A stretch of 64,000 nucleotides of DNA from Bradyrhizobium ottawaense (GTDB lineage Bacteria; Pseudomonadota; Alphaproteobacteria; Rhizobiales; Xanthobacteraceae), in contig NZ_LT629693.1 in NCBI RefSeq assembly GCF_900099825.1, positions 1,488,001 to 1,552,000 on the forward strand. Reading direction: 5' to 3'. A model generated the notes under the pieces. It worked only from the letters and a program-made list of their open reading frames with translations. It ran no database searches and was not told where the DNA came from. Both the position numbers and the translations under genes were made by a program. Within the stretch, counting starts at the first letter, position 1. Every line of letters starts with the position of its first letter. Shown here one piece after another: positions 1 through 64,000 of the stretch.

Positions 1-74
1 TTAGAGCTCAAGCCTCTTTTTGAGGTCTGCTGTGGGTCATTCGCGTCGTTTCCGGCATGCCCGACGATGTCCGG

Positions 75-1031
75 TTAGGGGGCATCTTCGGACTTGCGCC
101 GAGCCATTCGCAGGCTGTAATCGATCCTCTTGAGAGTATACTTCTCAGAAATCTTCGCGCGGTCTGGCCCGCCACGGACTGTACCGGCGGGGAAACTATC
201 TCTGTTGGTTACGTTGTCGGGAACACCGGCCTCTTTAGCGACCAAGCGCCACTTGCGTCGAAACTCGTGGGTCGACCACGGCAACCCGTTTGTGTCGCAA
301 ATAACAACAGGGCCGCTACACGGTAACAAGCCAACTAGTTCATCACCTTCGGCCACTAAAGTCTTGAGCTCTTCAAGAACCATTGGCGCAGTTCGTAGGT
401 CTACCTCGATCCCACGACCACCCGATCCGACCGTGTGACGCAAGATCAAATTCTTGTCGATGTCAGACCACCGTAGGCCACGAAGCCACTTTTTGTTCTC
501 CCGAACCACATCGGATTTGCCCAGCTCGCCGATCGGAACCCACTCTCCGATGACGTCCTTCTGTCCCAGCAGTAGCTCGAACTGCAATGCTTGGTCGAGC
601 GCGATCGAAGGCCACCCAAAGTGCTCACGAGCGACCTTGCAAATCGCCCGCGCGTGTTCCGCAGTCATCGCCACCTTGCGCGGGGGCGAACTCACCAATT
701 TAAGTTTACCGAGATCCTTAAACAATCGATCGCACTCACGATCTTCAAGCATCGAGCGGCCGAAACGAAACAGCTCGCGAAGTCGACTTACAAGCGACCG
801 AGCCGTTGCAATCTTGCCATCGGCAAGCCAGCCGCGATACCAAGCCGTGAGTGTCCGAAATCGAATGTCCGGAAGCTTGGCGCCGCCGTGCTTCTCGATC
901 AGACGATTTAGCTCAGCGTCATGGTTCTTGCGAACATGATACTTGAGCTTCAGGAAATCGGACTCCGGATCGGAGCGATAGCAATCGATCAGTTGCTTTA
1001 GCACGCGGCCCTTAGCGGAATTGCCTCCCAC
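75..1031 (-). CDS. Tyrosine recombinase/phage-integrase family protein, probably degenerate
   Basis: 318 aa starting with GTG. The layout resembles a site-specific tyrosine recombinase: an N-terminal helical SAM-like region (about residues 15-110), then a catalytic-like half with the box-I-like LRGLRWSDID, and a C-terminal stretch HEFRRKWRLVAKEAGVP followed by NRDSF, which aligns to the usual box-II NRDxR segment. There the expected catalytic Arg is Phe-Pro, the following His-x-x-Arg region is not recognisable, and a clear C-terminal Tyr context is missing. I infer a relic or a strongly diverged enzyme. It sits 3 bp downstream of a small membrane ORF and has no visible tRNA or attachment site beside it. 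Base composition is less GC-rich than the rest of the window, which fits transfer. Confidence 0.65.
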   Translation of the reverse strand: MGGNSAKGRVLKQLIDCYRSDPESDFLKLKYHVRKNHDAELNRLIEKHGGAKLPDIRFRTLTAWYRGWLADGKIATARSLVSRLRELFRFGRSMLEDRECDRLFKDLGKLKLVSSPPRKVAMTAEHARAICKVAREHFGWPSIALDQALQFELLLGQKDVIGEWVPIGELGKSDVVRENKKWLRGLRWSDIDKNLILRHTVGSGGRGIEVDLRTAPMVLEELKTLVAEGDELVGLLPCSGPVVICDTNGLPWSTHEFRRKWRLVAKEAGVPDNVTNRDSFPAGTVRGGPDRAKISEKYTLKRIDYSLRMARRKSEDAP

Positions 1032-1034
1032 CTG

Positions 1035-1316
1035 TCAGCCTCCGAAGTATGTGATCAATATCAAACCGACTAACAATATCGCACCTGCAATGCCGACGAT
1101 GCCATCGGCACGTATGAGGGTGCCGAGCAATCTTATTTCGAGTCGCTGGGGTTGTGCCACGAGTTGATCTCCATTGAAGAATGCCAAGGTCGAGTCGGCC
1201 GTGGCTGTGTTCAACATTGAGTGGCCACGCGCGCTGCCAGGCACAACGGCTTTTCGCGCGCTCTTGGATTGCCCTGCGCTTTCAAATAGATACGAATTTG
1301 GCATGGAGTTGCGCAC
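1035..1316 (-). CDS. Small putative membrane protein upstream of the integrase
   Basis: 93 aa, or 60 aa if translation starts at the internal Met of MLNTATADST. The only visible feature is one hydrophobic C-terminal segment (VGIAGAILLVGLILITYF), a likely transmembrane helix. Its stop codon lies 3 bp before the integrase GTG, so the two could be co-translated. I do not recognise a family. The close spacing is the main reason to keep it; it could be a chance reading frame in transferred DNA. Confidence 0.35.
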   Translation of the reverse strand: MRNSMPNSYLFESAGQSKSARKAVVPGSARGHSMLNTATADSTLAFFNGDQLVAQPQRLEIRLLGTLIRADGIVGIAGAILLVGLILITYFGG

Positions 1317-1486
1317 TCCTGTCGAAAGAGCGCGGAGCCCCCGAAATTGCGTGTTTCTGTTTTTGCTATACCGCTAAGGGCATGGCGCTGCTGTCGAATT
1401 TCTGTCCGATGTGCGTTGCGTCAGTCATCCGTGAAAATCAAATGACTGACGGGCTCACTCGGGCCAGTCTTATCAATGAGATAAAC

Positions 1487-1521
1487 CACCTCAGCGCTCT
1501 TTTGCCGTGAGCGCTGAGGTG
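1487..1521. other. Perfect 13-bp inverted repeat
   Basis: CACCTCAGCGCTC and GAGCGCTGAGGTG are perfect complements separated by 9 nt. No T-tract follows on either strand, so a standard intrinsic terminator is doubtful. It could be a structured RNA element or a protein-binding or recombination site linked to the integrase remnant. Confidence 0.5.
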
Positions 1522-1830
1522 CGTCGTTTGCGCGTTAGGCCGCCCGCTGCACATCAAGCATGAAGGTTCGCTTGGCCGCCTTGTAGTCGCGCTTCGCGCA
1601 CGCTTGCCGAGCGGAGCCGGAGCATGCGAGCGAACAAACTTGTCGGAGAGATTTCTGCGCATCCTCTGTCCCTATCAGCACGACCACCGGGCATGACAGG
1701 GGGCAGCAGTAGGATAGGTGCCGAGTGCTGCACCAAGATGCGTCGTGTATTACCGTGCTGCCAGTCCGCCGACGGGGGAGCAAGGGCAATTGGACCGCTG
1801 TCCGTTGGGATGCGCTGCTACACGAGAAAC

Positions 1831-1912
1831 CCTGCCCTTGTGCCGTGCATCCACGCCTTGCTTAGAGCAGGCGAGAAAGACGTGGATGGCCGGGACAAGC
1901 CCGGCCATGACG
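1831..1912. repeat. Dispersed palindromic repeat, GGCATCCACG family (degraded copy)
   Basis: Shares the arrangement CATCCACGCC ... CGTGGAT ... CAAGCCCGGCCATGACGA with the cleaner copy at 46579-46668. The left arm is mutated, so it folds less perfectly. Confidence 0.6.
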
Positions 1913-1977
1913 AAAATGCGCAATTACGCGCTTTGAAGGATCAACGGCCGTGGCCCTTCGAGACGGTCGCTCCGCAA

Positions 1978-2013
1978 CCCCCTGTTGATAACGGCATGGC
2001 CGTTATGCGGGGG
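1978..2013 (-). terminator. GC-rich hairpin after the leftward secreted-protein gene
   Basis: ATAACGGC and GCCGTTAT form a perfect 8-bp stem around ATG, extended by facing C and G runs. It lies 15 bp past the stop of the gene at 2028-2405 on its 3' side. There is no U-tract, so this is a possible rather than a proven terminator. Confidence 0.35.
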
Positions 2014-2027
2014 TGACGGGATCGAGA

Positions 2028-2405
2028 TCAGCGTTTTCTCGGAAGCTCGCAACGCACGTAGGTCTGGCGCTTGGCCTGCCCGACCGGGCCGTTATCGATC
2101 ACCAGCCTGCCGTCGGTCGCGATCGAGACCCGCGGGTTGGACTTGAATTTCTCACCCTCGCCTTCGCACGACAGCCGCATCTTCCAGGCGCGATCTCCGT
2201 CAGGCTTGATCTCGCCGGCGCGGCATCGCGTCTCGTACCAATAGAGCCGGTTGCCGCCCTCGATGCTCATGCGGTTGGCGCTGTCCCGGTCGGTGCAATC
2301 TTTTCTGGTCGATGCCCAAAACCCTTCATAGAGCTGCGCCCCCGATGCCACGCCACACCCGGCAACCATGACCCATCCAGCCGCAACCAGCGACAACGCT
2401 CTCAT
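2028..2405 (-). CDS. Small secreted protein of unknown function
   Basis: 125 aa from the Met of MRALSLV, chosen because a signal peptide begins there (MRALSLVAAGWVMVAGCGVASGA, cleaved after about residue 22); an upstream in-frame start exists but only adds a polar extension. The mature part, about 100 aa, has four cysteines (in DCTDRD, RCRAGE, LSCEGE, VRCELP), which suggests disulfide bonds in the periplasm. Such small Cys-containing exported proteins are common in Bradyrhizobium-type genomes and usually unnamed. No function can be inferred from the neighbours. Confidence 0.6.
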   Translation of the reverse strand: MRALSLVAAGWVMVAGCGVASGAQLYEGFWASTRKDCTDRDSANRMSIEGGNRLYWYETRCRAGEIKPDGDRAWKMRLSCEGEGEKFKSNPRVSIATDGRLVIDNGPVGQAKRQTYVRCELPRKR

Positions 2406-2450
2406 TTGAAAAATCCTGATGAAGTCAGTCTGCCTGAGTTGGTCGCCCAC

Positions 2451-2559
2451 TCAGCGCAATTTGTTCAACGGCACCATCAGCGCCTCGCGCTCTTTGCCGT
2501 CGAACGGCGCCAGCGTTTCCTTGGTGATCGCGAGCGCGTTCGGTGCGGCCTTGTCGGCC
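2451..2559 (-). pseudogene. Broken-off 3' end of a marR gene (partial duplicate of the gene at 4870)
   Basis: Read leftward, it encodes 35 codons ending in NKLR and a stop, matching the C-terminus of the MarR protein at 4870-5325 (shared segments APNALAITKETLAP and KERE). By eye there are 12 mismatches over 109 aligned bases. Similarity stops abruptly at 2559 with no start codon or helix-turn-helix part. It is a fragment left by partial duplication or replacement. Confidence 0.85.
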
Positions 2560-2733
2560 TCCGCGGGATTGGAGCCCGCATGGTTTCTTTCATCGGACAG
2601 CATGGGGGTGTATGGTCACTACAAGCGAACCCAGCCGGCGGCGCTCGCAAGAGGAATCAACGAGCCGGGTTAGTTCTGCTGCATGCCGCTGAGCCAGGTT
2701 GGTACACACCAAGGCAAACAGGGAGGCAGTACG

Positions 2734-4134
2734 ATGACGATCAGGCCAGACCCGACGTTTCACGCATCGCCGAAGCTTGCGATGGAAGCTCCGCCAGAGC
2801 GTTTCGCCTACACCTTGCTGCTTAGCCCAGACTTTTCAAAGCCCGACGCGCTCGCCGTGATCGACGTCAAGCCTGGCTCTTCGAGCTTCGGTCAGGTCGT
2901 CCACACCGTGACAATGCCCAACAAGGGGGACGAGTTTCACCATTTCGGGTGGAACGCCTGCTCGTCGTCTTTGTCACCGCTCACCGCACACACATTCCTG
3001 GAACGCCGTTACCTCATCATCCCCGGTATCCGATCCTCCCGGATTTACGTCATCGATACCAAGCCGGATCCCACCCTGGCCAAGATTCACAAAATTATCG
3101 AACCCGAGGAAATCTTCAAGAAGACCGGGTACTCGCGGCCGCACACGATCCACTGCGGGCCGGACGGCATTTACGTCAGCACGCTCGGCGGCGGCGGCAA
3201 GGATGGCACCGATGGACCGCCCGGCGTCTTCATCATGGACTGCGAGACATTCGATGTCCTCGGACGGTGGGAGATCGATCGCGGTTCTCAAAACCTGCAC
3301 TATGACTTCTGGTGGAACCTGCCACGCGATTACATGGTGACCAGCGAGTGGGCGTTGCCACCGCAGTTCGAGAACGGAATTGTGCCCGAGGATCTTCTCT
3401 CAAACAAATATGGCCATCGGATCCACTTCTGGGATCTGCGGGCGCGGCGGAATGTTCAGACCATCGACCTCGGCGCCAACCATCAAATGGCGCTGGAGGT
3501 GCGTCCGGCGCATGATCCCGTTCGCGAGTACGGATTCCTGGGCGTCGTGGTCGACACCACAAACCTCGAAGGCTCGATCTGGACCTGGTGGCGCGAGGGC
3601 GGCAGGTTTCACATCGAGAAGACGGCGACGATCCCGCCCGAGCCTGCGTCGAAGGACCAGTTGCCGCCGCTCCTGCAGGGCTTTGGGGCCGTGCCGCCGC
3701 TGGTAACGGATATCGACCTGTCCATGGATGACAAGTTTCTCTACGTGTCCTGCTGGGGCACCGGCGAAATGCGTCAATACGACGTCAGCGATCCCAAAAA
3801 GCCCAAGCTTGCCGGATCGGTCCACATCGGCGGCATCGCACGCCGTACGCCTCATCCGAACGGCAAGGCCTTTGCAGGCGGTCCGCAGATGGTGGAGATC
3901 AGCCGCGACGGCAAACGCGTATACTGGACCAACTCACTCTACTCGACCTGGGACGACCAGTTCTATCCAAGCGGAATACCCGGCGCCGAGGTAATGGCCA
4001 ATGCCAGTCCGGGCGGTGGCCTCGAGCTGGCAAAGGACTATTGGGTCAGCTTCCCCGACGGCTACCGGGCGCATCAGATCCGGCTCGACGGCGGTGACTG
4101 TTCGACCGATTCGTTCTGCTATCCGTCGGTTTGA
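2734..4134 (+). CDS. SBP56 / methanethiol oxidase family protein
   Basis: 466 aa, close to the usual size of the SELENBP1/SBP56 family, members of which are methanethiol oxidases (methanethiol to formaldehyde, H2S and H2O2) with a copper centre. Family landmarks are visible: KGDEFHHFGWNACSSS near residues 60-80, RPHTIHCGPDGIYVS, HYDFWWNLPRDYMV, SEWALPP, YGHRIHFWDL, SMDDKFLYVSCWGTGE and GGPQMVEISRDG. The Cys pair seen in human CSSC is CSSS here. ATG 2734 is preferred because GGGAGG precedes it by 8 bp; the upstream in-frame start has no such site. No signal peptide is apparent, unlike secreted bacterial MtoX. It overlaps a membrane-protein gene; the usual mto partners (SCO1/SenC, MauG) are absent. 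Confidence 0.85.
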   Translation: MTIRPDPTFHASPKLAMEAPPERFAYTLLLSPDFSKPDALAVIDVKPGSSSFGQVVHTVTMPNKGDEFHHFGWNACSSSLSPLTAHTFLERRYLIIPGIRSSRIYVIDTKPDPTLAKIHKIIEPEEIFKKTGYSRPHTIHCGPDGIYVSTLGGGGKDGTDGPPGVFIMDCETFDVLGRWEIDRGSQNLHYDFWWNLPRDYMVTSEWALPPQFENGIVPEDLLSNKYGHRIHFWDLRARRNVQTIDLGANHQMALEVRPAHDPVREYGFLGVVVDTTNLEGSIWTWWREGGRFHIEKTATIPPEPASKDQLPPLLQGFGAVPPLVTDIDLSMDDKFLYVSCWGTGEMRQYDVSDPKKPKLAGSVHIGGIARRTPHPNGKAFAGGPQMVEISRDGKRVYWTNSLYSTWDDQFYPSGIPGAEVMANASPGGGLELAKDYWVSFPDGYRAHQIRLDGGDCSTDSFCYPSV

Positions 4135-4805
4135 ATGTGAGCGCAGCCGATTGGACACCTGCCTGGCTCTGGCTGGCTGTCGTCGCGAGCGGCCTCTACC
4201 ACGGCGCAAATCCGGGAATGGGGTGGCCGCTCGCCGTGTCGGCTGGATTGATGGAAAGGAGTTCGCGGGCCATGCCGGCCGCGCTTGGGGCGCTAGCGGC
4301 CGGCCATCTGCTCGCGATGCTGCTGGTGATCCTTCCCTTCGCGCTGCTGGTCGCCCTCGTCGAATGGCAGCGCCAGGTACAGATCGGCGCCAGCCTCCTT
4401 GTCATCGGATTCGGTATCTTCCGCCTCGTCTACCGGCGCCATCCACGCGCGTTGGCGCGGATACGACCGACACAACTGGGGCTCTGGTCCTTCGCCGTGG
4501 CAATCGCCCATGGCGCGGGGCTTATGCTGGTGCCGATCTATCTCGGCCTCTGCCGGGAAGCCGACCTCGACAGAGGCCACATGGCAGCTGGGACCCTGAT
4601 CAATGCCAATCTCGGTATGGCCGCGCTGGTCTCCGTCGTCCACGCCGCCGCCATGATCGCGGCCGGCGGATGCCTGGCATGGCTGGTCTACCGCTTTTTT
4701 GGTCTCAAATTCATATCGCGGAGCTGGTTCAATCTGGATATGTCCTGGGCCATTAGCCTCATTCTGGTGGGGGCCGTCGCACTGGTGCTCGGCCTCACGG
4801 AGTAG
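4131..4805 (+). CDS. Polytopic membrane protein coupled to the SBP56 gene
   Basis: Up to 224 aa with about six hydrophobic segments. TTG at 4131 overlaps the SBP56 stop (TTGA); GTG 4137 is an alternative start, and the nearby ATG is out of frame. Short His-Gly motifs lie in or near membrane helices (GLYHGANPGMGW near residues 21-32; AIAHGAGLML near 125-134; VVHAAAM near 168), reminiscent of HupE/UreJ or sulfite/nickel exporter-like families, but I cannot assign it firmly. Translational coupling suggests a role with the SBP56 protein, for example metal supply or sulfur-compound transport; that is inference. Confidence 0.7.
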   Translation: MNVSAADWTPAWLWLAVVASGLYHGANPGMGWPLAVSAGLMERSSRAMPAALGALAAGHLLAMLLVILPFALLVALVEWQRQVQIGASLLVIGFGIFRLVYRRHPRALARIRPTQLGLWSFAVAIAHGAGLMLVPIYLGLCREADLDRGHMAAGTLINANLGMAALVSVVHAAAMIAAGGCLAWLVYRFFGLKFISRSWFNLDMSWAISLILVGAVALVLGLTE

Positions 4806-4869
4806 CGCGAACGCCGCGCGGCACCGCCGTACCACCGCGATCCAACTCAAATTGGGCAAGCGCGCCGAA

Positions 4870-5325
4870 TCACCGCAGCTTGTTCAACAGCCCCATCAGC
4901 GTCTCGCGCTCTTTGGCGTCGAGCGGCGCCAGCGTTTCCTTGGTGATCGCCAGCGCATTCGGCGCGGCCTTTTCGGCCAGTTGCTGGCCGGCGCGGGTGA
5001 GACTGACCAGCAGGCGGCGACCATCCTCGGGGTCGGGGCTGGTCTCGGTCAGGCCACGTGCGGTGAGGCGATCGATCACGCCCTTGATGGTGGCGACGTC
5101 CATCGCGGTCAGCCGCCCCAGCAGGTTCTGCGAGCACGGCCCGGTCTCGGTCAACTTCGCCAGCGCCGCCCACTGCGCCGACGTCAGGTTGATGCCGATT
5201 TCGCGGGCGAAGATCGTGGCATGGCGCTGCCAGACCTGGCGCAGGATGAAACCGATCTGCTCGTCGAGAATGTAGGACGGCCGCGACGGCTTGACGCTCC
5301 GTTTCGGCAAAACACTCCTTCCCAT
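4870..5325 (-). CDS. MarR-family transcriptional regulator
   Basis: 151 aa with the MarR winged-helix layout: N-terminal dimerisation helix (ILDEQIGFILRQVWQRH), helix-turn-helix around residues 45-90 (LTSAQWAALAKLTETG, MDVATIKGVIDRL), wing at DPEDGRRLLVSLT, and C-terminal helices. ATG 5325 has GGGGAG upstream. It follows livF by 31 bp and is the last gene of the leftward operon that begins with the 6-hydroxynicotinate reductase. Known nicotinate regulators of this family are NicR of Pseudomonas and BpsR of Bordetella, which respond to 6-hydroxynicotinate. By position this is the best candidate for the repressor of the nic palindromes at 13.3-13.5 kb; that is inference. Confidence 0.85.
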   Translation of the reverse strand: MGRSVLPKRSVKPSRPSYILDEQIGFILRQVWQRHATIFAREIGINLTSAQWAALAKLTETGPCSQNLLGRLTAMDVATIKGVIDRLTARGLTETSPDPEDGRRLLVSLTRAGQQLAEKAAPNALAITKETLAPLDAKERETLMGLLNKLR

Positions 5326-5356
5326 CTGCGCTCCCCGCCTCCCTATTTTCCGCCGC

Positions 5357-6061
5357 TCACAATGACAGATGCGCGTCCCGGATATCCGGCCGCGCGTCGA
5401 GTTCGGCCATCGTGCCGCCGAAACAGATCTTGCCGCGTTCGATGATGTAGGCGCGATCCGAGATCAACCGCGCGAAATGCAGGTTCTGTTCGGACACCAC
5501 GATGCTCACGCCCTCTTTCTTCATCGCCAGGATCGCATCGACCATCTGCTCGACGATTTTTGGCGACAGGCCTTCCGAGGGCTCATCGAGTAGCACCAAT
5601 GATGGATTGCCCATCAGCGTCCGCGCGATCGTCAGCATCTGCTGCTCGCCGCCGCTCATGCGACCGCCCGGGCGGTTGCGCATTTCGCCGAGATTCGGAA
5701 ACAGCGTGAACAGCTTTTCGCGGGTCCAGTATGGCGCGTTCGGCCGCTTCGGCTGCTTGCCGACTTCGAGATTTTCCTCGACCGTGAGATCCGTGAAGAT
5801 CCGCCGCTCCTCCGGCACATAGCCGAGCCCGCCGCGCACGATCGCATAGGTCGGCTCGGTCGACACGTCCTTGCCCTCGAACACGATTTTGCCGGAACGG
5901 TTTTGGACCAGTCCAACGATGGAGCGGAACGTGGTCGACTTGCCGGCGCCGTTGCGGCCGAGCAGTGCGACCACCTCGCCCTCACCGACTTCGAGCGCGA
6001 TATCGAACAGGATATGCGCCGGGCCGTAGAAGCTGTTGAGACCCTCGACAGACAGTTTCAT
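5357..6061 (-). CDS. livF: Branched-chain-type ABC transporter ATPase LivF
   Basis: 234 aa cytoplasmic ATPase. Visible: Walker A GRNGAGKST (near residue 35), Q-loop region, signature MSGGEQQML (near 137), Walker B LVLLDEPSEGLSP and the H-region VSEQN. Size and the LSPKIVEQM segment match LivF. It overlaps livG by 4 bp (ATGA). Its place in the operon headed by hydroxynicotinate reductase suggests uptake of nicotinate or a related pyridine carboxylate rather than branched-chain amino acids; that is inferred from context. Confidence 0.92.
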   Translation of the reverse strand: MKLSVEGLNSFYGPAHILFDIALEVGEGEVVALLGRNGAGKSTTFRSIVGLVQNRSGKIVFEGKDVSTEPTYAIVRGGLGYVPEERRIFTDLTVEENLEVGKQPKRPNAPYWTREKLFTLFPNLGEMRNRPGGRMSGGEQQMLTIARTLMGNPSLVLLDEPSEGLSPKIVEQMVDAILAMKKEGVSIVVSEQNLHFARLISDRAYIIERGKICFGGTMAELDARPDIRDAHLSL

Positions 6062-6849
6062 GCGCCGGCCCCCTCGCGGTGGCGCGCATCGTAGACCAAG
6101 CCCTCGCCGAGATAGATGGCGCGCACCTGCGGATTGCCGCGGACTTCCTCCGGCGAGCCCTCGGCGATCAGCGTGCCGCGGTTCAAGACGAGAATGCGGT
6201 CGGCATGCTCGAACACCACGTCCATGTCGTGCTCGGTAAAGAGCACGCCGATCGACTGTTCGCGGGCGATGCGCGCGGTCAGCCGCATCAGTTCGATGCG
6301 TTCGCGCGGCGCCATGCCGGCGGTCGGCTCATCCATCAGCAGCAGCTTCGGCTGGTTGGCGAGCGCGATCGCAAGCTCCAGACGCTTGAGATCGCCATAG
6401 GCAAGCTCGCCGCAGGGGCGCCCGGCATAGGCGCCCATGCCGACGAGATCGAGCAGCCGGCCGGCCTCCTCGCGCGCGCAAGCCGCAGTCGACGTCCACA
6501 GATTGAACAATTGCCGGCCATACGACACCAGCGCAACCTGGACGTTTTCGCGCACCGTCATGGTCGGGAACGTCGCCGTAATCTGGAAGGTGCGGCCGAC
6601 GCCGAGCCGCCAGATCGCGCGCGGCTTCCGGCCGGCCGTATTCTCACCGAGCAACCTGATTTTGCCGCTGTCCGGAATGTTCTGGCCATTGAGCATATCG
6701 AAGCAGGTGCTTTTTCCCGCGCCGTTCGGTCCGATCAGCGCCAGGATTTCGCCGGCGCGCAATTCGAACGACACGCCCCGCACGGCATGAACGCCGCCAT
6801 AGGACTTGCTCAGGTTCTCGACCGACAGCAGTGTGGGGACCATGCTCAT
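6058..6849 (-). CDS. livG: Branched-chain-type ABC transporter ATPase LivG
   Basis: 263 aa starting MSMVPTLLSVENLSKSYGG. The ATG at 6849 overlaps the permease stop (ATGA), which decides the start over much longer upstream extensions of the frame. Walker A GPNGAGKST near residue 43, the LivG-type long loop (ARPCGELAYGDLKRLE replacing the canonical LSGGQ context), Walker B KLLLMDEPTAGMAP and H-loop FTEHDMDVVFEHADRILVL are present. It pairs with LivF to energise the fused permease. Confidence 0.92.
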   Translation of the reverse strand: MSMVPTLLSVENLSKSYGGVHAVRGVSFELRAGEILALIGPNGAGKSTCFDMLNGQNIPDSGKIRLLGENTAGRKPRAIWRLGVGRTFQITATFPTMTVRENVQVALVSYGRQLFNLWTSTAACAREEAGRLLDLVGMGAYAGRPCGELAYGDLKRLELAIALANQPKLLLMDEPTAGMAPRERIELMRLTARIAREQSIGVLFTEHDMDVVFEHADRILVLNRGTLIAEGSPEEVRGNPQVRAIYLGEGLVYDARHREGAGA

Positions 6850-8732
6850 TCGGCGGTCTCGATCCGGGATGTCAGCAACGCCGACTTCGACGCAGAGGAT
6901 TGCCGGCGGTTTTTGATCGTCTCCAGCATGCCGACGATGCCTTTGGGGAATACGACCACGATCAGCACGATGAAGCCGCCGAGCACCAGCTTGGACAAAT
7001 CGGTCTGGCTGACCAGCCAGATGTTGAGCGCCTTGTAGACGATGGCGCCGACCACAGCACCGGACACCGTCTCGACGCCGCCGAGCAGCACCATGACAAG
7101 CGCATCGACCGACAGCGAAATGCCGAGGCTGTCCGGGAACACGCTGCCCTTGAGATAGGCGAACAGCGCGCCGGCCACGCCGGCGACGGTGCCGGCGATC
7201 ACGAAGGCGGTCCACTGCACGCGCTTGCCGTTGATGCCGATGGCCTCGCTGCGCAGCGGCGAGTCCCGCGTCGCGCGCAGCGCAAAGCCGAATGGCGAGA
7301 ACACGATCACCCTGAGCGCCGCGACCGCCAGTGCTGCGATCCCGAGCGACAGCCAGTAGAAACTCGCAGGGCTCGCCGCCCACTTCTCCGGCCAGACACC
7401 CAGAATGCCGTTGTCGCCGCCGGTGACCGCAACCCACTGGAACGCGATCGACCACACGATCTGCGCAAAGGCCAATGTCAGCATCGCAAAGTAGACGCCG
7501 GACAATTGCACCGCGAAGAAGCCGAACACGGCCGCGCCCAGCAGGCCCAGCAGCGGACCGAGCAGCAGCGAGACGATCATCGGCAGTCCCGCCAGCTTGG
7601 CGAGGAACGCGACGCCGTAGGCGCCGAGCCCGAAATAGGCGGCATGACCGAACGAGGCGAGCCCGCCGACCGACATCAGGAAGTGGAGACTGGCGGCGAA
7701 GATCACGAAGATCGCGATTTCGCTTCCGACCGTCAGCGCGTAATTGCCGGCCACAAGCGGCAGCGCCGCCGCCACGATCAGCGCGGCGAGCGAAGCCAGC
7801 CGTTCGCCCGAGGTCAGCGGCCGCCACGGATTGACCGTCAGACCTGGCGTACGCCGCGCCGCGGCTTCCGGTTTGCCAAACAGGCCCCAGGGCCGCACGA
7901 TCAGAACCACCGCCATCACCAGAAACACCAGGATGATGGAGATCTTCGGGAAAATCAGGATGCCGAAGGCGTTCAGTTCGGACACCAGCACCGCCGCGAC
8001 AAAGGCGCCGATGATGCTGCCGAGCCCGCCGATCACGACCACGACGAAGACGTCGACGATGATCCGCAGGTCCAGTGCGTGATGTACGGCATCGCGCGGA
8101 ATCTGCAGCGCGCCGCCGAGGCTGGCGAGAAAGACGCCGAGCGCGAACACGCTGGTGAACAACCATTTCTGATTGACGCCAAGCGCCGCCACCATGTCGC
8201 GGTCCTGCGTCGCCGCGCGCACCAGCACGCCCCAGCGGGTGCGCTGGAACAATAGCCACAGGATACCGAGCACGACCGGACTGATCACGATCAGGAACAG
8301 GTCGTAGCTTGGAATGTTCTGGCCGAAGAAATCGATCGCGCCCTTGAAGCCGGGGGCGCGACGGCCGAGCAGATCGTCCGGACCCCAGATCAGCACCACG
8401 AGGTCTTCGACCATCAGGGTCAGGCCGAACGTCGCCAGCAACTGGAACAGTTCCGGCGCATGATAGATCCGCCGCAGCAGCACCATCTCGACGAGGACGC
8501 CGAGGGCGGCGACGATCAGCGCCGCGGCGACAACGCCGCCCCAGAAGCCGAACGCGCCGGAAAACCGCTCGGTCAGCGTGAACGCGACATAGGCGCCGAG
8601 CATATAGAACGCGCCATGGGCGAAGTTGACGATTCGAGTGACGCCAAAAATGATCGACAGCCCCGACGCAACCAGAAACAGCGACGCCGCGCTGGCAAGA
8701 CCGGTCAGGAACTGAACGACATAAAAGGCCAT
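6846..8732 (-). CDS. Fused LivH-LivM branched-chain-type permease
   Basis: 628 aa from the Met of MAFYVVQFLTG. The first half (about 1-290) is a LivH-like permease (SGLSIIFGVTRIVNFAHGAF; IGGLGSIIGAFVAA), the second (about 310-620) a LivM-like one (GGLASFGHAAYFGLGAYG; LRVIVFSPFGFALRATRDS; LGGVETVSGAVVGAIV). Usually these are two genes of about 300 aa each; here one polypeptide supplies the whole membrane channel. It overlaps livG and is separated from the upstream binding-protein gene by 311 bp of repeats, so processing or attenuation between livK and the permease is possible. Confidence 0.92.
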   Translation of the reverse strand: MAFYVVQFLTGLASAASLFLVASGLSIIFGVTRIVNFAHGAFYMLGAYVAFTLTERFSGAFGFWGGVVAAALIVAALGVLVEMVLLRRIYHAPELFQLLATFGLTLMVEDLVVLIWGPDDLLGRRAPGFKGAIDFFGQNIPSYDLFLIVISPVVLGILWLLFQRTRWGVLVRAATQDRDMVAALGVNQKWLFTSVFALGVFLASLGGALQIPRDAVHHALDLRIIVDVFVVVVIGGLGSIIGAFVAAVLVSELNAFGILIFPKISIILVFLVMAVVLIVRPWGLFGKPEAAARRTPGLTVNPWRPLTSGERLASLAALIVAAALPLVAGNYALTVGSEIAIFVIFAASLHFLMSVGGLASFGHAAYFGLGAYGVAFLAKLAGLPMIVSLLLGPLLGLLGAAVFGFFAVQLSGVYFAMLTLAFAQIVWSIAFQWVAVTGGDNGILGVWPEKWAASPASFYWLSLGIAALAVAALRVIVFSPFGFALRATRDSPLRSEAIGINGKRVQWTAFVIAGTVAGVAGALFAYLKGSVFPDSLGISLSVDALVMVLLGGVETVSGAVVGAIVYKALNIWLVSQTDLSKLVLGGFIVLIVVVFPKGIVGMLETIKNRRQSSASKSALLTSRIETAE

Positions 8733-8768
8733 GGGTGGTCCGCTAGAGCACATTCCAGTGCAGTGGCT

Positions 8769-8811
8769 TCATCCTTCGAGACGGCGCTTCGCGCCCCCTC
8801 AGGATGAGGAT
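8769..8811. repeat. Dispersed repeat, ATCCTTCGAGACGG family
   Basis: CATCCTTCGAGACGGCGCTT ... CCCTCAGGATGAGG is related in arrangement to the longer element at 21050-21186. It lies within the 311-bp gap between livK and the permease gene. Confidence 0.6.
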
Positions 8812-8828
8812 GAGGTCTTTCTGACTAA

Positions 8829-9028
8829 CCTCGCCCCGCTTGCGGGGAGAGGTCGAAATTCGAGCGAAGCCTGAATTTCGGGTGAGGGGGACTCTCCGCG
8901 TACCCAACTCTCTCCTGCACCCGCGGATAGAGCCCCTCACCGTAGCCGATGCTTTGCATCGGCGTTCTTCTTAAGGACGGCGACCGTAGGTCGCCTATGC
9001 CTCTCCCCGCAAGCGCGGGGCGAGGGAG
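8829..9028. repeat. Long inverted repeat, CTCGCCCCGC family
   Basis: Begins with CCTCGCCCCGCTTGCGGGGA and ends with the near-complement CTCTCCCCGCAAGCGCGGGG plus CGAGG, with internal shorter palindromes. The same family recurs at 31275, 47978, 61368 and 63971. Unusually for this family in the window, it sits inside an operon, between livK and livHM. Confidence 0.75.
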
Positions 9029-9043
9029 AAGTTCACGACTGCC

Positions 9044-10246
9044 TCAATCCTTCGGGCGAAGCTTTTCGACTTCGGCGTCACCAGGGAGATAGTCGCCGCC
9101 CTTGCGATAGACCGAATCCACCATCACACCCTTGCCGTCCTTCTGCGCGGTCTTGCCGACATAGGCGCCAAGCGTCGACTGGTGGTCGATCTTGCGGAAG
9201 GTGATCTCACCGAACGGCGACGGCATCGACAGGCCTTCGGCCGCCGCGATCAGCTTCTCCGGATCGCTCGAGCCGGCCTTGGCGAGAATCGCCGCCGCCG
9301 CCTTGATGGTCTGGTAGCCGACGATCGAACCGAGCCGCGGATAGTCGTTGTACTTGGCCTGATAGGCCTTGAGGAATTTGTCGTGATCCGGCGTCTTGAT
9401 GTCGTACCAGGGATAGCCGGTGACGATCCAGCCTTCCGGCGTCTCGTCCTTCAGCGGATCGAGATATTCCGGCTCGCCGGTCAGGAACGAAACAACCTTG
9501 CGGTCCTTGAAGAGACCGCGGGTATTGCCTTCACGCACCAGCTTGACGAGATCGGCGCCGAAGGTGACGTTGAGGATCGCCTCGGGATTGGCGGCGGCAA
9601 CCGCCTGCACCACCGGGCCCGCATCGATCTTGCCCTGCGGCGGCCACTGCTCGTCGACCCAGACGATATCGGGGCGCTTCTCCGACATCAGCTTCTTGAA
9701 CACCGCAACGGCGGACTGGCCGTATTCATAGTTCGGCGCGATCGTCGCCCAGCGCTTGGCGGGCAGTTTTGCCGCCTCCTCCACCAGCATCGCCGCCTGC
9801 ATGTAGTTTGAGGGACGCAGCCGGAACGTATAGCGGTTGCCCTTCGACCAGGTGACGGCGTCGGTCAGCGGCTCCGCCGCCAGGAAGAACACTTTCTTCT
9901 GATTTGCAAAATCGCTGACGGCGAGACCGATGTTGGACAGGAAGGTGCCGGTCAGCATCGCGACGTTCTCGCTCGACACCAGTTCGTTGGCTGCGGTCTG
10001 GGCGTCGGCCGGCTTGCCGCCGTCATCCTTGGAGACGACGACGAGCTTCTTGCCGCCAATGCCGCCCGCGGCATTGATTTCCTCGACCGCGAGCTGCCAG
10101 CCCTTGCGATAGGGCTCGGTGAAGGCGGGCAACAGCGAATAGCTGTTGATTTCGCCGATCTTGATCTCGGCCTGCGCCATCGCGTTGTTCGCAAAGCCTG
10201 CGACCGCGATCGCCAATCCCGCGCCGAGCAAATGTCTACGTTGCAT
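9044..10246 (-). CDS. Periplasmic LivK-type substrate-binding protein
   Basis: 400 aa from ATG 10246, chosen because GGAGGG lies 7-8 bp upstream; a TTG two codons earlier is less likely. The N-terminus MQRRHLLGAGLAIAVAGF has a twin-arginine-like pair and a hydrophobic stretch with cleavage after AMAQA. The mature part begins EIKIGEINSYS, typical of the type I periplasmic binding fold (Peripla_BP_6), with ALTG-like segments and YEYGQSAVAVFKKL. It should deliver substrate to the LivHM/G/F channel; with hydroxynicotinate reductase upstream, a pyridine carboxylate is the likely ligand (inference). Confidence 0.9.
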   Translation of the reverse strand: MQRRHLLGAGLAIAVAGFANNAMAQAEIKIGEINSYSLLPAFTEPYRKGWQLAVEEINAAGGIGGKKLVVVSKDDGGKPADAQTAANELVSSENVAMLTGTFLSNIGLAVSDFANQKKVFFLAAEPLTDAVTWSKGNRYTFRLRPSNYMQAAMLVEEAAKLPAKRWATIAPNYEYGQSAVAVFKKLMSEKRPDIVWVDEQWPPQGKIDAGPVVQAVAAANPEAILNVTFGADLVKLVREGNTRGLFKDRKVVSFLTGEPEYLDPLKDETPEGWIVTGYPWYDIKTPDHDKFLKAYQAKYNDYPRLGSIVGYQTIKAAAAILAKAGSSDPEKLIAAAEGLSMPSPFGEITFRKIDHQSTLGAYVGKTAQKDGKGVMVDSVYRKGGDYLPGDAEVEKLRPKD

Positions 10247-10272
10247 CCTCAACCCTCCAAATGTCCGAGAAA

Positions 10273-10857
10273 CTATCTTAGACCGTCTTCGCCTTTGACT
10301 TCAGAAACCGTCAAGCCGCCGACCCGCGGCAATGGCCTGCCGCTGTCGGTAACCGCAACCGCGACCATGATCTCGTTGGCGCGCGGCGCGTCGTTGATCT
10401 GCACCTCCATGCCGTCGAAATGGCTGCGCACGAAGGCTGCGTCCTTGTGGCCGAGCGGGATATCGAGCGTCGTGCCCGGTCCGCTGCGCTTCTTGGACGA
10501 CGGGATCAACGCTGCTCCCTTGCCCAACACCTTGCGCACCGGTGCGCCCATCTTGGGATGCAAGATCGCGGCCGCGTGTTCGAGTTCGCCGTTCTCGCCG
10601 ACGGCGGCGGCCTTGCCGTAGCTGTGCGCCTTGGCGCCGTCGATCCCGAGCGCCGCCACCGCCTTTTTCGACAGCAACTCGCCGAGTTCCTCACCGATCG
10701 CGATCAAGGGCGAGAGGTCCTCGACATAGCGGCCGGCAAACGGGTTTTCGATCACGGCGATCGCCGCCGCCCGCCGGGTCGGTGGCGCGACCTTTTGCCC
10801 CATCTCCAGATGGGTCTCCTCGACCACCGTGACGATTTTGCGAATGATCGCGCTCAT
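10273..10857 (-). CDS. DUF1185 'amino acid synthesis family' protein
   Basis: 194 aa, full length for Pfam PF06684. Recognisable stretches: IRKIVTVVEETHLEMG at the start, ENPFAGRYVEDLSPLI near residues 38-53, SYGKAAAVGENGELEHAAA near 79-97, SKKRSGPGTTLDIPLGHKDA near 120-139 and the C-terminal NDAPRANEIMVAVAV. Structures of this family were described, as I recall, as a chorismate-mutase-like trimeric fold with no assigned reaction. It lies 19 bp after the UPF0280 gene and 20 bp before livK, so it is co-transcribed with 6-hydroxynicotinate reductase. A role in opening or hydrolysing the reduced pyridine ring is a hypothesis from context only. Confidence 0.85.
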   Translation of the reverse strand: MSAIIRKIVTVVEETHLEMGQKVAPPTRRAAAIAVIENPFAGRYVEDLSPLIAIGEELGELLSKKAVAALGIDGAKAHSYGKAAAVGENGELEHAAAILHPKMGAPVRKVLGKGAALIPSSKKRSGPGTTLDIPLGHKDAAFVRSHFDGMEVQINDAPRANEIMVAVAVTDSGRPLPRVGGLTVSEVKGEDGLR

Positions 10858-10876
10858 TTATTCGCCTCGCTCCCGA

Positions 10877-11785
10877 TCAGACATGCACCGTACCCTGTAT
10901 CGCGCGTCCATGAAGCGCCGGCAACGCGCATGTCCCAATTCCCGTCGTTCCCACTACAACCGTCTCGCCCAACAGACGCAAGGCGGCGCTTTCGATCAAT
11001 CCGGCCGCGAACAACTGCTGCGCCTGGCCGGCCCCTGCCCGCAGCGCCTGCTCGACTTCGTTCTCCCCGAGCGCGCCGAGGTCGCGGGTGACAAGGCGCG
11101 CGCCGAGATCGCTGTCCGGCTGCAACTCGTTCGCGGGGCAACGGACAACAGCGGGGTGGCCGGGCAGATCGACGGCGTTGGCGATGATGGTAGCGGCGGC
11201 ATCGGCCTGCGACGCCGTTCGCGCCAGCACGGTGACGGCGTCGGCGATCCCGAGCGAAAAGCTGCGGCCATGGCGTCCGCTGGTGGCGACGCCGCGCGCC
11301 GGATCGTCGGCGTCGATGGTCATCGCGCGCAGCAGGCCATGCCGGTCCGGCCGGTCCATCAGGCCGATCGTGAATTGTTCGCCGTCAGCCAGATGCAGGG
11401 CGATATCGCCGCCATTGTTGACATAGGCACGATCGAGCTGCGCCGCGCCGAGCATGGCGCCGAGAATCTCTTCCGCCACCGAACCCGCTACGGCTGCCAT
11501 CGGCGTGATGAAGTGATCGGCGACAAACGGCGCCACCGCCATGTGCATGCGGCGCGCGACGACGCCTTGCAGTGTGCAACGAACCGGATCGGCCGCCTGG
11601 CGCAATTCAGCCAGTTCCGTGCAGAGTTCATCGAGCAGACCGGTGAAGCGATATGCCGCGGCCTGATAGGCCGCGTGCACGTCCGCGTCGCTGCCTTTCG
11701 CCTCGATGACCAGATCGATCGGACCATCCTGCAAATGCAGCCGCTTGCCGTCAGGAAGAAGCGCCATTTGCGGGAGGCGTTTCAT
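10877..11785 (-). CDS. UPF0280 family protein (ApbE-like superfamily)
   Basis: 302 aa; ATG 11785 overlaps the reductase stop (ATGA), fixing the start. The sequence shows UPF0280 hallmarks: MHMAVAPFVADHFITPMAAV near residues 80-100, GSVAEEIL, DRAYVNNGGDIALHL near 120-135, and GVATSGRHGRSFSLGIADAV near 165-185. The family (COG2122) is distantly related to ApbE flavin transferases but, to my knowledge, has no proven activity. Translational coupling to hydroxynicotinate reductase suggests it matures that enzyme or catalyses a neighbouring step. Both ideas are inference. Confidence 0.85.
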   Translation of the reverse strand: MKRLPQMALLPDGKRLHLQDGPIDLVIEAKGSDADVHAAYQAAAYRFTGLLDELCTELAELRQAADPVRCTLQGVVARRMHMAVAPFVADHFITPMAAVAGSVAEEILGAMLGAAQLDRAYVNNGGDIALHLADGEQFTIGLMDRPDRHGLLRAMTIDADDPARGVATSGRHGRSFSLGIADAVTVLARTASQADAAATIIANAVDLPGHPAVVRCPANELQPDSDLGARLVTRDLGALGENEVEQALRAGAGQAQQLFAAGLIESAALRLLGETVVVGTTGIGTCALPALHGRAIQGTVHV

Positions 11786-13230
11786 GCACGCCGTCCTGGA
11801 ATGTAGGGCATCGGCCGGGTTTCGGTATTGTCCCTCAGCGACGTCAATGGAACCACGTGATCCATATGGCCGCCAAGCGCGGCATAATCGGACAGTTTGA
11901 GCGTGAATTCGATCGGCGCGACCAATGCCGGCGTCGGCACATAGCCGAAGGCGCCCGCCGGCATCTGGGTGACATCGACCATGAAGGTGATGCCGCCGCC
12001 GGGCCAGACATAAACCGGCGCGCCGCCGCTGGTGACCCGCGTCAACGCGTCCTTGACCGACCGCGTCAACCGCACCGGATTGTCGGTGACGCCGGCCCGC
12101 AACGAGCCGCCGGCGCCGCCCATGAACAGCACCGTGCACAGCGCCGGCTCGCAGTTCTCCTGAATGCGTTCGACCGAGAGTTTCAGATCGAGCGGCATCT
12201 GCTTCTCGACCGGACGCAACGCCTCGTCGAGTTCGTAATAGGCCGCGTGCTCGCCAGTGGTCGAGACCATCAGCATGGTGAGCCCCGGCCGCGCCTCCTT
12301 GGGATCGAACGGCCCCAGCACCGACAGCGGATCGGAGATTTTGGTGCCGCCCCAGCCGGTGCCGGGTTCGGCGACCTGGAAGTAACGGCCCGGCGTCGAG
12401 CGCCGGCCCTTCATCTTGATCCCGGTATCGGGAATATCCAGCAGTTTGCCGGCCTGGTGTTCCGAGAGCACGCCGGTGATGTGGTCATCGACGACCACGA
12501 CCTCATCGACCTTGCCGTGCCATTGCTTGGCGAACATGCCGATCGTCGCCGAGCCGCAGCCGACCCGCATCCGCTCTTCCGGCACGCCGTTCACGATCGG
12601 CGGACAGCCCGCCTGCACCACGACCGTGGCGCCGCCATCGACGGTCAGCTCCACCGGCTTGCAATTGGAGAGATCCATCAACGCATCGCAGGTGACGCGG
12701 CCTTCCTTCTTGGAGCCGCCGGTCAGATGATGCACGCCGCCGAGCGACAGCATCTGCGAGCCGTATTCGCTTGTCGTGACATGGCCGATCGCCTCGCCCT
12801 GGGCGCGCACCGTCGCCGTCTCGGGGCCGAGATAGCGGTCGGTATCGATCTTCACCTTGAGGCCGCAATAGCTGAAAATGCCTTCGGTCACGACCGTGAC
12901 CATGTCGACGCCGTCGATCTCGGATGAAACGATGAAGGGCGCCGGCTTGTAGTCGGGATAGGTCGTTCCGGCGCCGATCGCGGTCACGAACACGCTGGGT
13001 TCGTGAACCAGTTTGCCATCCCAGTCGCCGCCGGCCTGGAACGGCACCAGCCGTCCGCCATGCGACACCGTTCGCTCCAGCACGATGTGCGGATCGACCC
13101 GCACCAGTTCGCCGTCGTGATTGGCATAGCGATCGCACGCGCCCGCCGCACCCGGCTTGATGTAGCACATCACCGGACAGGCATCGCAGCGGATCTTGTC
13201 GCCGATGGCGGCGGTCGAAACGTCGGTCAT
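11782..13230 (-). CDS. hnr: 6-hydroxynicotinate reductase
   Basis: 482 aa from the Met of MTDVSTAAIGDKIRCDACP. An upstream extension of the frame exists, but this start matches family N-termini and places the operator palindrome 62 bp upstream, mirroring nicA. The N-terminal cysteines C15, C18, C22 and C32 (CDACPVMC ... ACDRY) look like an Fe-S cluster site; C122 (YCGLKVKID) and C225 (VGCGSATIG) are further conserved-looking residues. In Eubacterium barkeri, Hnr reduces 6-hydroxynicotinate to 1,4,5,6-tetrahydro-6-oxonicotinate with ferredoxin, as an Fe-S flavoprotein. It is the first gene of the leftward operon. Its pairing with nicAB argues for the reductive nicotinate pathway. Confidence 0.85.
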   Translation of the reverse strand: MTDVSTAAIGDKIRCDACPVMCYIKPGAAGACDRYANHDGELVRVDPHIVLERTVSHGGRLVPFQAGGDWDGKLVHEPSVFVTAIGAGTTYPDYKPAPFIVSSEIDGVDMVTVVTEGIFSYCGLKVKIDTDRYLGPETATVRAQGEAIGHVTTSEYGSQMLSLGGVHHLTGGSKKEGRVTCDALMDLSNCKPVELTVDGGATVVVQAGCPPIVNGVPEERMRVGCGSATIGMFAKQWHGKVDEVVVVDDHITGVLSEHQAGKLLDIPDTGIKMKGRRSTPGRYFQVAEPGTGWGGTKISDPLSVLGPFDPKEARPGLTMLMVSTTGEHAAYYELDEALRPVEKQMPLDLKLSVERIQENCEPALCTVLFMGGAGGSLRAGVTDNPVRLTRSVKDALTRVTSGGAPVYVWPGGGITFMVDVTQMPAGAFGYVPTPALVAPIEFTLKLSDYAALGGHMDHVVPLTSLRDNTETRPMPYIPGRRA

Positions 13231-13292
13231 GAACAAGCCTGCAGTTCGGGAGGCCGCGATCGCAGCCCGCGGCGTCGCGGATGCGATCATTT

Positions 13293-13306
13293 GTTCGTAC
13301 ACGAAC
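13293..13306. promoter_or_regulatory. Candidate operator 1 (hnr side)
   Basis: GTTCGTACACGAAC: arms GTTCGT and ACGAAC are perfect complements around AC. It lies 62 bp upstream of the hnr ATG at 13230 and shares the pattern GTTYGTACACRAAC with the site at 13445. Confidence 0.7.
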
Positions 13307-13438
13307 GATGTTGCGCGTGGACCGAAATCCTGTCAAGCGGCAACAAAAGCGAAAATGCGGGATTGCCGCATAAAAACTCATTTGCCTCGCCCCTTGTTCA
13401 TAAAGCGGGCAGCGCGCTGCGGCGCGGGAACGCGCGGC

Positions 13439-13466
13439 TTGCACGTTTGTACACAAACGGTATCTT
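13439..13466 (+). promoter_or_regulatory. Candidate nicA promoter
   Basis: A possible -35 element TTGCAC (13439-13444) and -10 element TATCTT (13461-13466) are separated by 16 bp, and operator 2 fills that spacer. The match to sigma-70 consensus is moderate (3/6 and 4/6). It would give a leader of about 45-50 nt before nicA. Confidence 0.45.
13445..13458. promoter_or_regulatory. Candidate operator 2 (nicA side)
   Basis: GTTTGTACACAAAC: arms GTTTGT and ACAAAC are perfect complements around AC. It lies 62 bp upstream of the nicA ATG at 13521. Differences from operator 1 are compensated on both arms (C/G to T/A), as expected of a dimer-binding site. Confidence 0.72.
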
Positions 13467-13520
13467 TCCCTTCGCTTAGGCGCGGGATTTTGCAGCGCAG
13501 CAGCGAGGGGCTGGAGGAGC

Positions 13521-14003
13521 ATGACGCAGAGCAAGATGCGCCTGACCGTGAACGGCAAGACCTGCGACGTCGATGCCGCGCCCGACACCGCCTTGCTTTA
13601 TGTCCTGCGCAACGACCTCGCCTTGAACGGACCGAAATATGGCTGCGGGCTCGGCGAATGCGGCGCCTGCGCCGTGCTGATCGACGGCGTCGCGGCGCGC
13701 TCCTGCGTCATCCCGATCGAAGGCTGTGTCGGCCGCGACATCGTGACGCTCGAAGGGCTCGGCTCGCGCGAACATCCCGATCCCGTGCAGCAGGCCTTCA
13801 TCAGCGAACAGGCCGCGCAATGCGGCTATTGCCTGAACGGCATGATCATCACCATCAGGGCGCTACTCAATCGGAGCGCCCGGCCTTCCGAAGCCGAGGT
13901 GATGGAAGCGCTGCGTCATCATCTCTGCCGCTGCGGCGCGCATATCGAAATCAAGCGCGCGGCGATGCGCGCCGCGGGCCATGTCGTCGAGGCGCAGAGC
14001 TGA
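13521..14003 (+). CDS. nicA: Nicotinate hydroxylase small subunit, 2x[2Fe-2S]
   Basis: 160 aa, GGAGG 6 bp upstream of the ATG. It is the iron-sulfur subunit of a molybdenum hydroxylase. The plant-type [2Fe-2S] ligands are C42, C47, C50 and C62 (GCGLGECGAC ... RSC), the second cluster C101, C104, C136 and C138 (CGYC ... CRC). Length matches NicA of Pseudomonas putida (about 157 aa). With NicB it should hydroxylate nicotinate at C6 using water. TGATG overlaps with nicB. Related small subunits serve isoquinoline or aldehyde oxidases, but the Hnr neighbour favours nicotinate. Confidence 0.88.
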   Translation: MTQSKMRLTVNGKTCDVDAAPDTALLYVLRNDLALNGPKYGCGLGECGACAVLIDGVAARSCVIPIEGCVGRDIVTLEGLGSREHPDPVQQAFISEQAAQCGYCLNGMIITIRALLNRSARPSEAEVMEALRHHLCRCGAHIEIKRAAMRAAGHVVEAQS

Positions 14004-17000
14004 TGGCCGCGCCGGACTCTCCCGAACATGGTGAACGGTTGCAGGGAACGCTGACCGTCGTTCGTCCCGCCTCGCCGGTCGAAGCCGTCAGGTTCGAGAC
14101 CTTCATCAGGATCACATCAGACGGATCGGTCACCGCCTATAACGGCCATGTCGATCTCGGCACCGGCATCCGTACCGCGCTCGGGCAGATCGTCGCCGAA
14201 GAACTCGACGTGTCCTTTGCCCGCGTCGTGGTCGTGCTCGGCGATACCTCGCGCGTGCCGAACCAGGGCGCGACGATCGCGAGTGAAACCATTCAGATCA
14301 CGGCCGTGCCGCTGCGCAAGGCCGCGGCGCAGGCACGGCAGTATCTCGTGGCACGCGCGGCGGAGCGGCTGGAGCTTGCGGTCGAAGATCTCACCATCGA
14401 AGACGGATTGGTGCGCGGCAAGGACAACCGCAGCGTCAGCTATGGCGAACTGATCTCGGGCGAAACCATCCGCCTCGAACTATCGGACGAAGTCCCGGTC
14501 AAGGACGTCGGCGCCTATTCCATCGTCGGGCAATCGGTGCCGCGCATCGACCTGCCGGCGAAAGCGACCGGCGAACTGGTCTACGTTCACGATGTCCGCG
14601 TGCCCGGCATGCTGCATGGCCGCGTCGTGCGCCCGCCTTATGCCGGCGTCGATGCCGGCGATTTCGTCGGCACCAGCCTGATCGCCGTCGACGAAGCTTC
14701 GGTACGCGATATTCCGGGACTGGTCGCTGTGGTCAGGATCGGCGATTTCGTCGGCGTCGTCGCCGAGCGCGAGGAGAACGCGATCAAGGCGGCGGCACAG
14801 TTGAAGGTTACGTGGAAGCCCACGCCGACGCTGCCTGATCTCGGCGACATCCCGACGGCGCTGCGCGCCAATCCTTCCGAGCCGCGAACGCTGATCGACA
14901 AGGGCGACGTCGATGCGGCGATCGCAGGCGCCGCCAAGGCCATGCCGCGGACCTATGTCTGGCCGTACCAGATGCACGCCTCGATCGGACCGTCCTGCGC
15001 GGTTGCCAACCATCAGGACGACCAGACGCGGGTCTGGTCCGGCACGCAGAATCCGCACCATCTGCGCACCGAACTGGCGCGACTGATCCACCGGCGCGAA
15101 GCCGAGATCGAGGTGATCCGGCTCGAAGCCGCCGGATGCTATGGCCGCAACTGCGCCGACGACGTTTCCGCGGACGCGGTGCTGCTGTCGCGCGCGGTTG
15201 GCCGCCCCGTCCGCGTGCAATTGACGCGTGAACAGGAGCACGCCTGGGAGCCCAAGGGCACGGCGCAGTTGATGGATGTCAATGGCGGGATGAACGCCGA
15301 TGGCAGCGTCGCCGGTTATGACTTTGCGACGCGCTATCCCTCGAATGGCGCGCCGACGCTGGCGTTGCTGCTGACAGGCGAAGTCCCGAATACGCCCGCC
15401 GTGTTCGAGATGGGCGATCGCACCGCGATCCCGCCTTACGATTACGACCATCTGCGCGTGGTGGCGCATGACATGCCGCCGATCGTACGCGCCTCGTGGC
15501 TGCGCGGCGTCTCGGCGCTGCCAAATACGTTCGCGCATGAATCCTGGATCGACGAGGTCGCGTCCGAGGCCGGTGTCGATCCGATCGAGTATCGCCTGCG
15601 CTATCTGAAGGATTCTCGCGCGGTCGATCTCGTCAATGCGGTCGCGGAGCGCGCCGGCTGGAAGCCGCGGCCGGTGCGGCAGGAGCCGGAAGCCGAGGGC
15701 GATATCGTGCGCGGGCGCGGCTTCGCCTACGCGCTTTATGTCCACAGCAAGTTTCCAGGCTACGGCGCGGCGTGGTCGGCATGGATTGCGGACGTCGCCG
15801 TCAACAAGGCGACCGGCGACGTCAGCGTCACCCGCGTCGTCGCGGGCCAGGATTCCGGCCTGGTGATCAATCCGGACGGCGTTCGTCACCAGATTCATGG
15901 CAACGTCATCCAGTCGACCAGCCGCGCGCTGATGGAGGAGGTCTCGTTCGACCGCTCTTCGGTGACGGCGCGGGAATGGGGCGCCTACCCCATCATCAAG
16001 TTTCCCGAGGTACCGAAGATCGACGTGCTGATGCTGCCGCGGCAGGACCAGCCGCCGCTCGGCGTCGGCGAGTCCGCGTCCGTCCCCAGCGCCGCCGCTA
16101 TCGCCAACGCAATCTACGATGCCACCGGCGTGCGGTTTCGCGAACTGCCGTTCACGCCGGAACGTATCCTGAAGGGATTGCACGGTGAAGAGTCCTCGCC
16201 ATCAGCAGCGTTGCCCGCACCTGCTTCCGCGCCGCCTTCGCGCCTACGGCAAAATCCGTTCGGTGTCCGGCGTGGCGTGCTGGCAACCGCCGCCGCCCTG
16301 TGCGCCGCCGTGGTCGGTATCGGTGCCGCGGTGCTGCCGTGGCGATCAATCGCGCCGATCGCGCGGCCGGATGCCTCGGTCTATTCGGCGGCGACGATCG
16401 CCCGCGGCCAGCAACTCGCGGCGCTCGGCGATTGCGCCGTGTGCCACACCTCCGTGAACGGCATTCTCAACGTCGGCGGCCGGCCATTGCAGACGCCGTT
16501 CGGCACCATCTATTCGACCAACATCACCCCCGATGTCGAAACCGGCATCGGCGCGTGGTCCTATCCTGCCTTCGAACGCGCGATGCGCGAAGGCATCCAT
16601 CGTGACGGCCGGCATCTCTATCCGGCCTTTCCCTACACGCATTTCGCCAGGACCAGCGACGCCGATCTGCAGGCGCTCTATGCCTATCTGATGGCGCAGT
16701 CGCCGGTGCGCGCCGACGCGCGGACAAACGCGCTGGCGTTCCCGTTTAACCTGCGTCCGCTGCTGGCGGGGTGGAACGCGCTGTTCCACAAGCCCGCGGT
16801 ATTCCAGGCTGATGCGAGCAAATCCGAGACATGGAATCGCGGCGCTTATCTGGTCGAAGGTCTCGGCCATTGCAGCGCCTGCCATTCGCCGCGCAACGCG
16901 CTGGGGGCGGAACGGGCGAACGCCTATCTCGCCGGCGGATTTGCCGAAGGCTGGGAAGCGCCGCCGCTGACGTCGCTGTCGCGGTCGCCGATCCCATGGA

Positions 17001-17551
17001 GCGAGGACGAGCTGTTCGCCTATTTGCGCTCGGGCGAATCCCGCTTTCACGGCGTCGCGGCCGGGCCGATGGCGCCGGTCGTGAAGGAGTTGGGCGCGTT
17101 GCCCGACCAAGACATCCGCGCCATGGCGGTCTATCTCGCGTCCTTCAACGAGACTGCCGTCGATCAGCATGCCCTCGCCGCCAAACTCGAAGCCGCGACC
17201 GGCACGAGCGCAGCGGCGGCGGCCAGCGTCGGTGCCCGGCTCTACCAGGGCGCCTGCGCGGTATGCCACGAGGTCGGCGGCGCGCCGCTGTTCGGCAGCC
17301 GGCCGTCGCTGGCGCTGAACAGCAATCTGCACAGCGCGCATCCGGACAACCTGGTTCAGGTCATTCTCCACGGCATTGCGGCACCGGCCTCGTCCGACCT
17401 CGGCTATATGCCCGCCTTCAAGGACAGTTTTACCGACGGCCAGGTCGCCGAACTGGCCTCCTACCTGCGGCGGCAATTTGCCCCGGACAAGCCCGCCTGG
17501 ACCGATATTAACGCGACGATTGGCCGTATTCGGCAGGAACTTGCGCGCTGA
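14003..17551 (+). CDS. nicB: Nicotinate hydroxylase large subunit: molybdopterin domain fused to triheme cytochrome c
   Basis: 1182 aa from the ATG overlapping the nicA stop. Residues about 20-735 form the molybdopterin-binding xanthine-dehydrogenase-like part, ending in the active-site Glu context PLGVGESASVPSAAAIANA. A hydrophobic helix near 755-778 (VLATAAALCAAVVGIGAAVL) would anchor it to the membrane. The C-terminal third carries three CxxCH heme sites at residues 811 (CAVCH), 957 (CSACH) and 1085 (CAVCH). This architecture and length match NicB of P. putida (about 1187 aa), which passes electrons from nicotinate hydroxylation to the respiratory chain instead of to NAD. The cytochrome part should face the periplasm; how the Mo domain is oriented is not shown by sequence. 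Confidence 0.88.
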   Translation: MAAPDSPEHGERLQGTLTVVRPASPVEAVRFETFIRITSDGSVTAYNGHVDLGTGIRTALGQIVAEELDVSFARVVVVLGDTSRVPNQGATIASETIQITAVPLRKAAAQARQYLVARAAERLELAVEDLTIEDGLVRGKDNRSVSYGELISGETIRLELSDEVPVKDVGAYSIVGQSVPRIDLPAKATGELVYVHDVRVPGMLHGRVVRPPYAGVDAGDFVGTSLIAVDEASVRDIPGLVAVVRIGDFVGVVAEREENAIKAAAQLKVTWKPTPTLPDLGDIPTALRANPSEPRTLIDKGDVDAAIAGAAKAMPRTYVWPYQMHASIGPSCAVANHQDDQTRVWSGTQNPHHLRTELARLIHRREAEIEVIRLEAAGCYGRNCADDVSADAVLLSRAVGRPVRVQLTREQEHAWEPKGTAQLMDVNGGMNADGSVAGYDFATRYPSNGAPTLALLLTGEVPNTPAVFEMGDRTAIPPYDYDHLRVVAHDMPPIVRASWLRGVSALPNTFAHESWIDEVASEAGVDPIEYRLRYLKDSRAVDLVNAVAERAGWKPRPVRQEPEAEGDIVRGRGFAYALYVHSKFPGYGAAWSAWIADVAVNKATGDVSVTRVVAGQDSGLVINPDGVRHQIHGNVIQSTSRALMEEVSFDRSSVTAREWGAYPIIKFPEVPKIDVLMLPRQDQPPLGVGESASVPSAAAIANAIYDATGVRFRELPFTPERILKGLHGEESSPSAALPAPASAPPSRLRQNPFGVRRGVLATAAALCAAVVGIGAAVLPWRSIAPIARPDASVYSAATIARGQQLAALGDCAVCHTSVNGILNVGGRPLQTPFGTIYSTNITPDVETGIGAWSYPAFERAMREGIHRDGRHLYPAFPYTHFARTSDADLQALYAYLMAQSPVRADARTNALAFPFNLRPLLAGWNALFHKPAVFQADASKSETWNRGAYLVEGLGHCSACHSPRNALGAERANAYLAGGFAEGWEAPPLTSLSRSPIPWSEDELFAYLRSGESRFHGVAAGPMAPVVKELGALPDQDIRAMAVYLASFNETAVDQHALAAKLEAATGTSAAAAASVGARLYQGACAVCHEVGGAPLFGSRPSLALNSNLHSAHPDNLVQVILHGIAAPASSDLGYMPAFKDSFTDGQVAELASYLRRQFAPDKPAWTDINATIGRIRQELAR

Positions 17552-17612
17552 GCTGCCATGCCGCCGCCAAATCCCACTGGTTGGGCGGCTTCCGGCACGA
17601 TAGAGTTCCCTC

Positions 17613-18917
17613 ATGGCAGTTACCGATATTGCATCCCGGACCTACAACCATGGCTGGCGGCTCGATCCGATCGTGCGCAGCCTGCTCGACACCGACTTTT
17701 ACAAGCTGCTGATGCAGCAGATGATCCGGGAGTTCTACCCGGAGCAGCAGGTGACCTTCTCGGTCATCAACCGCAGCAAGCACGTGCGGCTCGCCGAGGT
17801 GATCGACGAGAGCGAGTTGCGCGCGCAGCTCGACCACGCCCGCACCATCCGCTTCTCCAAGAAGGAGCTGATCTGGCTCGCCGGTAACACGTTCTACGGC
17901 AAGACCCAGATGTTCTCGCCGGATTTCATCAACTGGCTCGCCAATTTCCGCCTGCCCGAATACGAACTGCGCAAGGTGGACGGTCAGTACGAATTGCATT
18001 TCCACGGGCCGTGGACCCACACCACGATGTGGGAGATCCCGGCGCTCGCGATCATGAACGAGCTGCGTTCGCGGGCTTCGACCAAGGGGCAAGGCCGCTT
18101 CGTGCTCGACGTGCTCTATGCCCGCGCCAAGGCCAAGCTGTGGTCCAAGGTCGAGCGGCTGCGCAAGCTGGACGGCCTGCGGCTGTCCGACTTCGGTACC
18201 CGCCGCCGCCACGGATTCCTGTGGCAGCGCTGGTGCGTCGAGGCGGTCAAGGAAGGGCTTGGCTCGTCCTTCACCGGCACTTCCAATGTGCTGCTGGCGA
18301 TGGACAACGATCTCGAAGCGATCGGCACCAACGCACATGAACTGCCGATGGTCGCCGCAGCCCTTGCCAACGACGATACCGAATTGCGCTGGGCGCCCTA
18401 TCGCATTCTCGATCAGTGGCGCCATACCTATGGCGGCAACCTGCTGATCGCCCTGCCCGACGCCTTCGGCACCAAGCCGTTCCTGCGCGACGCGCCGGAC
18501 TGGGTCGCCGACTGGACCGGCTTTCGTCCCGACAGCGCACCGCCGATCACGGCCGGCGAGGAGATCATCAAGTGGTGGAAGCAGAAGGGCCGCGATCCCC
18601 GCGAGAAGCTGCTGGTGTTCTCCGACGGCATGGATGTCGGCTCAATCGAGGAGACCTACCGCCATTTTGCCGGCCGTGTTCGCATCTCGTTCGGCTGGGG
18701 CACCAACCTCACCAATGATTTCGTCGGCTGCGCGCCGGATGGTTCGGCCGACCTCGATCCGATCTCGCTGGTCTGCAAGGTGACGTCGGTCGATGGCCGG
18801 CCCGCCGTCAAGCTGTCGGATAATCCCGAGAAGGCCACCGGGTCGGCGTCCGAGGTCGAGCGATACTTACGCGTGTTCGGCAATGCCGGCCGCGTCCGCA
18901 CCGCCGTGCACGTCTGA
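17613..18917 (+). CDS. pncB: Nicotinate phosphoribosyltransferase
   Basis: 434 aa. PncB condenses nicotinate with PRPP, driven by ATP, to nicotinate mononucleotide in NAD salvage. Visible family motifs: [13 protein letters not shown] near residues 20-32, [11 protein letters not shown], the [12 protein letters not shown] segment near 196-207, [10 protein letters not shown] near 223-232, GTNAHELPM near 242-250, the [13 protein letters not shown] region and [11 protein letters not shown]. It starts 61 bp after nicB, so it may be read through from the nic promoter or have its own. The pairing puts NAD salvage and nicotinate breakdown side by side, competing for one substrate. Confidence 0.94.
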
Positions 18918-18962
18918 ACGGCCGCACATCCATTCAAGATCCAACGACCTGACGAGCTCTCC

Positions 18963-20258
18963 ATGCCCGCACCCAAGCCGCCTGCCTTCGAAACGCTGAG
19001 CCTGCACGCCGGCCAGCGCCCGGACCCCACGACCGGCGCCCGCGCAGTTCCTATCTATCAGACCACATCCTATGTGTTTCAGGATTCCGACCACGCCGCG
19101 GCGCTGTTCAACCTCGAACGCGCAGGCCACATCTACACGCGCATTTCGAATCCGACGACCGCGGTGCTCGAAGAGCGGCTCGCCGCGCTGGAGGCCGGCG
19201 TCGGCGCGGTCTGCACCGCCAGCGGCATGGCGGCGCTGCATCTCGCAATCGCGACGCTGCTTAATGCCGGCGACCATATCGTCGCTTCTTCCTCGCTCTA
19301 TGGCGGTACCATCAACCTCCTGGCGCACACGCTGCCGCGCTTCGGCATCACGACTACTTTCGTCAAGCCCCGCGGGCTCGACGAATTCCGCGCCGCGATC
19401 AAGCCGAACACGCGGCTGGTAATCGGCGAGACCATCGGCAATCCCGGGCTGGAAGTGCTGGATATTCCAGCCGTGGCCCAGATCGCACATGACGCCAAGA
19501 TACCGCTCCTGATCGACAACACTTTCGCGACGCCGTTCCTCAGCCGGCCGATCGAGCTCGGCGCTGATATCGTGATGAACTCCGCGACCAAATGGATCGG
19601 CGGCCACGGCATCGCGATCGGCGGCGTCATCGTCGACGGCGGCCGCTTCGACTGGCACGCCAGCGGCAAATTCCCTGTTCTGACCGAGCCCTATGCCGGC
19701 TATCACGGTATCGTCTTCGACGAGCAGTTCGGCCAGGCCGCGTTCATCATGCGCGCCCGCACCGAAGGCCTGCGCGACTTCGGCGCCTGTCTGTCGCCGA
19801 CCAATGCGTTTCAGCTGCTGCAGGGCGTCGAGACGCTGGGCGTGCGGATGGAGCGGCATATGACCAATACGCTGGCAGTGCTCGAATTCCTCACCGCCAA
19901 CAAGGCGGTCGAGTGGGTGCTGCATCCCGCGCTTGAGAGCCATCCCGATCATGAGCTGGCGAAGCGGCTGCTGCCGCGCGGCGCTGGATCGATCGTCTCG
20001 TTCGGCATCAAGGGCGGCCGGCCCGCGGGCAAGAAGTTCATCGAGACGCTGCGCATGATCAGCCACCTCGCCAATGTCGGCGACGCCAAGACGCTGGTGA
20101 TTCATCCCGCCAGCACCACGCATCAGCAGATGGACGCCGCCCAGCTCAAGGCCTCCGGGATCGGCGAGGAACTGGTACGGCTGTCGGTCGGCATCGAGAC
20201 GGTGTCCGACATCATCGACGATCTCGGCCAGGCGCTCCGCGCGTCGCAGAAGGTGTGA
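18963..20258 (+). CDS. metY: O-acetylhomoserine sulfhydrylase (Cys/Met metabolism PLP enzyme)
   Basis: 431 aa PLP enzyme of the cystathionine-gamma-synthase superfamily. The start FETLSLHAGQRPDPTTGARA and the YTRISNPTTAVLEERLAALE segment are typical of MetY-type O-acetylhomoserine aminocarboxypropyltransferases, which make homocysteine from O-acetylhomoserine and sulfide. The PLP lysine is K210 in SATKWIGGHG; IDNTFATPFL and the ETIGNPGLEVLDI segment are the cofactor-contact motifs. It starts 45 bp after pncB and ends 3 bp before the hydrolase gene. MetZ (O-succinylhomoserine) is the main alternative; the length favours MetY. Confidence 0.88.
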   Translation: MPAPKPPAFETLSLHAGQRPDPTTGARAVPIYQTTSYVFQDSDHAAALFNLERAGHIYTRISNPTTAVLEERLAALEAGVGAVCTASGMAALHLAIATLLNAGDHIVASSSLYGGTINLLAHTLPRFGITTTFVKPRGLDEFRAAIKPNTRLVIGETIGNPGLEVLDIPAVAQIAHDAKIPLLIDNTFATPFLSRPIELGADIVMNSATKWIGGHGIAIGGVIVDGGRFDWHASGKFPVLTEPYAGYHGIVFDEQFGQAAFIMRARTEGLRDFGACLSPTNAFQLLQGVETLGVRMERHMTNTLAVLEFLTANKAVEWVLHPALESHPDHELAKRLLPRGAGSIVSFGIKGGRPAGKKFIETLRMISHLANVGDAKTLVIHPASTTHQQMDAAQLKASGIGEELVRLSVGIETVSDIIDDLGQALRASQKV

Positions 20259-20261
20259 GCC

Positions 20262-21041
20262 ATGCAGCTTTCCGTCAATGGAATTGACACCTTCGTCGCC
20301 ACCGGCGGCCGTCCGTTCGATCCGGCGTTGCCCGCGGTCGTGATGCTGCACGGTGCCGGCTTCGATCATTCGACCTGGGCGTTGCACAGCCGCTGGTTCG
20401 CGCATCACGGCTATTCGGTATTGGCGCCGGACTTGCCCGCGCATGGCCGTTCGTCCGGTGCGGCGCTTCCGACCATCGCCGAGATGGCCGACTGGACCGC
20501 CGCCCTGCTCGACGCCGCCGGCGCGCCGAGGGCCAGGCTGATCGGCCACTCCATGGGCTCGCTGATCGCGCTCGAGACCTCGGCGCGACATCCGGACAAG
20601 GTCTCCGGTCTCGGCCTGATCGGCACCGCCGCGACGATGACGGTGGGTCCCGATCTGCTCAAGGCCGCCGAGGCCAACGATCCCGATGCGTTCGACATGG
20701 TGTCGATCTGGGGCCTCGGCTTCAAGGCCGAGCTCGGCGGCAGCCTCGCGCCGGGCCTGTGGATGCATCAGGGCGCACAACGCGTGCTGCGGCAGTCGCG
20801 CCCCGGCGTGTTGTTCAGCGATCTCAACGCCTGCAATGCCTACCAGAACGCGCTGGCCGCGGCCGCGCAGGTCAAGGTGCCCACGACGTTCGTTCTCGGC
20901 GAGCGCGACATGATGACGCCGCCGAAGGCCGGCAAGACACTGGCCGCCGCGACGCCGAACGCCCGCACCGTGGTGCTGCCGGGCGCCGGCCACATGATGA
21001 TGGTCGAAGCGCCCGACGAATTGCTGGCGGCATTGCGGTAA
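20262..21041 (+). CDS. Alpha/beta hydrolase
   Basis: 259 aa alpha/beta-hydrolase fold. Oxyanion region VVMLHGAGFDHSTW near residues 27-40, nucleophile S97 in GHSMGS, acid D in GERDMMTPP near 223-231 and catalytic His in GAGHMMMVE near 244-252. Starts 3 bp after metY, so translation is probably coupled. Substrate unknown. Acetyltransferases of homoserine (MetX) share this fold but are longer, so it is not an obvious MetX. A link to ring-fission product hydrolysis for the nic cluster is possible but unsupported. Confidence 0.85.
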   Translation: MQLSVNGIDTFVATGGRPFDPALPAVVMLHGAGFDHSTWALHSRWFAHHGYSVLAPDLPAHGRSSGAALPTIAEMADWTAALLDAAGAPRARLIGHSMGSLIALETSARHPDKVSGLGLIGTAATMTVGPDLLKAAEANDPDAFDMVSIWGLGFKAELGGSLAPGLWMHQGAQRVLRQSRPGVLFSDLNACNAYQNALAAAAQVKVPTTFVLGERDMMTPPKAGKTLAAATPNARTVVLPGAGHMMMVEAPDELLAALR

Positions 21042-21049
21042 CGGTCTCT

Positions 21050-21186
21050 CCTCATCCTGAGGAGCGCGGAACGCGCGTCTCGAAGGATGAGAGCCACCAG
21101 CCGGGCCTCATGGTTCGAGACGCCGCGGAGCCTGTCATCGGGCGCGCGTTCGCGCGACCCGTTGGCGGCTCCTCACCATGAGGGTC
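21050..21186. repeat. Dispersed repeat, CATCCTGAGGAGC family
   Basis: CTCATCCTGAGGAGCGCG ... CTCGAAGGATGAG, then a second part ending GGCTCCTCACCATGAGGGT. It fills the gap between two convergent genes and can fold as a long imperfect hairpin, so it may end transcription from both sides. Confidence 0.65.
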
Positions 21187-21189
21187 ACA

Positions 21190-22215
21190 TCACTGCCGCG
21201 CGGCCTTCTTGCGCTCCACGGGGTGAATATCGATCGCGCGCAGGCGGCCCATCCGAAGCACATCCATCGCCAGCGTGCGGTCGATGCGGTCGCGGTCGAG
21301 CACGCGGATCAGGTCGTCGACACCGTTGATCCCGACGCCGTCGAGTTTGATCACGACGTCGCCGGGCAACGCGCCGGCTCGCGCCGCCGGACTATCCGGC
21401 TCGATCTGCGCCAGCAGCGCGCCCATCGTGTTGTCGACGCCGGCCACCACCGCATGCCGCCGCGGGATCGGCGCGGTCTGGCCGGAGACGCCGATATAGG
21501 CGCGCCGGACATAGCCGTGGCGGATGATCTCCGACAGCACGAACTGCGCGGTGTTGCTGGCGACCGCGAAACATATCCCCTGCGCGCCGTTGATGATCGC
21601 GGTGTTGATGCCGATCACCTCCGACGACGACGACACCAGCGGTCCGCCGGAATTGCCGGGGTTGAGCGCGGCATCGGTTTGGATCACGTCCTCGATGGTC
21701 CGGCCGCTCACCGAACGGATCGAACGGCCGAGCGCCGAGACCACGCCGGCGGTCACCGTCGATTCGAAGCCCAAGGGGTTGCCGATCGCGACCACGAGCT
21801 GGCCGCGGCGCAGGCTTTTGGAATTGCCGAGCGAGGCATAATGCAGATCGCGGGCGCCATCGGCCCGCAACAGCGCAAGGTCGGTGTCGGGATCGACGCC
21901 GAGCACGTGGGCATCGGTGACAAAACCCTCGGTGTCGCGCAGCCTGATCTCTTTCGATGTGCCGACCACATGGCTGTTGGTCAGCACCAGCCCGTCCGGC
22001 GAAATCACGATTCCAGAGCCAAGCCCGCCGCGCTCCCGGCCGGTACGCACCTTCGGCCCGGTCTCGACACGGACGACCGCGGGGCCAACCCGCTCGGTCA
22101 CGCCGATCACGGCGTTGGAATAGGCGTCCAGCAAGGCCTGGTCGTTGACGGGGGTGGATTCAGGGGTACCCGACGACTGCAGGTCGTCGGCAATATCTGA
22201 GGCAATATCCAGCAT
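21190..22215 (-). CDS. HtrA/DegP-like S1C serine protease with PDZ domain
   Basis: 341 aa: trypsin-like domain (about 40-235) and one PDZ domain (about 240-330, AQIEPDSPAARAGALPGDVV). The catalytic triad is intact: H82 (TNSHVV), D112 (DTDLALL), S189 (NPGNSGGPL). There is no signal peptide or membrane anchor, which differs from periplasmic DegP/DegS, so it may act in the cytoplasm or use a non-classical route. The single PDZ domain resembles DegS/HhoB-type proteins. The adjacent GMC gene set is on the same strand but separated by 85 bp; no functional link is evident. Confidence 0.9.
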   Translation of the reverse strand: MLDIASDIADDLQSSGTPESTPVNDQALLDAYSNAVIGVTERVGPAVVRVETGPKVRTGRERGGLGSGIVISPDGLVLTNSHVVGTSKEIRLRDTEGFVTDAHVLGVDPDTDLALLRADGARDLHYASLGNSKSLRRGQLVVAIGNPLGFESTVTAGVVSALGRSIRSVSGRTIEDVIQTDAALNPGNSGGPLVSSSSEVIGINTAIINGAQGICFAVASNTAQFVLSEIIRHGYVRRAYIGVSGQTAPIPRRHAVVAGVDNTMGALLAQIEPDSPAARAGALPGDVVIKLDGVGINGVDDLIRVLDRDRIDRTLAMDVLRMGRLRAIDIHPVERKKAARQ

Positions 22216-22300
22216 GGCGAATTCCTTCGGTCACCTCAGATGGTGGCCGGAATTAGCCGCCGCAAGTGCCTCTGCTGCAGGCGCAAGGCTGCTCTGATCC

Positions 22301-22747
22301 CTATTGCGCCCGCCGCAAGCTCGACGGCCGGGCCTTGACGGGATCGAGCAGTGACCAGTCGCCCTGCTCCAGCGTATAGCCTTGCGGAAACGGTGCCCGC
22401 AGCTCCAGCCCGAGCGAGCGCAATACCCGGTCGTCGCGGTAATAGCATTGCAGCACGACGCGGACGAGCGTTGCGGCAGCAGCGCCGCCGGTGGCGCGGA
22501 ACTCCCTGGTGACCGCATCGCGCCTGACGGCATCGAGATCGGTGAGCGGCTTGCCGGCGAGACGCGCGAGATGGTCGAGTGCGGCAACGACCGGGACGGT
22601 ATCGCGGCCGAGCGTCTTGAGGATGTCGGCCTGGACCGCCGCATCGTCGGCGCCGGGCACCTTGTATTCCTCGCTCGCGGGAATGATCATGCCGGCGACG
22701 GTGCGGAGATCGTCGCGCTGGCGCTGGGTCAGGGTTGGTTCGGACAT
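22301..22747 (-). CDS. Small partner subunit of the GMC oxidoreductase (gluconate-2-dehydrogenase subunit-3-like)
   Basis: 148 aa from ATG 22747, preceded by GAGGAAAT, 7 bp after the GMC stop. The start LTQRQRDDLRTVAGMIIPASEEYKVPGADD is typical of the small subunit of membrane-type sugar/alcohol dehydrogenases (IIPADE-like motif). No Tat signal is seen on this form, unlike the classic gamma subunit. It most likely assists folding or cofactor loading of the flavoprotein upstream. Confidence 0.7.
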   Translation of the reverse strand: MSEPTLTQRQRDDLRTVAGMIIPASEEYKVPGADDAAVQADILKTLGRDTVPVVAALDHLARLAGKPLTDLDAVRRDAVTREFRATGGAAAATLVRVVLQCYYRDDRVLRSLGLELRAPFPQGYTLEQGDWSLLDPVKARPSSLRRAQ

Positions 22748-22754
22748 TATTTCC

Positions 22755-24356
22755 TCAATCAAACAGATTGGCGAGGCGCTGCTTCATCTGGTCGGCGATG
22801 TAGAGCGCAATGGCCTGGATGGTGGAGGTCGGGTTGACGCCTCCAGAGGTGACGAACACGCTGCCGTCGACGATGAACAGGTTCTTCACGTCGTGCGAGC
22901 GGCCCCATTCGTTCACCACCGAACGGGCCGGATCGGTGCCCATGCGCGCGGTGCCGAGCAGATGCCAGCCGCCATAGAGGATCGGCGAGTTGACGCAGAT
23001 GTCGGTGGCGCCGGCCGCGGTGAGCACTTCCCTGGCCCGCGCGATGCCATGCTCCATCATTTTGCGGCTGTTCTCGCTGATGGTGTAGTCGATGCGTGGC
23101 GCCGGGATGCCGTGGCTGTCCTTCAGGACTGGATCGAGCGTGACGCGGTTGTGTTCCTCCGGCAGGTCCTCGCAGATCGCCGACGCCGCCAGCCGGTGGC
23201 CGTTGAGTTTGCGGAAGACGCGATGATGATCGGCACCCCACGGGAGGAGGCCTTTGGCCTCGCTGGCGACGGCCTCGAACACCGGGCCGGCGCCGCGGCC
23301 GAACTGGATGCCGTAGCCGCGCACGAAGTCGCGCGACGGATCGGTCTCGTAGAATTCCTTGCTCCAGAGGCAGGTCGGCGGCGCGCGGTTGCTGTCGGTC
23401 GGTGCTTCCACATAGCCGTAGACCTGCGCATAGGGATGGAACATCAGGTTCTTGCCGACCAGGCCTGAGGAATTGGCGAGCCCGTCCGGAAAGCGTTCCG
23501 ACTTCGAATTCAACAGCAGCCGCGGCGTGCCGACGCCGTTGCAGGCGACGATGACGACTTCGGCGGGTTGAAACTGTTCGACGCCGTCCTTGTCGTAAAA
23601 GATCACGCCCGAGGCCATGCCGTCCTCGTTGGTCGTGATCTCGCGCACCCGGCAGTGCGTGCGTAATTCGACCCCGGCGCGCAGCGCCGCCGGCCAGTAG
23701 GTGATGTCGGTCGAGGCCTTCGCGCCCTGCGCGCAGGCCGGCGTGCAATGGCCGAGATTGATGCAGCGGGCGCGACCTTCGTAATCCATGGTCGCAACCG
23801 TCGTATCCGACGGCCACCAGTGCCAGCCGAGTTTGTTCATGGCCTTGCCGATCATCGCGCCGGATTTGCCGAGCGGCTGCGGCGGCATCGGCGGATCGGT
23901 CAGCGGCGACGCGGGATCGCCCGACAGGCCGGAGGTGCCCATCATGCGGTCGTTCTCGGCAAAGAACGGCACCAGCGTGTCGTAGCCGATCGGCCAGTCG
24001 TCGGCGACGCCGTCGAGCGTTTTGACGCGGAAGTCGGACGGATGCAGCCGCGGCCAGTGCGCGGTGTACATCACGGTCGAACCGCCGACGCCATTGAAGT
24101 TCACCACCTTGATCGGCGAATTGTCCTCGTTGATCGGATAGTCCTCGGGCCGGGCGCGGATGTTCGGGCTCGGCGAATAATCGCCATAGAACCGCGCCTC
24201 CCAGTCGCGCCCCGTGCTCGGATATTCCGACGGCTTCATCCAGTCGCCCTGGTCGAGACAGAGGATGTGCATCCTGGTATCGGCGAGACTCCACGCCACC
24301 GCCGCGCCGGATGCGCCGGCACCAATGATCAGGACGTCAACGGGTTTATGCTTCAT
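22755..24356 (-). CDS. GMC-family FAD oxidoreductase
   Basis: 533 aa. N-terminal FAD dinucleotide motif VLIIGAGASGAAVAW (residues 8-22), GMC signature region FNGVGGSTVMYTAHWPRL near 87-105, second FAD segment VVIVACNGVGTPRLLLNS near 266-283, and C-terminal GWHLLGTARMG with GGVNPTSTIQA, which hold the catalytic His and Asn. CINLGHCTPACAQGAKAS near 200-217 is a Cys-rich segment found in membrane-linked gluconate/alcohol dehydrogenase relatives. Paired with the small subunit downstream, it probably oxidises an alcohol or sugar and gives electrons to the respiratory chain; no cytochrome subunit lies alongside. Confidence 0.88.
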   Translation of the reverse strand: MKHKPVDVLIIGAGASGAAVAWSLADTRMHILCLDQGDWMKPSEYPSTGRDWEARFYGDYSPSPNIRARPEDYPINEDNSPIKVVNFNGVGGSTVMYTAHWPRLHPSDFRVKTLDGVADDWPIGYDTLVPFFAENDRMMGTSGLSGDPASPLTDPPMPPQPLGKSGAMIGKAMNKLGWHWWPSDTTVATMDYEGRARCINLGHCTPACAQGAKASTDITYWPAALRAGVELRTHCRVREITTNEDGMASGVIFYDKDGVEQFQPAEVVIVACNGVGTPRLLLNSKSERFPDGLANSSGLVGKNLMFHPYAQVYGYVEAPTDSNRAPPTCLWSKEFYETDPSRDFVRGYGIQFGRGAGPVFEAVASEAKGLLPWGADHHRVFRKLNGHRLAASAICEDLPEEHNRVTLDPVLKDSHGIPAPRIDYTISENSRKMMEHGIARAREVLTAAGATDICVNSPILYGGWHLLGTARMGTDPARSVVNEWGRSHDVKNLFIVDGSVFVTSGGVNPTSTIQAIALYIADQMKQRLANLFD

Positions 24357-24380
24357 TCCAGTTCCTTAAGCTTTCTCTTT

Positions 24381-24483
24381 CGTCATTCCGGGGCGGCTCG
24401 CAGAGCCGAACCCGGAATCTCGAGATTCTCAGATGCGCAATTGCGCATCGTAGTTCGATGCTTCGCATCGCCCCGGAATGACG
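24381..24483. repeat. Dispersed palindromic repeat, GTCATTCCGGGGCG family
   Basis: CGTCATTCCGGGGCGGC opens and GCCCCGGAATGACG closes the element, with an inner palindrome GATGCGCAATTGCGCATC. A shorter relative lies at 40881-40954. It separates the P450 and GMC genes. Confidence 0.8.
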
Positions 24484-24488
24484 GTGGT

Positions 24489-25715
24489 CTAGTTTACAAT
24501 CCTCACCGGCAGCGACCTTATCCCGCGGATGAAATTCGAATACAGCCGCTGCGGCGGACCCATGATCTCAAAGCGCAGGTCGCGTTGCAAAATTTCCTCC
24601 CAGAGGATGCGGATTTGCTGTTCGGCGAGGCGATCGCCGACGCAGCGGTGGATGCCGGCGCCGAAGGCGAGATGCTGGCGCGGTTTGGCGCGGTCGATGA
24701 TGAACTGGTCGGCGCGGTCGATCTTGCTCTCGTCGCGGTTGCCGGAGATGTACCACATCACCACCTTGTCGCCCTTGGCGATCCGGCGGCCGGCGAGCTC
24801 GACGTCGGCGCGCGCGGTGCGGCGCATGTGCAGCACCGGCGTGTGATGGCGGATGATCTCGGATACGAGATTCGGGACCAGTTCGCGCCGCCCGCGCAGC
24901 AATTCGAACTGCTCGGGGTTTTCCACCAGCGCCATCAACCCGCCGGTCATGGAATTGCGGGTGGTGTCGTTGCCGCCGACGATCAGGAGCGCGATGGTGC
25001 CGATGAATTCGCGCGCCTGCAGGTTTCGCGTCGCTTCGGAATGCGACAGCATCGAGATCAGGTCGAAAGTGGGCGGCGCCGCCGCGCGGGCGTCCCAGAG
25101 TTTTCGGAAATATTCACCCATCCTGGTCAGCTCGGAGACGCGTTCTTCCGACGAATGCACCACCGCATCTGGCGACTCGACATTGGCGATCGCGACGTCG
25201 GACCACCAGGTCAGCTTCATGCGGTCTTCCCAGGGAAAATCGAACAGGGTCGCCAGCATCATGTTGGTCAGGTCGGTCGAGACCCGTTCGACCCAGTCGA
25301 ACGTCTGGTTCCGCGGCAACGCGTCCAGCACGTCGGACGTCCGCTTGCGGATCAGCGGCTCGAAATTGGCGAGATGGGAGGGTGCGACGATTGGCGCGAC
25401 GGTGCGCCGATGCGCGGTGTGGCCCGGCGGATCCATCCGAATGAAATTGGCGAACTCCTGCCCCAGCGGCTGGTCGGTGATCTGGATACCGCCGAACTCC
25501 GAACTCGACGAATAATTGGCGTGATCGAGTTCGACCGCGAAGATGTCGTCGTAGCGCGTCACCGACCAATACGGGCCGAAAGGCGAGGCCTCGCAATAAT
25601 GCACGGGATCGTCGCGGCGCAGTTGCGAAAACAGCGGCCGCCAGGTGTCGTCCTGATACAGCCGGGGATCGCTGACGTCGATCGAGCTCAGCTTGCGCTG
25701 CTGCGCCTGGGCCAT
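24489..25715 (-). CDS. Cytochrome P450
   Basis: 408 aa from the ATG at 25715, preceded by AGGGGAG; the frame runs open far upstream but that part is antisense to the neighbouring monooxygenase. All P450 signatures are present: I-helix GGNDTT near residue 248, ExxR (EIIRHH) near 289, and the heme loop FGAGIHRCVG with Cys358 as iron ligand. Soluble, no membrane anchor. MDPPGHTAHRR resembles class I bacterial P450s of the CYP125/CYP153-like groups. No ferredoxin or reductase gene is adjacent. It is divergent from a Baeyer-Villiger monooxygenase. Confidence 0.92.
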   Translation of the reverse strand: MAQAQQRKLSSIDVSDPRLYQDDTWRPLFSQLRRDDPVHYCEASPFGPYWSVTRYDDIFAVELDHANYSSSSEFGGIQITDQPLGQEFANFIRMDPPGHTAHRRTVAPIVAPSHLANFEPLIRKRTSDVLDALPRNQTFDWVERVSTDLTNMMLATLFDFPWEDRMKLTWWSDVAIANVESPDAVVHSSEERVSELTRMGEYFRKLWDARAAAPPTFDLISMLSHSEATRNLQAREFIGTIALLIVGGNDTTRNSMTGGLMALVENPEQFELLRGRRELVPNLVSEIIRHHTPVLHMRRTARADVELAGRRIAKGDKVVMWYISGNRDESKIDRADQFIIDRAKPRQHLAFGAGIHRCVGDRLAEQQIRILWEEILQRDLRFEIMGPPQRLYSNFIRGIRSLPVRIVN

Positions 25716-25787
25716 CGCTTCGCTCCCCTTGTTCGGTCGCCGCTTCGCGGGCGATCCGGATCCCGACGATAGGGGCAGATGCGGCCC

Positions 25788-25817
25788 TGAGTAAAGCCGA
25801 CTTGAGTAAAGCCGGAC
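25788..25817. promoter_or_regulatory. Tandem repeat in the P450/BVMO divergent gap
   Basis: TGAGTAAAGCCG occurs twice with 15-bp spacing inside the 180-bp region between two divergent oxygenase genes. Direct repeats in such a place could be activator half-sites. Nothing further supports this. Confidence 0.3.
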
Positions 25818-25895
25818 TGGGCCGGCCGGCGGCAAACCTGCAACCCTGCCACGCGTGACGGCGGGGTTTGTCGGATAGCGCGAGACCGGATAGTT

Positions 25896-27524
25896 TTGGC
25901 GCCAACCACAGCAAAGGGAGTGACGCCAATTCCGGATTACGACGCCATCATCATCGGCGCGGGCATGTCGGGGCTCTACCAGCTTTACCGGCTGCGCGAA
26001 CAGGGCCTGCGGGTGCGGGTGTTCGAGGCCGGCACCAATGTCGGCGGCACCTGGTACTGGAACCGTTATCCCGGCGCGCGGTTCGATTCGGAAAGCTATT
26101 CCTACGGCTACTCGTTTTCGAAGGAATTGCTCGAGGAATGGGACTGGTCCGAGCATTTCGCCGGCCAGCCGGAAACGCTGCGTTATCTCAACCATGTCGC
26201 CGACAAGTTCGATCTGCGCCGCGATATCCAGTTCAGCAGCCGGGTTACTGCTGCGACCTTTAATGAGGATTCGCGGGGCTGGACCGTTACGCTCGAGGAC
26301 GGCAGCAGCTTCGATACGCGGTTCCTGATCACCGCGATCGGCCCGCTGTCGACGCCGACGCTGCCGCGCATCGAGGGGCGCGACGATTTCAAGGGGCAAT
26401 CGTTCCACACCGCACGATGGCCGCACGAGCCGGTCGACTTCAAGGGCAAGCGCGTCGCCGTGATCGGCACCGGCGCCACCGGCGTGCAGACCATCCAGAC
26501 CATTGCCGGGCAAGTCGGGCATCTCACCGTATTCCAGCGTACGCCGAACTGGTGCGCGCCGCTGCACAACGGCAAGATCGATGCCGAGACCCAGAAGCAG
26601 ATCAAGGCCGGCTACCCCGAAATGTTCGCGCGCTGCCAGGAAACCTTCGCCTGTTTCCTGCATACGCCGGATCCGCGCGGCGCCTTCGAGGTTTCCGACA
26701 AGGAGCGCGAGGCGTTTTATGAGAAGCTCTATGGCGAACGCGGCTTCGGCATCTGGCAGGGCAATTTCCGCGACATCCTGACCGACCGCAAGGCGAACGC
26801 GACGATCTCCGATTTCGTGGCGCGGAAGATCCGCCAGCGGGTGAAGAATCAGGCCGTGGCCGAGAAACTGATTCCCAGGAATCACGGCTTTGGCACCCGC
26901 CGGCTGCCGCTGGAGACGTTCTATTACGAAGTCTACAACCGCGACAATGTCGACCTGGTCGACATCACGGAAACGCCGATCGAGCGCATCACGGCCGCGG
27001 GTATCAAGACCAGCGCGAGAGAATACGAGTTCGACATCATCATCTATGCCACCGGTTTCGATGCCCTCACCGGCGCTTTCGACAAGATCGACTTCAAGGG
27101 CGCCGGCGGCGCGCGGCTGAAGGACAAGTGGAAGAAAGGCCCCGAGACCTATCTCGGCATCATGGTGCACGAATTCCCCAACATGATGATGCTGATGGGG
27201 CCGCACACCGCGCTCGGCAATATTCCGCGCAGCATCGAATACAGCGTCGACTGGGTCACCGGGCTGGTGCGGTTTGCGCAAGCCAACCAACTGACACGGC
27301 TGGAAGCGACGCCGGAGGGCGTCGAGTCCTGGACCGATCACGTCAAGGCGCTCGGGGTCGGGCTGTTGTCGAATGAGGTCAACTCCTGGATGACCGGCAT
27401 CAATTCCAACGTCGAGGGCAAGCAGACCCGCATCATCGCCCGCTACAGCGGCAGCGCGCCGGCCTACCGCGCGCGATGCGACGAGGTCGCGGCGAAGGGG
27501 TATGCGGAGTTGCGGCTGGGGTAA
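25896..27524 (+). CDS. Baeyer-Villiger-type flavin monooxygenase
   Basis: Up to 542 aa. FAD motif IIIGAGMSGL near residue 20, the type I BVMO fingerprint FxGxxxHxxxWP as FKGQSFHTARWP (165-176), and the NADPH motif VAVIGTGATGVQ near 185-196. The enzyme should insert oxygen next to a ketone using NADPH, forming an ester or lactone. The start is unsettled: no ATG lies near DYDAIIIGAG; TTG 25896 and GTG 25920 are candidates, and an AAAGGGAG sequence ends exactly at 25920, which would instead suit an ATT at 25929. The last gene before a repeat-rich convergent gap. Confidence 0.88.
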   Translation: MAPTTAKGVTPIPDYDAIIIGAGMSGLYQLYRLREQGLRVRVFEAGTNVGGTWYWNRYPGARFDSESYSYGYSFSKELLEEWDWSEHFAGQPETLRYLNHVADKFDLRRDIQFSSRVTAATFNEDSRGWTVTLEDGSSFDTRFLITAIGPLSTPTLPRIEGRDDFKGQSFHTARWPHEPVDFKGKRVAVIGTGATGVQTIQTIAGQVGHLTVFQRTPNWCAPLHNGKIDAETQKQIKAGYPEMFARCQETFACFLHTPDPRGAFEVSDKEREAFYEKLYGERGFGIWQGNFRDILTDRKANATISDFVARKIRQRVKNQAVAEKLIPRNHGFGTRRLPLETFYYEVYNRDNVDLVDITETPIERITAAGIKTSAREYEFDIIIYATGFDALTGAFDKIDFKGAGGARLKDKWKKGPETYLGIMVHEFPNMMMLMGPHTALGNIPRSIEYSVDWVTGLVRFAQANQLTRLEATPEGVESWTDHVKALGVGLLSNEVNSWMTGINSNVEGKQTRIIARYSGSAPAYRARCDEVAAKGYAELRLG

Positions 27525-27530
27525 CTTTTT

Positions 27531-27669
27531 GTCGTCCCGGCGAAGGCCGGGACCCATAACCACCGATCTTGATCGGGAATAACGCTGCCGCTCCATCCTG
27601 CTTCATCACGGGCATCGGTGGTTATGGGTCCCGGATCGCGTTCGCTGCGCTCACTTGTCCGGGACGACG
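27531..27669. repeat. Long inverted repeat, GTCGTCCCGG family
   Basis: GTCGTCCCGG opens and CCGGGACGAC closes it; an inner pair GGGACCCATAACCACCGAT and ATCGGTGGTTATGGGTCCC forms a 19-bp perfect stem. It follows the BVMO stop by a few bases and a short T run (CTTTTT). Confidence 0.85.
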
Positions 27670-27713
27670 AAAATTATTCCCGCGGCGCGATACGCCCGGA
27701 GTTTTGCAAGCTG

Positions 27714-27789
27714 GTAGCCCGGATGAGCGCAGCGACATCCGGGGCGGTGTTGGAGTGGTCCCGGATATCGCTTCGCTCATCCGGGCTAC
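27714..27789. repeat. Inverted repeat, GTAGCCCGGATGAGCG family
   Basis: GTAGCCCGGATGAGCG opens and CGCTCATCCGGGCTAC closes the element as perfect 16-bp arms. It is the middle of three different repeats stacked in this convergent gap. Confidence 0.85.
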
Positions 27790-27800
27790 GAAGTCTTCCC

Positions 27801-27883
27801 GTCATTGCGAGCGAAGCGAAGCAATCCATCTTGCGGCTTGAAGAAAGAATGAATTGCTTCGTCGCTTCGCTCCTCGCAATGAC
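27801..27883. repeat. Inverted repeat, GTCATTGCGAGCGAAGCG family
   Basis: GTCATTGCGAGCGAAGCG opens and a matching GCTCCTCGCAATGAC closes it. A second, very similar copy is at 44638-44720. It ends 5 bp from the carboxylase stop codon. Confidence 0.85.
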
Positions 27884-27888
27884 GCAAA

Positions 27889-30800
27889 CTACCACGCGTC
27901 AATGCAGGGCCGCTTGCGGTGACTGCGCGGCTCGGGCTTCGGCACCGAGCGCAGGCCGGACATGATCCAGTGCCTGGTATCGGCGGGATCGATCACCTCG
28001 TCGATCTCCAGCACCGAAGCGATCGAGACCGCCTTGCCGTTGGCGTACATCTCGGCGACCTTGGCCTTGTACCAGTTCTCGCGTTCGACCGGATCGGCGA
28101 TCGCTTCCATCTCCTTGCGGAAGCCGAGCCGGACGTAGCCTTCCAGGCCCATGCCGCCGAACTCGCCGGTCGGCCAGGCCACGGTGAAGAACGAGGCGTG
28201 AAAGCCGCCGCCGATCATGGATTGCGCGCCGAGCCCATAGCCCTTGCGCAGTACGATGCCGAACAACGGTACGGTGAGGCTGGCGCCGGTCACGAACATG
28301 CGCGCGACATGGCGCACGATCGCGGTCTTTTCCGCCTCGGGGCCGACCATGAAGCCCGGCGTGTCGCACAAGGACACGATCGGGATATCGAAGGCGTCGC
28401 AAAGCTGCAGGAAGCGCGCGGCCTTGTCGCCGGCCGCCGCATCGATGGCGCCCCCGAGATGCTTCGGGTTGTTGGCGATCAGGCCGAACGGCTTGCCCTC
28501 GATGCGGATGAACGCCGTGATCATGCCGACGCCGAAGTCGCGGCGGATTTCCAGCACCGAGCCCTCGTCGGCGACGAGATCGATCACGGTCCTGATGTCG
28601 TAGACCCGCAGGCGGTTTTCCGGAATCGCCCGCCGCAACAGGCGCTGGTCCGGCGCTTTCCAGTCGCTGACCGCACCCTGAAAATAAGACAGATATTTCT
28701 GTGCGACCGAAGTTGCCTCTTCCTCGTCCTCCACCAGGATATCGATCACGCCATTGGGCGACTGGAACGATACCGGGCCGACTTCGGCCGGGTGGTAGAC
28801 GCCGAGGCCGCCGCCCTCGATCATCGCCGGGCCGCCCATGCCGATCGACGCATTTTTCGTCGCGATGATGACGTCGCAGCAGCCGAGCATCGCGGCATTG
28901 CCTGCAAAGCAATAGCCCGAAACCACGCCGATGACCGGTACCAGCCCCGACAGTTTGGCGAACTGCACGAACGACGGCCCGTCGAGGCCGGTCAGGCCGA
29001 GCCGGTCGGTATCGCCGGGGCGGCCGCCGCCGCCTTCGGCATAGAACACCAGCGGCAGCTTCCACTGCTCGGCAAGGCCCAGCATGCGGTCGATCTTCTT
29101 GTGGTTCATGTGGCCCTGGGTGCCGGCCAGCACGGTGTAGTCGTAGGAGATCACCATGCAGCGCGCGCCCTCGGCGCCGAATTTGTCCGCATTCACGGTG
29201 GCGACGCCGGAGATCAGGCCGTCGGCCGGCGTGTTCATGATGAGATCGTCGACCTTGCGCCGGCGGCGTTGCGCCGCGATCGCCAGCGAACCGTATTCGA
29301 CGAACGAGCCGTCGTCGACCAGCTGGGCGACGTTCTCGCGCGCCGTGCGCTGGTTGGTCTTGCGGCGGCGCTCGACCGAGGCCGGGCGGTTCTCATCGAG
29401 CGTGATGGCGTGGCGCGCGATCAGTTCGGCAAGATCCGGGCGGATGTGATCGAGGTCGACGGTCTCTTCCTCCGCCACGTCGTGGGCATCGATCTCGGCG
29501 GGTTCGAGATACAGGATCGCCTCGTCCTGCATCAGGGTGACACCGACACCGGCAATCACCTTGGTCACCTTGCCGCCATGCGGCGCCGTCACCAGATGCT
29601 CCATCTTCATGGATTCGAGCACGGCGATCTGCTGGCCGGGACGCACCAGGTCCCCTTCCCGCACCTCGATCGCGACGATGGTGCCCTGCAGCGGCGCGGG
29701 CACGGCAACGGAGCCTGCCGGGCCCGTCGTCGATATGTCGGTCTTGGGCACGCCATTCTCCGCCGCGCTGCCGGCATCGGCAAGCAACGTCTCCGCTGTG
29801 GTTTCCCTGGCGGCGCCGACCAACTCGGCGGCATGCGCATCGATGAAACCGGTGCTGACATGGTTGGCGGCGAAATCCGGATGCGCCAGGATCGCAGCCA
29901 GGAACGGAATATTGGTGGCGACGCCGCCGATCCGGAACTCGCGCAGTGTCCGCTGCGCCTTTTGCACCACGTCGGTCCATTTCCCGCCCGCCGAATGCAC
30001 GATCACTTTCGCCAGCAGCGAGTCAAAAGCGGCGCTGGTCTTGTAGCCGGAATAGCCGAAGGTATCGACGCGGACGCCGGGGCCGGACGGCAGGTCGAAC
30101 ATCGACAGCGTGCCACCGGTCGGCTTGGTGGCTCCGGTCTCGTCCATCACCTCCATGTTGATGCGAAGCTGCATGGCATAGCCGCGCGGCTTCGGGATAT
30201 AGGCCTGCGCGAGGCCGAGTGAGCCCAGCGTGGCGCCGGCCGCGACTGCAAGCTGCGCCTGCACCAGATCGACGCCCAGCACCGCCTCGGTGACGGTATG
30301 CTCGACCTGAAGCCGCGGATTGGCCTCGATGAAGGCGAACGCCTTGTCGTCGCCCCCAACTTTTCCCTGGGCCTCGTTATCGACCAGGAATTCGAAGGTG
30401 CCGAGATTGCCGTAATTCGCGGCCGCCGCCAGCTCCTTGGCGGCATCGATGATGCGCGAACGCAAGGCCTCGGTCAGCGACGGGCTCGGCGCCACCTCGA
30501 TCAGTTTCTGGTTGCGGCGCTGGATCGTGCATTCGCGTTCCCAGAGATGGCTGATCGCGCCGTGCTGGTCGCAGATGATCTGCACTTCGATGTGGCGGGC
30601 GTTGCGGATGAGGCGCTCGACATAGACGCCGTCGCTGCCGAAGGCCGCTTTGGCTTCGGACTGGCAGCGCGCATAGGCCTCTTCCAGTTTTGATGCGTCA
30701 TCGACGATGCGCATACCGCGGCCGCCGCCACCGGCGATGGCCTTGATCATCACGGCGGCGCCGTCGCCTAACCCGGCGAAGAAGGCCTTGACGTCGTCGA

Positions 30801-31218
30801 GGCTGGTCGCCCCCTCGGTGCCCTCGATGACGGGCACGCCGCATTGCTTCGCCAGCGCCTTGGCTTGTCCCTTGTCGCCGAACAAATCGAGCGCCTCGGG
30901 CGACGGGCCGATGAAGACAATGCCCTCTTCGGCGCAGCGCCGCGCCAGCGCGGAGTTCTCGCTGAGGAAACCGTAGCCGGGATGCAGCGCATCGCAGCCG
31001 GTCGCCTTCGCCGCTGATATCACGGCCTCGATATCGAGATAGGCGCGCGCGCCCCGCCCCGGGATTTCATGGGCGGCATCGGCGCTGCGGACATGCAGCG
31101 ACAGCGCGTCGTCGGCCGGATAGACCGCGACCGTCGCAAGGCCCGCTTCGCCCGCGGCCCGCGCGATCCGAATGGCGATCTCGCCGCGGTTGGCGATCAG
31201 CAGTTTCTGAAAGGACAT
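27889..31218 (-). CDS. Single-chain acyl-CoA carboxylase (biotin carboxylase-BCCP-carboxyltransferase)
   Basis: 1109 aa, fusing parts usually made as two or more proteins. Biotin carboxylase (about 1-450: KLLIANRGEIAIRIARA, GGGGRGMRIV, FIEANPRLQVEHTVTE), biotin carrier (about 505-580) with K538 in VLESMKMEHLV where EAMKMEH is usual, then beta- and alpha-like carboxyltransferase halves (about 600-1100; YDYTVLAGTQGHMNHKK, SLCDTPGFMVGPEAEK, AWPTGEFGGMGLEG). This order matches the single-chain LCC acyl-CoA carboxylases known from mycobacteria and some proteobacteria. It would carboxylate an acyl-CoA using ATP and bicarbonate. It lies downstream of the Dpp/CoA-transferase operon, 125 bp after dppC. 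Confidence 0.9.
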   Translation of the reverse strand: MSFQKLLIANRGEIAIRIARAAGEAGLATVAVYPADDALSLHVRSADAAHEIPGRGARAYLDIEAVISAAKATGCDALHPGYGFLSENSALARRCAEEGIVFIGPSPEALDLFGDKGQAKALAKQCGVPVIEGTEGATSLDDVKAFFAGLGDGAAVMIKAIAGGGGRGMRIVDDASKLEEAYARCQSEAKAAFGSDGVYVERLIRNARHIEVQIICDQHGAISHLWERECTIQRRNQKLIEVAPSPSLTEALRSRIIDAAKELAAAANYGNLGTFEFLVDNEAQGKVGGDDKAFAFIEANPRLQVEHTVTEAVLGVDLVQAQLAVAAGATLGSLGLAQAYIPKPRGYAMQLRINMEVMDETGATKPTGGTLSMFDLPSGPGVRVDTFGYSGYKTSAAFDSLLAKVIVHSAGGKWTDVVQKAQRTLREFRIGGVATNIPFLAAILAHPDFAANHVSTGFIDAHAAELVGAARETTAETLLADAGSAAENGVPKTDISTTGPAGSVAVPAPLQGTIVAIEVREGDLVRPGQQIAVLESMKMEHLVTAPHGGKVTKVIAGVGVTLMQDEAILYLEPAEIDAHDVAEEETVDLDHIRPDLAELIARHAITLDENRPASVERRRKTNQRTARENVAQLVDDGSFVEYGSLAIAAQRRRRKVDDLIMNTPADGLISGVATVNADKFGAEGARCMVISYDYTVLAGTQGHMNHKKIDRMLGLAEQWKLPLVFYAEGGGGRPGDTDRLGLTGLDGPSFVQFAKLSGLVPVIGVVSGYCFAGNAAMLGCCDVIIATKNASIGMGGPAMIEGGGLGVYHPAEVGPVSFQSPNGVIDILVEDEEEATSVAQKYLSYFQGAVSDWKAPDQRLLRRAIPENRLRVYDIRTVIDLVADEGSVLEIRRDFGVGMITAFIRIEGKPFGLIANNPKHLGGAIDAAAGDKAARFLQLCDAFDIPIVSLCDTPGFMVGPEAEKTAIVRHVARMFVTGASLTVPLFGIVLRKGYGLGAQSMIGGGFHASFFTVAWPTGEFGGMGLEGYVRLGFRKEMEAIADPVERENWYKAKVAEMYANGKAVSIASVLEIDEVIDPADTRHWIMSGLRSVPKPEPRSHRKRPCIDAW

Positions 31219-31274
31219 GAATGCTTCCGTTTGGGCTAATTAGCGTAACAACTGGCGATCATGCGAGGTCTGTT

Positions 31275-31303
31275 CACCTCGCCCCGCTTGCGGGGAGAGG
31301 TGA
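31275..31303. repeat. Single arm of the CTCGCCCCGC repeat family
   Basis: CACCTCGCCCCGCTTGCGGG plus GAGAGGTG, a stand-alone copy without the long second arm, still able to form a short stem. Located between dppC and the carboxylase gene. Confidence 0.65.
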
Positions 31304-31343
31304 AGGAAGCGCGGCTGCCGACTCGAAAAATCATCACGATACC

Positions 31344-32228
31344 CTAGCGATCTCTCATGGTCGGATCGAGCACGATGCGCAGGGATTCGCCGAGGGCATT
31401 GAATGCCAACGAGACTACCAGAATGGCAAGCCCCGGCGCGTACATTTGCTCGGGCGCGATCTCCATATACTGGTAGGCGCGGGCCAGCATGGCGCCCCAG
31501 CTCGGATTCGGTGGCTGGATACCAAGGCCGAGGAAGCTGAGGCTGGCCTCCGCCAGCAGCGCCGCCGCCAGCAGCAGGGTCACCTGCACGATGACCGGCT
31601 GCAACGCGTTCGGCAGCACATGCTTCCACAGGATGTGCCAGGCCGGGGCGCCGAAGCACCTGGAGGCATCGACATAAAGCTCCTGCCGCACGATCAGCGT
31701 CCGGGCGCGAACGATCCGTGCCAGCGCCGGGAACATCACGATGCCGACCGCGATCATGCCGTTGGTGAGCCCGATGCCGAGCGCGCCGGTGACGGCGATG
31801 GCGAGCACGATGGCCGGAAACGAGAGAAAGGTGTCGATGACCCGGCTGATGATGTCGTCGATCCAGCCGCCGAAGAAACCGGCGGCGAGGCCGACCGGCA
31901 GGCCGATCGCGACCGCGACCCCGACCGCGAGCAGGCTGGCATAGACGGTCGCGGGCGCACCGTAGATCAGGCGGCTAAAAATATCGCGGCCGAGGTCGTC
32001 GGTGCCGAGCAGATGTTGCGGCCCGGGCGCCGCCAGCATGTTGTTGATGTCCTGCGCGGTCGGCGCATAGGGCGCGATCCAGGGCGCGCCGATCGCGACG
32101 ATGACCAGCGCCAGCAGCACCAGGATCGCCAGCGCCGCGCGCAGGTCACCGGCCAGCCAGCGAAACAGACGCTGCAGCCGGCCCGGTTCGGCCACAGGTT
32201 TCGGCGTCGCGAGCGACAGGTCCGTCAT
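31344..32228 (-). CDS. Dipeptide/oligopeptide-type ABC permease (DppC-like)
   Basis: 294 aa; ATG 32228 overlaps the dppB-like stop. N-terminal OppC-type region, TM helices, DDLGRDIFSRLIYGAPATVYASL near 85-107 and the permease loop GAPAWHILWKHVLPNALQPV near 195-214 that docks on the ATPase. Together with the DppB-like partner it forms the channel. Last gene of the transporter operon. Confidence 0.92.
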   Translation of the reverse strand: MTDLSLATPKPVAEPGRLQRLFRWLAGDLRAALAILVLLALVIVAIGAPWIAPYAPTAQDINNMLAAPGPQHLLGTDDLGRDIFSRLIYGAPATVYASLLAVGVAVAIGLPVGLAAGFFGGWIDDIISRVIDTFLSFPAIVLAIAVTGALGIGLTNGMIAVGIVMFPALARIVRARTLIVRQELYVDASRCFGAPAWHILWKHVLPNALQPVIVQVTLLLAAALLAEASLSFLGLGIQPPNPSWGAMLARAYQYMEIAPEQMYAPGLAILVVSLAFNALGESLRIVLDPTMRDR

Positions 32229-33181
32229 TGCTCGATCCTCGGATCGACGGCGGCGCATAAGAGATCGGCGATCAGGTTGACCGCGATGACCACGATGACC
32301 ATCGCGAACACCACGCCCTGCACGATCGGAAAATCGCGCGCGATGGCGCCGCGCACGATCAGGCTACCAAGGCCGGGAATCGCAAACACCGCCTCGATCA
32401 CGACCGTGGCCGCCAGCATGCGGTTGACGAGGAGGCTGATGATGGTGAACAGGTTGACGCTGACATTCTTCAGGCCGTGCTGCCAGAGGATGCGCGACAT
32501 CGACAAGCCCTTGGCGTGCAGGGTGCGGACATATTGCGACGACAGCACTTCCAGCAGCGAGCCGCGCAACTGCCGCGCCACTTCCGCCATGCCATAGGCC
32601 GCAATCGCGATGCCGGGCAGCAGCGCGTGGCGGATCGCCTCGAGCGGCGACGCGCTGAACGACTTGGCGCCGGTCGCCGGCAGCCAGTTCAGCTTCAGCG
32701 AAATCTCGGCGACCAGGATCATCGCCAGCCAGAAGCCGGGAATGGCGACGCCGAACGAGGCGATCAGGCTGACCGTCTTGTCGATCCAACCGTTCGGCTT
32801 GATCGCGGCGATCACGCCCATCGGAATGCCCGTCACCAGCGCCAGCACCAGCGCGATCGCCACGATCAAGAGCGTGTTGGGAAAGGCGCGGCCGATCGAG
32901 GTCGCGACCTTCTCGCCGGTCAAGAGCGATTGCGAGAGATCGCCCTGCACGACATGGCCGAGCCAGGTGCCATACTGCACCAGGAACGGCCGGTCGAGGC
33001 CGTACAATTTCCGGATCTCGGTAATACGGCTGTCGGTGGCGTTGTCGCCGGCCAGCGTCACCGCGATGTCGCCCGGCACCAATTTGAGCAGCGCGAACAC
33101 CATGAAGGTCGCGAGCAGGATGACCGGCAACGCCTGCAGCAGGCGGCCGCCGATCACCCTGGCCGGACTTCGTCGCGCCAT
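32225..33181 (-). CDS. Dipeptide/oligopeptide-type ABC permease (DppB-like)
   Basis: 318 aa, six predicted helices. MARRSPARVIGGRLLQALPVILLATFMVFALLKLVPGDIA is cut here only as a description: a cytoplasmic start then TM1. The DppB periplasmic segment (ITEIRKLYGLDRPFLVQY), and the EAA-like loop LHAKGLSMSRILWQHGLKN near 243-261 are present. It starts 3 bp after the binding-protein stop. Confidence 0.9.
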   Translation of the reverse strand: MARRSPARVIGGRLLQALPVILLATFMVFALLKLVPGDIAVTLAGDNATDSRITEIRKLYGLDRPFLVQYGTWLGHVVQGDLSQSLLTGEKVATSIGRAFPNTLLIVAIALVLALVTGIPMGVIAAIKPNGWIDKTVSLIASFGVAIPGFWLAMILVAEISLKLNWLPATGAKSFSASPLEAIRHALLPGIAIAAYGMAEVARQLRGSLLEVLSSQYVRTLHAKGLSMSRILWQHGLKNVSVNLFTIISLLVNRMLAATVVIEAVFAIPGLGSLIVRGAIARDFPIVQGVVFAMVIVVIAVNLIADLLCAAVDPRIEQ

Positions 33182-33184
33182 GAA

Positions 33185-34732
33185 CTAGCTCTCCAGCCAG
33201 ACGTCGTCGTATTTCGGCTTGCCCAACAGATTGGGCCTGTAGCCTTGCACCTTCTTGTTCATCGCCACCAGCTCGAACTGGAACGCGAGCGGCAGCACGA
33301 AGGCATTTTCCATCACCAGCCGCTGCACCGTCGCAAACGCCTTGGCTCGCGTCTCGATGTCTTCCGATGCCCGCGATTCCTTGATCGCGGCTTCGAGTTC
33401 CGGCGGCACCGGCGCGCGGCCGCCATTGTAGTAGGCGTCCTTGGTGAACATCAGCGAGTAAGTGAGGCTCGGATCGGGACGGCCGGTCCAGGCCGCGAGC
33501 AGGCCCGAGTTGCGCTTCTCGGGGCCGAAGAACGCGGCGGACGCCTCCGCGATCGGCGAGTTGACGAACTTCACGTTCATCCCTGCCTTGCGGAACATCT
33601 CGATCAGGATTTCCTGGCGCTGCACTGAATCCTGATCGTTGTAGCCACCGATCTCGATCACGGTGCCTTCCTTGAAGCCGGCCTCGGCGAGCAGCTTGCG
33701 CGCTCTGTCGGGATCATAAGGGTAGAGTGCGGCAACCGACTTGTCGTAGGCCCAATGCGCCTTCGGCAGGTTCATGTAAGCGGGCTCGGCAAGACCGGCG
33801 AGCGCGGCCTTGACGAAAGCCTCGCGGTCGACGGCGAAATTGAACGCCTGCCGCACCTTGATGTTGTCGAACGGCGGTTTTGCCCAGTTCAGGAAGATCT
33901 GGAACACGTAAAGCGTCGGCCCGTTGAAGACCTTGACCGAGGGAACGCGGTCCATGATCGCCTTCTGGCGCGGCGGCAACTGGTAAATCAGGTCGTTCTG
34001 GCCGGCGGTGACCGAGCGCGCGCCGGTGGTCAGTTCCGGAATGATCGAGAACTCGATGCCGTCAGGATAGGGACGGTTCGACTTCCAGTATTTCTCGTTG
34101 CGCTTGATGACGATCTTTTCGCCGTCGGCCCAACTCACGAAGGCATAGGCGCCGGCGCCGACCGGCGTGCGGTTGAGGGTCCCGGCGGAAGCTGCCTTCA
34201 CGGCCGTCGGCGATACCATCATGCCGGCACGGTCGGACAGAATGCCGGGCAACGCCGCGTCGGGCGTGCTCAGCTTCAGCGTCACCTGCATCGGGCCGGT
34301 CACCTCGGCCGAGGCCATCGAGGCGAGATCGGCCTTGATGTTGGACTTCGCGTCGCTCTTGTTGCGCTCGAGGTTGAACTTGACGGCTTCAGCGTCGAGC
34401 GGCGTGCCATCGTGGAAGGTGACGCCGGCGCGGATGTTGAGCACCAGCGTATTCGGGTCGGTGAACTTCCAGCTCTCGGCGAGGCCGGGCTTGGGCTTCA
34501 GCGTCTCAAAATCCCATTCGGTCAGCGTGTCGTACATCGTGAACAGGAAGGCGTGATCCGAGCCGGCGCCGCCGGTGGCGGGATCGAGGCTCGACGGATT
34601 GGCCGGTGCCGAGATGCGCAAGATGCCGCCACGCTTCGGCGTGGCTTGCGCGAAGGCGTTGCCGCCGAGGGCCGTTCCAGCGAGCGCGCCAGTCATCAGC
34701 GCCATCAGCTCGCGTCGGGTGGTGTGGGTCAT
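33185..34732 (-). CDS. Dipeptide/oligopeptide-type substrate-binding protein
   Basis: 515 aa from the ATG at 34732. The N-terminus MTHTTRRELMALMTGALAG is a twin-arginine-type signal (TRRELM) with cleavage after AFAQA, so it is probably exported folded. SBP_bac_5 features: LDPATGGAGSDHAF, NIRAGVTFHDGTPLDAEAVK and RQAFNFAVDREAFV. It should capture a peptide-like or other amide solute for the DppBC/DF transporter. The upstream tandem CoA transferase suggests an acid to be activated, but the ligand cannot be read from sequence. Confidence 0.9.
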   Translation of the reverse strand: MTHTTRRELMALMTGALAGTALGGNAFAQATPKRGGILRISAPANPSSLDPATGGAGSDHAFLFTMYDTLTEWDFETLKPKPGLAESWKFTDPNTLVLNIRAGVTFHDGTPLDAEAVKFNLERNKSDAKSNIKADLASMASAEVTGPMQVTLKLSTPDAALPGILSDRAGMMVSPTAVKAASAGTLNRTPVGAGAYAFVSWADGEKIVIKRNEKYWKSNRPYPDGIEFSIIPELTTGARSVTAGQNDLIYQLPPRQKAIMDRVPSVKVFNGPTLYVFQIFLNWAKPPFDNIKVRQAFNFAVDREAFVKAALAGLAEPAYMNLPKAHWAYDKSVAALYPYDPDRARKLLAEAGFKEGTVIEIGGYNDQDSVQRQEILIEMFRKAGMNVKFVNSPIAEASAAFFGPEKRNSGLLAAWTGRPDPSLTYSLMFTKDAYYNGGRAPVPPELEAAIKESRASEDIETRAKAFATVQRLVMENAFVLPLAFQFELVAMNKKVQGYRPNLLGKPKYDDVWLES

Positions 34733-34757
34733 GAAAATCCTCCGGCAGTTTCTTGAG

Positions 34758-35753
34758 TTAGTTCGGCGAAAAATTCGGGAGGCCGGCAAAATGGCAGGCG
34801 ACCCAGTGATCGGGCAACAGCTCGCGCCAGTCCGGCGTCTTCTCGGCGCAAAGATTTTGCGCGTACTGGCAGCGGGTGCGGAACCGGCACCCCGACGGCG
34901 GATCGATCGGACTCGGGATTTCACCCTGCAGCATGATCCTGGCAGCGCCCCGCATGGTCGACGGCAACGGCCGCGGTTCGGCCGACAGCAGCGCCTGGGT
35001 ATAGGGATGCAGCGGCTTCTCCGAGACCTGCTCCGTGGGCCCGAGTTCGACAAACCGTCCGAGATACATCACCGCGATGCGCTCGCTGATATGCGACACC
35101 ACGGCGAGATCGTGGGTGATGAAGACGTAGGTCAGCCCGAGGTCGCGCTGCAGCTCGGCGAACAAATTGAGCACGTCGCCGCGGATCGACATATCCAGCG
35201 CCGCCACCACCTCGTCGCAGACGATCAGCTTCGGCCGCAACGTCAGCGCCCGCGCGATCACCACGCGCTGCTTCTGGCCGCCGGACAACTGATGCGGATA
35301 ACGCGCGCCGATATCCGGCGGCAGGCCGACGCGGTCGAGCGCCTCGCGGGCCCGCGTCAATCGTTCGGCTTTGGTGCCGGCGCGCGCCAGTTCCAGCGGC
35401 TCCAGCACCGAGGACAGGATCGTCATGCGCGGGTTGAGCGCCGCGTTGGGGTCCTGAAAGATGATCTGGTAGTCGCGGCGGTGGCTTTGAAATTGCCTGC
35501 GCGGCATTGCCAGCGGATCGACGCCGTTGTGCAGGATGGCACCCGCACTGGGCTTCAGCAGAAACACCAGCGCGCGGCCGATCGTGGTCTTGCCCGATCC
35601 GGATTCGCCGATGATGCCGAAGGTCTCGCCGCGGCGGACGTCGAAATCGACGCCGTCAACCGCCTTCACGGTAGAACGGCGGTCGCCGGTCTGGAACTGG
35701 ACCTGCAGATCGCGCACCGAAACGATGGCGTCGTTGGCGGCCGGCGCGCTCAT
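34758..35753 (-). CDS. Oligopeptide ABC transporter ATPase (DppF-like)
   Basis: 331 aa. Walker A GESGSGKTT near residue 49, Q-loop, signature LSGGQKQRV near 157, Walker B KLIVCDEVVAALD and H-loop. The C-terminal Cys-rich oligopeptide-transporter extension (CRFRTRCQYAQNLCAEKTPDW) is present. Overlaps the DppD-like gene by 4 bp. Confidence 0.92.
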   Translation of the reverse strand: MSAPAANDAIVSVRDLQVQFQTGDRRSTVKAVDGVDFDVRRGETFGIIGESGSGKTTIGRALVFLLKPSAGAILHNGVDPLAMPRRQFQSHRRDYQIIFQDPNAALNPRMTILSSVLEPLELARAGTKAERLTRAREALDRVGLPPDIGARYPHQLSGGQKQRVVIARALTLRPKLIVCDEVVAALDMSIRGDVLNLFAELQRDLGLTYVFITHDLAVVSHISERIAVMYLGRFVELGPTEQVSEKPLHPYTQALLSAEPRPLPSTMRGAARIMLQGEIPSPIDPPSGCRFRTRCQYAQNLCAEKTPDWRELLPDHWVACHFAGLPNFSPN

Positions 35754-36829
35754 GGCCGGGCGACCATGGCCGCGATCGGCGCTGTAGCCGCATGCTGCAG
35801 CGCGCCGGGCAGATCGAGTTCGGCAAAGCGCCAGCAGCGCACCTTGCGGCCACCGCCCGCATCGCGCAGTTCCTGCTCGGCTTCGCAGCTCTCGACGGCA
35901 TGCGGACAGCGCGCCTTGAAACGGCAGCCGTTCGGCATGTCCGCAATCGAAGGTACTCTACCCGGGATCGACGGCAGCTTGCCGTGGCGCGGACTCAAAT
36001 GTGGCAGCGAGCGGAGGAGTCCGGACGTATAGGGATGCAGCGGCCGCACTAGCGCGGCGTCGACGCTGGCGTCCTCGATCACCTCCCCGGCATACATCGT
36101 GATCATGCGGGTGCAGGTCTCGGCAACGACGCCGAGGTCGTGCGTGATCAGCATCAGCGCGGTGTTCGAAGTCTCGCTGAGGTCGCGCAGCAGTTCGAGG
36201 ATCTGCGCCTGCACGGTGACGTCGAGCGCCGTGGTCGGCTCGTCCGCGATCAGCAGTTGCGGACCGCAGATCAACGCGGCCGCGATCATCACCCGCTGGC
36301 GCATGCCGCCGGACAATTGATGCGGGTAATCGTCGATGCGCCGCTCTGGCGAGGCAATGCCGACGCGACGCAGCATGTCGAGGATCTTCGCCCTCGCCTC
36401 CTCCTTGCTGACGCCGGTATGGATGCGCAGGGTCTCGGCAATCTGGTGGCCGACGGTGAACACCGGATCGAGCGCGCTCATCGGCTCCTGGAAGATCATG
36501 GCGATGCGCCGGCCGCGGATCGCGCGCATGGCGCGGTCAGAGCATGTGGCGAGATCGACCCCGTCGAACCAGATCGAACCGTCGAGGCCGGCCATATTGT
36601 TCGGCAATAGCCGCAGGATCGAGAGACCGGTGATGGTCTTGCCGCAACCGCTTTCGCCGACGATCCCGACGCGCTCGCCCGGCGCAATGTCAAAATCGAT
36701 CTTGCGCGTCGCCTGCCAGACGCCTTGCGAGGTCTTGAAGCGGATACCGAGGCCGCGCACCGACATCAGCGCCTGCGGGCTAACCGCAACCGCTTCCGCC
36801 TCGCGCTGTGCCGGCCCCGCCGTTGCCAT
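35750..36829 (-). CDS. Oligopeptide ABC transporter ATPase (DppD-like)
   Basis: 359 aa. Walker [10 protein letters not shown] near residue 58, signature LSGGMRQRV near 168, Walker [16 protein letters not shown], and the C-terminal [16 protein letters not shown] motif of the Opp/Dpp group. It pairs with the DppF-like ATPase. Its ATG overlaps the CoA transferase stop (TGATG-type), so the CoA transferase is the first gene of the same operon. Confidence 0.92.
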
Positions 36830-39270
36830 CAGCCTGCCGCCCGCTTTTTCTCTTTCACGAGCTGCTCTTCCATCAGCATCTCGGTGCCGATGATGCCGTC
36901 GCGCGTGAGCTTGATAATCTCGGCCTCCGACAACCCGAGCAGGCCGCCGAGGATTTCGCGGTTATGCTCGCCCAGCGTCGGCGGCGCGCTGCGGATAGCG
37001 AACGGCGCGTTAGACTCACGAAATGGCATCGACGGCTGCGGATGTTTGCCGATGAAGGCGCGATCGACCTCTTGGATGAACCCGCGCGCATGCAATTGCG
37101 GGTCGTCCAGCAGCTCGATCGGCAGCCGTGCCACACCCGCAGCGATACCCGCTGCCTGCAACGCCGTCATCGCCGCTTCCGGATCCCGCGCGGATGTCCA
37201 GGCCGCAATCGCGGCCTCGATCTCGCTCTCGATCGCACGCCGCCCGGCGGCGGTTTTCAGCTTCACGTCGGAGGCCCAGTCGGCTCGGCCGAGCAAGGTC
37301 GCCAGCTTTGGCCACATCGCGTCGCGGGAAACCGCGACCATGATCCAGTTGTCGGAACCTGAGCAGGGGAAACAGCCATGCGGCACGAAATCCGGATGAC
37401 GGTTGCCGTATTTCACCGGCGCCCTGCCGTCGATCGAATGCGCGGTGATCCAGGGTGCAGCAAACGGCATCATGCATTCGATCTGCGCGAGATCGATGAA
37501 CTGGCCCTTGCCGGTCAGTTTGGCGTGGATCAGCGCGGTGAGAACGGCAGCGCAACCGTTGAGGCCACCGACGGCATCGCCGAACGCAGTATGGCTCATG
37601 ACCGGCGGACCGAGGGGATCGCCGACCACGCTCGGCAGCCCTGAGCCCTGCTCCAAAGTCGAGCCATAAGCGCGACAATCGCGATGCGCGCTGCCGGCGC
37701 CGAAGGCCGACATCGACATCATGACGAGCTTTGGATTGAGCTTGCTCAGCACGTCGTAGCCGAGACCCATTTTCGGCAGCACCTCGACCGAATAATTGTC
37801 GACCACGAGATCGGCGTCGGCCAAGAGACGCTTGGCGAGCGCCAGGCCCTGCGGCCGGGTCAGGTCGAGCGTGATGCCGCGCTTGTTGCGGTTCATGATG
37901 CAGTAGCGGATGGACTTTTCGTACATCTGCTCCTGGACATAGGCCCGGCGGCGGTCGACGCCGCGCCACCAGTCCGGATATTGCGTGGCCTCGATCTTGA
38001 TGACGTCGGCACCGAGATCGGCCAGCGTGCGCGTGCAGACCGGACCGGCCCAGCCCATCGAGAAATCAACGACACGAATGCCTTCGAGCGGCAGGCGGTT
38101 GTGCCCCTGCGACGCGGGCGTCGTTGCATGGGCGGTCTCGGTGACATGGGCGCTGCCCAGCATCTGCTCGCCGATATCGGGAACCGCACCGCCCCTGCGC
38201 GGCGGCGTTCCCGTCAGGCGCTGCATCGAACCGGCCGTGAAACCGCCCTCGTCGCCGATCATGACAGGCACAATGGCGCCACGCGCCTTCTTTTCCTCAT
38301 CGGCGACGAGGTCGGCGATTTCGGGCACCGGCACGATCGGAATCTTGCGGCGCAGGCCTTCCGCGAACCATTCCTGCGCGGTACGCGTCTTCAGCTTCGG
38401 GATGAATAGGCTCTCGATGACCTCAACATGCTGCAGGCGGTCGACACCGAGGAACAGCGACGCGTCGTCGCGCAACTCGGGCAATCCCAGCATCTCGCAG
38501 AACGAACGCCATTGCGCCGGGGTCACCGTGGTGACGCCGAGCCGGCCTTGTTTGGTCTCGTAGATGCCGACCGGAAAGGTCGGCCAGAACCGGTTGACGC
38601 CGATCCGCCGCATGATGTCGCCGCGCGAGAACGCCTCGAACATGATGTATTCGGTGACGGCAATGGAGGATTCAAAGATGCTCAGGCGGCTACTGCGGCC
38701 GCGCCCATCCTGCATCCGCCCCAGCACCGACGAAGCGGCGGCGATGAAACCCCAGAGGCCGGCGAAGATGCCGGTCTGGAAATCCGGCGCATGCATGGGC
38801 GTCCCCTCGGAGGGGCCGACCAGTTTGACGAGGCCGACCAGCGCACGGATCGTGGAGTCCGTCGCCTCGAATTTGGCGTAGGGCCCCTCGCCGCCGAACC
38901 AGCTCGCCTCGAGATGAGTGAGGCCGGGATGACGCCGCTTGAGTTCGGCGAGATCGATCGCGGGACAATCTGCCGCATCGACGTCGCGGCCGTCGAGCAG
39001 AATGTCGCAGCCGCGGATCAGCTCGGTCAGGCGCGAAGATGCGTTCCGGTCATTCGGATCGAGCGCGATACTCGACTTGTTGAAATTCAGAAACGCAAAC
39101 CACGCGCTGTTGCCCTTCGGCGTCAACGGCGCGGCGCGGCGCAGCGGATCCCCCGCCGGCGGTTCGATTTTCTGGACGGTGGCGCCGAAATCGGCGAACA
39201 AGCGGGCGCAATAGCTGGTTGCAGCTGCGCTCCCGATCTCGACAATCCGCAGATGCGACAACGCGCCCAT
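36829..39270 (-). CDS. Tandem-domain class III CoA transferase (CaiB/BaiF)
   Basis: 813 aa, about twice a normal 400-aa family member, with two CaiB/BaiF domains: about 1-365 and 385-800. Each half has its own start-like region (LRIVEIGSAAATSYCARL; IRVVDFSMGWAGPVCTRTL, then LADLGADVIKIEA in the second) and a candidate catalytic Asp (HAPDFQTGIFAGL in the first, HTAFGDAVGGLNG in the second). Family members move CoA from one acyl-CoA to another acid. Heading the Dpp operon, it may activate the imported acid, with the single-chain carboxylase further downstream. The fused form could replace a homo- or heterodimer. Confidence 0.88.
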   Translation of the reverse strand: MGALSHLRIVEIGSAAATSYCARLFADFGATVQKIEPPAGDPLRRAAPLTPKGNSAWFAFLNFNKSSIALDPNDRNASSRLTELIRGCDILLDGRDVDAADCPAIDLAELKRRHPGLTHLEASWFGGEGPYAKFEATDSTIRALVGLVKLVGPSEGTPMHAPDFQTGIFAGLWGFIAAASSVLGRMQDGRGRSSRLSIFESSIAVTEYIMFEAFSRGDIMRRIGVNRFWPTFPVGIYETKQGRLGVTTVTPAQWRSFCEMLGLPELRDDASLFLGVDRLQHVEVIESLFIPKLKTRTAQEWFAEGLRRKIPIVPVPEIADLVADEEKKARGAIVPVMIGDEGGFTAGSMQRLTGTPPRRGGAVPDIGEQMLGSAHVTETAHATTPASQGHNRLPLEGIRVVDFSMGWAGPVCTRTLADLGADVIKIEATQYPDWWRGVDRRRAYVQEQMYEKSIRYCIMNRNKRGITLDLTRPQGLALAKRLLADADLVVDNYSVEVLPKMGLGYDVLSKLNPKLVMMSMSAFGAGSAHRDCRAYGSTLEQGSGLPSVVGDPLGPPVMSHTAFGDAVGGLNGCAAVLTALIHAKLTGKGQFIDLAQIECMMPFAAPWITAHSIDGRAPVKYGNRHPDFVPHGCFPCSGSDNWIMVAVSRDAMWPKLATLLGRADWASDVKLKTAAGRRAIESEIEAAIAAWTSARDPEAAMTALQAAGIAAGVARLPIELLDDPQLHARGFIQEVDRAFIGKHPQPSMPFRESNAPFAIRSAPPTLGEHNREILGGLLGLSEAEIIKLTRDGIIGTEMLMEEQLVKEKKRAAG

Positions 39271-39416
39271 TACGCTTCCTCATGGTCGAACGACCGGCAC
39301 AAACTGACTACCGGTTCAGTTTCTTGTTGCCGACCATGAAACCTCGCCCGCTTGCTGATGCAAGCGGAATTTTGTTCCGCGTAACGGAATTCGCCGATGA
39401 CACCAACGTGCCGGTA

Positions 39417-40859
39417 TTAGCTGCAATCCAGTTGCTGCTCGAACCAGTTTTGCAAGCCGGCCGAGAGCTGTGGCCACGCACGCTGGAAGCCAGAGAGTTT
39501 TCCGGCACTGGCGCGGAAGATTCCGCGCAGTTCCTGCTCGATCGCAGGGAGATCAACACCCAGGCAGCGGCCTTCGCTGACGATCAACCGACCGTCCACG
39601 ACCACGTCGCGCACCAGCTGTGCATTGCCCCTGGCGAACAGGAGATCGATCGGGTCGACCGGCATGATGGCGTCGCGGTCGAGCCGGTCGAGATCGAGGG
39701 TGACAAAGTCGGCTGGCGCGCCGGATACCAACGCCCCGGTTCCGGGCGCGCCGGTCGCCTTGCGGCCGTTGGCGATGGCAAGGCCAAAGAATTCGGCAGG
39801 TGTCCAGGTCCGCTTGAAACCGAGACCGCCGTGCATCATCTGCACCAGCCGCATTTCGCGCAGCACGTCGTCGTCCTCGTCCAGCGCCAGGCCGTCGACG
39901 CCGACGGCAATGGCGCAGCCGCATTTGTGGGCTGCCGCGATAGGCGCGAGGCCGGAACGCAGATGCATGTTGGAACTGAAATTGGTGACGATACGCGCGC
40001 CGGAGGCCGCGATCATTTCGATCTCGTCCGGCCGGGCGTGAATGCCATGTGCCAAGGTCAGCCGTTCCGACAGGAAACCGATGTCGCGGAGATAGCGCAC
40101 GATGCCGTCAGGAAAATTCGCATCGGCCCAGGCACGCTGATAGATGGTCTCCAGCAAATGCATGTGAATGCGCCGCCCGGTCAGCGCCGAATTCTCCGCC
40201 ACCGCTTCGAGCAGCGGTTTGGAGCACCACTGCACGCCGGCGGGGCCGAGCTGCACGTCGACGTTCGGCCCGGCGATCGCGGCGGCAATCGCATCCGTGA
40301 GTTCGATATAGGCCATGGGCGACATCGGCGCGCGGACGAACAATTCCTCGATCGTCTTGCGGTCGTCGTTCGCGAGCTCCGACAAGACAGGCTCGCCGTC
40401 GCCATACACGACCGGATTCTGGTCGCGCACCGCAATCGCAAAGGCGATGCGGATACCGACATCGGACGCCGCGCGCGCGATCGCCCGGGCTTCCTCGACC
40501 AGCGGCATGGTGCCGCTCGGCCGCGTGTAATGCACCATCATCGCGGCGCACCCTGCCCGCGCCGAACGCGCCAGCGCGGAGGCCGCCGTCAGATAGGGAT
40601 CGACGGGCGTGCCGAGCGCCGAGCGCAGGATCCAGCTTTCCAGGGGCATGCCGATCGCCCCGAACGACGATGCGGTCGCCCGCGCGTGGTCGTGGGCATT
40701 GACGAAGGCCGGAAGGACGAGGGAGCGCGGCCCGGGCGCTGATGGAGCTCCCTCGGAGATCGAAGTGATGATGCCGTTGTCGTACCGCAGCACGGCATTT
40801 TCGAGCAGGCCAAACTCGGGGCCGGAGAAGAGGCTGCTGGCGGTTACTTCTGTGGACAT
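39417..40859 (-). CDS. Amidohydrolase (TrzA/AtzA-like chlorohydrolase/deaminase group)
   Basis: 480 aa metal-dependent hydrolase. LVLPAFVNAHDHARATASS near residues 48-66 is the metal-binding N-x-H-x-H segment, HMHLLETIYQRAW near 227-239 and LAHGIHARPDE near 259-269 give further His ligands, and GVDGLALDEDDD near 313-324 the Asp. NAHDH in place of the common NxHxH retains both histidines. The group removes amino or chloro groups from heterocyclic rings. It follows the transporter operon on the same strand after a 109-bp gap containing a repeat. Confidence 0.82.
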   Translation of the reverse strand: MSTEVTASSLFSGPEFGLLENAVLRYDNGIITSISEGAPSAPGPRSLVLPAFVNAHDHARATASSFGAIGMPLESWILRSALGTPVDPYLTAASALARSARAGCAAMMVHYTRPSGTMPLVEEARAIARAASDVGIRIAFAIAVRDQNPVVYGDGEPVLSELANDDRKTIEELFVRAPMSPMAYIELTDAIAAAIAGPNVDVQLGPAGVQWCSKPLLEAVAENSALTGRRIHMHLLETIYQRAWADANFPDGIVRYLRDIGFLSERLTLAHGIHARPDEIEMIAASGARIVTNFSSNMHLRSGLAPIAAAHKCGCAIAVGVDGLALDEDDDVLREMRLVQMMHGGLGFKRTWTPAEFFGLAIANGRKATGAPGTGALVSGAPADFVTLDLDRLDRDAIMPVDPIDLLFARGNAQLVRDVVVDGRLIVSEGRCLGVDLPAIEQELRGIFRASAGKLSGFQRAWPQLSAGLQNWFEQQLDCS

Positions 40860-40880
40860 GACCGTGCGCCTTCTCCATCT

Positions 40881-40954
40881 GTCATTCCGGGGCGATGCGA
40901 AGCATCGAACCCGGAATCTCGAGATTCCGGGTTCGCTTCGCGCCCCGGAATGAC
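40881..40954. repeat. Dispersed palindromic repeat, GTCATTCCGGGGCG family
   Basis: GTCATTCCGGGGCGATGCGA opens and CGCGCCCCGGAATGAC closes it. It is a shorter copy of the element at 24381-24483 and sits between the amidohydrolase gene and the binding-protein gene. Confidence 0.8.
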
Positions 40955-40967
40955 GGGCTCACATCCC

Positions 40968-41993
40968 TCAATTCGCCGTATAGGTCAGCTCGCGCTCCGC
41001 GCGCGGCGGCAGGAACTCGCGCGAGAAGATTTCGGACGGCGCCGGGGTGCGGGCAAGCTGGTAGCCTTCGACGACGATACCGATGGCACGGGTCATGCGG
41101 TCGTCCTTGACGTCGCCGACGCCGATTTCCTTCATCTCGGGCGAGACGATCAGCTTGTCGAAGGAATATTGCAGGCGGCGTTTTTCGACATCGACGTTGA
41201 TCTGGTTGTCGAAGTTCAGCGCCGCCTTGATCCCGGCGTTCTGATCCTTGGCGACCGCGATCATGCCCTTGTTGATGGCGCGGACCAGACCTGCCACGGC
41301 CTTGGGGTTGGACGCTATCAGCTTGCGCGACACCATCACGCCGTTGGAATAGAGATCCATGCCGTAGTCGCCGAACGAGAACCACTTGTAGTCCTTGTCG
41401 GGATCCTGGTTGTTCAGGACCAGGTTGAAATAGCTGGTGATGTTGAACACCAAAGCAGCGTCGATATCGCCCTTGATCAGCATCGGCTCCTGCAGGTTCG
41501 GCGCCATGTTGGACAACTTGATCTTCTCGCCTTCCAGCTTGTTCTTCTGCACGAACACCGGCAACAACCGCGTGGTCGGCGTGCCCTGTGCGCCGCCGAG
41601 CGTATGGCCTTCGAAATCCTTGATGGTGTTGATGCCGCTGCCGTTCTTGGTCACGATCGCGAATGGCGGCTGGTTCCAGACCATGTAGACCATGACCGGC
41701 GCATCTTCCGGCTTGGTCGAGGCATTCTGGATGATCGCGTTGACGTCGCCGAAGCCGGCGTCATAGGCACCCGACATGATATGCGTCACGGTCGCACCGG
41801 AGCCGTTGCCCTTGTCGATCACGACGTTGAGGCCCTCTTCCTTGAAGTAGCCGTTGTCCTTGGCGTAGAAGAACGCGGCGTCGCTGCCTTGCGTCGTCCA
41901 CCCCAGCTTGAACTTGATCGTCGTGTCCTCGGCGCTCGCCGTGCCTACGAACAAAGCTACTCCCAACAGCGCGGCGCTTACTCTGGCTAACAT
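40968..41993 (-). CDS. NitT/TauT (NMT1/THI5-like) substrate-binding protein
   Basis: 341 aa with a clear Sec signal peptide (MLARVSAALLGVALFVGTASA) and mature start EDTTIKFKLGWTTQGSDAAF, typical of NMT1/THI5 binding proteins for pyrimidines, riboflavin-like or sulfonate/nitrate ligands. AKDNGYFKEEGLNV and GAYDAGFGDVNAII are family landmarks. Paired permease and ATPase genes precede it. Two amidohydrolases under the same probable control suggest an N-heterocycle or amide as ligand; this is inference. Confidence 0.88.
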   Translation of the reverse strand: MLARVSAALLGVALFVGTASAEDTTIKFKLGWTTQGSDAAFFYAKDNGYFKEEGLNVVIDKGNGSGATVTHIMSGAYDAGFGDVNAIIQNASTKPEDAPVMVYMVWNQPPFAIVTKNGSGINTIKDFEGHTLGGAQGTPTTRLLPVFVQKNKLEGEKIKLSNMAPNLQEPMLIKGDIDAALVFNITSYFNLVLNNQDPDKDYKWFSFGDYGMDLYSNGVMVSRKLIASNPKAVAGLVRAINKGMIAVAKDQNAGIKAALNFDNQINVDVEKRRLQYSFDKLIVSPEMKEIGVGDVKDDRMTRAIGIVVEGYQLARTPAPSEIFSREFLPPRAERELTYTAN

Positions 41994-42039
41994 GGTGACC
42001 TCCTCGACTGGGTTGGATGACGGTTGACGAAATCGTGGT

Positions 42040-42816
42040 TCAGGTGGCGATCAGATCGTTCTTGCGGGTGGCCCAACCGGTGACGCGCCCTTCGATCAGC
42101 GAGAAGATGACGTAGAGCGCGACGCCAAGCGCCGCGAGGACGAACAACGCGGCGAACACCAGCGGCACGTTGAAATTCGAAGACGCGGTCATCAGCACGT
42201 TGCCGATGCCGCTGTTCGAGGCGACGGTCTCCGACAGCACCGCGCCGACAAAGGCGTAGCTGACCGCGACCTTCAATGAGGCAAAAAAGAACGGCATGGT
42301 TCTGGGCAGACCGACATTCCAGAGGATGTCGAACTTGCTGGCGCCCAGCGCCTTGAGCACGTCCTCGAGTTCGGGTTCGGTGGTCGCGAGCCCGGTCGCG
42401 ATGTTGACGACGATCGGGAAGAAGCAGATCGACAGCGCCGTCAGTATCGCCGGCACCGAGCCGGAGCCGAACCACAGCACGAAGATCGGCACCACGGCGA
42501 CCTTCGGAATCGAGGAGAAGCCGACCAGCAGCGGATAGCAGGTGTCATAGGCGGTCTTGGAAACCCCGATCACGGCGCCGAGCAAGACACCGAGGCCGAC
42601 GCCGAGCACGAATCCGATCATGGTGGTCGCCAGGGTCTGCAAAATGTGCGGCCACAGGATCGGGAATTTCTGGAACAGCGTCACGAACACCTGAGACGGA
42701 CGCGGCAGCACCAGATCGGACATGTGGGTCACCACGCAGAACAGTTCCCACCCCACGAAAAACAGCACGATCAGCCCCGCCGAAAAGGCTTTTTGGCGAT
42801 AATCGAGATCGGGCAT
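42040..42816 (-). CDS. NitT/TauT-type ABC permease
   Basis: 258 aa, about six helices. VLPRPSQVFVTLFQKFPILW near residues 36-55 and the cytoplasmic EAA loop LEDVLKALGASKFDILWNVGLP near residues 150-171 (given here as a position; key residues are the ALGAS and NVGLP parts) are typical of TauC/SsuC-type permeases. Start overlaps the stop of the ATPase gene by one base. Confidence 0.9.
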   Translation of the reverse strand: MPDLDYRQKAFSAGLIVLFFVGWELFCVVTHMSDLVLPRPSQVFVTLFQKFPILWPHILQTLATTMIGFVLGVGLGVLLGAVIGVSKTAYDTCYPLLVGFSSIPKVAVVPIFVLWFGSGSVPAILTALSICFFPIVVNIATGLATTEPELEDVLKALGASKFDILWNVGLPRTMPFFFASLKVAVSYAFVGAVLSETVASNSGIGNVLMTASSNFNVPLVFAALFVLAALGVALYVIFSLIEGRVTGWATRKNDLIAT

Positions 42817-43682
42817 CAGGCCGCTCCCTGTTTTGCAGCAGTTCTCGCATCGGTAATGAACGCGCGAAGTTTCTGGTTGAGTGCGACAAAATCCGGCTCG
42901 AACGTCCTCTCGACCGTGCGCGGCCGCTCGAAGGTGACCTGGCTGTCGTCGACGATGCGGCCAGGCCGCGCGCTCATCACACAGATGCGGCTGCCGAGGA
43001 ACGCAGCCTCGCGCAGGTCATGGGTCACCAGCAGCACGGTCGGCTTGTGCGCCATCCAGAGGTCCTGAAGAATTGACCACAGTTCCTCGCGGGTGAACTG
43101 GTCGAGCGCGCCGAAGGGTTCGTCGAGCAGCAGCATGCGCGGCTCGTGAATCAGCGCCCGGCACAAATTGGCGCGCTGAAGCATGCCGCCGGAGAGTTGC
43201 CAGGGATAGCGGCTGCCGAACCCCTTGAGGCCGACCTGCTCCAGCAGCGCATTGGCCTTGTCGCGGAATTCGGTCTTGCGCAATTTTCTGAACTGGGAAC
43301 GGAACGGCTCGACGATCTTGAGCGGCAGCATGATGTTCCGCTCGATCGTCATCCAGGGCAGCATGGTCGGATTCTGGAACGCCATGCCGACGCGCAGGGC
43401 ACGCGCCGCGACTTCACGGCCGCCGACGATGACGACGCCTGATGTCGGTTGCACCAGGCCTGAGACCAGCCGCAGGATGGTCGACTTGCCGCAGCCGGAC
43501 GGCCCGACCAGGGCGACGAACTCGCCATCGGCGATCCGCAGCGTCGTGCTTGAGAGCGCCGGCACCGCACGGTCGCCGCGGCCGAAGGTGACGGAGGCGT
43601 CCGACAGCTCGATCGCGATCGGTATGGCGGCAGACGAAACCGGCTCGCCGGAGAATTCCTGGTGTGGTTGCATGCGCATCAT
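42816..43682 (-). CDS. NitT/TauT-type ABC ATPase
   Basis: 288 aa. Walker A GPSGCGKST near residue 58, Q-loop MAFQNPTMLPWMT, signature LSGGMLQRA (Gln-Arg variant) near 155, Walker B RMLLLDEPFGALD and H-loop THDLREAAFL. The start is uncertain: several ATGs cluster (43682, 43679, 43673) with no clear ribosome-binding site; an upstream Met at 43700 would overlap the TGCATGCA site. First gene of the transporter operon, divergent from gntR. Confidence 0.9.
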   Translation of the reverse strand: MMRMQPHQEFSGEPVSSAAIPIAIELSDASVTFGRGDRAVPALSSTTLRIADGEFVALVGPSGCGKSTILRLVSGLVQPTSGVVIVGGREVAARALRVGMAFQNPTMLPWMTIERNIMLPLKIVEPFRSQFRKLRKTEFRDKANALLEQVGLKGFGSRYPWQLSGGMLQRANLCRALIHEPRMLLLDEPFGALDQFTREELWSILQDLWMAHKPTVLLVTHDLREAAFLGSRICVMSARPGRIVDDSQVTFERPRTVERTFEPDFVALNQKLRAFITDARTAAKQGAA

Positions 43683-43691
43683 GATGAGAAG

Positions 43692-43699
43692 TGCATGCA
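43692..43699. promoter_or_regulatory. TGCATGCA site A
   Basis: TTGCATGCAC on the lower strand, directly upstream of the ATPase start. The same core TTGCATGCA occurs at 43795 and 45214, all at promoters of this gene group. Confidence 0.5.
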
Positions 43700-43794
43700 A
43701 GCCGGATGCCAGCGAAACTTGCCTTGAAATTCAACGGGATCGCAAAAAGTGGCGCAACGCGCCGGATTCGTTTTGGGCAATCCGTGGCTCAAAC

Positions 43795-43830
43795 TGCATG
43801 CAATTGAGGCGCTCAATTGTTGGCCAATTG
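43795..43830. promoter_or_regulatory. gntR promoter-region palindromes (site B)
   Basis: Three overlapping dyads just before gntR: TGCATGCA (43795-43802), CAATTGAGGCGCTCAATTG (43801-43819, perfect 8-bp arms) and CAATTGTTGGCCAATTG (43814-43830). The lower strand reads AATTGCATGCA, identical over 11 bp to the site at 45211-45221. Probably the regulator's own binding region. Confidence 0.6.
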
Positions 43831-43876
43831 TGATATCAGAGGCCCATTCGAAGCACTTCCTTTCAGGATTCGCCCG

Positions 43877-44635
43877 ATGGCGCCTCGTCCGAGCAGCAAG
43901 ACTGCGGAATCGTCCGACAAGGTCAGCGTGATCTGCCGTGCGCTTCGCCGCGCCATTATCGAGCAGGCGCTGGCGCCGGGCGCGAAATTGCCGGAGGATT
44001 CGCTGGGCGAACGCTTCGGCGTCAGCCGCACCATTGCCCGCCATGCGCTGGGGCAACTCGCGGCAGAGGGCCTGGTCGAGCTTCGCCGTAACCGGATTGC
44101 CGTGGTGGCGACGCCGAGCTGGCAGGAAGCCCGCGACGCCTTCGATATCCGCATCGAACTCGAACGCCTGGTGGTACGCCAGCTCGCCGGCAAGCTGACG
44201 AAAGCGCAGGTCGCCGAGCTCAATTCCCATGTCGATGCCGAGGATGGCGCCCGCGACGGCACCGATGCGGTTTCGATCCGGCTCGCAACCGAATTCCACA
44301 TCCTGCTCGCCCATATGACGAACAGCCCCATTCTCGTGCGTTACGTCAGCGAAGTCGCCTATCGCTGCTGTCTCACTCTATCCTTGTACAGCCGCCCGCA
44401 TTCCTCGGAATGCGCGATCAACGAGCACCGCGCGATCATCGCGGCGCTGGTCAAGGGCGACGAGAGCAAGGTGATGGGCCTGATGCACAGCCATCTGGAT
44501 TCGGTGGCAACGAGAGCGCTGGTGGCCCCTACCCCACAGCGCGGCAGGGATTTGCTGGATATCCTGGCGCCTTACGCCGAAGACGGCGACAGCGGGCGGG
44601 TCGTGAAAATGCCGAAGGTGGTAAGGGCGCGCTAA
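43877..44635 (+). CDS. GntR-family regulator with FCD domain
   Basis: 252 aa from the ATG of MAPRPSSK. N-terminal winged helix (residues 15-80: LPEDSLGERFGVSRTIARHA, then QLAAEGLVEL) and C-terminal FCD ligand domain with the expected metal-binding histidines (EFHILLAHM near 133-141, INEHRAII near 178-185, HSHLDSV near 202-208). FCD regulators usually sense small carboxylates. It is divergent from the NitT-type transporter operon and near two amidohydrolase genes; shared palindromes suggest it controls them. Confidence 0.9.
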   Translation: MAPRPSSKTAESSDKVSVICRALRRAIIEQALAPGAKLPEDSLGERFGVSRTIARHALGQLAAEGLVELRRNRIAVVATPSWQEARDAFDIRIELERLVVRQLAGKLTKAQVAELNSHVDAEDGARDGTDAVSIRLATEFHILLAHMTNSPILVRYVSEVAYRCCLTLSLYSRPHSSECAINEHRAIIAALVKGDESKVMGLMHSHLDSVATRALVAPTPQRGRDLLDILAPYAEDGDSGRVVKMPKVVRAR

Positions 44636-44637
44636 CC

Positions 44638-44720
44638 GTCATTGCGAGCGAAGCGAAGCAATCCATCTCACGGCGCAAAGAAAGAATGGATTGCTTCGTC
44701 GCTTCGCTCCTCGCAATGAC
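44638..44720. repeat. Inverted repeat, GTCATTGCGAGCGAAGCG family
   Basis: Second copy of the element at 27801-27883; both begin GTCATTGCGAGCGAAGCGAA and end CTCCTCGCAATGAC. Fills the gap between convergent gntR and the SnoaL-like gene. Confidence 0.85.
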
Positions 44721-44732
44721 GATGAGAGAGGC

Positions 44733-45152
44733 CTACGCCTCAATCCCCCGCTGCACCAGAATCCGCTCGGCGCTGTCGTTCCAGACATCCATCTTGACGA
44801 TCTGGCCGCCTTTCACCACGAAGCGATCGACATAACGATTGCCCTCGAACGGCGTGCCGTCGATCCATTCGCCGTAGAGCGTGCCGATGCTGTAGACCAC
44901 GGTCTCGTCCGCGCCCGGGCAGACGTCGAAGCGGTCCATCTGCTTCTTGACCCAGCGATAGCGCCGCGCATTGAAGCCGGTCGGCCCGCGCGGATGATCA
45001 AATTGCCGCCCGCCGGTAAAGGTGATCACGGTGCCCGGCTTCATATACGCCGCCGCCGCATCCGGATCGGGGATCATCGAGGCTGTCAGATAGGCTTCCA
45101 CCACCTCGGCATCCGACAGGGTTTTGGTCTCGGCTTTAGCGGCAACGGACAT
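44733..45152 (-). CDS. SnoaL-like / NTF2-fold protein
   Basis: 139 aa from the ATG at 45152, preceded by GGGAGA; an upstream in-frame extension would run through the control region. The cone-shaped NTF2-like fold is suggested by DAEVVEAYLTASMIPDPDAAAAYM, then GTVITFTGG, and the C-terminal YVDRFVVKGGQIVKMDVWND. Such proteins are isomerases, hydrolases, dehydratases or simple binders. It is divergent from the CodA-like amidohydrolase and shares its control region, so it probably acts in the same pathway. Confidence 0.78.
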   Translation of the reverse strand: MSVAAKAETKTLSDAEVVEAYLTASMIPDPDAAAAYMKPGTVITFTGGRQFDHPRGPTGFNARRYRWVKKQMDRFDVCPGADETVVYSIGTLYGEWIDGTPFEGNRYVDRFVVKGGQIVKMDVWNDSAERILVQRGIEA

Positions 45153-45195
45153 GCTGGTTTCTCCCGGCGGCTTCTTCCAAAAGGTACGAAATACT

Positions 45196-45250
45196 ACAAT
45201 TGGCCCGCCAAATTGCATGCACATTTTTTGAACAGTTTGGCCTCCAAACT
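45196..45250. promoter_or_regulatory. Palindromes in the SnoaL/amidohydrolase divergent gap (site C)
   Basis: AATTGCATGCA at 45211-45221 matches site B; AGTTTGGCCTCCAAACT (45234-45250) is a perfect 7-bp dyad; an imperfect CAATTGG ... CCAAATTG pair lies at 45197-45215. The TTGGCC core recurs in site B. Probable GntR control point for both divergent genes. Confidence 0.55.
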
Positions 45251-45321
45251 GCACACAATCTGGAGCTGCCTGTTCCCTGCCGTTCCGCTAGGCTCCAGCT
45301 TCCTCCAGCCCGCCCGAATCC

Positions 45322-46563
45322 ATGAACGCGAAAACGGCCTTCGACCTGATCTTCCGCAATGCCCGGACGCGGACCTCGCCCACCCCGGTCGATATCGGCG
45401 TCTCCGGCGGCCGGATCGCGGCCATCGAACCAAAGCTCGCCTGCGAGGCTGTCGAGATCGAGCTCGGCGGCAAACTGGTGCTGCCTGGTTTCGTCGACAC
45501 CCATATTCATCTGGACAAGGCTTGCCTGCTCGGCCGCTGCGGGCACGACCACTCGACCGTGGCCGAGGCCATCGCCGCGGTCGCGGCGATGAAGCGCGAT
45601 TTCACCGTGGAAGACGTCTATGCCCGCGGCGCCCGCGTGATCGAGCGCGCCATCGTGCACGGCACCACGCGGATGCGTACCCATGTGGAGATCGACCCGC
45701 GCATCGCGCTGCGCGGCTTCGAGGCAGTGAAGGCCCTGAAGCGCGACTATGCCTGGGCCATTGACCTGTCGATCTGCGTGTTTCCGCAGGAAGGCCTGAC
45801 CAACGATCCCGGCGCCGAGGAACTCTTGATCGCAGCGTTGCGCGACGGCGGCGACGCGATCGGCGGCTGTCCCTATATGGACACCGATCCGAACGCGCAG
45901 ATCGAAAAACTGTTCGACCTGGCGCAACAGTTCGACGTCGATGTCGACCTGCACCTCGACTTCGACCTCGATCCGTCGTGGTGGCACATGGAAGAGGTCT
46001 GCCGGCAGACCGAGCGCCGCAACTATCACGGCCGCGTCGCGATCGGCCACGCCACCAAACTGTCGGCGCTGCCGCCTGAAAGCCTGAAGGCCGCGACGGC
46101 GCGGCTGGCGCAATCGGGCGTCGCCGTCACCGTGCTTCCGGCGACCGATCTCTACCTGATGGGACGCGACGCCACCCACAATGCGCCGCGCGGACTGACG
46201 GTGGCGCACAAGCTCGTCGAAAACGGCGTGCTGTGTTCAGTCGCGACCAACAACGTGCTCAATCCCTTCACGCCGTTCGGTGACGCGTCGCTGCTGCGGA
46301 TGGCGAATTTCTACGCCAATGTCGCGCATGCCGGGATCAGCGAGTTCGACGCCTGTCTCGACCTCGTCACGGAGCTGCCCGCGCGCCTGATGAATTTGCG
46401 CGACTACGGCATCGCGCCGGGCAACCCGGCCGATCTCATCGTGCTCGATACCGACACTGGCGCCAACGCGATCGCGGAAATGCCTGACATGCTGATGGGC
46501 TTCAAGAACGGCCGCCAGGTTTTTGCGCGGCAACAGCCGACGCTGTTTCCGCCGCGGGCGTGA
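45322..46563 (+). CDS. Cytosine-deaminase-like amidohydrolase
   Basis: 413 aa. Metal motif LPGFVDTHIHLDKACLLGR near residues 54-72 with the H-x-H pair and the Lys typical of CodA-like enzymes; VDLHLDFDLDPS near 211-222 and AIGHATKLSAL near 240-250 give the further His ligands; VLPATDLYLMGRD near 272-284 the Asp. Members deaminate cytosine, isoguanine or hydrolyse related ring amides. Substrate uncertain. Followed by a repeat and an enolase-superfamily gene. Confidence 0.85.
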   Translation: MNAKTAFDLIFRNARTRTSPTPVDIGVSGGRIAAIEPKLACEAVEIELGGKLVLPGFVDTHIHLDKACLLGRCGHDHSTVAEAIAAVAAMKRDFTVEDVYARGARVIERAIVHGTTRMRTHVEIDPRIALRGFEAVKALKRDYAWAIDLSICVFPQEGLTNDPGAEELLIAALRDGGDAIGGCPYMDTDPNAQIEKLFDLAQQFDVDVDLHLDFDLDPSWWHMEEVCRQTERRNYHGRVAIGHATKLSALPPESLKAATARLAQSGVAVTVLPATDLYLMGRDATHNAPRGLTVAHKLVENGVLCSVATNNVLNPFTPFGDASLLRMANFYANVAHAGISEFDACLDLVTELPARLMNLRDYGIAPGNPADLIVLDTDTGANAIAEMPDMLMGFKNGRQVFARQQPTLFPPRA

Positions 46564-46578
46564 TGAGTATTAGAGAGT

Positions 46579-46668
46579 CGTCATGCCCGGCCTTGTGCCG
46601 GGCATCCACGCCTTTCTTGCTGGAGTAAAGCAAGCACGTGGATGCCCGGGTCAAGCCCGGGCATGACG
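46579..46668. repeat. Dispersed palindromic repeat, GGCATCCACG family
   Basis: CGTCATGCCCGGCCTTGTGC opens, GGGCATCCACG and CGTGGATGCCC form the inner pair, and CCGGGCATGACG closes the element. A degraded copy is at 1831-1912. Confidence 0.8.
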
Positions 46669-46757
46669 AGAAAGTGCATTGCCCCCGCCCGATTGACGCG
46701 CCCGCCGATCCCTGTTTGTTATCTGCCCAACACAACAACAAAATCGGGCAGGAAATC

Positions 46758-47972
46758 ATGGCGAAGGCATCCCAGATAAGAAGCGTTGAAACGCTCGCTT
46801 GCGACGCCGGCTGGCGCAACTACCACTTCGTCAAGATCATGACCGAGGACGGCATCGTCGGCTGGAGCGAATATGACGAGGGCTTTGGCGCGCCCGGCGT
46901 GACGGCGGCGATCGAACGGCTCGCGGTGCGCGTGGTCGGCAAGAATGCATTCCAGCACGAGCGGATCTACGCGGAACTGTTTTCCGCGACGCGACCGGCC
47001 GCCGGCGGCGTGGTGGCGCTGGCGCTCGGCGCCATCGAGAACGCGCTGCTCGACGTCAAGGCCAAGGCGCTCGGCGTGCCCTGCTACGACCTGCTCGGCG
47101 GCAAGATCCGCGACAAAGTTCGCGTCTACTGGTCGCACTGCGCAACCTGGCGCATCAATCACCCCGACTGGTTCAAGCCCGCGATCACCGATCTCGACGG
47201 CGTCAAGGCAATCGGCCGCGAAGTACGCGAAAAGCGTTTTACCGCGATGAAGACCAACATCTTCGTCTACACCGATGGCAAGCCGCAGGGCTGGCGCCCC
47301 GGTTTCGGCGCGCCGTTCGAGCCCGAGATCAATGTCGACCGCGCGGTGCTGCGCAATCTCTGCATGCATCTGGAGGCAATCCGCGACGGTGCCGGCCCCG
47401 ATGTCGACCTGCTGCTCGACCTCAACTTCAACGCCAAGACCGAGGGCTATCTCAAGATCCTGCGCGCCATCAAGGACATGGACATGTTCTGGGTCGAGAT
47501 CGACACGTTTAACCCGCAGGCGCTGGGCTACATCCGGCGCCAGAGCCCGCATCCGATTTCATCCTGCGAGACGCTGCTGGGCTTGCGCGAATTCCTGCCC
47601 TACTTCAACGAACAGGCGATGGACGTCGCCATCATCGACACGCCGTGGAACGGGGTGTGGCAATCGATGAAGATCGCCGCCGCCGCCGAGCATTTCGAGG
47701 TCAACGTCGCGCCGCATAATTTCTACGGTCATCTCTGTACCATGATGAACGCGCATTTCTCCGCCGCGGTGCCGAACCTGCGCATCATGGAAACCGATAT
47801 CGACCGGCTGGCGTGGGACCATGAATTGTTCACGCATGTGCCCGAAATCGTCGACGGTCACCTCATCATCCCGGACCGGCCGGGCTGGGGCACCGAACCC
47901 AACGAGGAAGGCCTGCGCGCCCATCCGCCGAAGAGCAAGGGCGGTCTGTTGAACTACGGGCAGAAGAAGTGA
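46758..47972 (+). CDS. Enolase-superfamily (mandelate racemase/muconate lactonizing) enzyme
   Basis: 404 aa from the ATG at 46758, with AGGA 6 bp upstream. TIM-barrel enzyme with the metal ligands expected of the superfamily: Asp in LLLDLNFNAKT, Glu in FWVEIDTFN, Glu in SSCETLLG, and a candidate base His in VAPHNFYGHL; Lys in TAMKTNIF precedes. Reactions start by proton abstraction next to a carboxylate (dehydration, racemisation). The closest type is an acid-sugar dehydratase or mandelate-racemase subgroup, but the substrate is not evident. Convergent with an orphan binding-protein gene. Confidence 0.85.
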   Translation: MAKASQIRSVETLACDAGWRNYHFVKIMTEDGIVGWSEYDEGFGAPGVTAAIERLAVRVVGKNAFQHERIYAELFSATRPAAGGVVALALGAIENALLDVKAKALGVPCYDLLGGKIRDKVRVYWSHCATWRINHPDWFKPAITDLDGVKAIGREVREKRFTAMKTNIFVYTDGKPQGWRPGFGAPFEPEINVDRAVLRNLCMHLEAIRDGAGPDVDLLLDLNFNAKTEGYLKILRAIKDMDMFWVEIDTFNPQALGYIRRQSPHPISSCETLLGLREFLPYFNEQAMDVAIIDTPWNGVWQSMKIAAAAEHFEVNVAPHNFYGHLCTMMNAHFSAAVPNLRIMETDIDRLAWDHELFTHVPEIVDGHLIIPDRPGWGTEPNEEGLRAHPPKSKGGLLNYGQKK

Positions 47973-47977
47973 TTCAA

Positions 47978-48096
47978 CCTCGCCCCGCTCTTGCGGGGAG
48001 AGGGTCGGGGTGAGGGGTACAGGTCTCTCGATGGTCTCTGCTCGCTGAGAGATGCCCCTCACCCCGACCCTCTCCCCGCAAGAGCGGGGCGAGGGG
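47978..48096. repeat. Long inverted repeat, CTCGCCCCGC family
   Basis: CCTCGCCCCGCTCTTGCGGG at the left and CCCCGCAAGAGCGGGGCGAG at the right, with GGGTCGGGGTGAGGGG and CCCCTCACCCCGACCC inside, making a very long stem. It occupies the gap between two convergent genes. Confidence 0.88.
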
Positions 48097-48115
48097 GAAG
48101 AAAGAACACCGCCGA

Positions 48116-49345
48116 TCAATTATCCCCGGGACTCGCCGCGAACGCGCTCTCAATTACGTCGCCGATCGGCTGCCAGGCGGTGCCGTCGAACTGCACCAGC
48201 CGCATCTGTTCGATGGGACGGAAGTCCGAAGGCCCGGTGTTGATCGCAATGCCCGGCAACGCGACCGGGCTCTGGTAGTTCTTCAGCGACGCCGCCTGCT
48301 TCATGATGTTCTCGCGCGACAGGTCGTCGCCGCACTGGGTCAGCACCTGCAACAGGGTTTCGGCCGCCGCATAGCCGAAAATGGCGTAGCCGTCGTCCTT
48401 GTCGCCGTCCGGGTAATATTTGTCCATGAAGGCGAGCCAGGTCTTGATGGCGGGGTCTTCCTTCCAGGTGACGTCGCCGATGTCCTTCAGGAACGAGGTC
48501 GAGATCACGCCGATGGCGTTCTCCAGTCCGGCCGGCCGCAGCGCGTTGGCGATCGAAGCCGCGGCATTGACCAGCAGCAGGACCGGATGCCAGCCGAGTT
48601 CGGCGGCGCGACGGATGGCACGCGCCGAGATCGGCGGCGCGCAGTTGAGCACCAGCACCTCGGCGCCGGACGCCTTGAGAATGTCGACCTGGGTATCGAT
48701 CGACATGTCGGCCTCGATGGCAATATCCGCGACGATCTTGTTGGCGGTGACACCGAGGCCCTCCTGCAGTCCGCGGAACAGATCGCGGCCGAACTGGTCG
48801 TTCTGCCACAGCACGGCGATCTTGCTGTCCGCGTAGGAAGCCTGGATGTAATTGGCGTAGATCCGCCCCTCGGACCGGAACGTCGGCTGCCAGCCCATCG
48901 TCCAGGGAAACTTCTTCGGATGTGCCCACTCCTCGTCGCCGGACGCGACAAAGAGCTGAGGGATATTCTTCTCATTGAGATATTTTCGCGTCGCCAGATT
49001 GCCCGGCGTGCCGAACGAACCGAACATCAGCAGCACGTTCTGCTCCTCGACCAGGTTCCGTGTCTCTTCGAGTGCCGTCACCGGATTGGAGCTGTCGTCG
49101 CGGGAAATGAACGTGATCTTGCGTCCATTGATGCCGCCGCGCTCGTTGATCATGTTGAAATAGGCAGCCTCCGCCCTTCCGATCGCCGCAAACCCAGCCA
49201 GCGGCCCGGTATAGGGCATGATGTTGCCGATGCGGATTTCGGTGTCGGTGACACCGGCGGCCGCGGCCGGCGGCATGGCAAGCGCCAGGATCATGGCGAC
49301 AACGGCAGACGTTCGTCCGGTTTCTCTTGTTATTTGCATCGACAT
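48116..49345 (-). CDS. Orphan LivK-type substrate-binding protein
   Basis: 409 aa from ATG 49345; ATG 49339 has better spacing to GAGG and is an alternative. Signal peptide up to PPAAAAG, then VTDTEIRIGNIMPYTGPLAG, typical of the type I periplasmic binding fold. YANYIQASYADSKIAVLWQN and GADILKASG-like segments (VDILKASGAEVLVLNC) are family-like. No permease or ATPase gene is adjacent, so it must share a channel encoded elsewhere. hyuA follows on the same strand upstream with a 190-bp gap. Confidence 0.88.
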   Translation of the reverse strand: MSMQITRETGRTSAVVAMILALAMPPAAAAGVTDTEIRIGNIMPYTGPLAGFAAIGRAEAAYFNMINERGGINGRKITFISRDDSSNPVTALEETRNLVEEQNVLLMFGSFGTPGNLATRKYLNEKNIPQLFVASGDEEWAHPKKFPWTMGWQPTFRSEGRIYANYIQASYADSKIAVLWQNDQFGRDLFRGLQEGLGVTANKIVADIAIEADMSIDTQVDILKASGAEVLVLNCAPPISARAIRRAAELGWHPVLLLVNAAASIANALRPAGLENAIGVISTSFLKDIGDVTWKEDPAIKTWLAFMDKYYPDGDKDDGYAIFGYAAAETLLQVLTQCGDDLSRENIMKQAASLKNYQSPVALPGIAINTGPSDFRPIEQMRLVQFDGTAWQPIGDVIESAFAASPGDN

Positions 49346-49456
49346 GGCCTCGAACGCCAAGCTAGCAGGAGCTTGCGACGCCTGACCAGCAGGCGCGACG
49401 ATAGCGCCGAAAATGCGGATGTTGAAATCAAATGTTGGGACTTAGCTACCATCGTA

Positions 49457-49528
49457 GGATGGTTGGAGCGAAGCGATACCCATCGCCGCGCGAGCGGTAT
49501 TGATGGGTATCGCTTCGCTCCACCCATC
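49457..49528. repeat. Inverted repeat, GGAGCGAAGCGATACCCATC family
   Basis: GGATGGTTGGAGCGAAGCGA plus TACCCATC on the left pairs with GATGGGTATCGCTTCGCTCC plus ACCCATC on the right. A partial copy lies at 60501-60539. It follows the hyuA stop closely. Confidence 0.8.
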
Positions 49529-49534
49529 TACATG

Positions 49535-51577
49535 TCACCGCAACGCAATATCCAGCCACCCCAGCGCATTCACCGTCACGCGGTCGCCGGTGTCGACCAG
49601 CACCGTCGTGGTCTCGGCCTCGATGATCGCGGGACCCACCAGAATATGGCCGGGCTTGAGATCGTCGAGCGCATAGACCGGCACCTCGCGCCAGCCGCCG
49701 AAGAAGGCCTGCCGTTGGCCACGCGGCGCGCAGACGCCGGACGACGGTGCGGGCCTGGTATCCTGCCCGCGTTGCGCGACTGCGCCGACGGCGGCGACGC
49801 GGGCGTTGACGAACACGACTTCCTGGCCGCGCGATGCGTAGGTGTAGAGCTCCTCATGCTTGACGTGAAAGCGGTCCTCGATTTGGTCGACGAGGTTTTC
49901 CGCATTCCAGTCCAGTCCATCCAGCGACACGTCGATCTCAAAAATCTGCTCGCCATAGCGCATCTCGGCGGAGCGCTCGATCGCGATCGGTCCATCGAAC
50001 CATGACCGAAGGCGGCCGGCGGCCTGCTGCTCCAGCTCGGCAAACAGCGCGCGGACTTCGCCCGCGGTGATGCGCGGGCCGGCACCATAATGCGTGCGGC
50101 TGACTTCGTAGCGGAGATCGCTGGTCAGCATGCCCCAGGCCGACAGCACCGACGCCACCGTCGGCACGATGATGCGCTTGATCTCGAGTTCGCGCGCCAC
50201 TTCGGCGGCGTGCAAACCTGCCGCGCCACCAAAGCTGAGCAGCGCGAATTTCCGGGGGTCGACACCGCGGCGCAAGGTCATCAGGCGGATGCCGTCGGCC
50301 ATCTTCAGGTTGATCATGCGGTAGATGCCGGCGGCGGCTTCCTGCCGCGACAGTTCCAGCGCCGCGGCGACACGATCGATCGCGGCTTCCGACGCCGCGC
50401 GATCCAGCGGACGTTTGCCGCCCATGAAGGCGGCGGCATCGAGATAGCCGAGCACGACATTGGCGTCGGTGACGGTGGCAGCCAATCCACCGTTGCCGTA
50501 ACAGGCCGGGCCCGGCACCGAGCCCGCGCTTTCAGGACCCACGCGCAAGGTGCGGCCGGCATCGACGCTGGCGATCGAGCCGCCGCCGGCCGCGATGCTG
50601 GCGATATCGAGGCTGCGCAGCGCGATGCGCTGGCCGGCGAGCATGCCGTCGGCGGACAGCGACGCCTGCCCGCCCGAGATCAGCGAAATGTCGGTGCTGG
50701 TGCCGCCCATGTCGAACGGCACCAGATCGGGAATCCCGACCAGCTCCGCACAGCGCCGGCCGCCGGACATGCCGCCGGCCGGTCCCGACAGCACGGTGCC
50801 CGCAGCCAGCCGCGAGGCTTCCTCGACCGGCGCCATGCCGCCATGCGACAGCACCACGAACAGCGAGCCCTTGAAGCCGGCTTCGGTCAGGCGCGCTTCG
50901 AGATTGGTGAGATAACGTCGCACGATCGGTTCGACGTAGGCGTTCACGATCGTGGTCGAGACGCGCTCATATTCCTTGATCTGCGGCAGCACGTCGCTGG
51001 AGCGCGATACACCGATGCCGGGCAGCGCTTGCGCCAGCCGTTTGACCGCGGCGGATTCGTGCTCAGAATTGATGTAGGCGTGCAGAAAACACACCGCGAC
51101 CGAGGTCACGCCGGATTTTTTGATGCCGGCAATGGCATTGTCGAGCGAGCGCGAGTCCAGCGGAATCGAAACCTCGCCGTTCGCCCTCAGCCGTTCACGA
51201 ATGCCGAAGCGCAATTCGCGCGGCACCAGCGGCTCCGGCGGCGGCGAACGCAGATCGTAGCGGTCGGGCTTGAGGCCTTCGCGCATTTCGATGACGTCGC
51301 GATGGCCTTCGGTGGTGAGCAGCGCGACCCTGGCGCCCTTGCGCTCCAATAGCGCATTGGTCGCCACCGTCGTTCCGTGAACCAGCCGGTCGGTCGCCGC
51401 CAGCATGTCCACGCGCGTGACGTTCAGACGCCGCGCCAGTTCTTCCAGCCCCGCCATCACGCCGATCGATTGATCTGATGGTGTGGATGGTGATTTTGCG
51501 AATACGGTCCGTCCGGTTTCATCCGTGGCCACCAGATCGGTGTAGGTGCCGCCGACGTCAACGCCAATCCTGTACAT
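49535..51577 (-). CDS. hyuA: Hydantoinase/oxoprolinase family subunit A (N-methylhydantoinase A type)
   Basis: 680 aa, the usual length of HyuA/AcxA-type subunits. N-terminal actin-like ATPase motif YRIGVDVGGTYTDLVATDE, central DMGGTSTDISLISGG near 295-309, GPACYGNGG near 355 and the C-terminal VGPAIIEAETTTVLVD. With HyuB these ATP-dependent enzymes open N-methylhydantoin, 5-oxoproline or, in relatives, carboxylate acetone or acetophenone. Stop/start spacing of 2 bp from hyuB shows one operon: aminotransferase, hyuB, hyuA. Confidence 0.9.
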   Translation of the reverse strand: MYRIGVDVGGTYTDLVATDETGRTVFAKSPSTPSDQSIGVMAGLEELARRLNVTRVDMLAATDRLVHGTTVATNALLERKGARVALLTTEGHRDVIEMREGLKPDRYDLRSPPPEPLVPRELRFGIRERLRANGEVSIPLDSRSLDNAIAGIKKSGVTSVAVCFLHAYINSEHESAAVKRLAQALPGIGVSRSSDVLPQIKEYERVSTTIVNAYVEPIVRRYLTNLEARLTEAGFKGSLFVVLSHGGMAPVEEASRLAAGTVLSGPAGGMSGGRRCAELVGIPDLVPFDMGGTSTDISLISGGQASLSADGMLAGQRIALRSLDIASIAAGGGSIASVDAGRTLRVGPESAGSVPGPACYGNGGLAATVTDANVVLGYLDAAAFMGGKRPLDRAASEAAIDRVAAALELSRQEAAAGIYRMINLKMADGIRLMTLRRGVDPRKFALLSFGGAAGLHAAEVARELEIKRIIVPTVASVLSAWGMLTSDLRYEVSRTHYGAGPRITAGEVRALFAELEQQAAGRLRSWFDGPIAIERSAEMRYGEQIFEIDVSLDGLDWNAENLVDQIEDRFHVKHEELYTYASRGQEVVFVNARVAAVGAVAQRGQDTRPAPSSGVCAPRGQRQAFFGGWREVPVYALDDLKPGHILVGPAIIEAETTTVLVDTGDRVTVNALGWLDIALR

Positions 51578-51579
51578 GG

Positions 51580-53244
51580 TTAGCTACGCTGCTCCGCCGG
51601 AACGTCAACAAGGCCCTGTTCGCGATCGCGCTGCCGCGCTTCTGCTGACCGCTTCGACGGCGGCCCCCAGCCGCCACCGCCGGAGGAACGGATTTCGAGA
51701 CAATCGCCCGGACGCAACTCGATGCCGACTTCCTTGGTGCGCAGCACGCGGGGCTCGCGGCCCTCGGACAACAGGCGATAGTGATGCGGCTTGCCGTCCT
51801 CGCCGCCGAGCATGCCGCAGGGACCATGGCGCGCGCCGTCGCCGGCGGTGTTGCCCCTCGCCGGCTTTTCGGTCTCCAGCACCAGATCGAGCGACACGCC
51901 GAGACCGCCGCGAAACTGGCCGTCGCCGCCGGAGCCGTCGCGGAATTCATGCTGACGGAAATGCAGCGGAAAGCGCGTTTCCGCGACCTCGATGCTGCCG
52001 AATTTCAGGCCGCCGACCGAGTGCCACTCGCCGATCGACGACCAGCCATCGCCGCCCGACGACGCGCCGCCGCCGGGGCGGGCCTGGAACAGATGCCAGA
52101 TGAAGTTCTTGCCGGTGCGCGGGTCCTCGCCCTGGATTGCGATCCGGAACCGGCGGCTCCAGCCCGCCATCGCCCGTTCCGGACAGGACGCCGACATCGC
52201 TTTGACGATCGCCTCGACGATCTCGTTGGAGGGATGGCTGGTACACAGCGTCACCGGCCGGCCGGGATCGGCCCAGACGATGGTGCCCTGTTTGGCGATC
52301 ACCTTGAGCGGACGCAGCGCGCCGGTGTTCTTCGGGATTTCGGCGTCGATCAGATAGGCAAAGGCCATCGCGACCGCGGCCTGCATGTTGGCATGCGAGG
52401 AATTGACGAAGCTGGTCGACTGCGGATCGGACTCCGACAGATCGACCTCGATGTCGCTGCCCTTCTTGGTCACTTTCGCCGCGATACGAATATCGCTGCG
52501 ACCATGGCCGTCATCGTCGAGAAACGCCTCGCCGTGGAATACGCCGTCTTTCCAGGTCGAGACCACGGCGCGGGTCTGCTGCTCGGTCGCATCCAGAATG
52601 GATTCGACCGCGGCTTCGACGACCGGCGCACCGAATTCGTTGAACAATTTTGATACACGCCGCTCGCCCAACTGCGCGGCTCCCAGCATCGCCGCGAGGT
52701 CGCCGCGAAATTCGCGGGGGTTACGGACGTTGAGCGCGAGCATGTCGAGCAGGTCGTCGCGCGGCTTGCCCGCCTCGTGGAGTTTGATCGGCGGAATGCG
52801 CAGGCCTTCCTGAAAGATTTCGGTGGCCGCGGGATTATAGGCGCCGTGGGTGCCGCCGCCGATATCGCTCTGATGCGCGCGCACGATGGTCCAGAGCAAC
52901 CGCCGGTCGCCGGAGAATACCGGCACGAAGACGGTGAGGTCAGGCAGATGGCTGCCGCCATGATAGGGATCGTTGAGCAGGATGACGTCGCCGGGCTTGA
53001 CGTCCTTGAATCGTTCCTCGACCGCGATCGTCGCCCACGGCAGCGCGCCGACGTGAACCGGAAGGTGGTCGGCCTGCGCGATCAGGCGGGCTTCGGTGTC
53101 GCAGATCGCCAGCGAGAAATCGCGGCTGGAATTCAGGATCTGCGAATAGGAGGTGCGAAGCATCGCCTCGCCCATCTCTTTGACGATCGAACTGAGCCGA
53201 TGCTGGACGACGGAGCGCGTGATGGGATCGATCTTGGCAGACAT
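51580..53244 (-). CDS. hyuB: Hydantoinase/oxoprolinase family subunit B (N-methylhydantoinase B type)
   Basis: 554 aa from the ATG at 53244; an upstream in-frame Met overlaps the aminotransferase end and is less likely. IDPITRSVVQHRLSSIVKEMG, then SREFSLAICD-like text (SSRDFSLAICDTEARL), AQADHLPVHVG, ILLNDPYHGGSHLPD near 112-126 and RPGGGASSGGDGW match HyuB. It works with HyuA in ATP-dependent ring opening. Substrate is not evident. Confidence 0.9.
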   Translation of the reverse strand: MSAKIDPITRSVVQHRLSSIVKEMGEAMLRTSYSQILNSSRDFSLAICDTEARLIAQADHLPVHVGALPWATIAVEERFKDVKPGDVILLNDPYHGGSHLPDLTVFVPVFSGDRRLLWTIVRAHQSDIGGGTHGAYNPAATEIFQEGLRIPPIKLHEAGKPRDDLLDMLALNVRNPREFRGDLAAMLGAAQLGERRVSKLFNEFGAPVVEAAVESILDATEQQTRAVVSTWKDGVFHGEAFLDDDGHGRSDIRIAAKVTKKGSDIEVDLSESDPQSTSFVNSSHANMQAAVAMAFAYLIDAEIPKNTGALRPLKVIAKQGTIVWADPGRPVTLCTSHPSNEIVEAIVKAMSASCPERAMAGWSRRFRIAIQGEDPRTGKNFIWHLFQARPGGGASSGGDGWSSIGEWHSVGGLKFGSIEVAETRFPLHFRQHEFRDGSGGDGQFRGGLGVSLDLVLETEKPARGNTAGDGARHGPCGMLGGEDGKPHHYRLLSEGREPRVLRTKEVGIELRPGDCLEIRSSGGGGWGPPSKRSAEARQRDREQGLVDVPAEQRS

Positions 53245-53266
53245 TGTACCCGTTTCTTGTTGTCGC

Positions 53267-54580
53267 TCAGAGTGCTGCAACTTCCTTCAGCGCGCCCGAT
53301 GCCGCCTCGATGATCGCATGGATATCGCCGTCCGTCATCGGGGTCGACAATGCCATCAATCCATAGCCGGCCGCCAGCACGCCACGATTGAGCAAGCCGC
53401 GGTTGAAAACCGCCTGGCGCTTGCCCTCCTCCTCGGTCAGATACGCCGAGCGGTAGTCGCGGATCGGCCGGTCGGCGAAGTGAATCTTCAGGAGCGAACC
53501 GAGCCCGACGGTGCGGCCGGGAACGCCGTGGCGGCGAAACGCCGCATCGATGCCGGAGCGAACCGCCTCACCCATCGCGTCGAGCCGCGCGAACGCCGCG
53601 TCGTCCAACAGCTCCATCGCGGCGATACCGGCCCGCATCGTCACCGGGTTGGCGGAGAACGTGCCGCCATGCGGCAATGCCGGCTTGCCCTGCCGCGGGT
53701 CGAACACCGCCATGAATTCCTTGTGGCCGCCAATCGCGCCGACCGGAAAACCGCCGCCGATGATCTTGCCGAGCGTGGTCAAATCCGGATCGATATTCCA
53801 CAACCCCTGCGCGCCGCGAAAGCCTAAGCGAAACGTGATGACCTCGTCGAAGATCAGGAGCGCGCCGACCTCGCGCGTGACTTTGCGCAGCGCGTCCAGA
53901 TAGGCCTGATCGGCCGGCGCCAGACCGGCGCGGTTCGGCATGGGATCGACCAGCACGCAGGCAAGTTCAGGTCCGTGCTCGCGGATCAGGCTGACGGCCG
54001 CTTCCGCGTCGTTGAAGGGAATGGTGATGACGTCGGCGAGCACGTTGTCGGGCGTGCCCTTGGCGTAGGCGACCGACACCGGTGCGTTGCGGCCCCAGGC
54101 TTCCGGCGTGGGATCGAGGCTCACTTCGGCATAGTCATAGGAACCGTGATAGGCACCTTCGCATTTGGCGATCTTCGGCCGGCCGGTATGCGCCCGCGCA
54201 GCCTTCAGCGCCATCATCACGGCCTCGGTGCCGGAATTCGCAAAGCGCACCTGGTCGACCGACGGCAAGCGCGCCGCCAGCAGTTCGGCGAGATCGACTT
54301 CGGATTCGGTCGGCAGGCCGAACGCCGATCCTATCGCAAGCTGGGTCGTCGCGGCCTTGATCAGCGCGGGATGGGCGTGGCCGTGGATCTGCGAGGTGAA
54401 ATTGTTGATGCAGTCGATATAGACGTTGCCGTCGAGGTCCCAGACCCGGCAGCCCTCGCCGCGCGCGGCATAGATCGGATACGGCTTCATGAACACGGTG
54501 GTGCGGGTATTGCCGCCGGGCAGGCTCGCCAGCGCGCGGTCGTACATTTTTTGCGACGAGGAATTTGGATCCGGGTACAT
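53267..54580 (-). CDS. Class III aminotransferase, glutamate-1-semialdehyde-aminomutase-like
   Basis: 437 aa. MYDRALASLPGGNTRTT and the GEGCRVWDLDGNVYIDCINNF segment are typical of GSAM-like enzymes. RFANSGTEAVMMALKAAR near 111-128, DEVITFRLGFRGAQG near 245-259 and the PLP Lys in TLGKIIGGGFPVGAIGG near 268-284 complete the fold. True HemL genes are single housekeeping genes; the setting with hyuBA suggests an amino-acid product of hydantoin-type ring opening as substrate. First gene of the operon. Confidence 0.85.
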   Translation of the reverse strand: MYPDPNSSSQKMYDRALASLPGGNTRTTVFMKPYPIYAARGEGCRVWDLDGNVYIDCINNFTSQIHGHAHPALIKAATTQLAIGSAFGLPTESEVDLAELLAARLPSVDQVRFANSGTEAVMMALKAARAHTGRPKIAKCEGAYHGSYDYAEVSLDPTPEAWGRNAPVSVAYAKGTPDNVLADVITIPFNDAEAAVSLIREHGPELACVLVDPMPNRAGLAPADQAYLDALRKVTREVGALLIFDEVITFRLGFRGAQGLWNIDPDLTTLGKIIGGGFPVGAIGGHKEFMAVFDPRQGKPALPHGGTFSANPVTMRAGIAAMELLDDAAFARLDAMGEAVRSGIDAAFRRHGVPGRTVGLGSLLKIHFADRPIRDYRSAYLTEEEGKRQAVFNRGLLNRGVLAAGYGLMALSTPMTDGDIHAIIEAASGALKEVAAL

Positions 54581-54707
54581 GCGGCTTCCTGTGAACTGGG
54601 CCCAATCCTTATAGCGGCTGGATTTTTGCCCGCAAATCGCCGCCTCTTCGGAAGCCCTTCCGCGTGCTCCACACGGCAGAGGCCCAATGGCTCACGTTTA
54701 CGTGTCC

Positions 54708-54745
54708 GGAACCGCTCAAAAAAATCCAGCGGCCGACGGAATAGA
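54708..54745 (+). promoter_or_regulatory. Possible ECF-type promoter before the DUF305 gene
   Basis: GGAAC at 54708-54712 resembles an ECF -35 element; a CGAC-like -10 candidate lies about 20 bp later (54733-54738). It is the only such element seen ahead of the four-gene operon that contains its own ECF sigma factor. Spacing is slightly long, so this is tentative. Confidence 0.25.
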
Positions 54746-54815
54746 ACCCGACGCCACGCGTCACCACCCATGCAAGCGTTCAACGAACCAGTTCAAACCT
54801 CAGGATACCGCAACA

Positions 54816-55316
54816 ATGCTGCCATTTTTCAAACCAGGCCTGCGAATGGCGCTGTTCGGCGCGCGTCTCCTCGTCGCCTTCGCCGCACCGTCTCTGGTGT
54901 TTTCGGCGTTTGCGCATGAAACCCATCCGGCTGCCCAAAAGGCCGCCAGCCCAGATGAAAGCGCGTTTCTCGCCGAGAACGATGCGGCGATGACGAAAAT
55001 GATGAACGACATGGCGGCGAAGCCAAGCGGCGACATCGATCGCGATTTCGTCGCCATGATGGCCCCGCACCATCAGGGCGCCATCGACATGGCCGTGATC
55101 GAATTGCGCTACGGCAAGAACGAGCAATTGCGGCGCATCGCGCAGGAAATCATCGTCAGCCAGTTGCAGGAGATCGCGGCGATGAAGCTTGCGATCGGCG
55201 AGCAAGTCGTGCCTTCCGCTCCCGCGCCAACGCAACCGGACAAGGCCCCGGTTTCGGAGCCGGCGGCGCACGATCACATGAATCACATGAACATGACCCA
55301 CGGAACGAAGAACTAG
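54816..55316 (+). CDS. Exported DUF305 protein, Met/His-rich
   Basis: 166 aa from the ATG at 54816 (AGGA 8-9 bp upstream). Signal-peptide-like hydrophobic start (MALFGARLLVAFAAPSLVFSAFA), then the DUF305 core with MMAPHHQGAIDMAVIEL near 84-100, the family's HHxxAxxM pair. The C-terminal tail HDHMNHMNMTHG is rich in His and Met, as in periplasmic copper binders. Some DUF305 proteins (such as CopM) bind copper. First gene of an operon with a beta-propeller protein, an ECF sigma factor and an anti-sigma factor. Confidence 0.85.
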   Translation: MLPFFKPGLRMALFGARLLVAFAAPSLVFSAFAHETHPAAQKAASPDESAFLAENDAAMTKMMNDMAAKPSGDIDRDFVAMMAPHHQGAIDMAVIELRYGKNEQLRRIAQEIIVSQLQEIAAMKLAIGEQVVPSAPAPTQPDKAPVSEPAAHDHMNHMNMTHGTKN

Positions 55317-55325
55317 GAGCTACAC

Positions 55326-56786
55326 ATGCGCTATCCGATTTTGAAAAGCAGCCTGTTGGCCTGCACGATCATCGCGACATCGGCAGCAGCCTGGGCGGGA
55401 CAGGCGCCCGGCGCCGCGGCCTCCCCCGAAATCCCGATCAGCCATCAAGACCGCGTCTACGCGGCAGAGCAATTTTCGAACACGGTGTCGGTCACCGACC
55501 CCGTCGACAACAAGTTGCTCGGCGTGATCCGGCTCGGCGATCCGCAGCCCGGCAATTTCAGCCCGCTCTACAAGGGCCAGGTACTGGTGCACGGCATGGG
55601 CTACTCGCCCGATCACAAGACGCTTGCCATCGTCTCGATCGGGTCGAACTCGGTGAGCTTCATCGACACCGCGACCAACACTGTGAAGCACGTCACCTAT
55701 GTCGGCCGCTCGCCGCACGAGGCGTTCTTCACGCCCGATGGCAAAGAGGTCTGGATCACCGTGCGCGGCGAGAATTACATCTCGGTCATCGATGCCGCGA
55801 GCTTTGCCGAGAAGACGCGTATCGAGGTGCCGGCCGGTCCGGGCATGCAGATCTTCTCGCCCGACGGCAAATACGGCTACATCTGCTCTTCCTTCAATCC
55901 GGAGACCGTGGTGGTCTCCGTCGCCGACCATGCCATCGTCGCGCGCGTCAAGCAGGAGAGCCCATTCTGTCCGAACATCGCCGCCACACCCGACGGCGAG
56001 CAGGTGTGGTTCACGCTGAAGGACGTCGGCAAGACCCAGGTGTTCAACGCCAAGCCGCCGTTCAATCCGATCAAGACCATCGACACCGGGCCGATCACCA
56101 ACCACGTCAACTTCGCGCGCACGCCGAAGGGAACGTTCGCCTATGTCACGATCGGCGGCACCAACGAGATCAAGGTGTTTCGCACCGATGATTTCTCGTT
56201 AATTGCGACCATTCCAGTCGGCAGCCTTCCGCACGGCATCTGGCCGTCCGGTGACGGCACGCGGGTCTATGTCGGCCTCGAAAACGCCGACGCGCTGGCG
56301 GCGATCGATACCGCGACCAACAAGGTGATTGCCAACATCCCGATCGGACAGGCGCCGCAGGCGATCGCCTACGTCCCCAACGCAGCGCCCAATCCGGATG
56401 ACCGCCAGAACCTGCAACCCCTCGGTGTCGCCGGCCAGGTCGCGCACCTCTCCCTCGGGGCAAAGACGGAACCCAAGAACGGTCAGCCGCCGACCAGCGT
56501 CTCGCTGTTCGACCAGGGCCTGATTCAGGTGCTGCAGGCCTCGGTGACCGGCCTGCAGCCGAAGCAGCGCTATGTGCTGGCGCTGGCCGATCATGCCGAC
56601 GGCACTGGGGCATTACAGCCGCTCGCCGCCTTCATGACCAATCCGGCGGGCTCAGCAATCGTCAACGCGGTTGGACCGATCCGGCAGATCGTCCAGAATT
56701 CCGCCACAGCCGAGCGGCGATATCTGGTCATCGCCCCCGGCGAGCCCGCTAAATTCGGGGAAGCCGTGCAGGTCCAGACTCCATGA
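55326..56786 (+). CDS. Exported YVTN-type beta-propeller protein
   Basis: 486 aa with a Sec signal peptide cut after AAAWA. Residues about 45-370 contain repeated blades of the YVTN type (VSVTDPVDNKLLGVI, NSVSFIDTATNTVKHV, YISVIDAASFAEKTRI, NEIKVFRTDDFSLIATIPVG, DALAAIDTATNKVIANIPIG). The last 110 residues are a separate domain of unknown type. It starts 9 bp after the DUF305 stop. Such propellers act as periplasmic scaffolds or sensors; substrate unknown. It overlaps the sigma factor gene (ATGA). Confidence 0.88.
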   Translation: MRYPILKSSLLACTIIATSAAAWAGQAPGAAASPEIPISHQDRVYAAEQFSNTVSVTDPVDNKLLGVIRLGDPQPGNFSPLYKGQVLVHGMGYSPDHKTLAIVSIGSNSVSFIDTATNTVKHVTYVGRSPHEAFFTPDGKEVWITVRGENYISVIDAASFAEKTRIEVPAGPGMQIFSPDGKYGYICSSFNPETVVVSVADHAIVARVKQESPFCPNIAATPDGEQVWFTLKDVGKTQVFNAKPPFNPIKTIDTGPITNHVNFARTPKGTFAYVTIGGTNEIKVFRTDDFSLIATIPVGSLPHGIWPSGDGTRVYVGLENADALAAIDTATNKVIANIPIGQAPQAIAYVPNAAPNPDDRQNLQPLGVAGQVAHLSLGAKTEPKNGQPPTSVSLFDQGLIQVLQASVTGLQPKQRYVLALADHADGTGALQPLAAFMTNPAGSAIVNAVGPIRQIVQNSATAERRYLVIAPGEPAKFGEAVQVQTP

Positions 56787-57310
56787 GCGACATGCTGCGC
56801 CAGATCGAGCCGGTGATTCCAGCGTTGCGCCGCTACGCGCGTGCGCTGGCGCGCAACCACGCCGCCGCGGACGATCTGGTGCAGGATTGCCTGGAGCGGG
56901 CAGTCGGCCACTGGAACCAGCGGCGCGAAGGCGATCCGCGTCCATGGCTGTTCACGATCCTGCACAATCTGGCGGTCAACCAATTCCGCCGGACAAAGAC
57001 ACGCGGCAAGCACATTGCCATCGACGAGGCCAACGAGGATGATTTCGGACAGGATGCCGTGCAGGAGCAGAAACTGATGTATCAGGATGTCTTGGAGAGG
57101 CTGGCGCGGCTGCCGGAAGACCAGCGCGCGGTGCTGCTCCTGGTCGCGGTGGAAGACCTGTCCTATGCCGACGCCGCCAAGGTACTCGATATTCCCGTCG
57201 GCACCGTGATGTCGCGCCTGTCGCGGGCGCGCGAAAGATTGCAGCATGAAATCGAAGGGACCGCGGACGGCGCGCCGAAAAACGTGGTGCAGTTGCGGAG
57301 CATGAAATGA
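56783..57310 (+). CDS. ECF sigma factor
   Basis: 175 aa. Region 2 (RYARALARNHAAADDLVQDC near 16-35, PRPWLFTILHNLAVNQFRR near 53-71) and region 4 (LARLPEDQRAVLLLVAVEDL then SYADAAKVLDIPVGTVMSRL near 129-148) are clear. Group IV sigma factors redirect RNA polymerase in response to envelope signals. The ATG overlaps the beta-propeller stop, and the anti-sigma gene overlaps its own stop. Confidence 0.92.
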   Translation: MSDMLRQIEPVIPALRRYARALARNHAAADDLVQDCLERAVGHWNQRREGDPRPWLFTILHNLAVNQFRRTKTRGKHIAIDEANEDDFGQDAVQEQKLMYQDVLERLARLPEDQRAVLLLVAVEDLSYADAAKVLDIPVGTVMSRLSRARERLQHEIEGTADGAPKNVVQLRSMK

Positions 57311-58077
57311 CCAATCGGCCCATCACGGAAGACGATCTCCACGCCTATGTGGACGGCGTTCTGGAATCAGAGCGGCAGGCGGAAATCGCCACCTATCTCG
57401 AAGGCCATCCCGATGTCGCCAAGCGCATCGCCGGCTTCGCCGATCAGCGCGAGTTGTTGCGCAAGGCACTGGCGCCGATCGCCGACGAGCCTTTGCCGCC
57501 GCAACTCAATCTGTCGCGGATCATCGAAGGCCGGCAGCGACGGCGTTTGCCGTTCGGCTGGGCGGTCGCTGCCATGCTGATGTTGAGCATCGGCGGTCTC
57601 AGCGGCTGGGTGATGCGTGGCGCGGTACAGGATTCGTCCGGCGGCCTTGCCGCCCTCGCACAGGAAGCGGCCTACTCCTATCAGGTCTATGCGCCGGATC
57701 ACGTCCGGCCGGTCGAGATGCGGGCGACCGATAGCGCCCAACTGGTGCAGTGGGTTTCCAATCGCCTGCATCAGCCGGTGAAACTGCCGGACCTGACCAC
57801 GTCGGGCTATCGCCTGATGGGAGGCCGTCTGATCGCGACCTCGCATGGTCCGGCAGCCATGTTCATGTACGATGACGATCACGGCGACCGGCTGGTGATG
57901 TTGACGCGTCCGATGCAATCGGATCAGAGCGCGCCGATGGCCTCGCATTCGCAAGATGATGTCGCGGGCTTTGCCTGGGCGGATGGCGGGATGGGCTACA
58001 GCCTGGTGGGACAGGTCGCCGCCGAATCCCTCAAGCCGATCGCCAACGAGGTGCGCCGGCAGGCGCGTACGATCTAG
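57307..58077 (+). CDS. Membrane anti-sigma factor without the zinc motif
   Basis: 256 aa. The first 75 residues resemble an anti-sigma domain (TEDDLHAYVDGVLESER), but the HxxxCxxC zinc ligands of ZAS domains are missing: there is no cysteine there. One transmembrane helix near 80-98 (WAVAAMLMLSIGGLSGWVM), then a periplasmic domain of about 150 aa ending in ANEVRRQARTI. It should hold the sigma factor at the membrane until the periplasmic part senses a signal. Its stop shares the CTAG with the convergent MFS gene. Confidence 0.87.
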   Translation: MTNRPITEDDLHAYVDGVLESERQAEIATYLEGHPDVAKRIAGFADQRELLRKALAPIADEPLPPQLNLSRIIEGRQRRRLPFGWAVAAMLMLSIGGLSGWVMRGAVQDSSGGLAALAQEAAYSYQVYAPDHVRPVEMRATDSAQLVQWVSNRLHQPVKLPDLTTSGYRLMGGRLIATSHGPAAMFMYDDDHGDRLVMLTRPMQSDQSAPMASHSQDDVAGFAWADGGMGYSLVGQVAAESLKPIANEVRRQARTI

Positions 58078-59318
58078 GACGAACGCGTGTAGATCAGGAA
58101 GATCACGGTGCCGATGAACAGCGTCGCCGCCATGTACAACAGCACGGCGGGCAAGCCATAGACCGCGGCGACCACGCCGGTGCTCGATTGCATCAGCGCG
58201 GCGCCGAGGAAGAACGCCAGGTTGATCGCGGACAGCGCCTTGCCGGTGTTCTGCGCGTCCACCATCTGCCGCGTCATGCCGTACAATAGCGGCTGTGCCG
58301 ATACCGCGATGCCGATCAGCACGAACAGCACGGCGTCATATTGCGCCGGCATCACCGCCACCCCGAACAGGTCCGAGACCGGAAAATGCGGCGCGCCGGC
58401 CGCCATCAGCACCAGCGTCAGCACGGCGACCAGATGCGCCACCGCCAGTACCTCGCGGCGATGGCCGACATTGCGGTCGAGAATGCCGATCAGCAGGGGT
58501 CCGACGATCAGCGCCAGCGTGAACAGGCCGAGCTCGTTGCCGGCTTCGATCCGGCTCAGCCCCTTGATCTCCATCAGCCACGGCCCGCCCCACAATCCCC
58601 GCAGCACCAGCGAGGCGGCCAGCGAGACCAGCGCCACCGCGATCAGGCCGCGCAACTGGCGCGACAGGCCGAGCCGGATTACTTCGGTCATTTGCGTAAG
58701 CGGCGAAGACCGGTCGGCATGGGCGGCCTGCTGTCGCGGCACCAGCGCGAACACGGCGAGCGCCACCACGACGCCGAAACCGGCCGAGATCCAGAACCCC
58801 GCCCGCCATCCCCAATGGTCGACCACGAAAGCCAGCGGGCTCGACGACAGCAGCATGCCGATATTGCCGATCGACAGGATCACGCCGGACCACAGGCCGA
58901 AGCGCGTCGCCGACATGTTCTTCGCCGCCAGCGTCATCGGGCACATCAGCATGCCCGACGTGGCGACCCCGAGCAGGAATTGTCCGAACAGAAAGCTCTC
59001 CGGCCCGGTTGCGAGTCCGGAGGCCAGCGCACCGACGACGGTTCCCATCAGCAGGCTCAGCGACACCGGACGGACGCCGAGGCGATCCATCGCGGCGCCG
59101 ACCGGAATCTGCGAGGCGGCAAAGGCGAAATGATAGATCGAGGTCAGGCTGGCGAGCTTCTGCGGCGAGGTGCCGAAATCGGCGGCCATCACGTCGAGGC
59201 TGATCGCCGGAATCGTCCGCAGCAGGGTCGACAGCATGTGCCCGCAGGCCAGCGCCAGCAGCGCAAAAACCAGCGCGCGAAAATTACCGCTCGTGTCGTC
59301 GGCTTTGGCGCCGTCCAT
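58074..59318 (-). CDS. MFS transporter
   Basis: 414 aa, 12 hydrophobic segments. GHMLSTLLRTIPAISLDVMA near 27-46 and the loop GAAMDRLGVRPVSLSLLMG near 80-98 (motif A variant, D-R-x-G-x-R) identify a major facilitator protein. Start chosen at MDGAKADD; an upstream Met lies 12 codons earlier and neither has a good ribosome site. The substrate is unknown. The stop codon overlaps that of the anti-sigma gene, with no room for a terminator. Confidence 0.85.
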   Translation of the reverse strand: MDGAKADDTSGNFRALVFALLALACGHMLSTLLRTIPAISLDVMAADFGTSPQKLASLTSIYHFAFAASQIPVGAAMDRLGVRPVSLSLLMGTVVGALASGLATGPESFLFGQFLLGVATSGMLMCPMTLAAKNMSATRFGLWSGVILSIGNIGMLLSSSPLAFVVDHWGWRAGFWISAGFGVVVALAVFALVPRQQAAHADRSSPLTQMTEVIRLGLSRQLRGLIAVALVSLAASLVLRGLWGGPWLMEIKGLSRIEAGNELGLFTLALIVGPLLIGILDRNVGHRREVLAVAHLVAVLTLVLMAAGAPHFPVSDLFGVAVMPAQYDAVLFVLIGIAVSAQPLLYGMTRQMVDAQNTGKALSAINLAFFLGAALMQSSTGVVAAVYGLPAVLLYMAATLFIGTVIFLIYTRSS

Positions 59319-59429
59319 GATCCGTGTCGTCCCGTTTCCGGGGCGGCGTATCATCAAAGCGAGGGGAATGCGAATCGCGGTGTCATCTCGCCCCGCGCGC
59401 GGGGGCGAGATGGATCACATCAATCGCGC

Positions 59430-60275
59430 TCAGTTCCTGTGGAACACCAGCGTCCGCAGCTCGATGCTTTCGCGCGGCGGCGCATCGGCAGGCGTCGTCG
59501 GATCGACGAAGGCCGTGTGCGGCCCGAACCGGGTGCGGCCATCGGCTGCGGAATCGTAACACTTGAGCAGCAGCGCCTCGTCAGTCGTCATCTCGGGAAT
59601 GTAGAACCAGCGATGACCGGGATTGTATTTCACCGAATAGGTCTCGCCGCGCCGGTTCGGATAGATCAGGTCGGAAGCGACGAGATCGCCTGGGGCTAAG
59701 GTTTGACCGTCCAGCATCGCAAGCGGTGCATCGCGCAGCGGTCCGCGGATCGGCCGCCACAGATTGATGACCTGCACCCGCCCCTTCAAAAGCTCCTCGG
59801 CCTCGTCAGGCAGATGTTCGCGAACGCGATTCGGCCCCGACGCGTCGGTCTGATCGACATGGACCCTTGTCGCCGGCTGCCGCGGCCCTGCGCCACGAAC
59901 GTCGGCACTGCCCTCCACCCGCTTGCGGACGGTATGGTCGAAGATCAAGACCCTGTCAGCCTTCAGCGTCGCCTTGAGGAAGGCTTCGACGGCGGGATAG
60001 TAGACGCCGGTAACCTCCTTATCGTCATAGAAATTCCTGACGGCGGTCGGGTGCCGCACCAGGGCGAAGCCCTCGCGGTCGAGCGTAATGCCATCAGCGA
60101 TCGGGCGCGCATCGAAAATCGGAAGCCGGTGGGATTCGGGCAACGCCGTGGACTTCGGTTCGCCCGGCGGCGGATCGAAGGCGTAGGTTCTTGGCTTATC
60201 CGGAGTTGGCACGAGATAGTTGAGTTCGGCGGTAACGAACGGCAGCGACTCGATTTTTGCTTGTTGAAGGCCCAT
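59430..60275 (-). CDS. CmcJ/NvfI-like putative oxygenase
   Basis: 281 aa from the ATG at 60275, preceded by AGGAG. It resembles the CmcJ/NvfI family, related to the cephamycin 7-alpha-hydroxylation partner CmcJ and to fungal Fe(II)/2-oxoglutarate enzymes. DHTVRKR near 112-118, then RVHVDQTDASGPNRV near 136-150 and VINLWRPIRGPLRDAPLAML near 168-187 are family-typical; the H-x-D pair HVDQ is a candidate iron site. Reaction unknown here. Confidence 0.78.
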   Translation of the reverse strand: MGLQQAKIESLPFVTAELNYLVPTPDKPRTYAFDPPPGEPKSTALPESHRLPIFDARPIADGITLDREGFALVRHPTAVRNFYDDKEVTGVYYPAVEAFLKATLKADRVLIFDHTVRKRVEGSADVRGAGPRQPATRVHVDQTDASGPNRVREHLPDEAEELLKGRVQVINLWRPIRGPLRDAPLAMLDGQTLAPGDLVASDLIYPNRRGETYSVKYNPGHRWFYIPEMTTDEALLLKCYDSAADGRTRFGPHTAFVDPTTPADAPPRESIELRTLVFHRN

Positions 60276-60500
60276 GGCAATCTCCTGGACTCTATTGTTG
60301 GTTGATCTCATTTTGGCCGTCCCGCTCCGCCCGGCAAGCCTGCTGCAAAAATAGCAACGTTGCCGCTTCGCCGAGCCGGAAACAGGAAATATCCTTGTCG
60401 GCGGGATGGCCTGTCCCGGATGGATATTCCGGCTTCACGGATTCGTCAGACCGCCAAAGCCCGGCGGGTGGGTTGAGCCCCTCTGCCATCACCAACAAAC

Positions 60501-60539
60501 GCGATGGGTATCGCTTGCGCTCCGCCCATCGTACGATTG
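60501..60539. repeat. Partial copy of the GATGGGTATCGCT repeat
   Basis: GCGATGGGTATCGCTTGCGC and TCCGCCCATCG match one arm of the element at 49457-49528. It lies 20 bp before the SDR ribosome-binding site. Confidence 0.6.
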
Positions 60540-60559
60540 GCGTACAGGGAGAGAAAAAC

Positions 60560-61339
60560 ATGCAAATAACAATGAAAGATCGCGTTGCTGTCATCACCGG
60601 CGGCAGCAAGGGCCTCGGGCTCGCAATGGCGCGGCGGTTTGCCGAGTCCGGTGCCAAGGTCGCGATCCTGGCGCGCGGCGCGCAGGACCTGAAGGCGGCG
60701 CGGGACGAACTCGCCAAGGACGGTCTTAATGTCCGCGACTATGTCTGCGACGTCTCGACGGCGGCGGACATAGCGAAGGCCCACGACAGGATCACAGCCG
60801 ATCTCGGCGGCATCGACATTCTCGTCAACAATGCCGGAACCGCGCGGACGGTGGCGTTCGAGAACATCACCGACGAGGCCTGGCAGGACGATCTGGACCT
60901 CAAGCTGTTTGCCGCCATCCGCTTCAGCCGGCTGGTCTGGCCGGGCATGAAGGCCCGCAAATGGGGCCGCATCATCAACGTGCTGAACACGTTTGCGAAG
61001 GCCCCTGCGGCGTCCTCGGCGCCCACCTCGGTGTCCCGGGCGGCCGGCATGGCGCTCACCAAGGTGATGGCGAACGAGGGCGGCGAGCACAACATTCTGG
61101 TCAATGCGATGCTGGTCGGCCTGATCATGAGCGATCAGTGGGTACAGCGGCACGCCAAGCAGGCACCCGACATGGATTTCGAGGTGTTCGCCAAAGGCCT
61201 CGCCAAGGGCACGCCGTTGGGCCGGATCGGAACATCGGAGGAATTCGCCAATCTGGCGTGCTTCCTCGCTTCCGATCAGGGCTCGTACATCACCGGCACC
61301 GCCATCAATGTCGACGGTGGCCGCTCGCCGGTGGTGTGA
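60560..61339 (+). CDS. Short-chain dehydrogenase/reductase-like protein with altered active site
   Basis: 259 aa, AGGGAGAG 7 bp upstream of the ATG. The nucleotide-binding half is normal: TGGSKGLG (13-20), CDVS near 63 and NNAG (91-94 region). The catalytic YxxxK is absent: the aligned segment is APTSVSRAAG, with T156 for Tyr and R160 for Lys, and the preceding Ser region reads NVLNT. It may bind NAD(P) without normal SDR chemistry, or use other residues; such atypical SDRs form a known subgroup. Confidence 0.85.
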   Translation: MQITMKDRVAVITGGSKGLGLAMARRFAESGAKVAILARGAQDLKAARDELAKDGLNVRDYVCDVSTAADIAKAHDRITADLGGIDILVNNAGTARTVAFENITDEAWQDDLDLKLFAAIRFSRLVWPGMKARKWGRIINVLNTFAKAPAASSAPTSVSRAAGMALTKVMANEGGEHNILVNAMLVGLIMSDQWVQRHAKQAPDMDFEVFAKGLAKGTPLGRIGTSEEFANLACFLASDQGSYITGTAINVDGGRSPVV

Positions 61340-61367
61340 ATAAGGAAGCCTGAAGCCGCTCGCTTCA

Positions 61368-61535
61368 CCTCGCCCCGCTTGCGGGAGAGGTCGGATTGCA
61401 TCGCAGATGCAATCCGGGTGAGGGGGTACAGGTCTAACCGCTCACACCGGACTCGCGGAGAGAGCCCCTCACCCCAACCCTCTAAGAGCGAGCTGCGCTC
61501 GTCTCGACCCCGCAAGAGCGGGGCGAGGGAGAGGA
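61368..61535. repeat. Long inverted repeat, CTCGCCCCGC family
   Basis: CCTCGCCCCGCTTGCGGGAG at the left, CCCCGCAAGAGCGGGGCGAG at the right, with ATTGCATCGCAGATGCAAT inside. Fills the convergent gap after the SDR gene, just before a strong terminator. Confidence 0.8.
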
Positions 61536-61561
61536 GCAGCGGCATCCGCGCCCCCACAAAC

Positions 61562-61595
61562 AAAAAGGCCTCCGTTTCCGGAGGCCTTTTCGCTT
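61562..61595. terminator. Strong rho-independent terminator, bidirectional
   Basis: AAAAAGGCCTCCG, loop TTTC, CGGAGGCCTTTT: a perfect GC-rich stem flanked by A and T runs on both sides, so it works in both directions. Serves the HU gene (4 bp past its stop) and any transcription from the SDR gene. Confidence 0.93.
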
Positions 61596-61598
61596 TTC

Positions 61599-61898
61599 TT
61601 AGACCGCGTCCTTGGCGGCCTTGACCGGCCTGGCACGGACGATCTTGCGTGCCGGCTTGGCCTTGAACATCATTTCCTCGCCCGTGAAGGGGTTGGTACC
61701 CTTGCGGGCCTTGGTCGCGGGCTTCTTGACCACGACGAACTTCGCGAAGCCGGGGACGAGGAACACGCCGTTCTTCTTGAGTTCCTTGTGACCGACGTCA
61801 ACCAGCGCTTCCATCACGCCTTTGACTTCCTTCTTCGAAACTTCGGTGGTGGTCGCGATCTTTTCGATCAGCTGCGACTTAGACATTTGGGTAGCCAT
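61599..61898 (-). CDS. hup: HU-family histone-like DNA-binding protein
   Basis: 99 aa, slightly longer than the usual 90. SKSQLIEKIATTTEVSKKEV, GHKELKKNGVFLVPGFAKF and the DNA-binding arm ARKGTNPFTGEEMMFKAKPA match HU; the C-terminal tail KIVRARPVKAAKDAV is Lys/Ala-rich. GGAGCAAAC precedes the ATG. Single-gene unit with its own terminator. Confidence 0.95.
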   Translation of the reverse strand: MATQMSKSQLIEKIATTTEVSKKEVKGVMEALVDVGHKELKKNGVFLVPGFAKFVVVKKPATKARKGTNPFTGEEMMFKAKPARKIVRARPVKAAKDAV

Positions 61899-62338
61899 GT
61901 TTGCTCCATTGATTCTGGAAGTGCGACGTTATGGCGGAAATTGCCTAAAAAAACAGGCCTTTTGGCATTCTTCACAACTATATCGCCAGTTGACTTAGAC
62001 TGATTCGCGCGATCTAGCGCGGTTTTTCGCATCCTGAGGGCTCCAAACCCCTGTTTTTTAGGGGTGATGGGACACATTGTCCCCTTCCAGCCCCGCGATT
62101 CCCGGTCATTTCCCGGCCTCAAGATCCATTGCGGCGGGCTTCTGACTCCGATTCCGCGGCAAAAAGCGGCGATGACGCCGCGCGCAATGGCCTGCTTTCA
62201 CTGCATGTTTTGGCAACGATTTTCCTCATGCGCGCCTGCATTAGAAAATGACTCGCGTTCCCCTTCCATCGTAACATCGCCTTTAAAGGCCGCCGTCCGA
62301 ACGGCGCGCCACCTGATGTCCCCCTTCGGAGAGTTCGC
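61899..62338. other. 440-bp divergent upstream region (HU / binding protein)
   Basis: No gene seen. AT-richer stretches near 61920-62000 on the HU side suit a strong promoter, but no clean -35/-10 pair stands out. The right end holds GGAGAG 6 bp before the binding-protein ATG. Confidence 0.5.
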
Positions 62339-63955
62339 ATGGATTTGACGCGCCTTGAGATCAATCGCCGCACCGCACTGCTGACGTCGGCCGCGATCGC
62401 CGCCAACGTGATCAATCCGATGCGTGCCTTTGCGCAGGAAACGCCGAAGAAGGGCGGCGTGTTCAACGTTCACTACGGCGCCGAACAGCGCCAGCTCAAT
62501 CCGAGCATCCAGGCTTCCACCGGCGTCTACATCATCGGCGGCAAGATTCAGGAAAACCTGGTCGATCTCGATGCCAACGGCCAGCCGGTCGGCGTGCTCG
62601 CGGAGAGCTGGGAAGCAACCCCCGACGGCAAGACCGTGACCTTCCATTTGCGCAAGGGCGTCACCTGGCACGACGGCAAGCCGTTCACCTCTGCCGATGT
62701 CGAGTTCACCGCCATGAACATGTGGAAGAAGATCCTCAATTACGGCTCGACGCTGCAACTGTTCCTGACCGCGGTCGAAACGCCGGATCCGCAGACCGCG
62801 ATCTTCAAATACGAGCGGCCGATGCCGCTGAACCTGTTGCTGCGCGCGCTACCCGACCTCGGCTACATCTCGGCCAAGCACCTCTATGAAAGCGGCGACA
62901 TCCGGCAGAACCCGACCAACCTCGCGCCTGTCGGCACCGGGCCGTTCAAGTTCGTCAAATACGAGCGCGGCCAATACATCATCGCCGACCGCAACGTCGA
63001 CTACTGGCGGCCCAACGCGCCCTATCTCGACCGCATCGTCTGGCGCGTCATCACCGATCGCGCCGCCGCTGCCGCCCAGATGGAAGCCGGCGAACTGCAC
63101 TACAGCCCGTTCTCGGGCCTCACCATCTCGGACATGGCCCGCCTCGGCAAGGACAAGCGCTTCATCGTCTCGACCAAGGGCAATGAAGGCAACGCGCGCA
63201 CCAACACCATCGAGTTCAACTTCCGCCGCAAGGAATTGTCCGACATCAAGGTGCGCCGCGCCATCGCGCACGCGATCAACGTGCCGTTCTTCATCGACAA
63301 CTTCCTCGGCGATTTCGCCAAGCTCGGCACCGGGCCGATCCCCTCGACCTCGACCGATTTCTATCCAGGCAGCAGCACGCCGCAATACCCTTACGACAAG
63401 GCCAAGGCGGCGGCGCTGCTCGACGAGGCCGGCTTCAAGGCCGGCACCGGCGGCACGCGGTTTTCGCTAAAGCTGCTTCCGGCGCCGTGGGGCGAGGACA
63501 TCTCGCTGTGGTCGACCTTCATCCAGCAGTCGCTGGGCGAGATCGGCATCCCCGTCGAGATCGTGCGCAACGACGGCGGCGGCTTCCTCAAGCAGGTCTA
63601 TGACGACCACGCCTTCGACCTCGCCACCGGCTGGCACCAGTACCGCAACGATCCCGCGGTCTCGACCACGGTCTGGTACCGCTCGGGCCAGCCCAAGGGC
63701 GCGCCCTGGACCAACCAGTGGGGCTGGGAGGACAAGACCGTCGACAAGACCATCGATGACGCCGCCACCGAGGTCGATCCGGCCAAGCGCAAGGCGCTGT
63801 ATGCCGAGTTCGTCAAGGAGGTGAATACGGAGCTGCCGGTCTGGATGCCGATCGAGCAGATTTTCGTCACCGTGATCTCGGCCAAGGCCCGCAACCATTC
63901 CAACACCCCGCGCTGGGGCTCGGCGAGCTGGCACGATCTTTGGCTTTCCGCCTGA
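62339..63955 (+). CDS. Oligopeptide-type substrate-binding protein
   Basis: 538 aa, SBP_bac_5 family. Tat-like start (INRRTALLTSAAIAANV) with cleavage after RAFA; mature FNVHYGAEQRQLNPSIQAST and HLRKGVTWHDGKPFTSADVE are typical. VRRAIAHAINVPFFIDNFLG is the DppA-like central motif. Permease and ATPase genes presumably follow outside the window. Confidence 0.9.
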   Translation: MDLTRLEINRRTALLTSAAIAANVINPMRAFAQETPKKGGVFNVHYGAEQRQLNPSIQASTGVYIIGGKIQENLVDLDANGQPVGVLAESWEATPDGKTVTFHLRKGVTWHDGKPFTSADVEFTAMNMWKKILNYGSTLQLFLTAVETPDPQTAIFKYERPMPLNLLLRALPDLGYISAKHLYESGDIRQNPTNLAPVGTGPFKFVKYERGQYIIADRNVDYWRPNAPYLDRIVWRVITDRAAAAAQMEAGELHYSPFSGLTISDMARLGKDKRFIVSTKGNEGNARTNTIEFNFRRKELSDIKVRRAIAHAINVPFFIDNFLGDFAKLGTGPIPSTSTDFYPGSSTPQYPYDKAKAAALLDEAGFKAGTGGTRFSLKLLPAPWGEDISLWSTFIQQSLGEIGIPVEIVRNDGGGFLKQVYDDHAFDLATGWHQYRNDPAVSTTVWYRSGQPKGAPWTNQWGWEDKTVDKTIDDAATEVDPAKRKALYAEFVKEVNTELPVWMPIEQIFVTVISAKARNHSNTPRWGSASWHDLWLSA

Positions 63956-63970
63956 GGCGGCGCGGTCCCC

Positions 63971-64000
63971 TCTCCCTCGCCCCGCGCTTGCGGGGTCGAG
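63971..64000. repeat. Start of another CTCGCCCCGC-family repeat, cut by the window end
   Basis: CTCCCTCGCCCCGCGCTTGC then GGGGTCGAG. Only one arm is visible. It follows the binding-protein stop by 15 bp. Confidence 0.6.

Follow-up and report, generated by a model that had tools for sequence, protein, structure and literature searches.

Gene Content of the Locus

The stretch of DNA analyzed here, called the window throughout, spans 64,000 nt of the Bradyrhizobium ottawaense genome (G000:C1:1488001-1552000), and coordinates refer to positions within it unless the contig C1 is named. Its relevant genes are collected in Table 1. A homologue of 6-hydroxynicotinate reductase (Hnr) is followed by a UPF0280 protein and a DUF1185 protein, and the three genes are as tightly coupled as a preliminary description of the locus had read them. 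The Hnr stop codon (11784-11782) and the UPF0280 start codon (11785-11783) share an ATGA overlap, and a 19-base gap (10858-10876) separates UPF0280 from DUF1185. Of the 43 Hnr loci that we plotted (window counted), 23 have a relative, at least 53% identical, of the ABC transporter substrate-binding protein, whose substrate is probably nicotinate. Three named plasmid clusters (L172, L174, L175) encode counterparts of the NicA-like subunit, at 57-61% identity.

Table 1. Genes assigned at the Hnr locus, with positions within the 64,000-nt window.
Feature	Position	Strand	Basis of assignment
MarR regulator, NicR-like	4870..5325	-	54% identical to MarR of the Sagittula Hnr cluster
LivF-type ATPase	5357..6061	-	ABC_tran E=1.9e-31
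LivG-type ATPase (upper edge approximate)	6058..6850	-	ABC_tran in ORF 6058-8259
Fused permease, same ABC transporter	6846..8753	-	BPD_transp_2 E=1.4e-68, two stretches
ABC transporter substrate-binding protein	9044..10252	-	Peripla_BP_6 E=3e-69
DUF1185 (PF06684, "amino acid synthesis"), b-type, 194 aa	10273..10857	-	PF06684 E=6.4e-75
UPF0280 (ApbE superfamily), 302 aa	10877..11785	-	NF003322 417.5 bits
Hnr, 6-hydroxynicotinate reductase homologue	11782..13230	-	Same family as plasmid genes so annotated
NicA-like [2Fe-2S] subunit, nicotinate dehydrogenase	13521..14003	+	Fer2_2 E=1.1e-23
NicB-like molybdopterin subunit with cytochrome c domains (start approximate)	14003..17551	+	MoCoBD_1, MoCoBD_2, Cytochrom_C, Cytochrome_CBB3

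The ORF caller placed the start of Hnr at a GTG (ORF 11782-13302, minus strand), and an ATG at 13230 is an alternative start. Relatives with 60-80% identity are present in 26 plasmid records; 17 of these name the product 6-hydroxynicotinate reductase, three call it a hypothetical protein and six list no gene. Among the best 80 of 289 loci, which are the close ones, the named nearest relatives come mostly from Bradyrhizobium. A protein search in which 8000 candidates were scored likewise gave close relatives among the best 120 listed (71-94% identity). Hnr itself had no Pfam match, and when 17 Hnr proteins were compared with Pfam at E<=10, 16 showed a weak match to GCV_T_C (best 0.0016), besides single strays. 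Cysteines 39, 42, 46 and 56 (numbering of the 506-aa ORF) are invariant and form a C-x2-C-x3-C-x9-C motif; further invariant cysteines are found at 146, 249 and 384. The structure predicted from 50 sequences was poor (mean pLDDT 52.8), and a Foldseek search with this model returned nothing at E<=0.001. Hnr is predicted to reduce 6-hydroxynicotinate to 1,4,5,6-tetrahydro-6-oxonicotinate (THON); 6-hydroxynicotinate reductase is an enzyme with a covalent flavin and Fe-S clusters. According to a passage in PMC3511419, the Hnr of strain SG-6C is 42% identical to that of Eubacterium barkeri.

UPF0280 Is Found in the Same Genomes as Hnr

The presence of DUF1185, Hnr and UPF0280 was called in a sample of 397 Pseudomonadota genomes. 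Per genome the best candidates were scored, at most eight for DUF1185, three for Hnr and five for UPF0280, and absences hold at that sensitivity. Hnr was found in 38 genomes and UPF0280, above its cut-off, in the identical 38, which belong to 19 genera; matches of UPF0280 below the cut-off in G239 and G319 were scored as absent. In these 38 genomes the Hnr and UPF0280 matches lie 8-554 bases apart (median 82), and the widest gap, that of G155, has a MarR-like match in between. DUF1185 was found in 74 of the 397 genomes, with 37 of the 38 genomes that have Hnr compared to 37 of the 359 that do not (Fisher 3e-30, uncorrected for kinship). The sole Hnr genome without a DUF1185 match among the candidates scored, at most eight, was G134. 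Although kinship inflates such counts, the co-occurrence that had been suggested as a check in the preliminary description lies far above chance for both families. Since UPF0280 is found only together with Hnr, while DUF1185 occurs in 37 more genomes, we consider UPF0280 to be tied to Hnr and DUF1185 to have a wider life.

The window protein belongs to UPF0280, which we take to be COG2122, as its score against NF003322 (Table 1) exceeds the curated cut-off of 290. The same model also reaches proteins of M. acetivorans and M. jannaschii, below the cut-off. Against the Pfam ApbE model PF02424 the protein reaches 23.4 bits and falls short of the gathering score of 25.6. In a search that scored 8000 candidates, the best 120 listed were close relatives (59-100% identity), and 15 of them carry the PF02424 label beside PF27030, which places the family near the Pfam line. 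Profile alignment (hhalign) of 17 UPF0280 with 12 ApbE proteins gave a probability of 92% and E=8e-7, running through GGD, ATSG and ADxxAT, but it skips the stretch that holds the H-x-x-D-P motif of ApbE. The AD-x-x-AT stretch, which presumably holds the metal ligands of ApbE, is kept, with A194, D195, A197, A198 and T199 invariant in 17/17. The motif H-x-x-D/N-P, whose His we assume to be catalytic, occurs in 11 of the 12 ApbE proteins and in none of the 17 UPF0280 proteins; among the latter neither an invariant His column nor an invariant Cys was found. Thus, the earlier wording "ApbE-like" is right as far as kinship goes, whereas the His motif is missing from all 17 proteins.

What UPF0280 might do for Hnr can be framed in two ways. 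It could serve sulfur or Fe-S chemistry, as COG2122 may do with DUF39 and NIL/ferredoxin proteins, a possibility that we keep in view but place on the unlikely side. Homocysteine formation in Desulfovibrio needs COG2122, and a persulfide role has been proposed for it, as stated in passages of PMC5764234. The reach of NF003322 to M. acetivorans and M. jannaschii and the invariant Hnr cysteines beyond the C-x2-C-x3-C-x9-C motif speak for such a role. On the contrary, UPF0280 has no invariant Cys, and DUF39 or NIL did not appear among the matches of the 17 Hnr proteins at E<=10, in a scan that dropped most matches above 0.1.

Alternatively, UPF0280 could act as a flavin transferase and place FMN on Hnr, at some position outside the GGAT tetrad, an option that we regard as unlikely. 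Its strict pairing with Hnr and its kinship with ApbE in the Pfam score and the profile alignment would suit this role. In addition, the Hnr of E. barkeri reportedly carries a covalent flavin, a finding attributed to Alhapel in 2006. A canonical ApbE above the cut-off is missing from 16 of the 38 Hnr genomes, that of the window among them, and the sub-cut-off ApbE match of G149 is UPF0280 itself, at the same place. The sub-threshold Pfam score and the missing His motif argue against a transferase, and so do the Hnr sequences: the motif [ST][GSA]A[ST] was found in 1 of 19 scanned Hnr proteins, at residue 74 of the L205 protein. The GGAT tetrad, named in the preliminary description as a near-match to the flavin target, lies where it had been placed (residues 223-226 of the 506-aa ORF, 199-202 counted from Met25). 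As a target it does not hold up, since T226 is Thr in 7 and Glu in 5 of 17 diverse Hnr proteins; among 50 closer ones Thr is kept in 40. Moreover, COG2122 acts elsewhere in homocysteine synthesis, and for these relatives no flavin link is shown in the relevant passages of PMC5764234. Open-licence PMC papers yielded no reaction for UPF0280 together with Hnr. Because flavin and sulfur or Fe-S roles both fit, we describe UPF0280 as a dedicated maturation partner and leave its chemistry general: it would be dedicated to Hnr, most likely as a maturation factor for cofactor or sulfur chemistry, and would not be a catabolic enzyme.

An Enamidase or a HyuA-Type Hydrolase Accompanies Hnr

When the neighbors of Hnr were plotted at 43 loci (37 in genomes, five on plasmids and the window), genes for an amidohydrolase or for HyuA and HyuB side by side kept recurring. 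In a Comamonadaceae plasmid, the amidohydrolase (L174:8973-10172) matches enamidase (PDB 2VUN) at 2.4e-111. A relative that is 69% identical to this query lies in the window's own genome at C1:1483052-1484212, approximately 3.8 kb before the first base of the window, and a ferredoxin-NADP reductase relative is divergent from it. The preliminary description had seen no enamidase, and had counted an enamidase gene encoded elsewhere and required against its reading of the two families as enzymes of pyridine breakdown. The first statement is correct for the window and wrong for the genome; the gene stayed out of view because the window edge falls 3.8 kb short of it. Hence, as far as presence is concerned, the enamidase gene elsewhere exists.

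Across the 38 Hnr genomes, an enamidase is encoded in 23 (60-91% identity), and 17 encode a HyuA that closely resembles the Sagittula protein (61-83%; the next best reaches 45%). Both types are present in two genomes, G122 and G170, and there is no genome with neither, so that another candidate ring opener is present in 38/38. The own genome has HyuA relatives only up to 37% identity. HyuAB belongs to the same family as 5-oxoprolinase, an ATP-dependent lactam-opening enzyme. From this family knowledge, HyuAB might be an ATP-dependent lactam opener acting on THON. The alternation of enamidase and HyuA suggests a second ring opener for the nicotinate route, and none was found described in open-licence PMC papers.

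Enamidase relatives at E<=1e-40 were found in 25 of the 397 genomes (at most four candidates scored in each), and all 25 also have DUF1185. Two of these genomes, G235 and G199, lack Hnr. In both, the enamidase relative (41% identity) comes directly behind DUF1185 and has the same orientation. Nearby genes encode an HpaB-type monooxygenase and an ABC transporter in one of them, and the neighbor in the other (G199) is an FAD_binding_3 monooxygenase. The G199 protein matches 2VUN at 3e-100.

DUF1185 Subtypes and Their Genomic Contexts

The window DUF1185 protein is a clear member of PF06684 (250.9 bits, gathering score 27, positions 1-175 of 175) and matches PDB 2qtp at E=1.5e-86. A protein search with 8000 scored candidates gave close relatives among the best 120 listed (87-99% identity), and the AlphaFold2 model built from 22 sequences was poor (mean pLDDT 48.4). 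For the relatives 2qtp and 3byq, a fold like that of Bacillus chorismate mutase is reported in passages of PMC2954203.

A tree of 113 DUF1185 rows was built after removal of three rows that are not DUF1185 (second matches in L225, L227 and L232); G336, a twin of G334, was left out. It contains two nicotinate clades, a and b, and the window protein falls into b, a clade with support 84 that was not starred. According to genome assignments read from the tree by hand, b-type DUF1185 is present in 24 of the 38 Hnr genomes, namely in 23/23 with enamidase compared to 1/15 without (G332; Fisher 1.6e-9). In the Hnr tree, from which G016 was left out since its Hnr matched in two pieces, four independent pairs differ in enamidase, and when 200 pairings are averaged, b accompanies enamidase in 3.9 of the four. 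A sign test on these four pairs is not significant, and they are too few to reach 0.05. The DUF1185 subtype of the window thus tracks enamidase and not Hnr. In plasmid clusters with HyuAB, however, b is present in three of four (L172, L173, L175) and absent from L171, which disfavors a strict rule linking b to enamidase. In G122 and G170, the two genomes with both ring openers, the Hnr locus has an a copy only, while an a+b pair adjoins the enamidase, in convergent orientation, at a site that gave no Hnr match.

A second large setting of DUF1185 contains an alpha/beta hydrolase, a flavin reductase, a luciferase-like monooxygenase and an aldehyde dehydrogenase in a row. The alpha/beta hydrolase lies within 6 kb of 29 of the 113 rows, and 25 of these 29 also have the luciferase-like monooxygenase. 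The single hydrolase that we compared with PDB matched alpha-(N-acetylaminomethylene)succinate hydrolase best (3kxp, 3.5e-16), closely followed by 3-oxoadipate enol-lactonase and RutD. Sorted by context, 57 rows belong to Hnr loci (where the enamidase or HyuA gene may sit further away in the genome), four to loci with enamidase only, two to the cases with 41% identity and 29 to the tgn-like setting, so that 92 of the 113 rows fit the role proposed below. The other 21, with no such hydrolase nearby, do not fit; they include a clade with fumarylacetoacetase-like/TctC neighbors (8), FAD monooxygenase contexts and others.

Residues K82, E91, E93, H94, R108, R144, H146, D156, E162, R174 and R178 are each kept at 80% or more in every one of five subfamilies (two long-branch rows, L263 and L216, were left out of this count), and Ser145 is conserved as well. 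Part of this charged set forms salt bridges at the subunit interface, as described in passages of PMC2954203. Open-licence PMC papers gave no reaction for PF06684 beyond the stimulation by TgnF discussed below and proposals from fold and context.

A Possible Division of Labor in Nicotinate Breakdown

We read the locus as a nicotinate gene cluster of the reductive route in which UPF0280 is the partner of Hnr and DUF1185 acts after ring hydrolysis, and we give this reading slightly better than an even chance. By homology to the described route, NicAB would oxidize nicotinate to 6-hydroxynicotinate, which Hnr would reduce to THON. The enamidase encoded outside the window would, again judged by homology, hydrolyze THON. 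Hydrolysis in the trigonelline route gives 2-formylsuccinate or its enamine, and the nicotinate route gives 2-formylglutarate. These two alpha-formyl dicarboxylates are homologous, and both must lose NH3 or amine as well as CO2 to become semialdehydes. It is this homology from which we propose the role of DUF1185. It may act on what ring opening releases, 2-(aminomethylene)glutarate or else the enol or aldehyde form of 2-formylglutarate, and it could speed up a slow spontaneous step, namely deamination, tautomerization or decarboxylation, on the way to glutaric semialdehyde. Such a role would parallel the one that TgnF may play with the C5 homologue in trigonelline breakdown. The proposal includes RidA/RutC-like deaminase or tautomerase activities, which gene context cannot separate from a decarboxylase. 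The enamidase of E. barkeri deaminates unaided according to a passage in PMC9304392, so that a deaminase would be redundant, and this counts against our proposal. TgnF is reported to stimulate SSA oxidation by TgnE, which speaks for the proposal; against it, TgnF is said to act with SSA and with no formyl acid, and every attempt to see an effect of the DUF1185 protein HcdD in coumarin breakdown failed (all in passages of PMC7913881).

DUF1185 could instead be a helper without catalysis of its own, for example as a chaperone, scaffold or regulator that assists the hydrolase or the dehydrogenase after it. We doubt this, although TgnF is reported solely as a stimulator of TgnE (PMC7913881). The hexamers described in parts of PMC2954203, with an assembly that could vary with pH or salt, would also agree with a helper. 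However, the charged set, which five subfamilies retain although their partners differ, resembles an active site, even if part of it lies at the subunit interface.

The YjgF family presumably shares the fold class of Bacillus chorismate mutase. That DUF1185 itself opens or hydrolyzes the tetrahydro ring, as the preliminary description had considered, is very improbable: the reported fold (passages of PMC2954203), the thought that the ring-opening amidase AtzD derives from YjgF-family monomers (passages of PMC3758960) and the conserved Lys82 and Ser145 could accommodate it, but an enamidase or HyuA-type hydrolase is present in each of the 38 Hnr genomes, G134 has Hnr and no DUF1185 match among the candidates scored, and DUF1185 adjoins unrelated hydrolases in clusters without Hnr. 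The association of DUF1185 and UPF0280 with the Hnr pathway exceeds chance, as had been suggested. The mechanisms as first worded, ring opening by DUF1185 and flavinylation at GGAT, are unlikely.

Returning to DUF1185 as an enzyme acting after ring hydrolysis, a broader version is more tentative, and we would bet against it rather than for it. DUF1185 would then be an undescribed class of enzymes that convert the alpha-formyl dicarboxylates released by enamide hydrolases, or their enamines or enols, to semialdehydes, and UPF0280 would be a maturase of the ApbE superfamily for one reductase. This class might be common to the nicotinate route, trigonelline-type routes and two further pathways, and a and b proteins may form mixed hexamers. 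From gene context, the labor is probably divided more sharply than first thought, with UPF0280 belonging to Hnr and DUF1185 to the enamide hydrolase.

The name "amino acid synthesis" of PF06684 was derived solely from fold and context. Our data shift this family to the step that follows hydrolysis of the enamide or ring when N-heterocycles are broken down, and they suggest a testable class of substrates. UPF0280/COG2122, long a puzzle of methanogen homocysteine synthesis, has in Hnr a strict second partner in aerobes. This pairing offers a genetically easy place for finding the function of UPF0280.

Comparison With Known Systems

The cluster is known in outline, and the association of DUF1185 and UPF0280 with it is already known. 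E. barkeri reduces 2-formylglutarate, while Azorhizobium decarboxylates it. The E. barkeri pathway includes Hnr and the enamidase 2VUN, and an enamidase relative is likewise encoded in the window's genome. Compared with the reductive nicotinate cluster of Bradyrhizobiaceae SG-6C and Azorhizobium, as presented in parts of PMC3511419, the window holds another copy; section 13 of that paper gives no reaction for DUF1185 or UPF0280 and no alternation of ring openers.

The COG2122/UPF0280 proteins of homocysteine synthesis (MA1715 of M. acetivorans, and Desulfovibrio) belong to the same superfamily as the window protein. They differ in their partners, which are DUF39 and NIL/ferredoxin proteins there and Hnr here. 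With ApbE flavin transferases UPF0280 has GGD, ATSG and ADxxAT in common, but not H-x-x-D-P.

The two DUF1185 structures are SPO0826 (2qtp), a close relative of the window protein, and BB2672 (3byq). Both were linked to amino-acid metabolism through fold and transporter context in passages of PMC2954203, and here such a transporter belongs to the nicotinate cluster. Finally, in the tgn cluster of Acinetobacter baylyi, the DUF1185 homologue TgnF belongs to a ring-cleavage pathway with a semialdehyde end, like the one proposed here. Clusters that we consider tgn-like lie beside 29 of the 113 DUF1185 rows. The tgn pathway differs from the nicotinate cluster in its hydrolase family and in its C5 skeleton.

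Candidate ring openers in the Hnr genomes

Among the 38 genomes with a homologue of 6-hydroxynicotinate reductase (Hnr), 17 carry a HyuA/HyuB pair of the hydantoinase/oxoprolinase type in place of the enamidase, HyuB being noted near some of the plotted Hnr loci only. HyuA/HyuB is a possible candidate for an ATP-dependent ring opener, a role for which no description was found in the open-licence PMC papers searched. Two genomes, G122 and G170 (loci L255 and L257), possess both a HyuA-type gene and an enamidase gene. Here the enamidase locus has its own pair of DUF1185 genes, one from each nicotinate-cluster clade (a and b), and the Hnr search of the genomes gave no match at this locus.

Coordinates of HyuA/HyuB, DUF1185 and neighboring genes
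Feature	Location	Strand	Remark
HyuA/HyuB pair	L173:3519-7258	-	
HyuA/HyuB pair	L171:15017-18852	+	
HyuA paralogue	window 49544-51568	-	37% identity to nicotinate-cluster HyuA
DUF1185 then enamidase relative	L215:4080-5910	+	genome without Hnr match
DUF1185 then enamidase relative	L228:5077-6848	+	genome without Hnr match
SBP56-family protein	window 2683-4134	+	between enamidase and transporter genes
Nicotinate phosphoribosyltransferase	window 17613-18917	+	adjoins NicB

DUF1185 in other settings

When the best few candidates per genome were scored, G134 (L197) was the sole Hnr genome lacking a DUF1185 match, which suggests that the DUF1185 step is able to proceed unaided. In G016 (L206, G016:C1:2969823-2971189), Hnr itself is recovered as two overlapping match pieces in different frames, reflecting either a broken gene or an assembly error.

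In L215 and L228, a 41% enamidase relative lies directly 3' of DUF1185. Monooxygenases, HpaB-type or FAD_binding_3, are encoded close to these pairs, which perhaps belong to other pyridine routes. A separate DUF1185 clade (L237, L252-L254, L265, L266) neighbors fumarylacetoacetase-like, TctC, zinc alcohol dehydrogenase or glyoxalase genes.

Other genes at the window cluster

The SBP56-family gene has a matching position in three Bradyrhizobium loci (L176, L177, L207). The same loci, 3 of the 10 others plotted for this genus, also contain the nicotinate phosphoribosyltransferase gene next to NicB, perhaps for salvage alongside breakdown.
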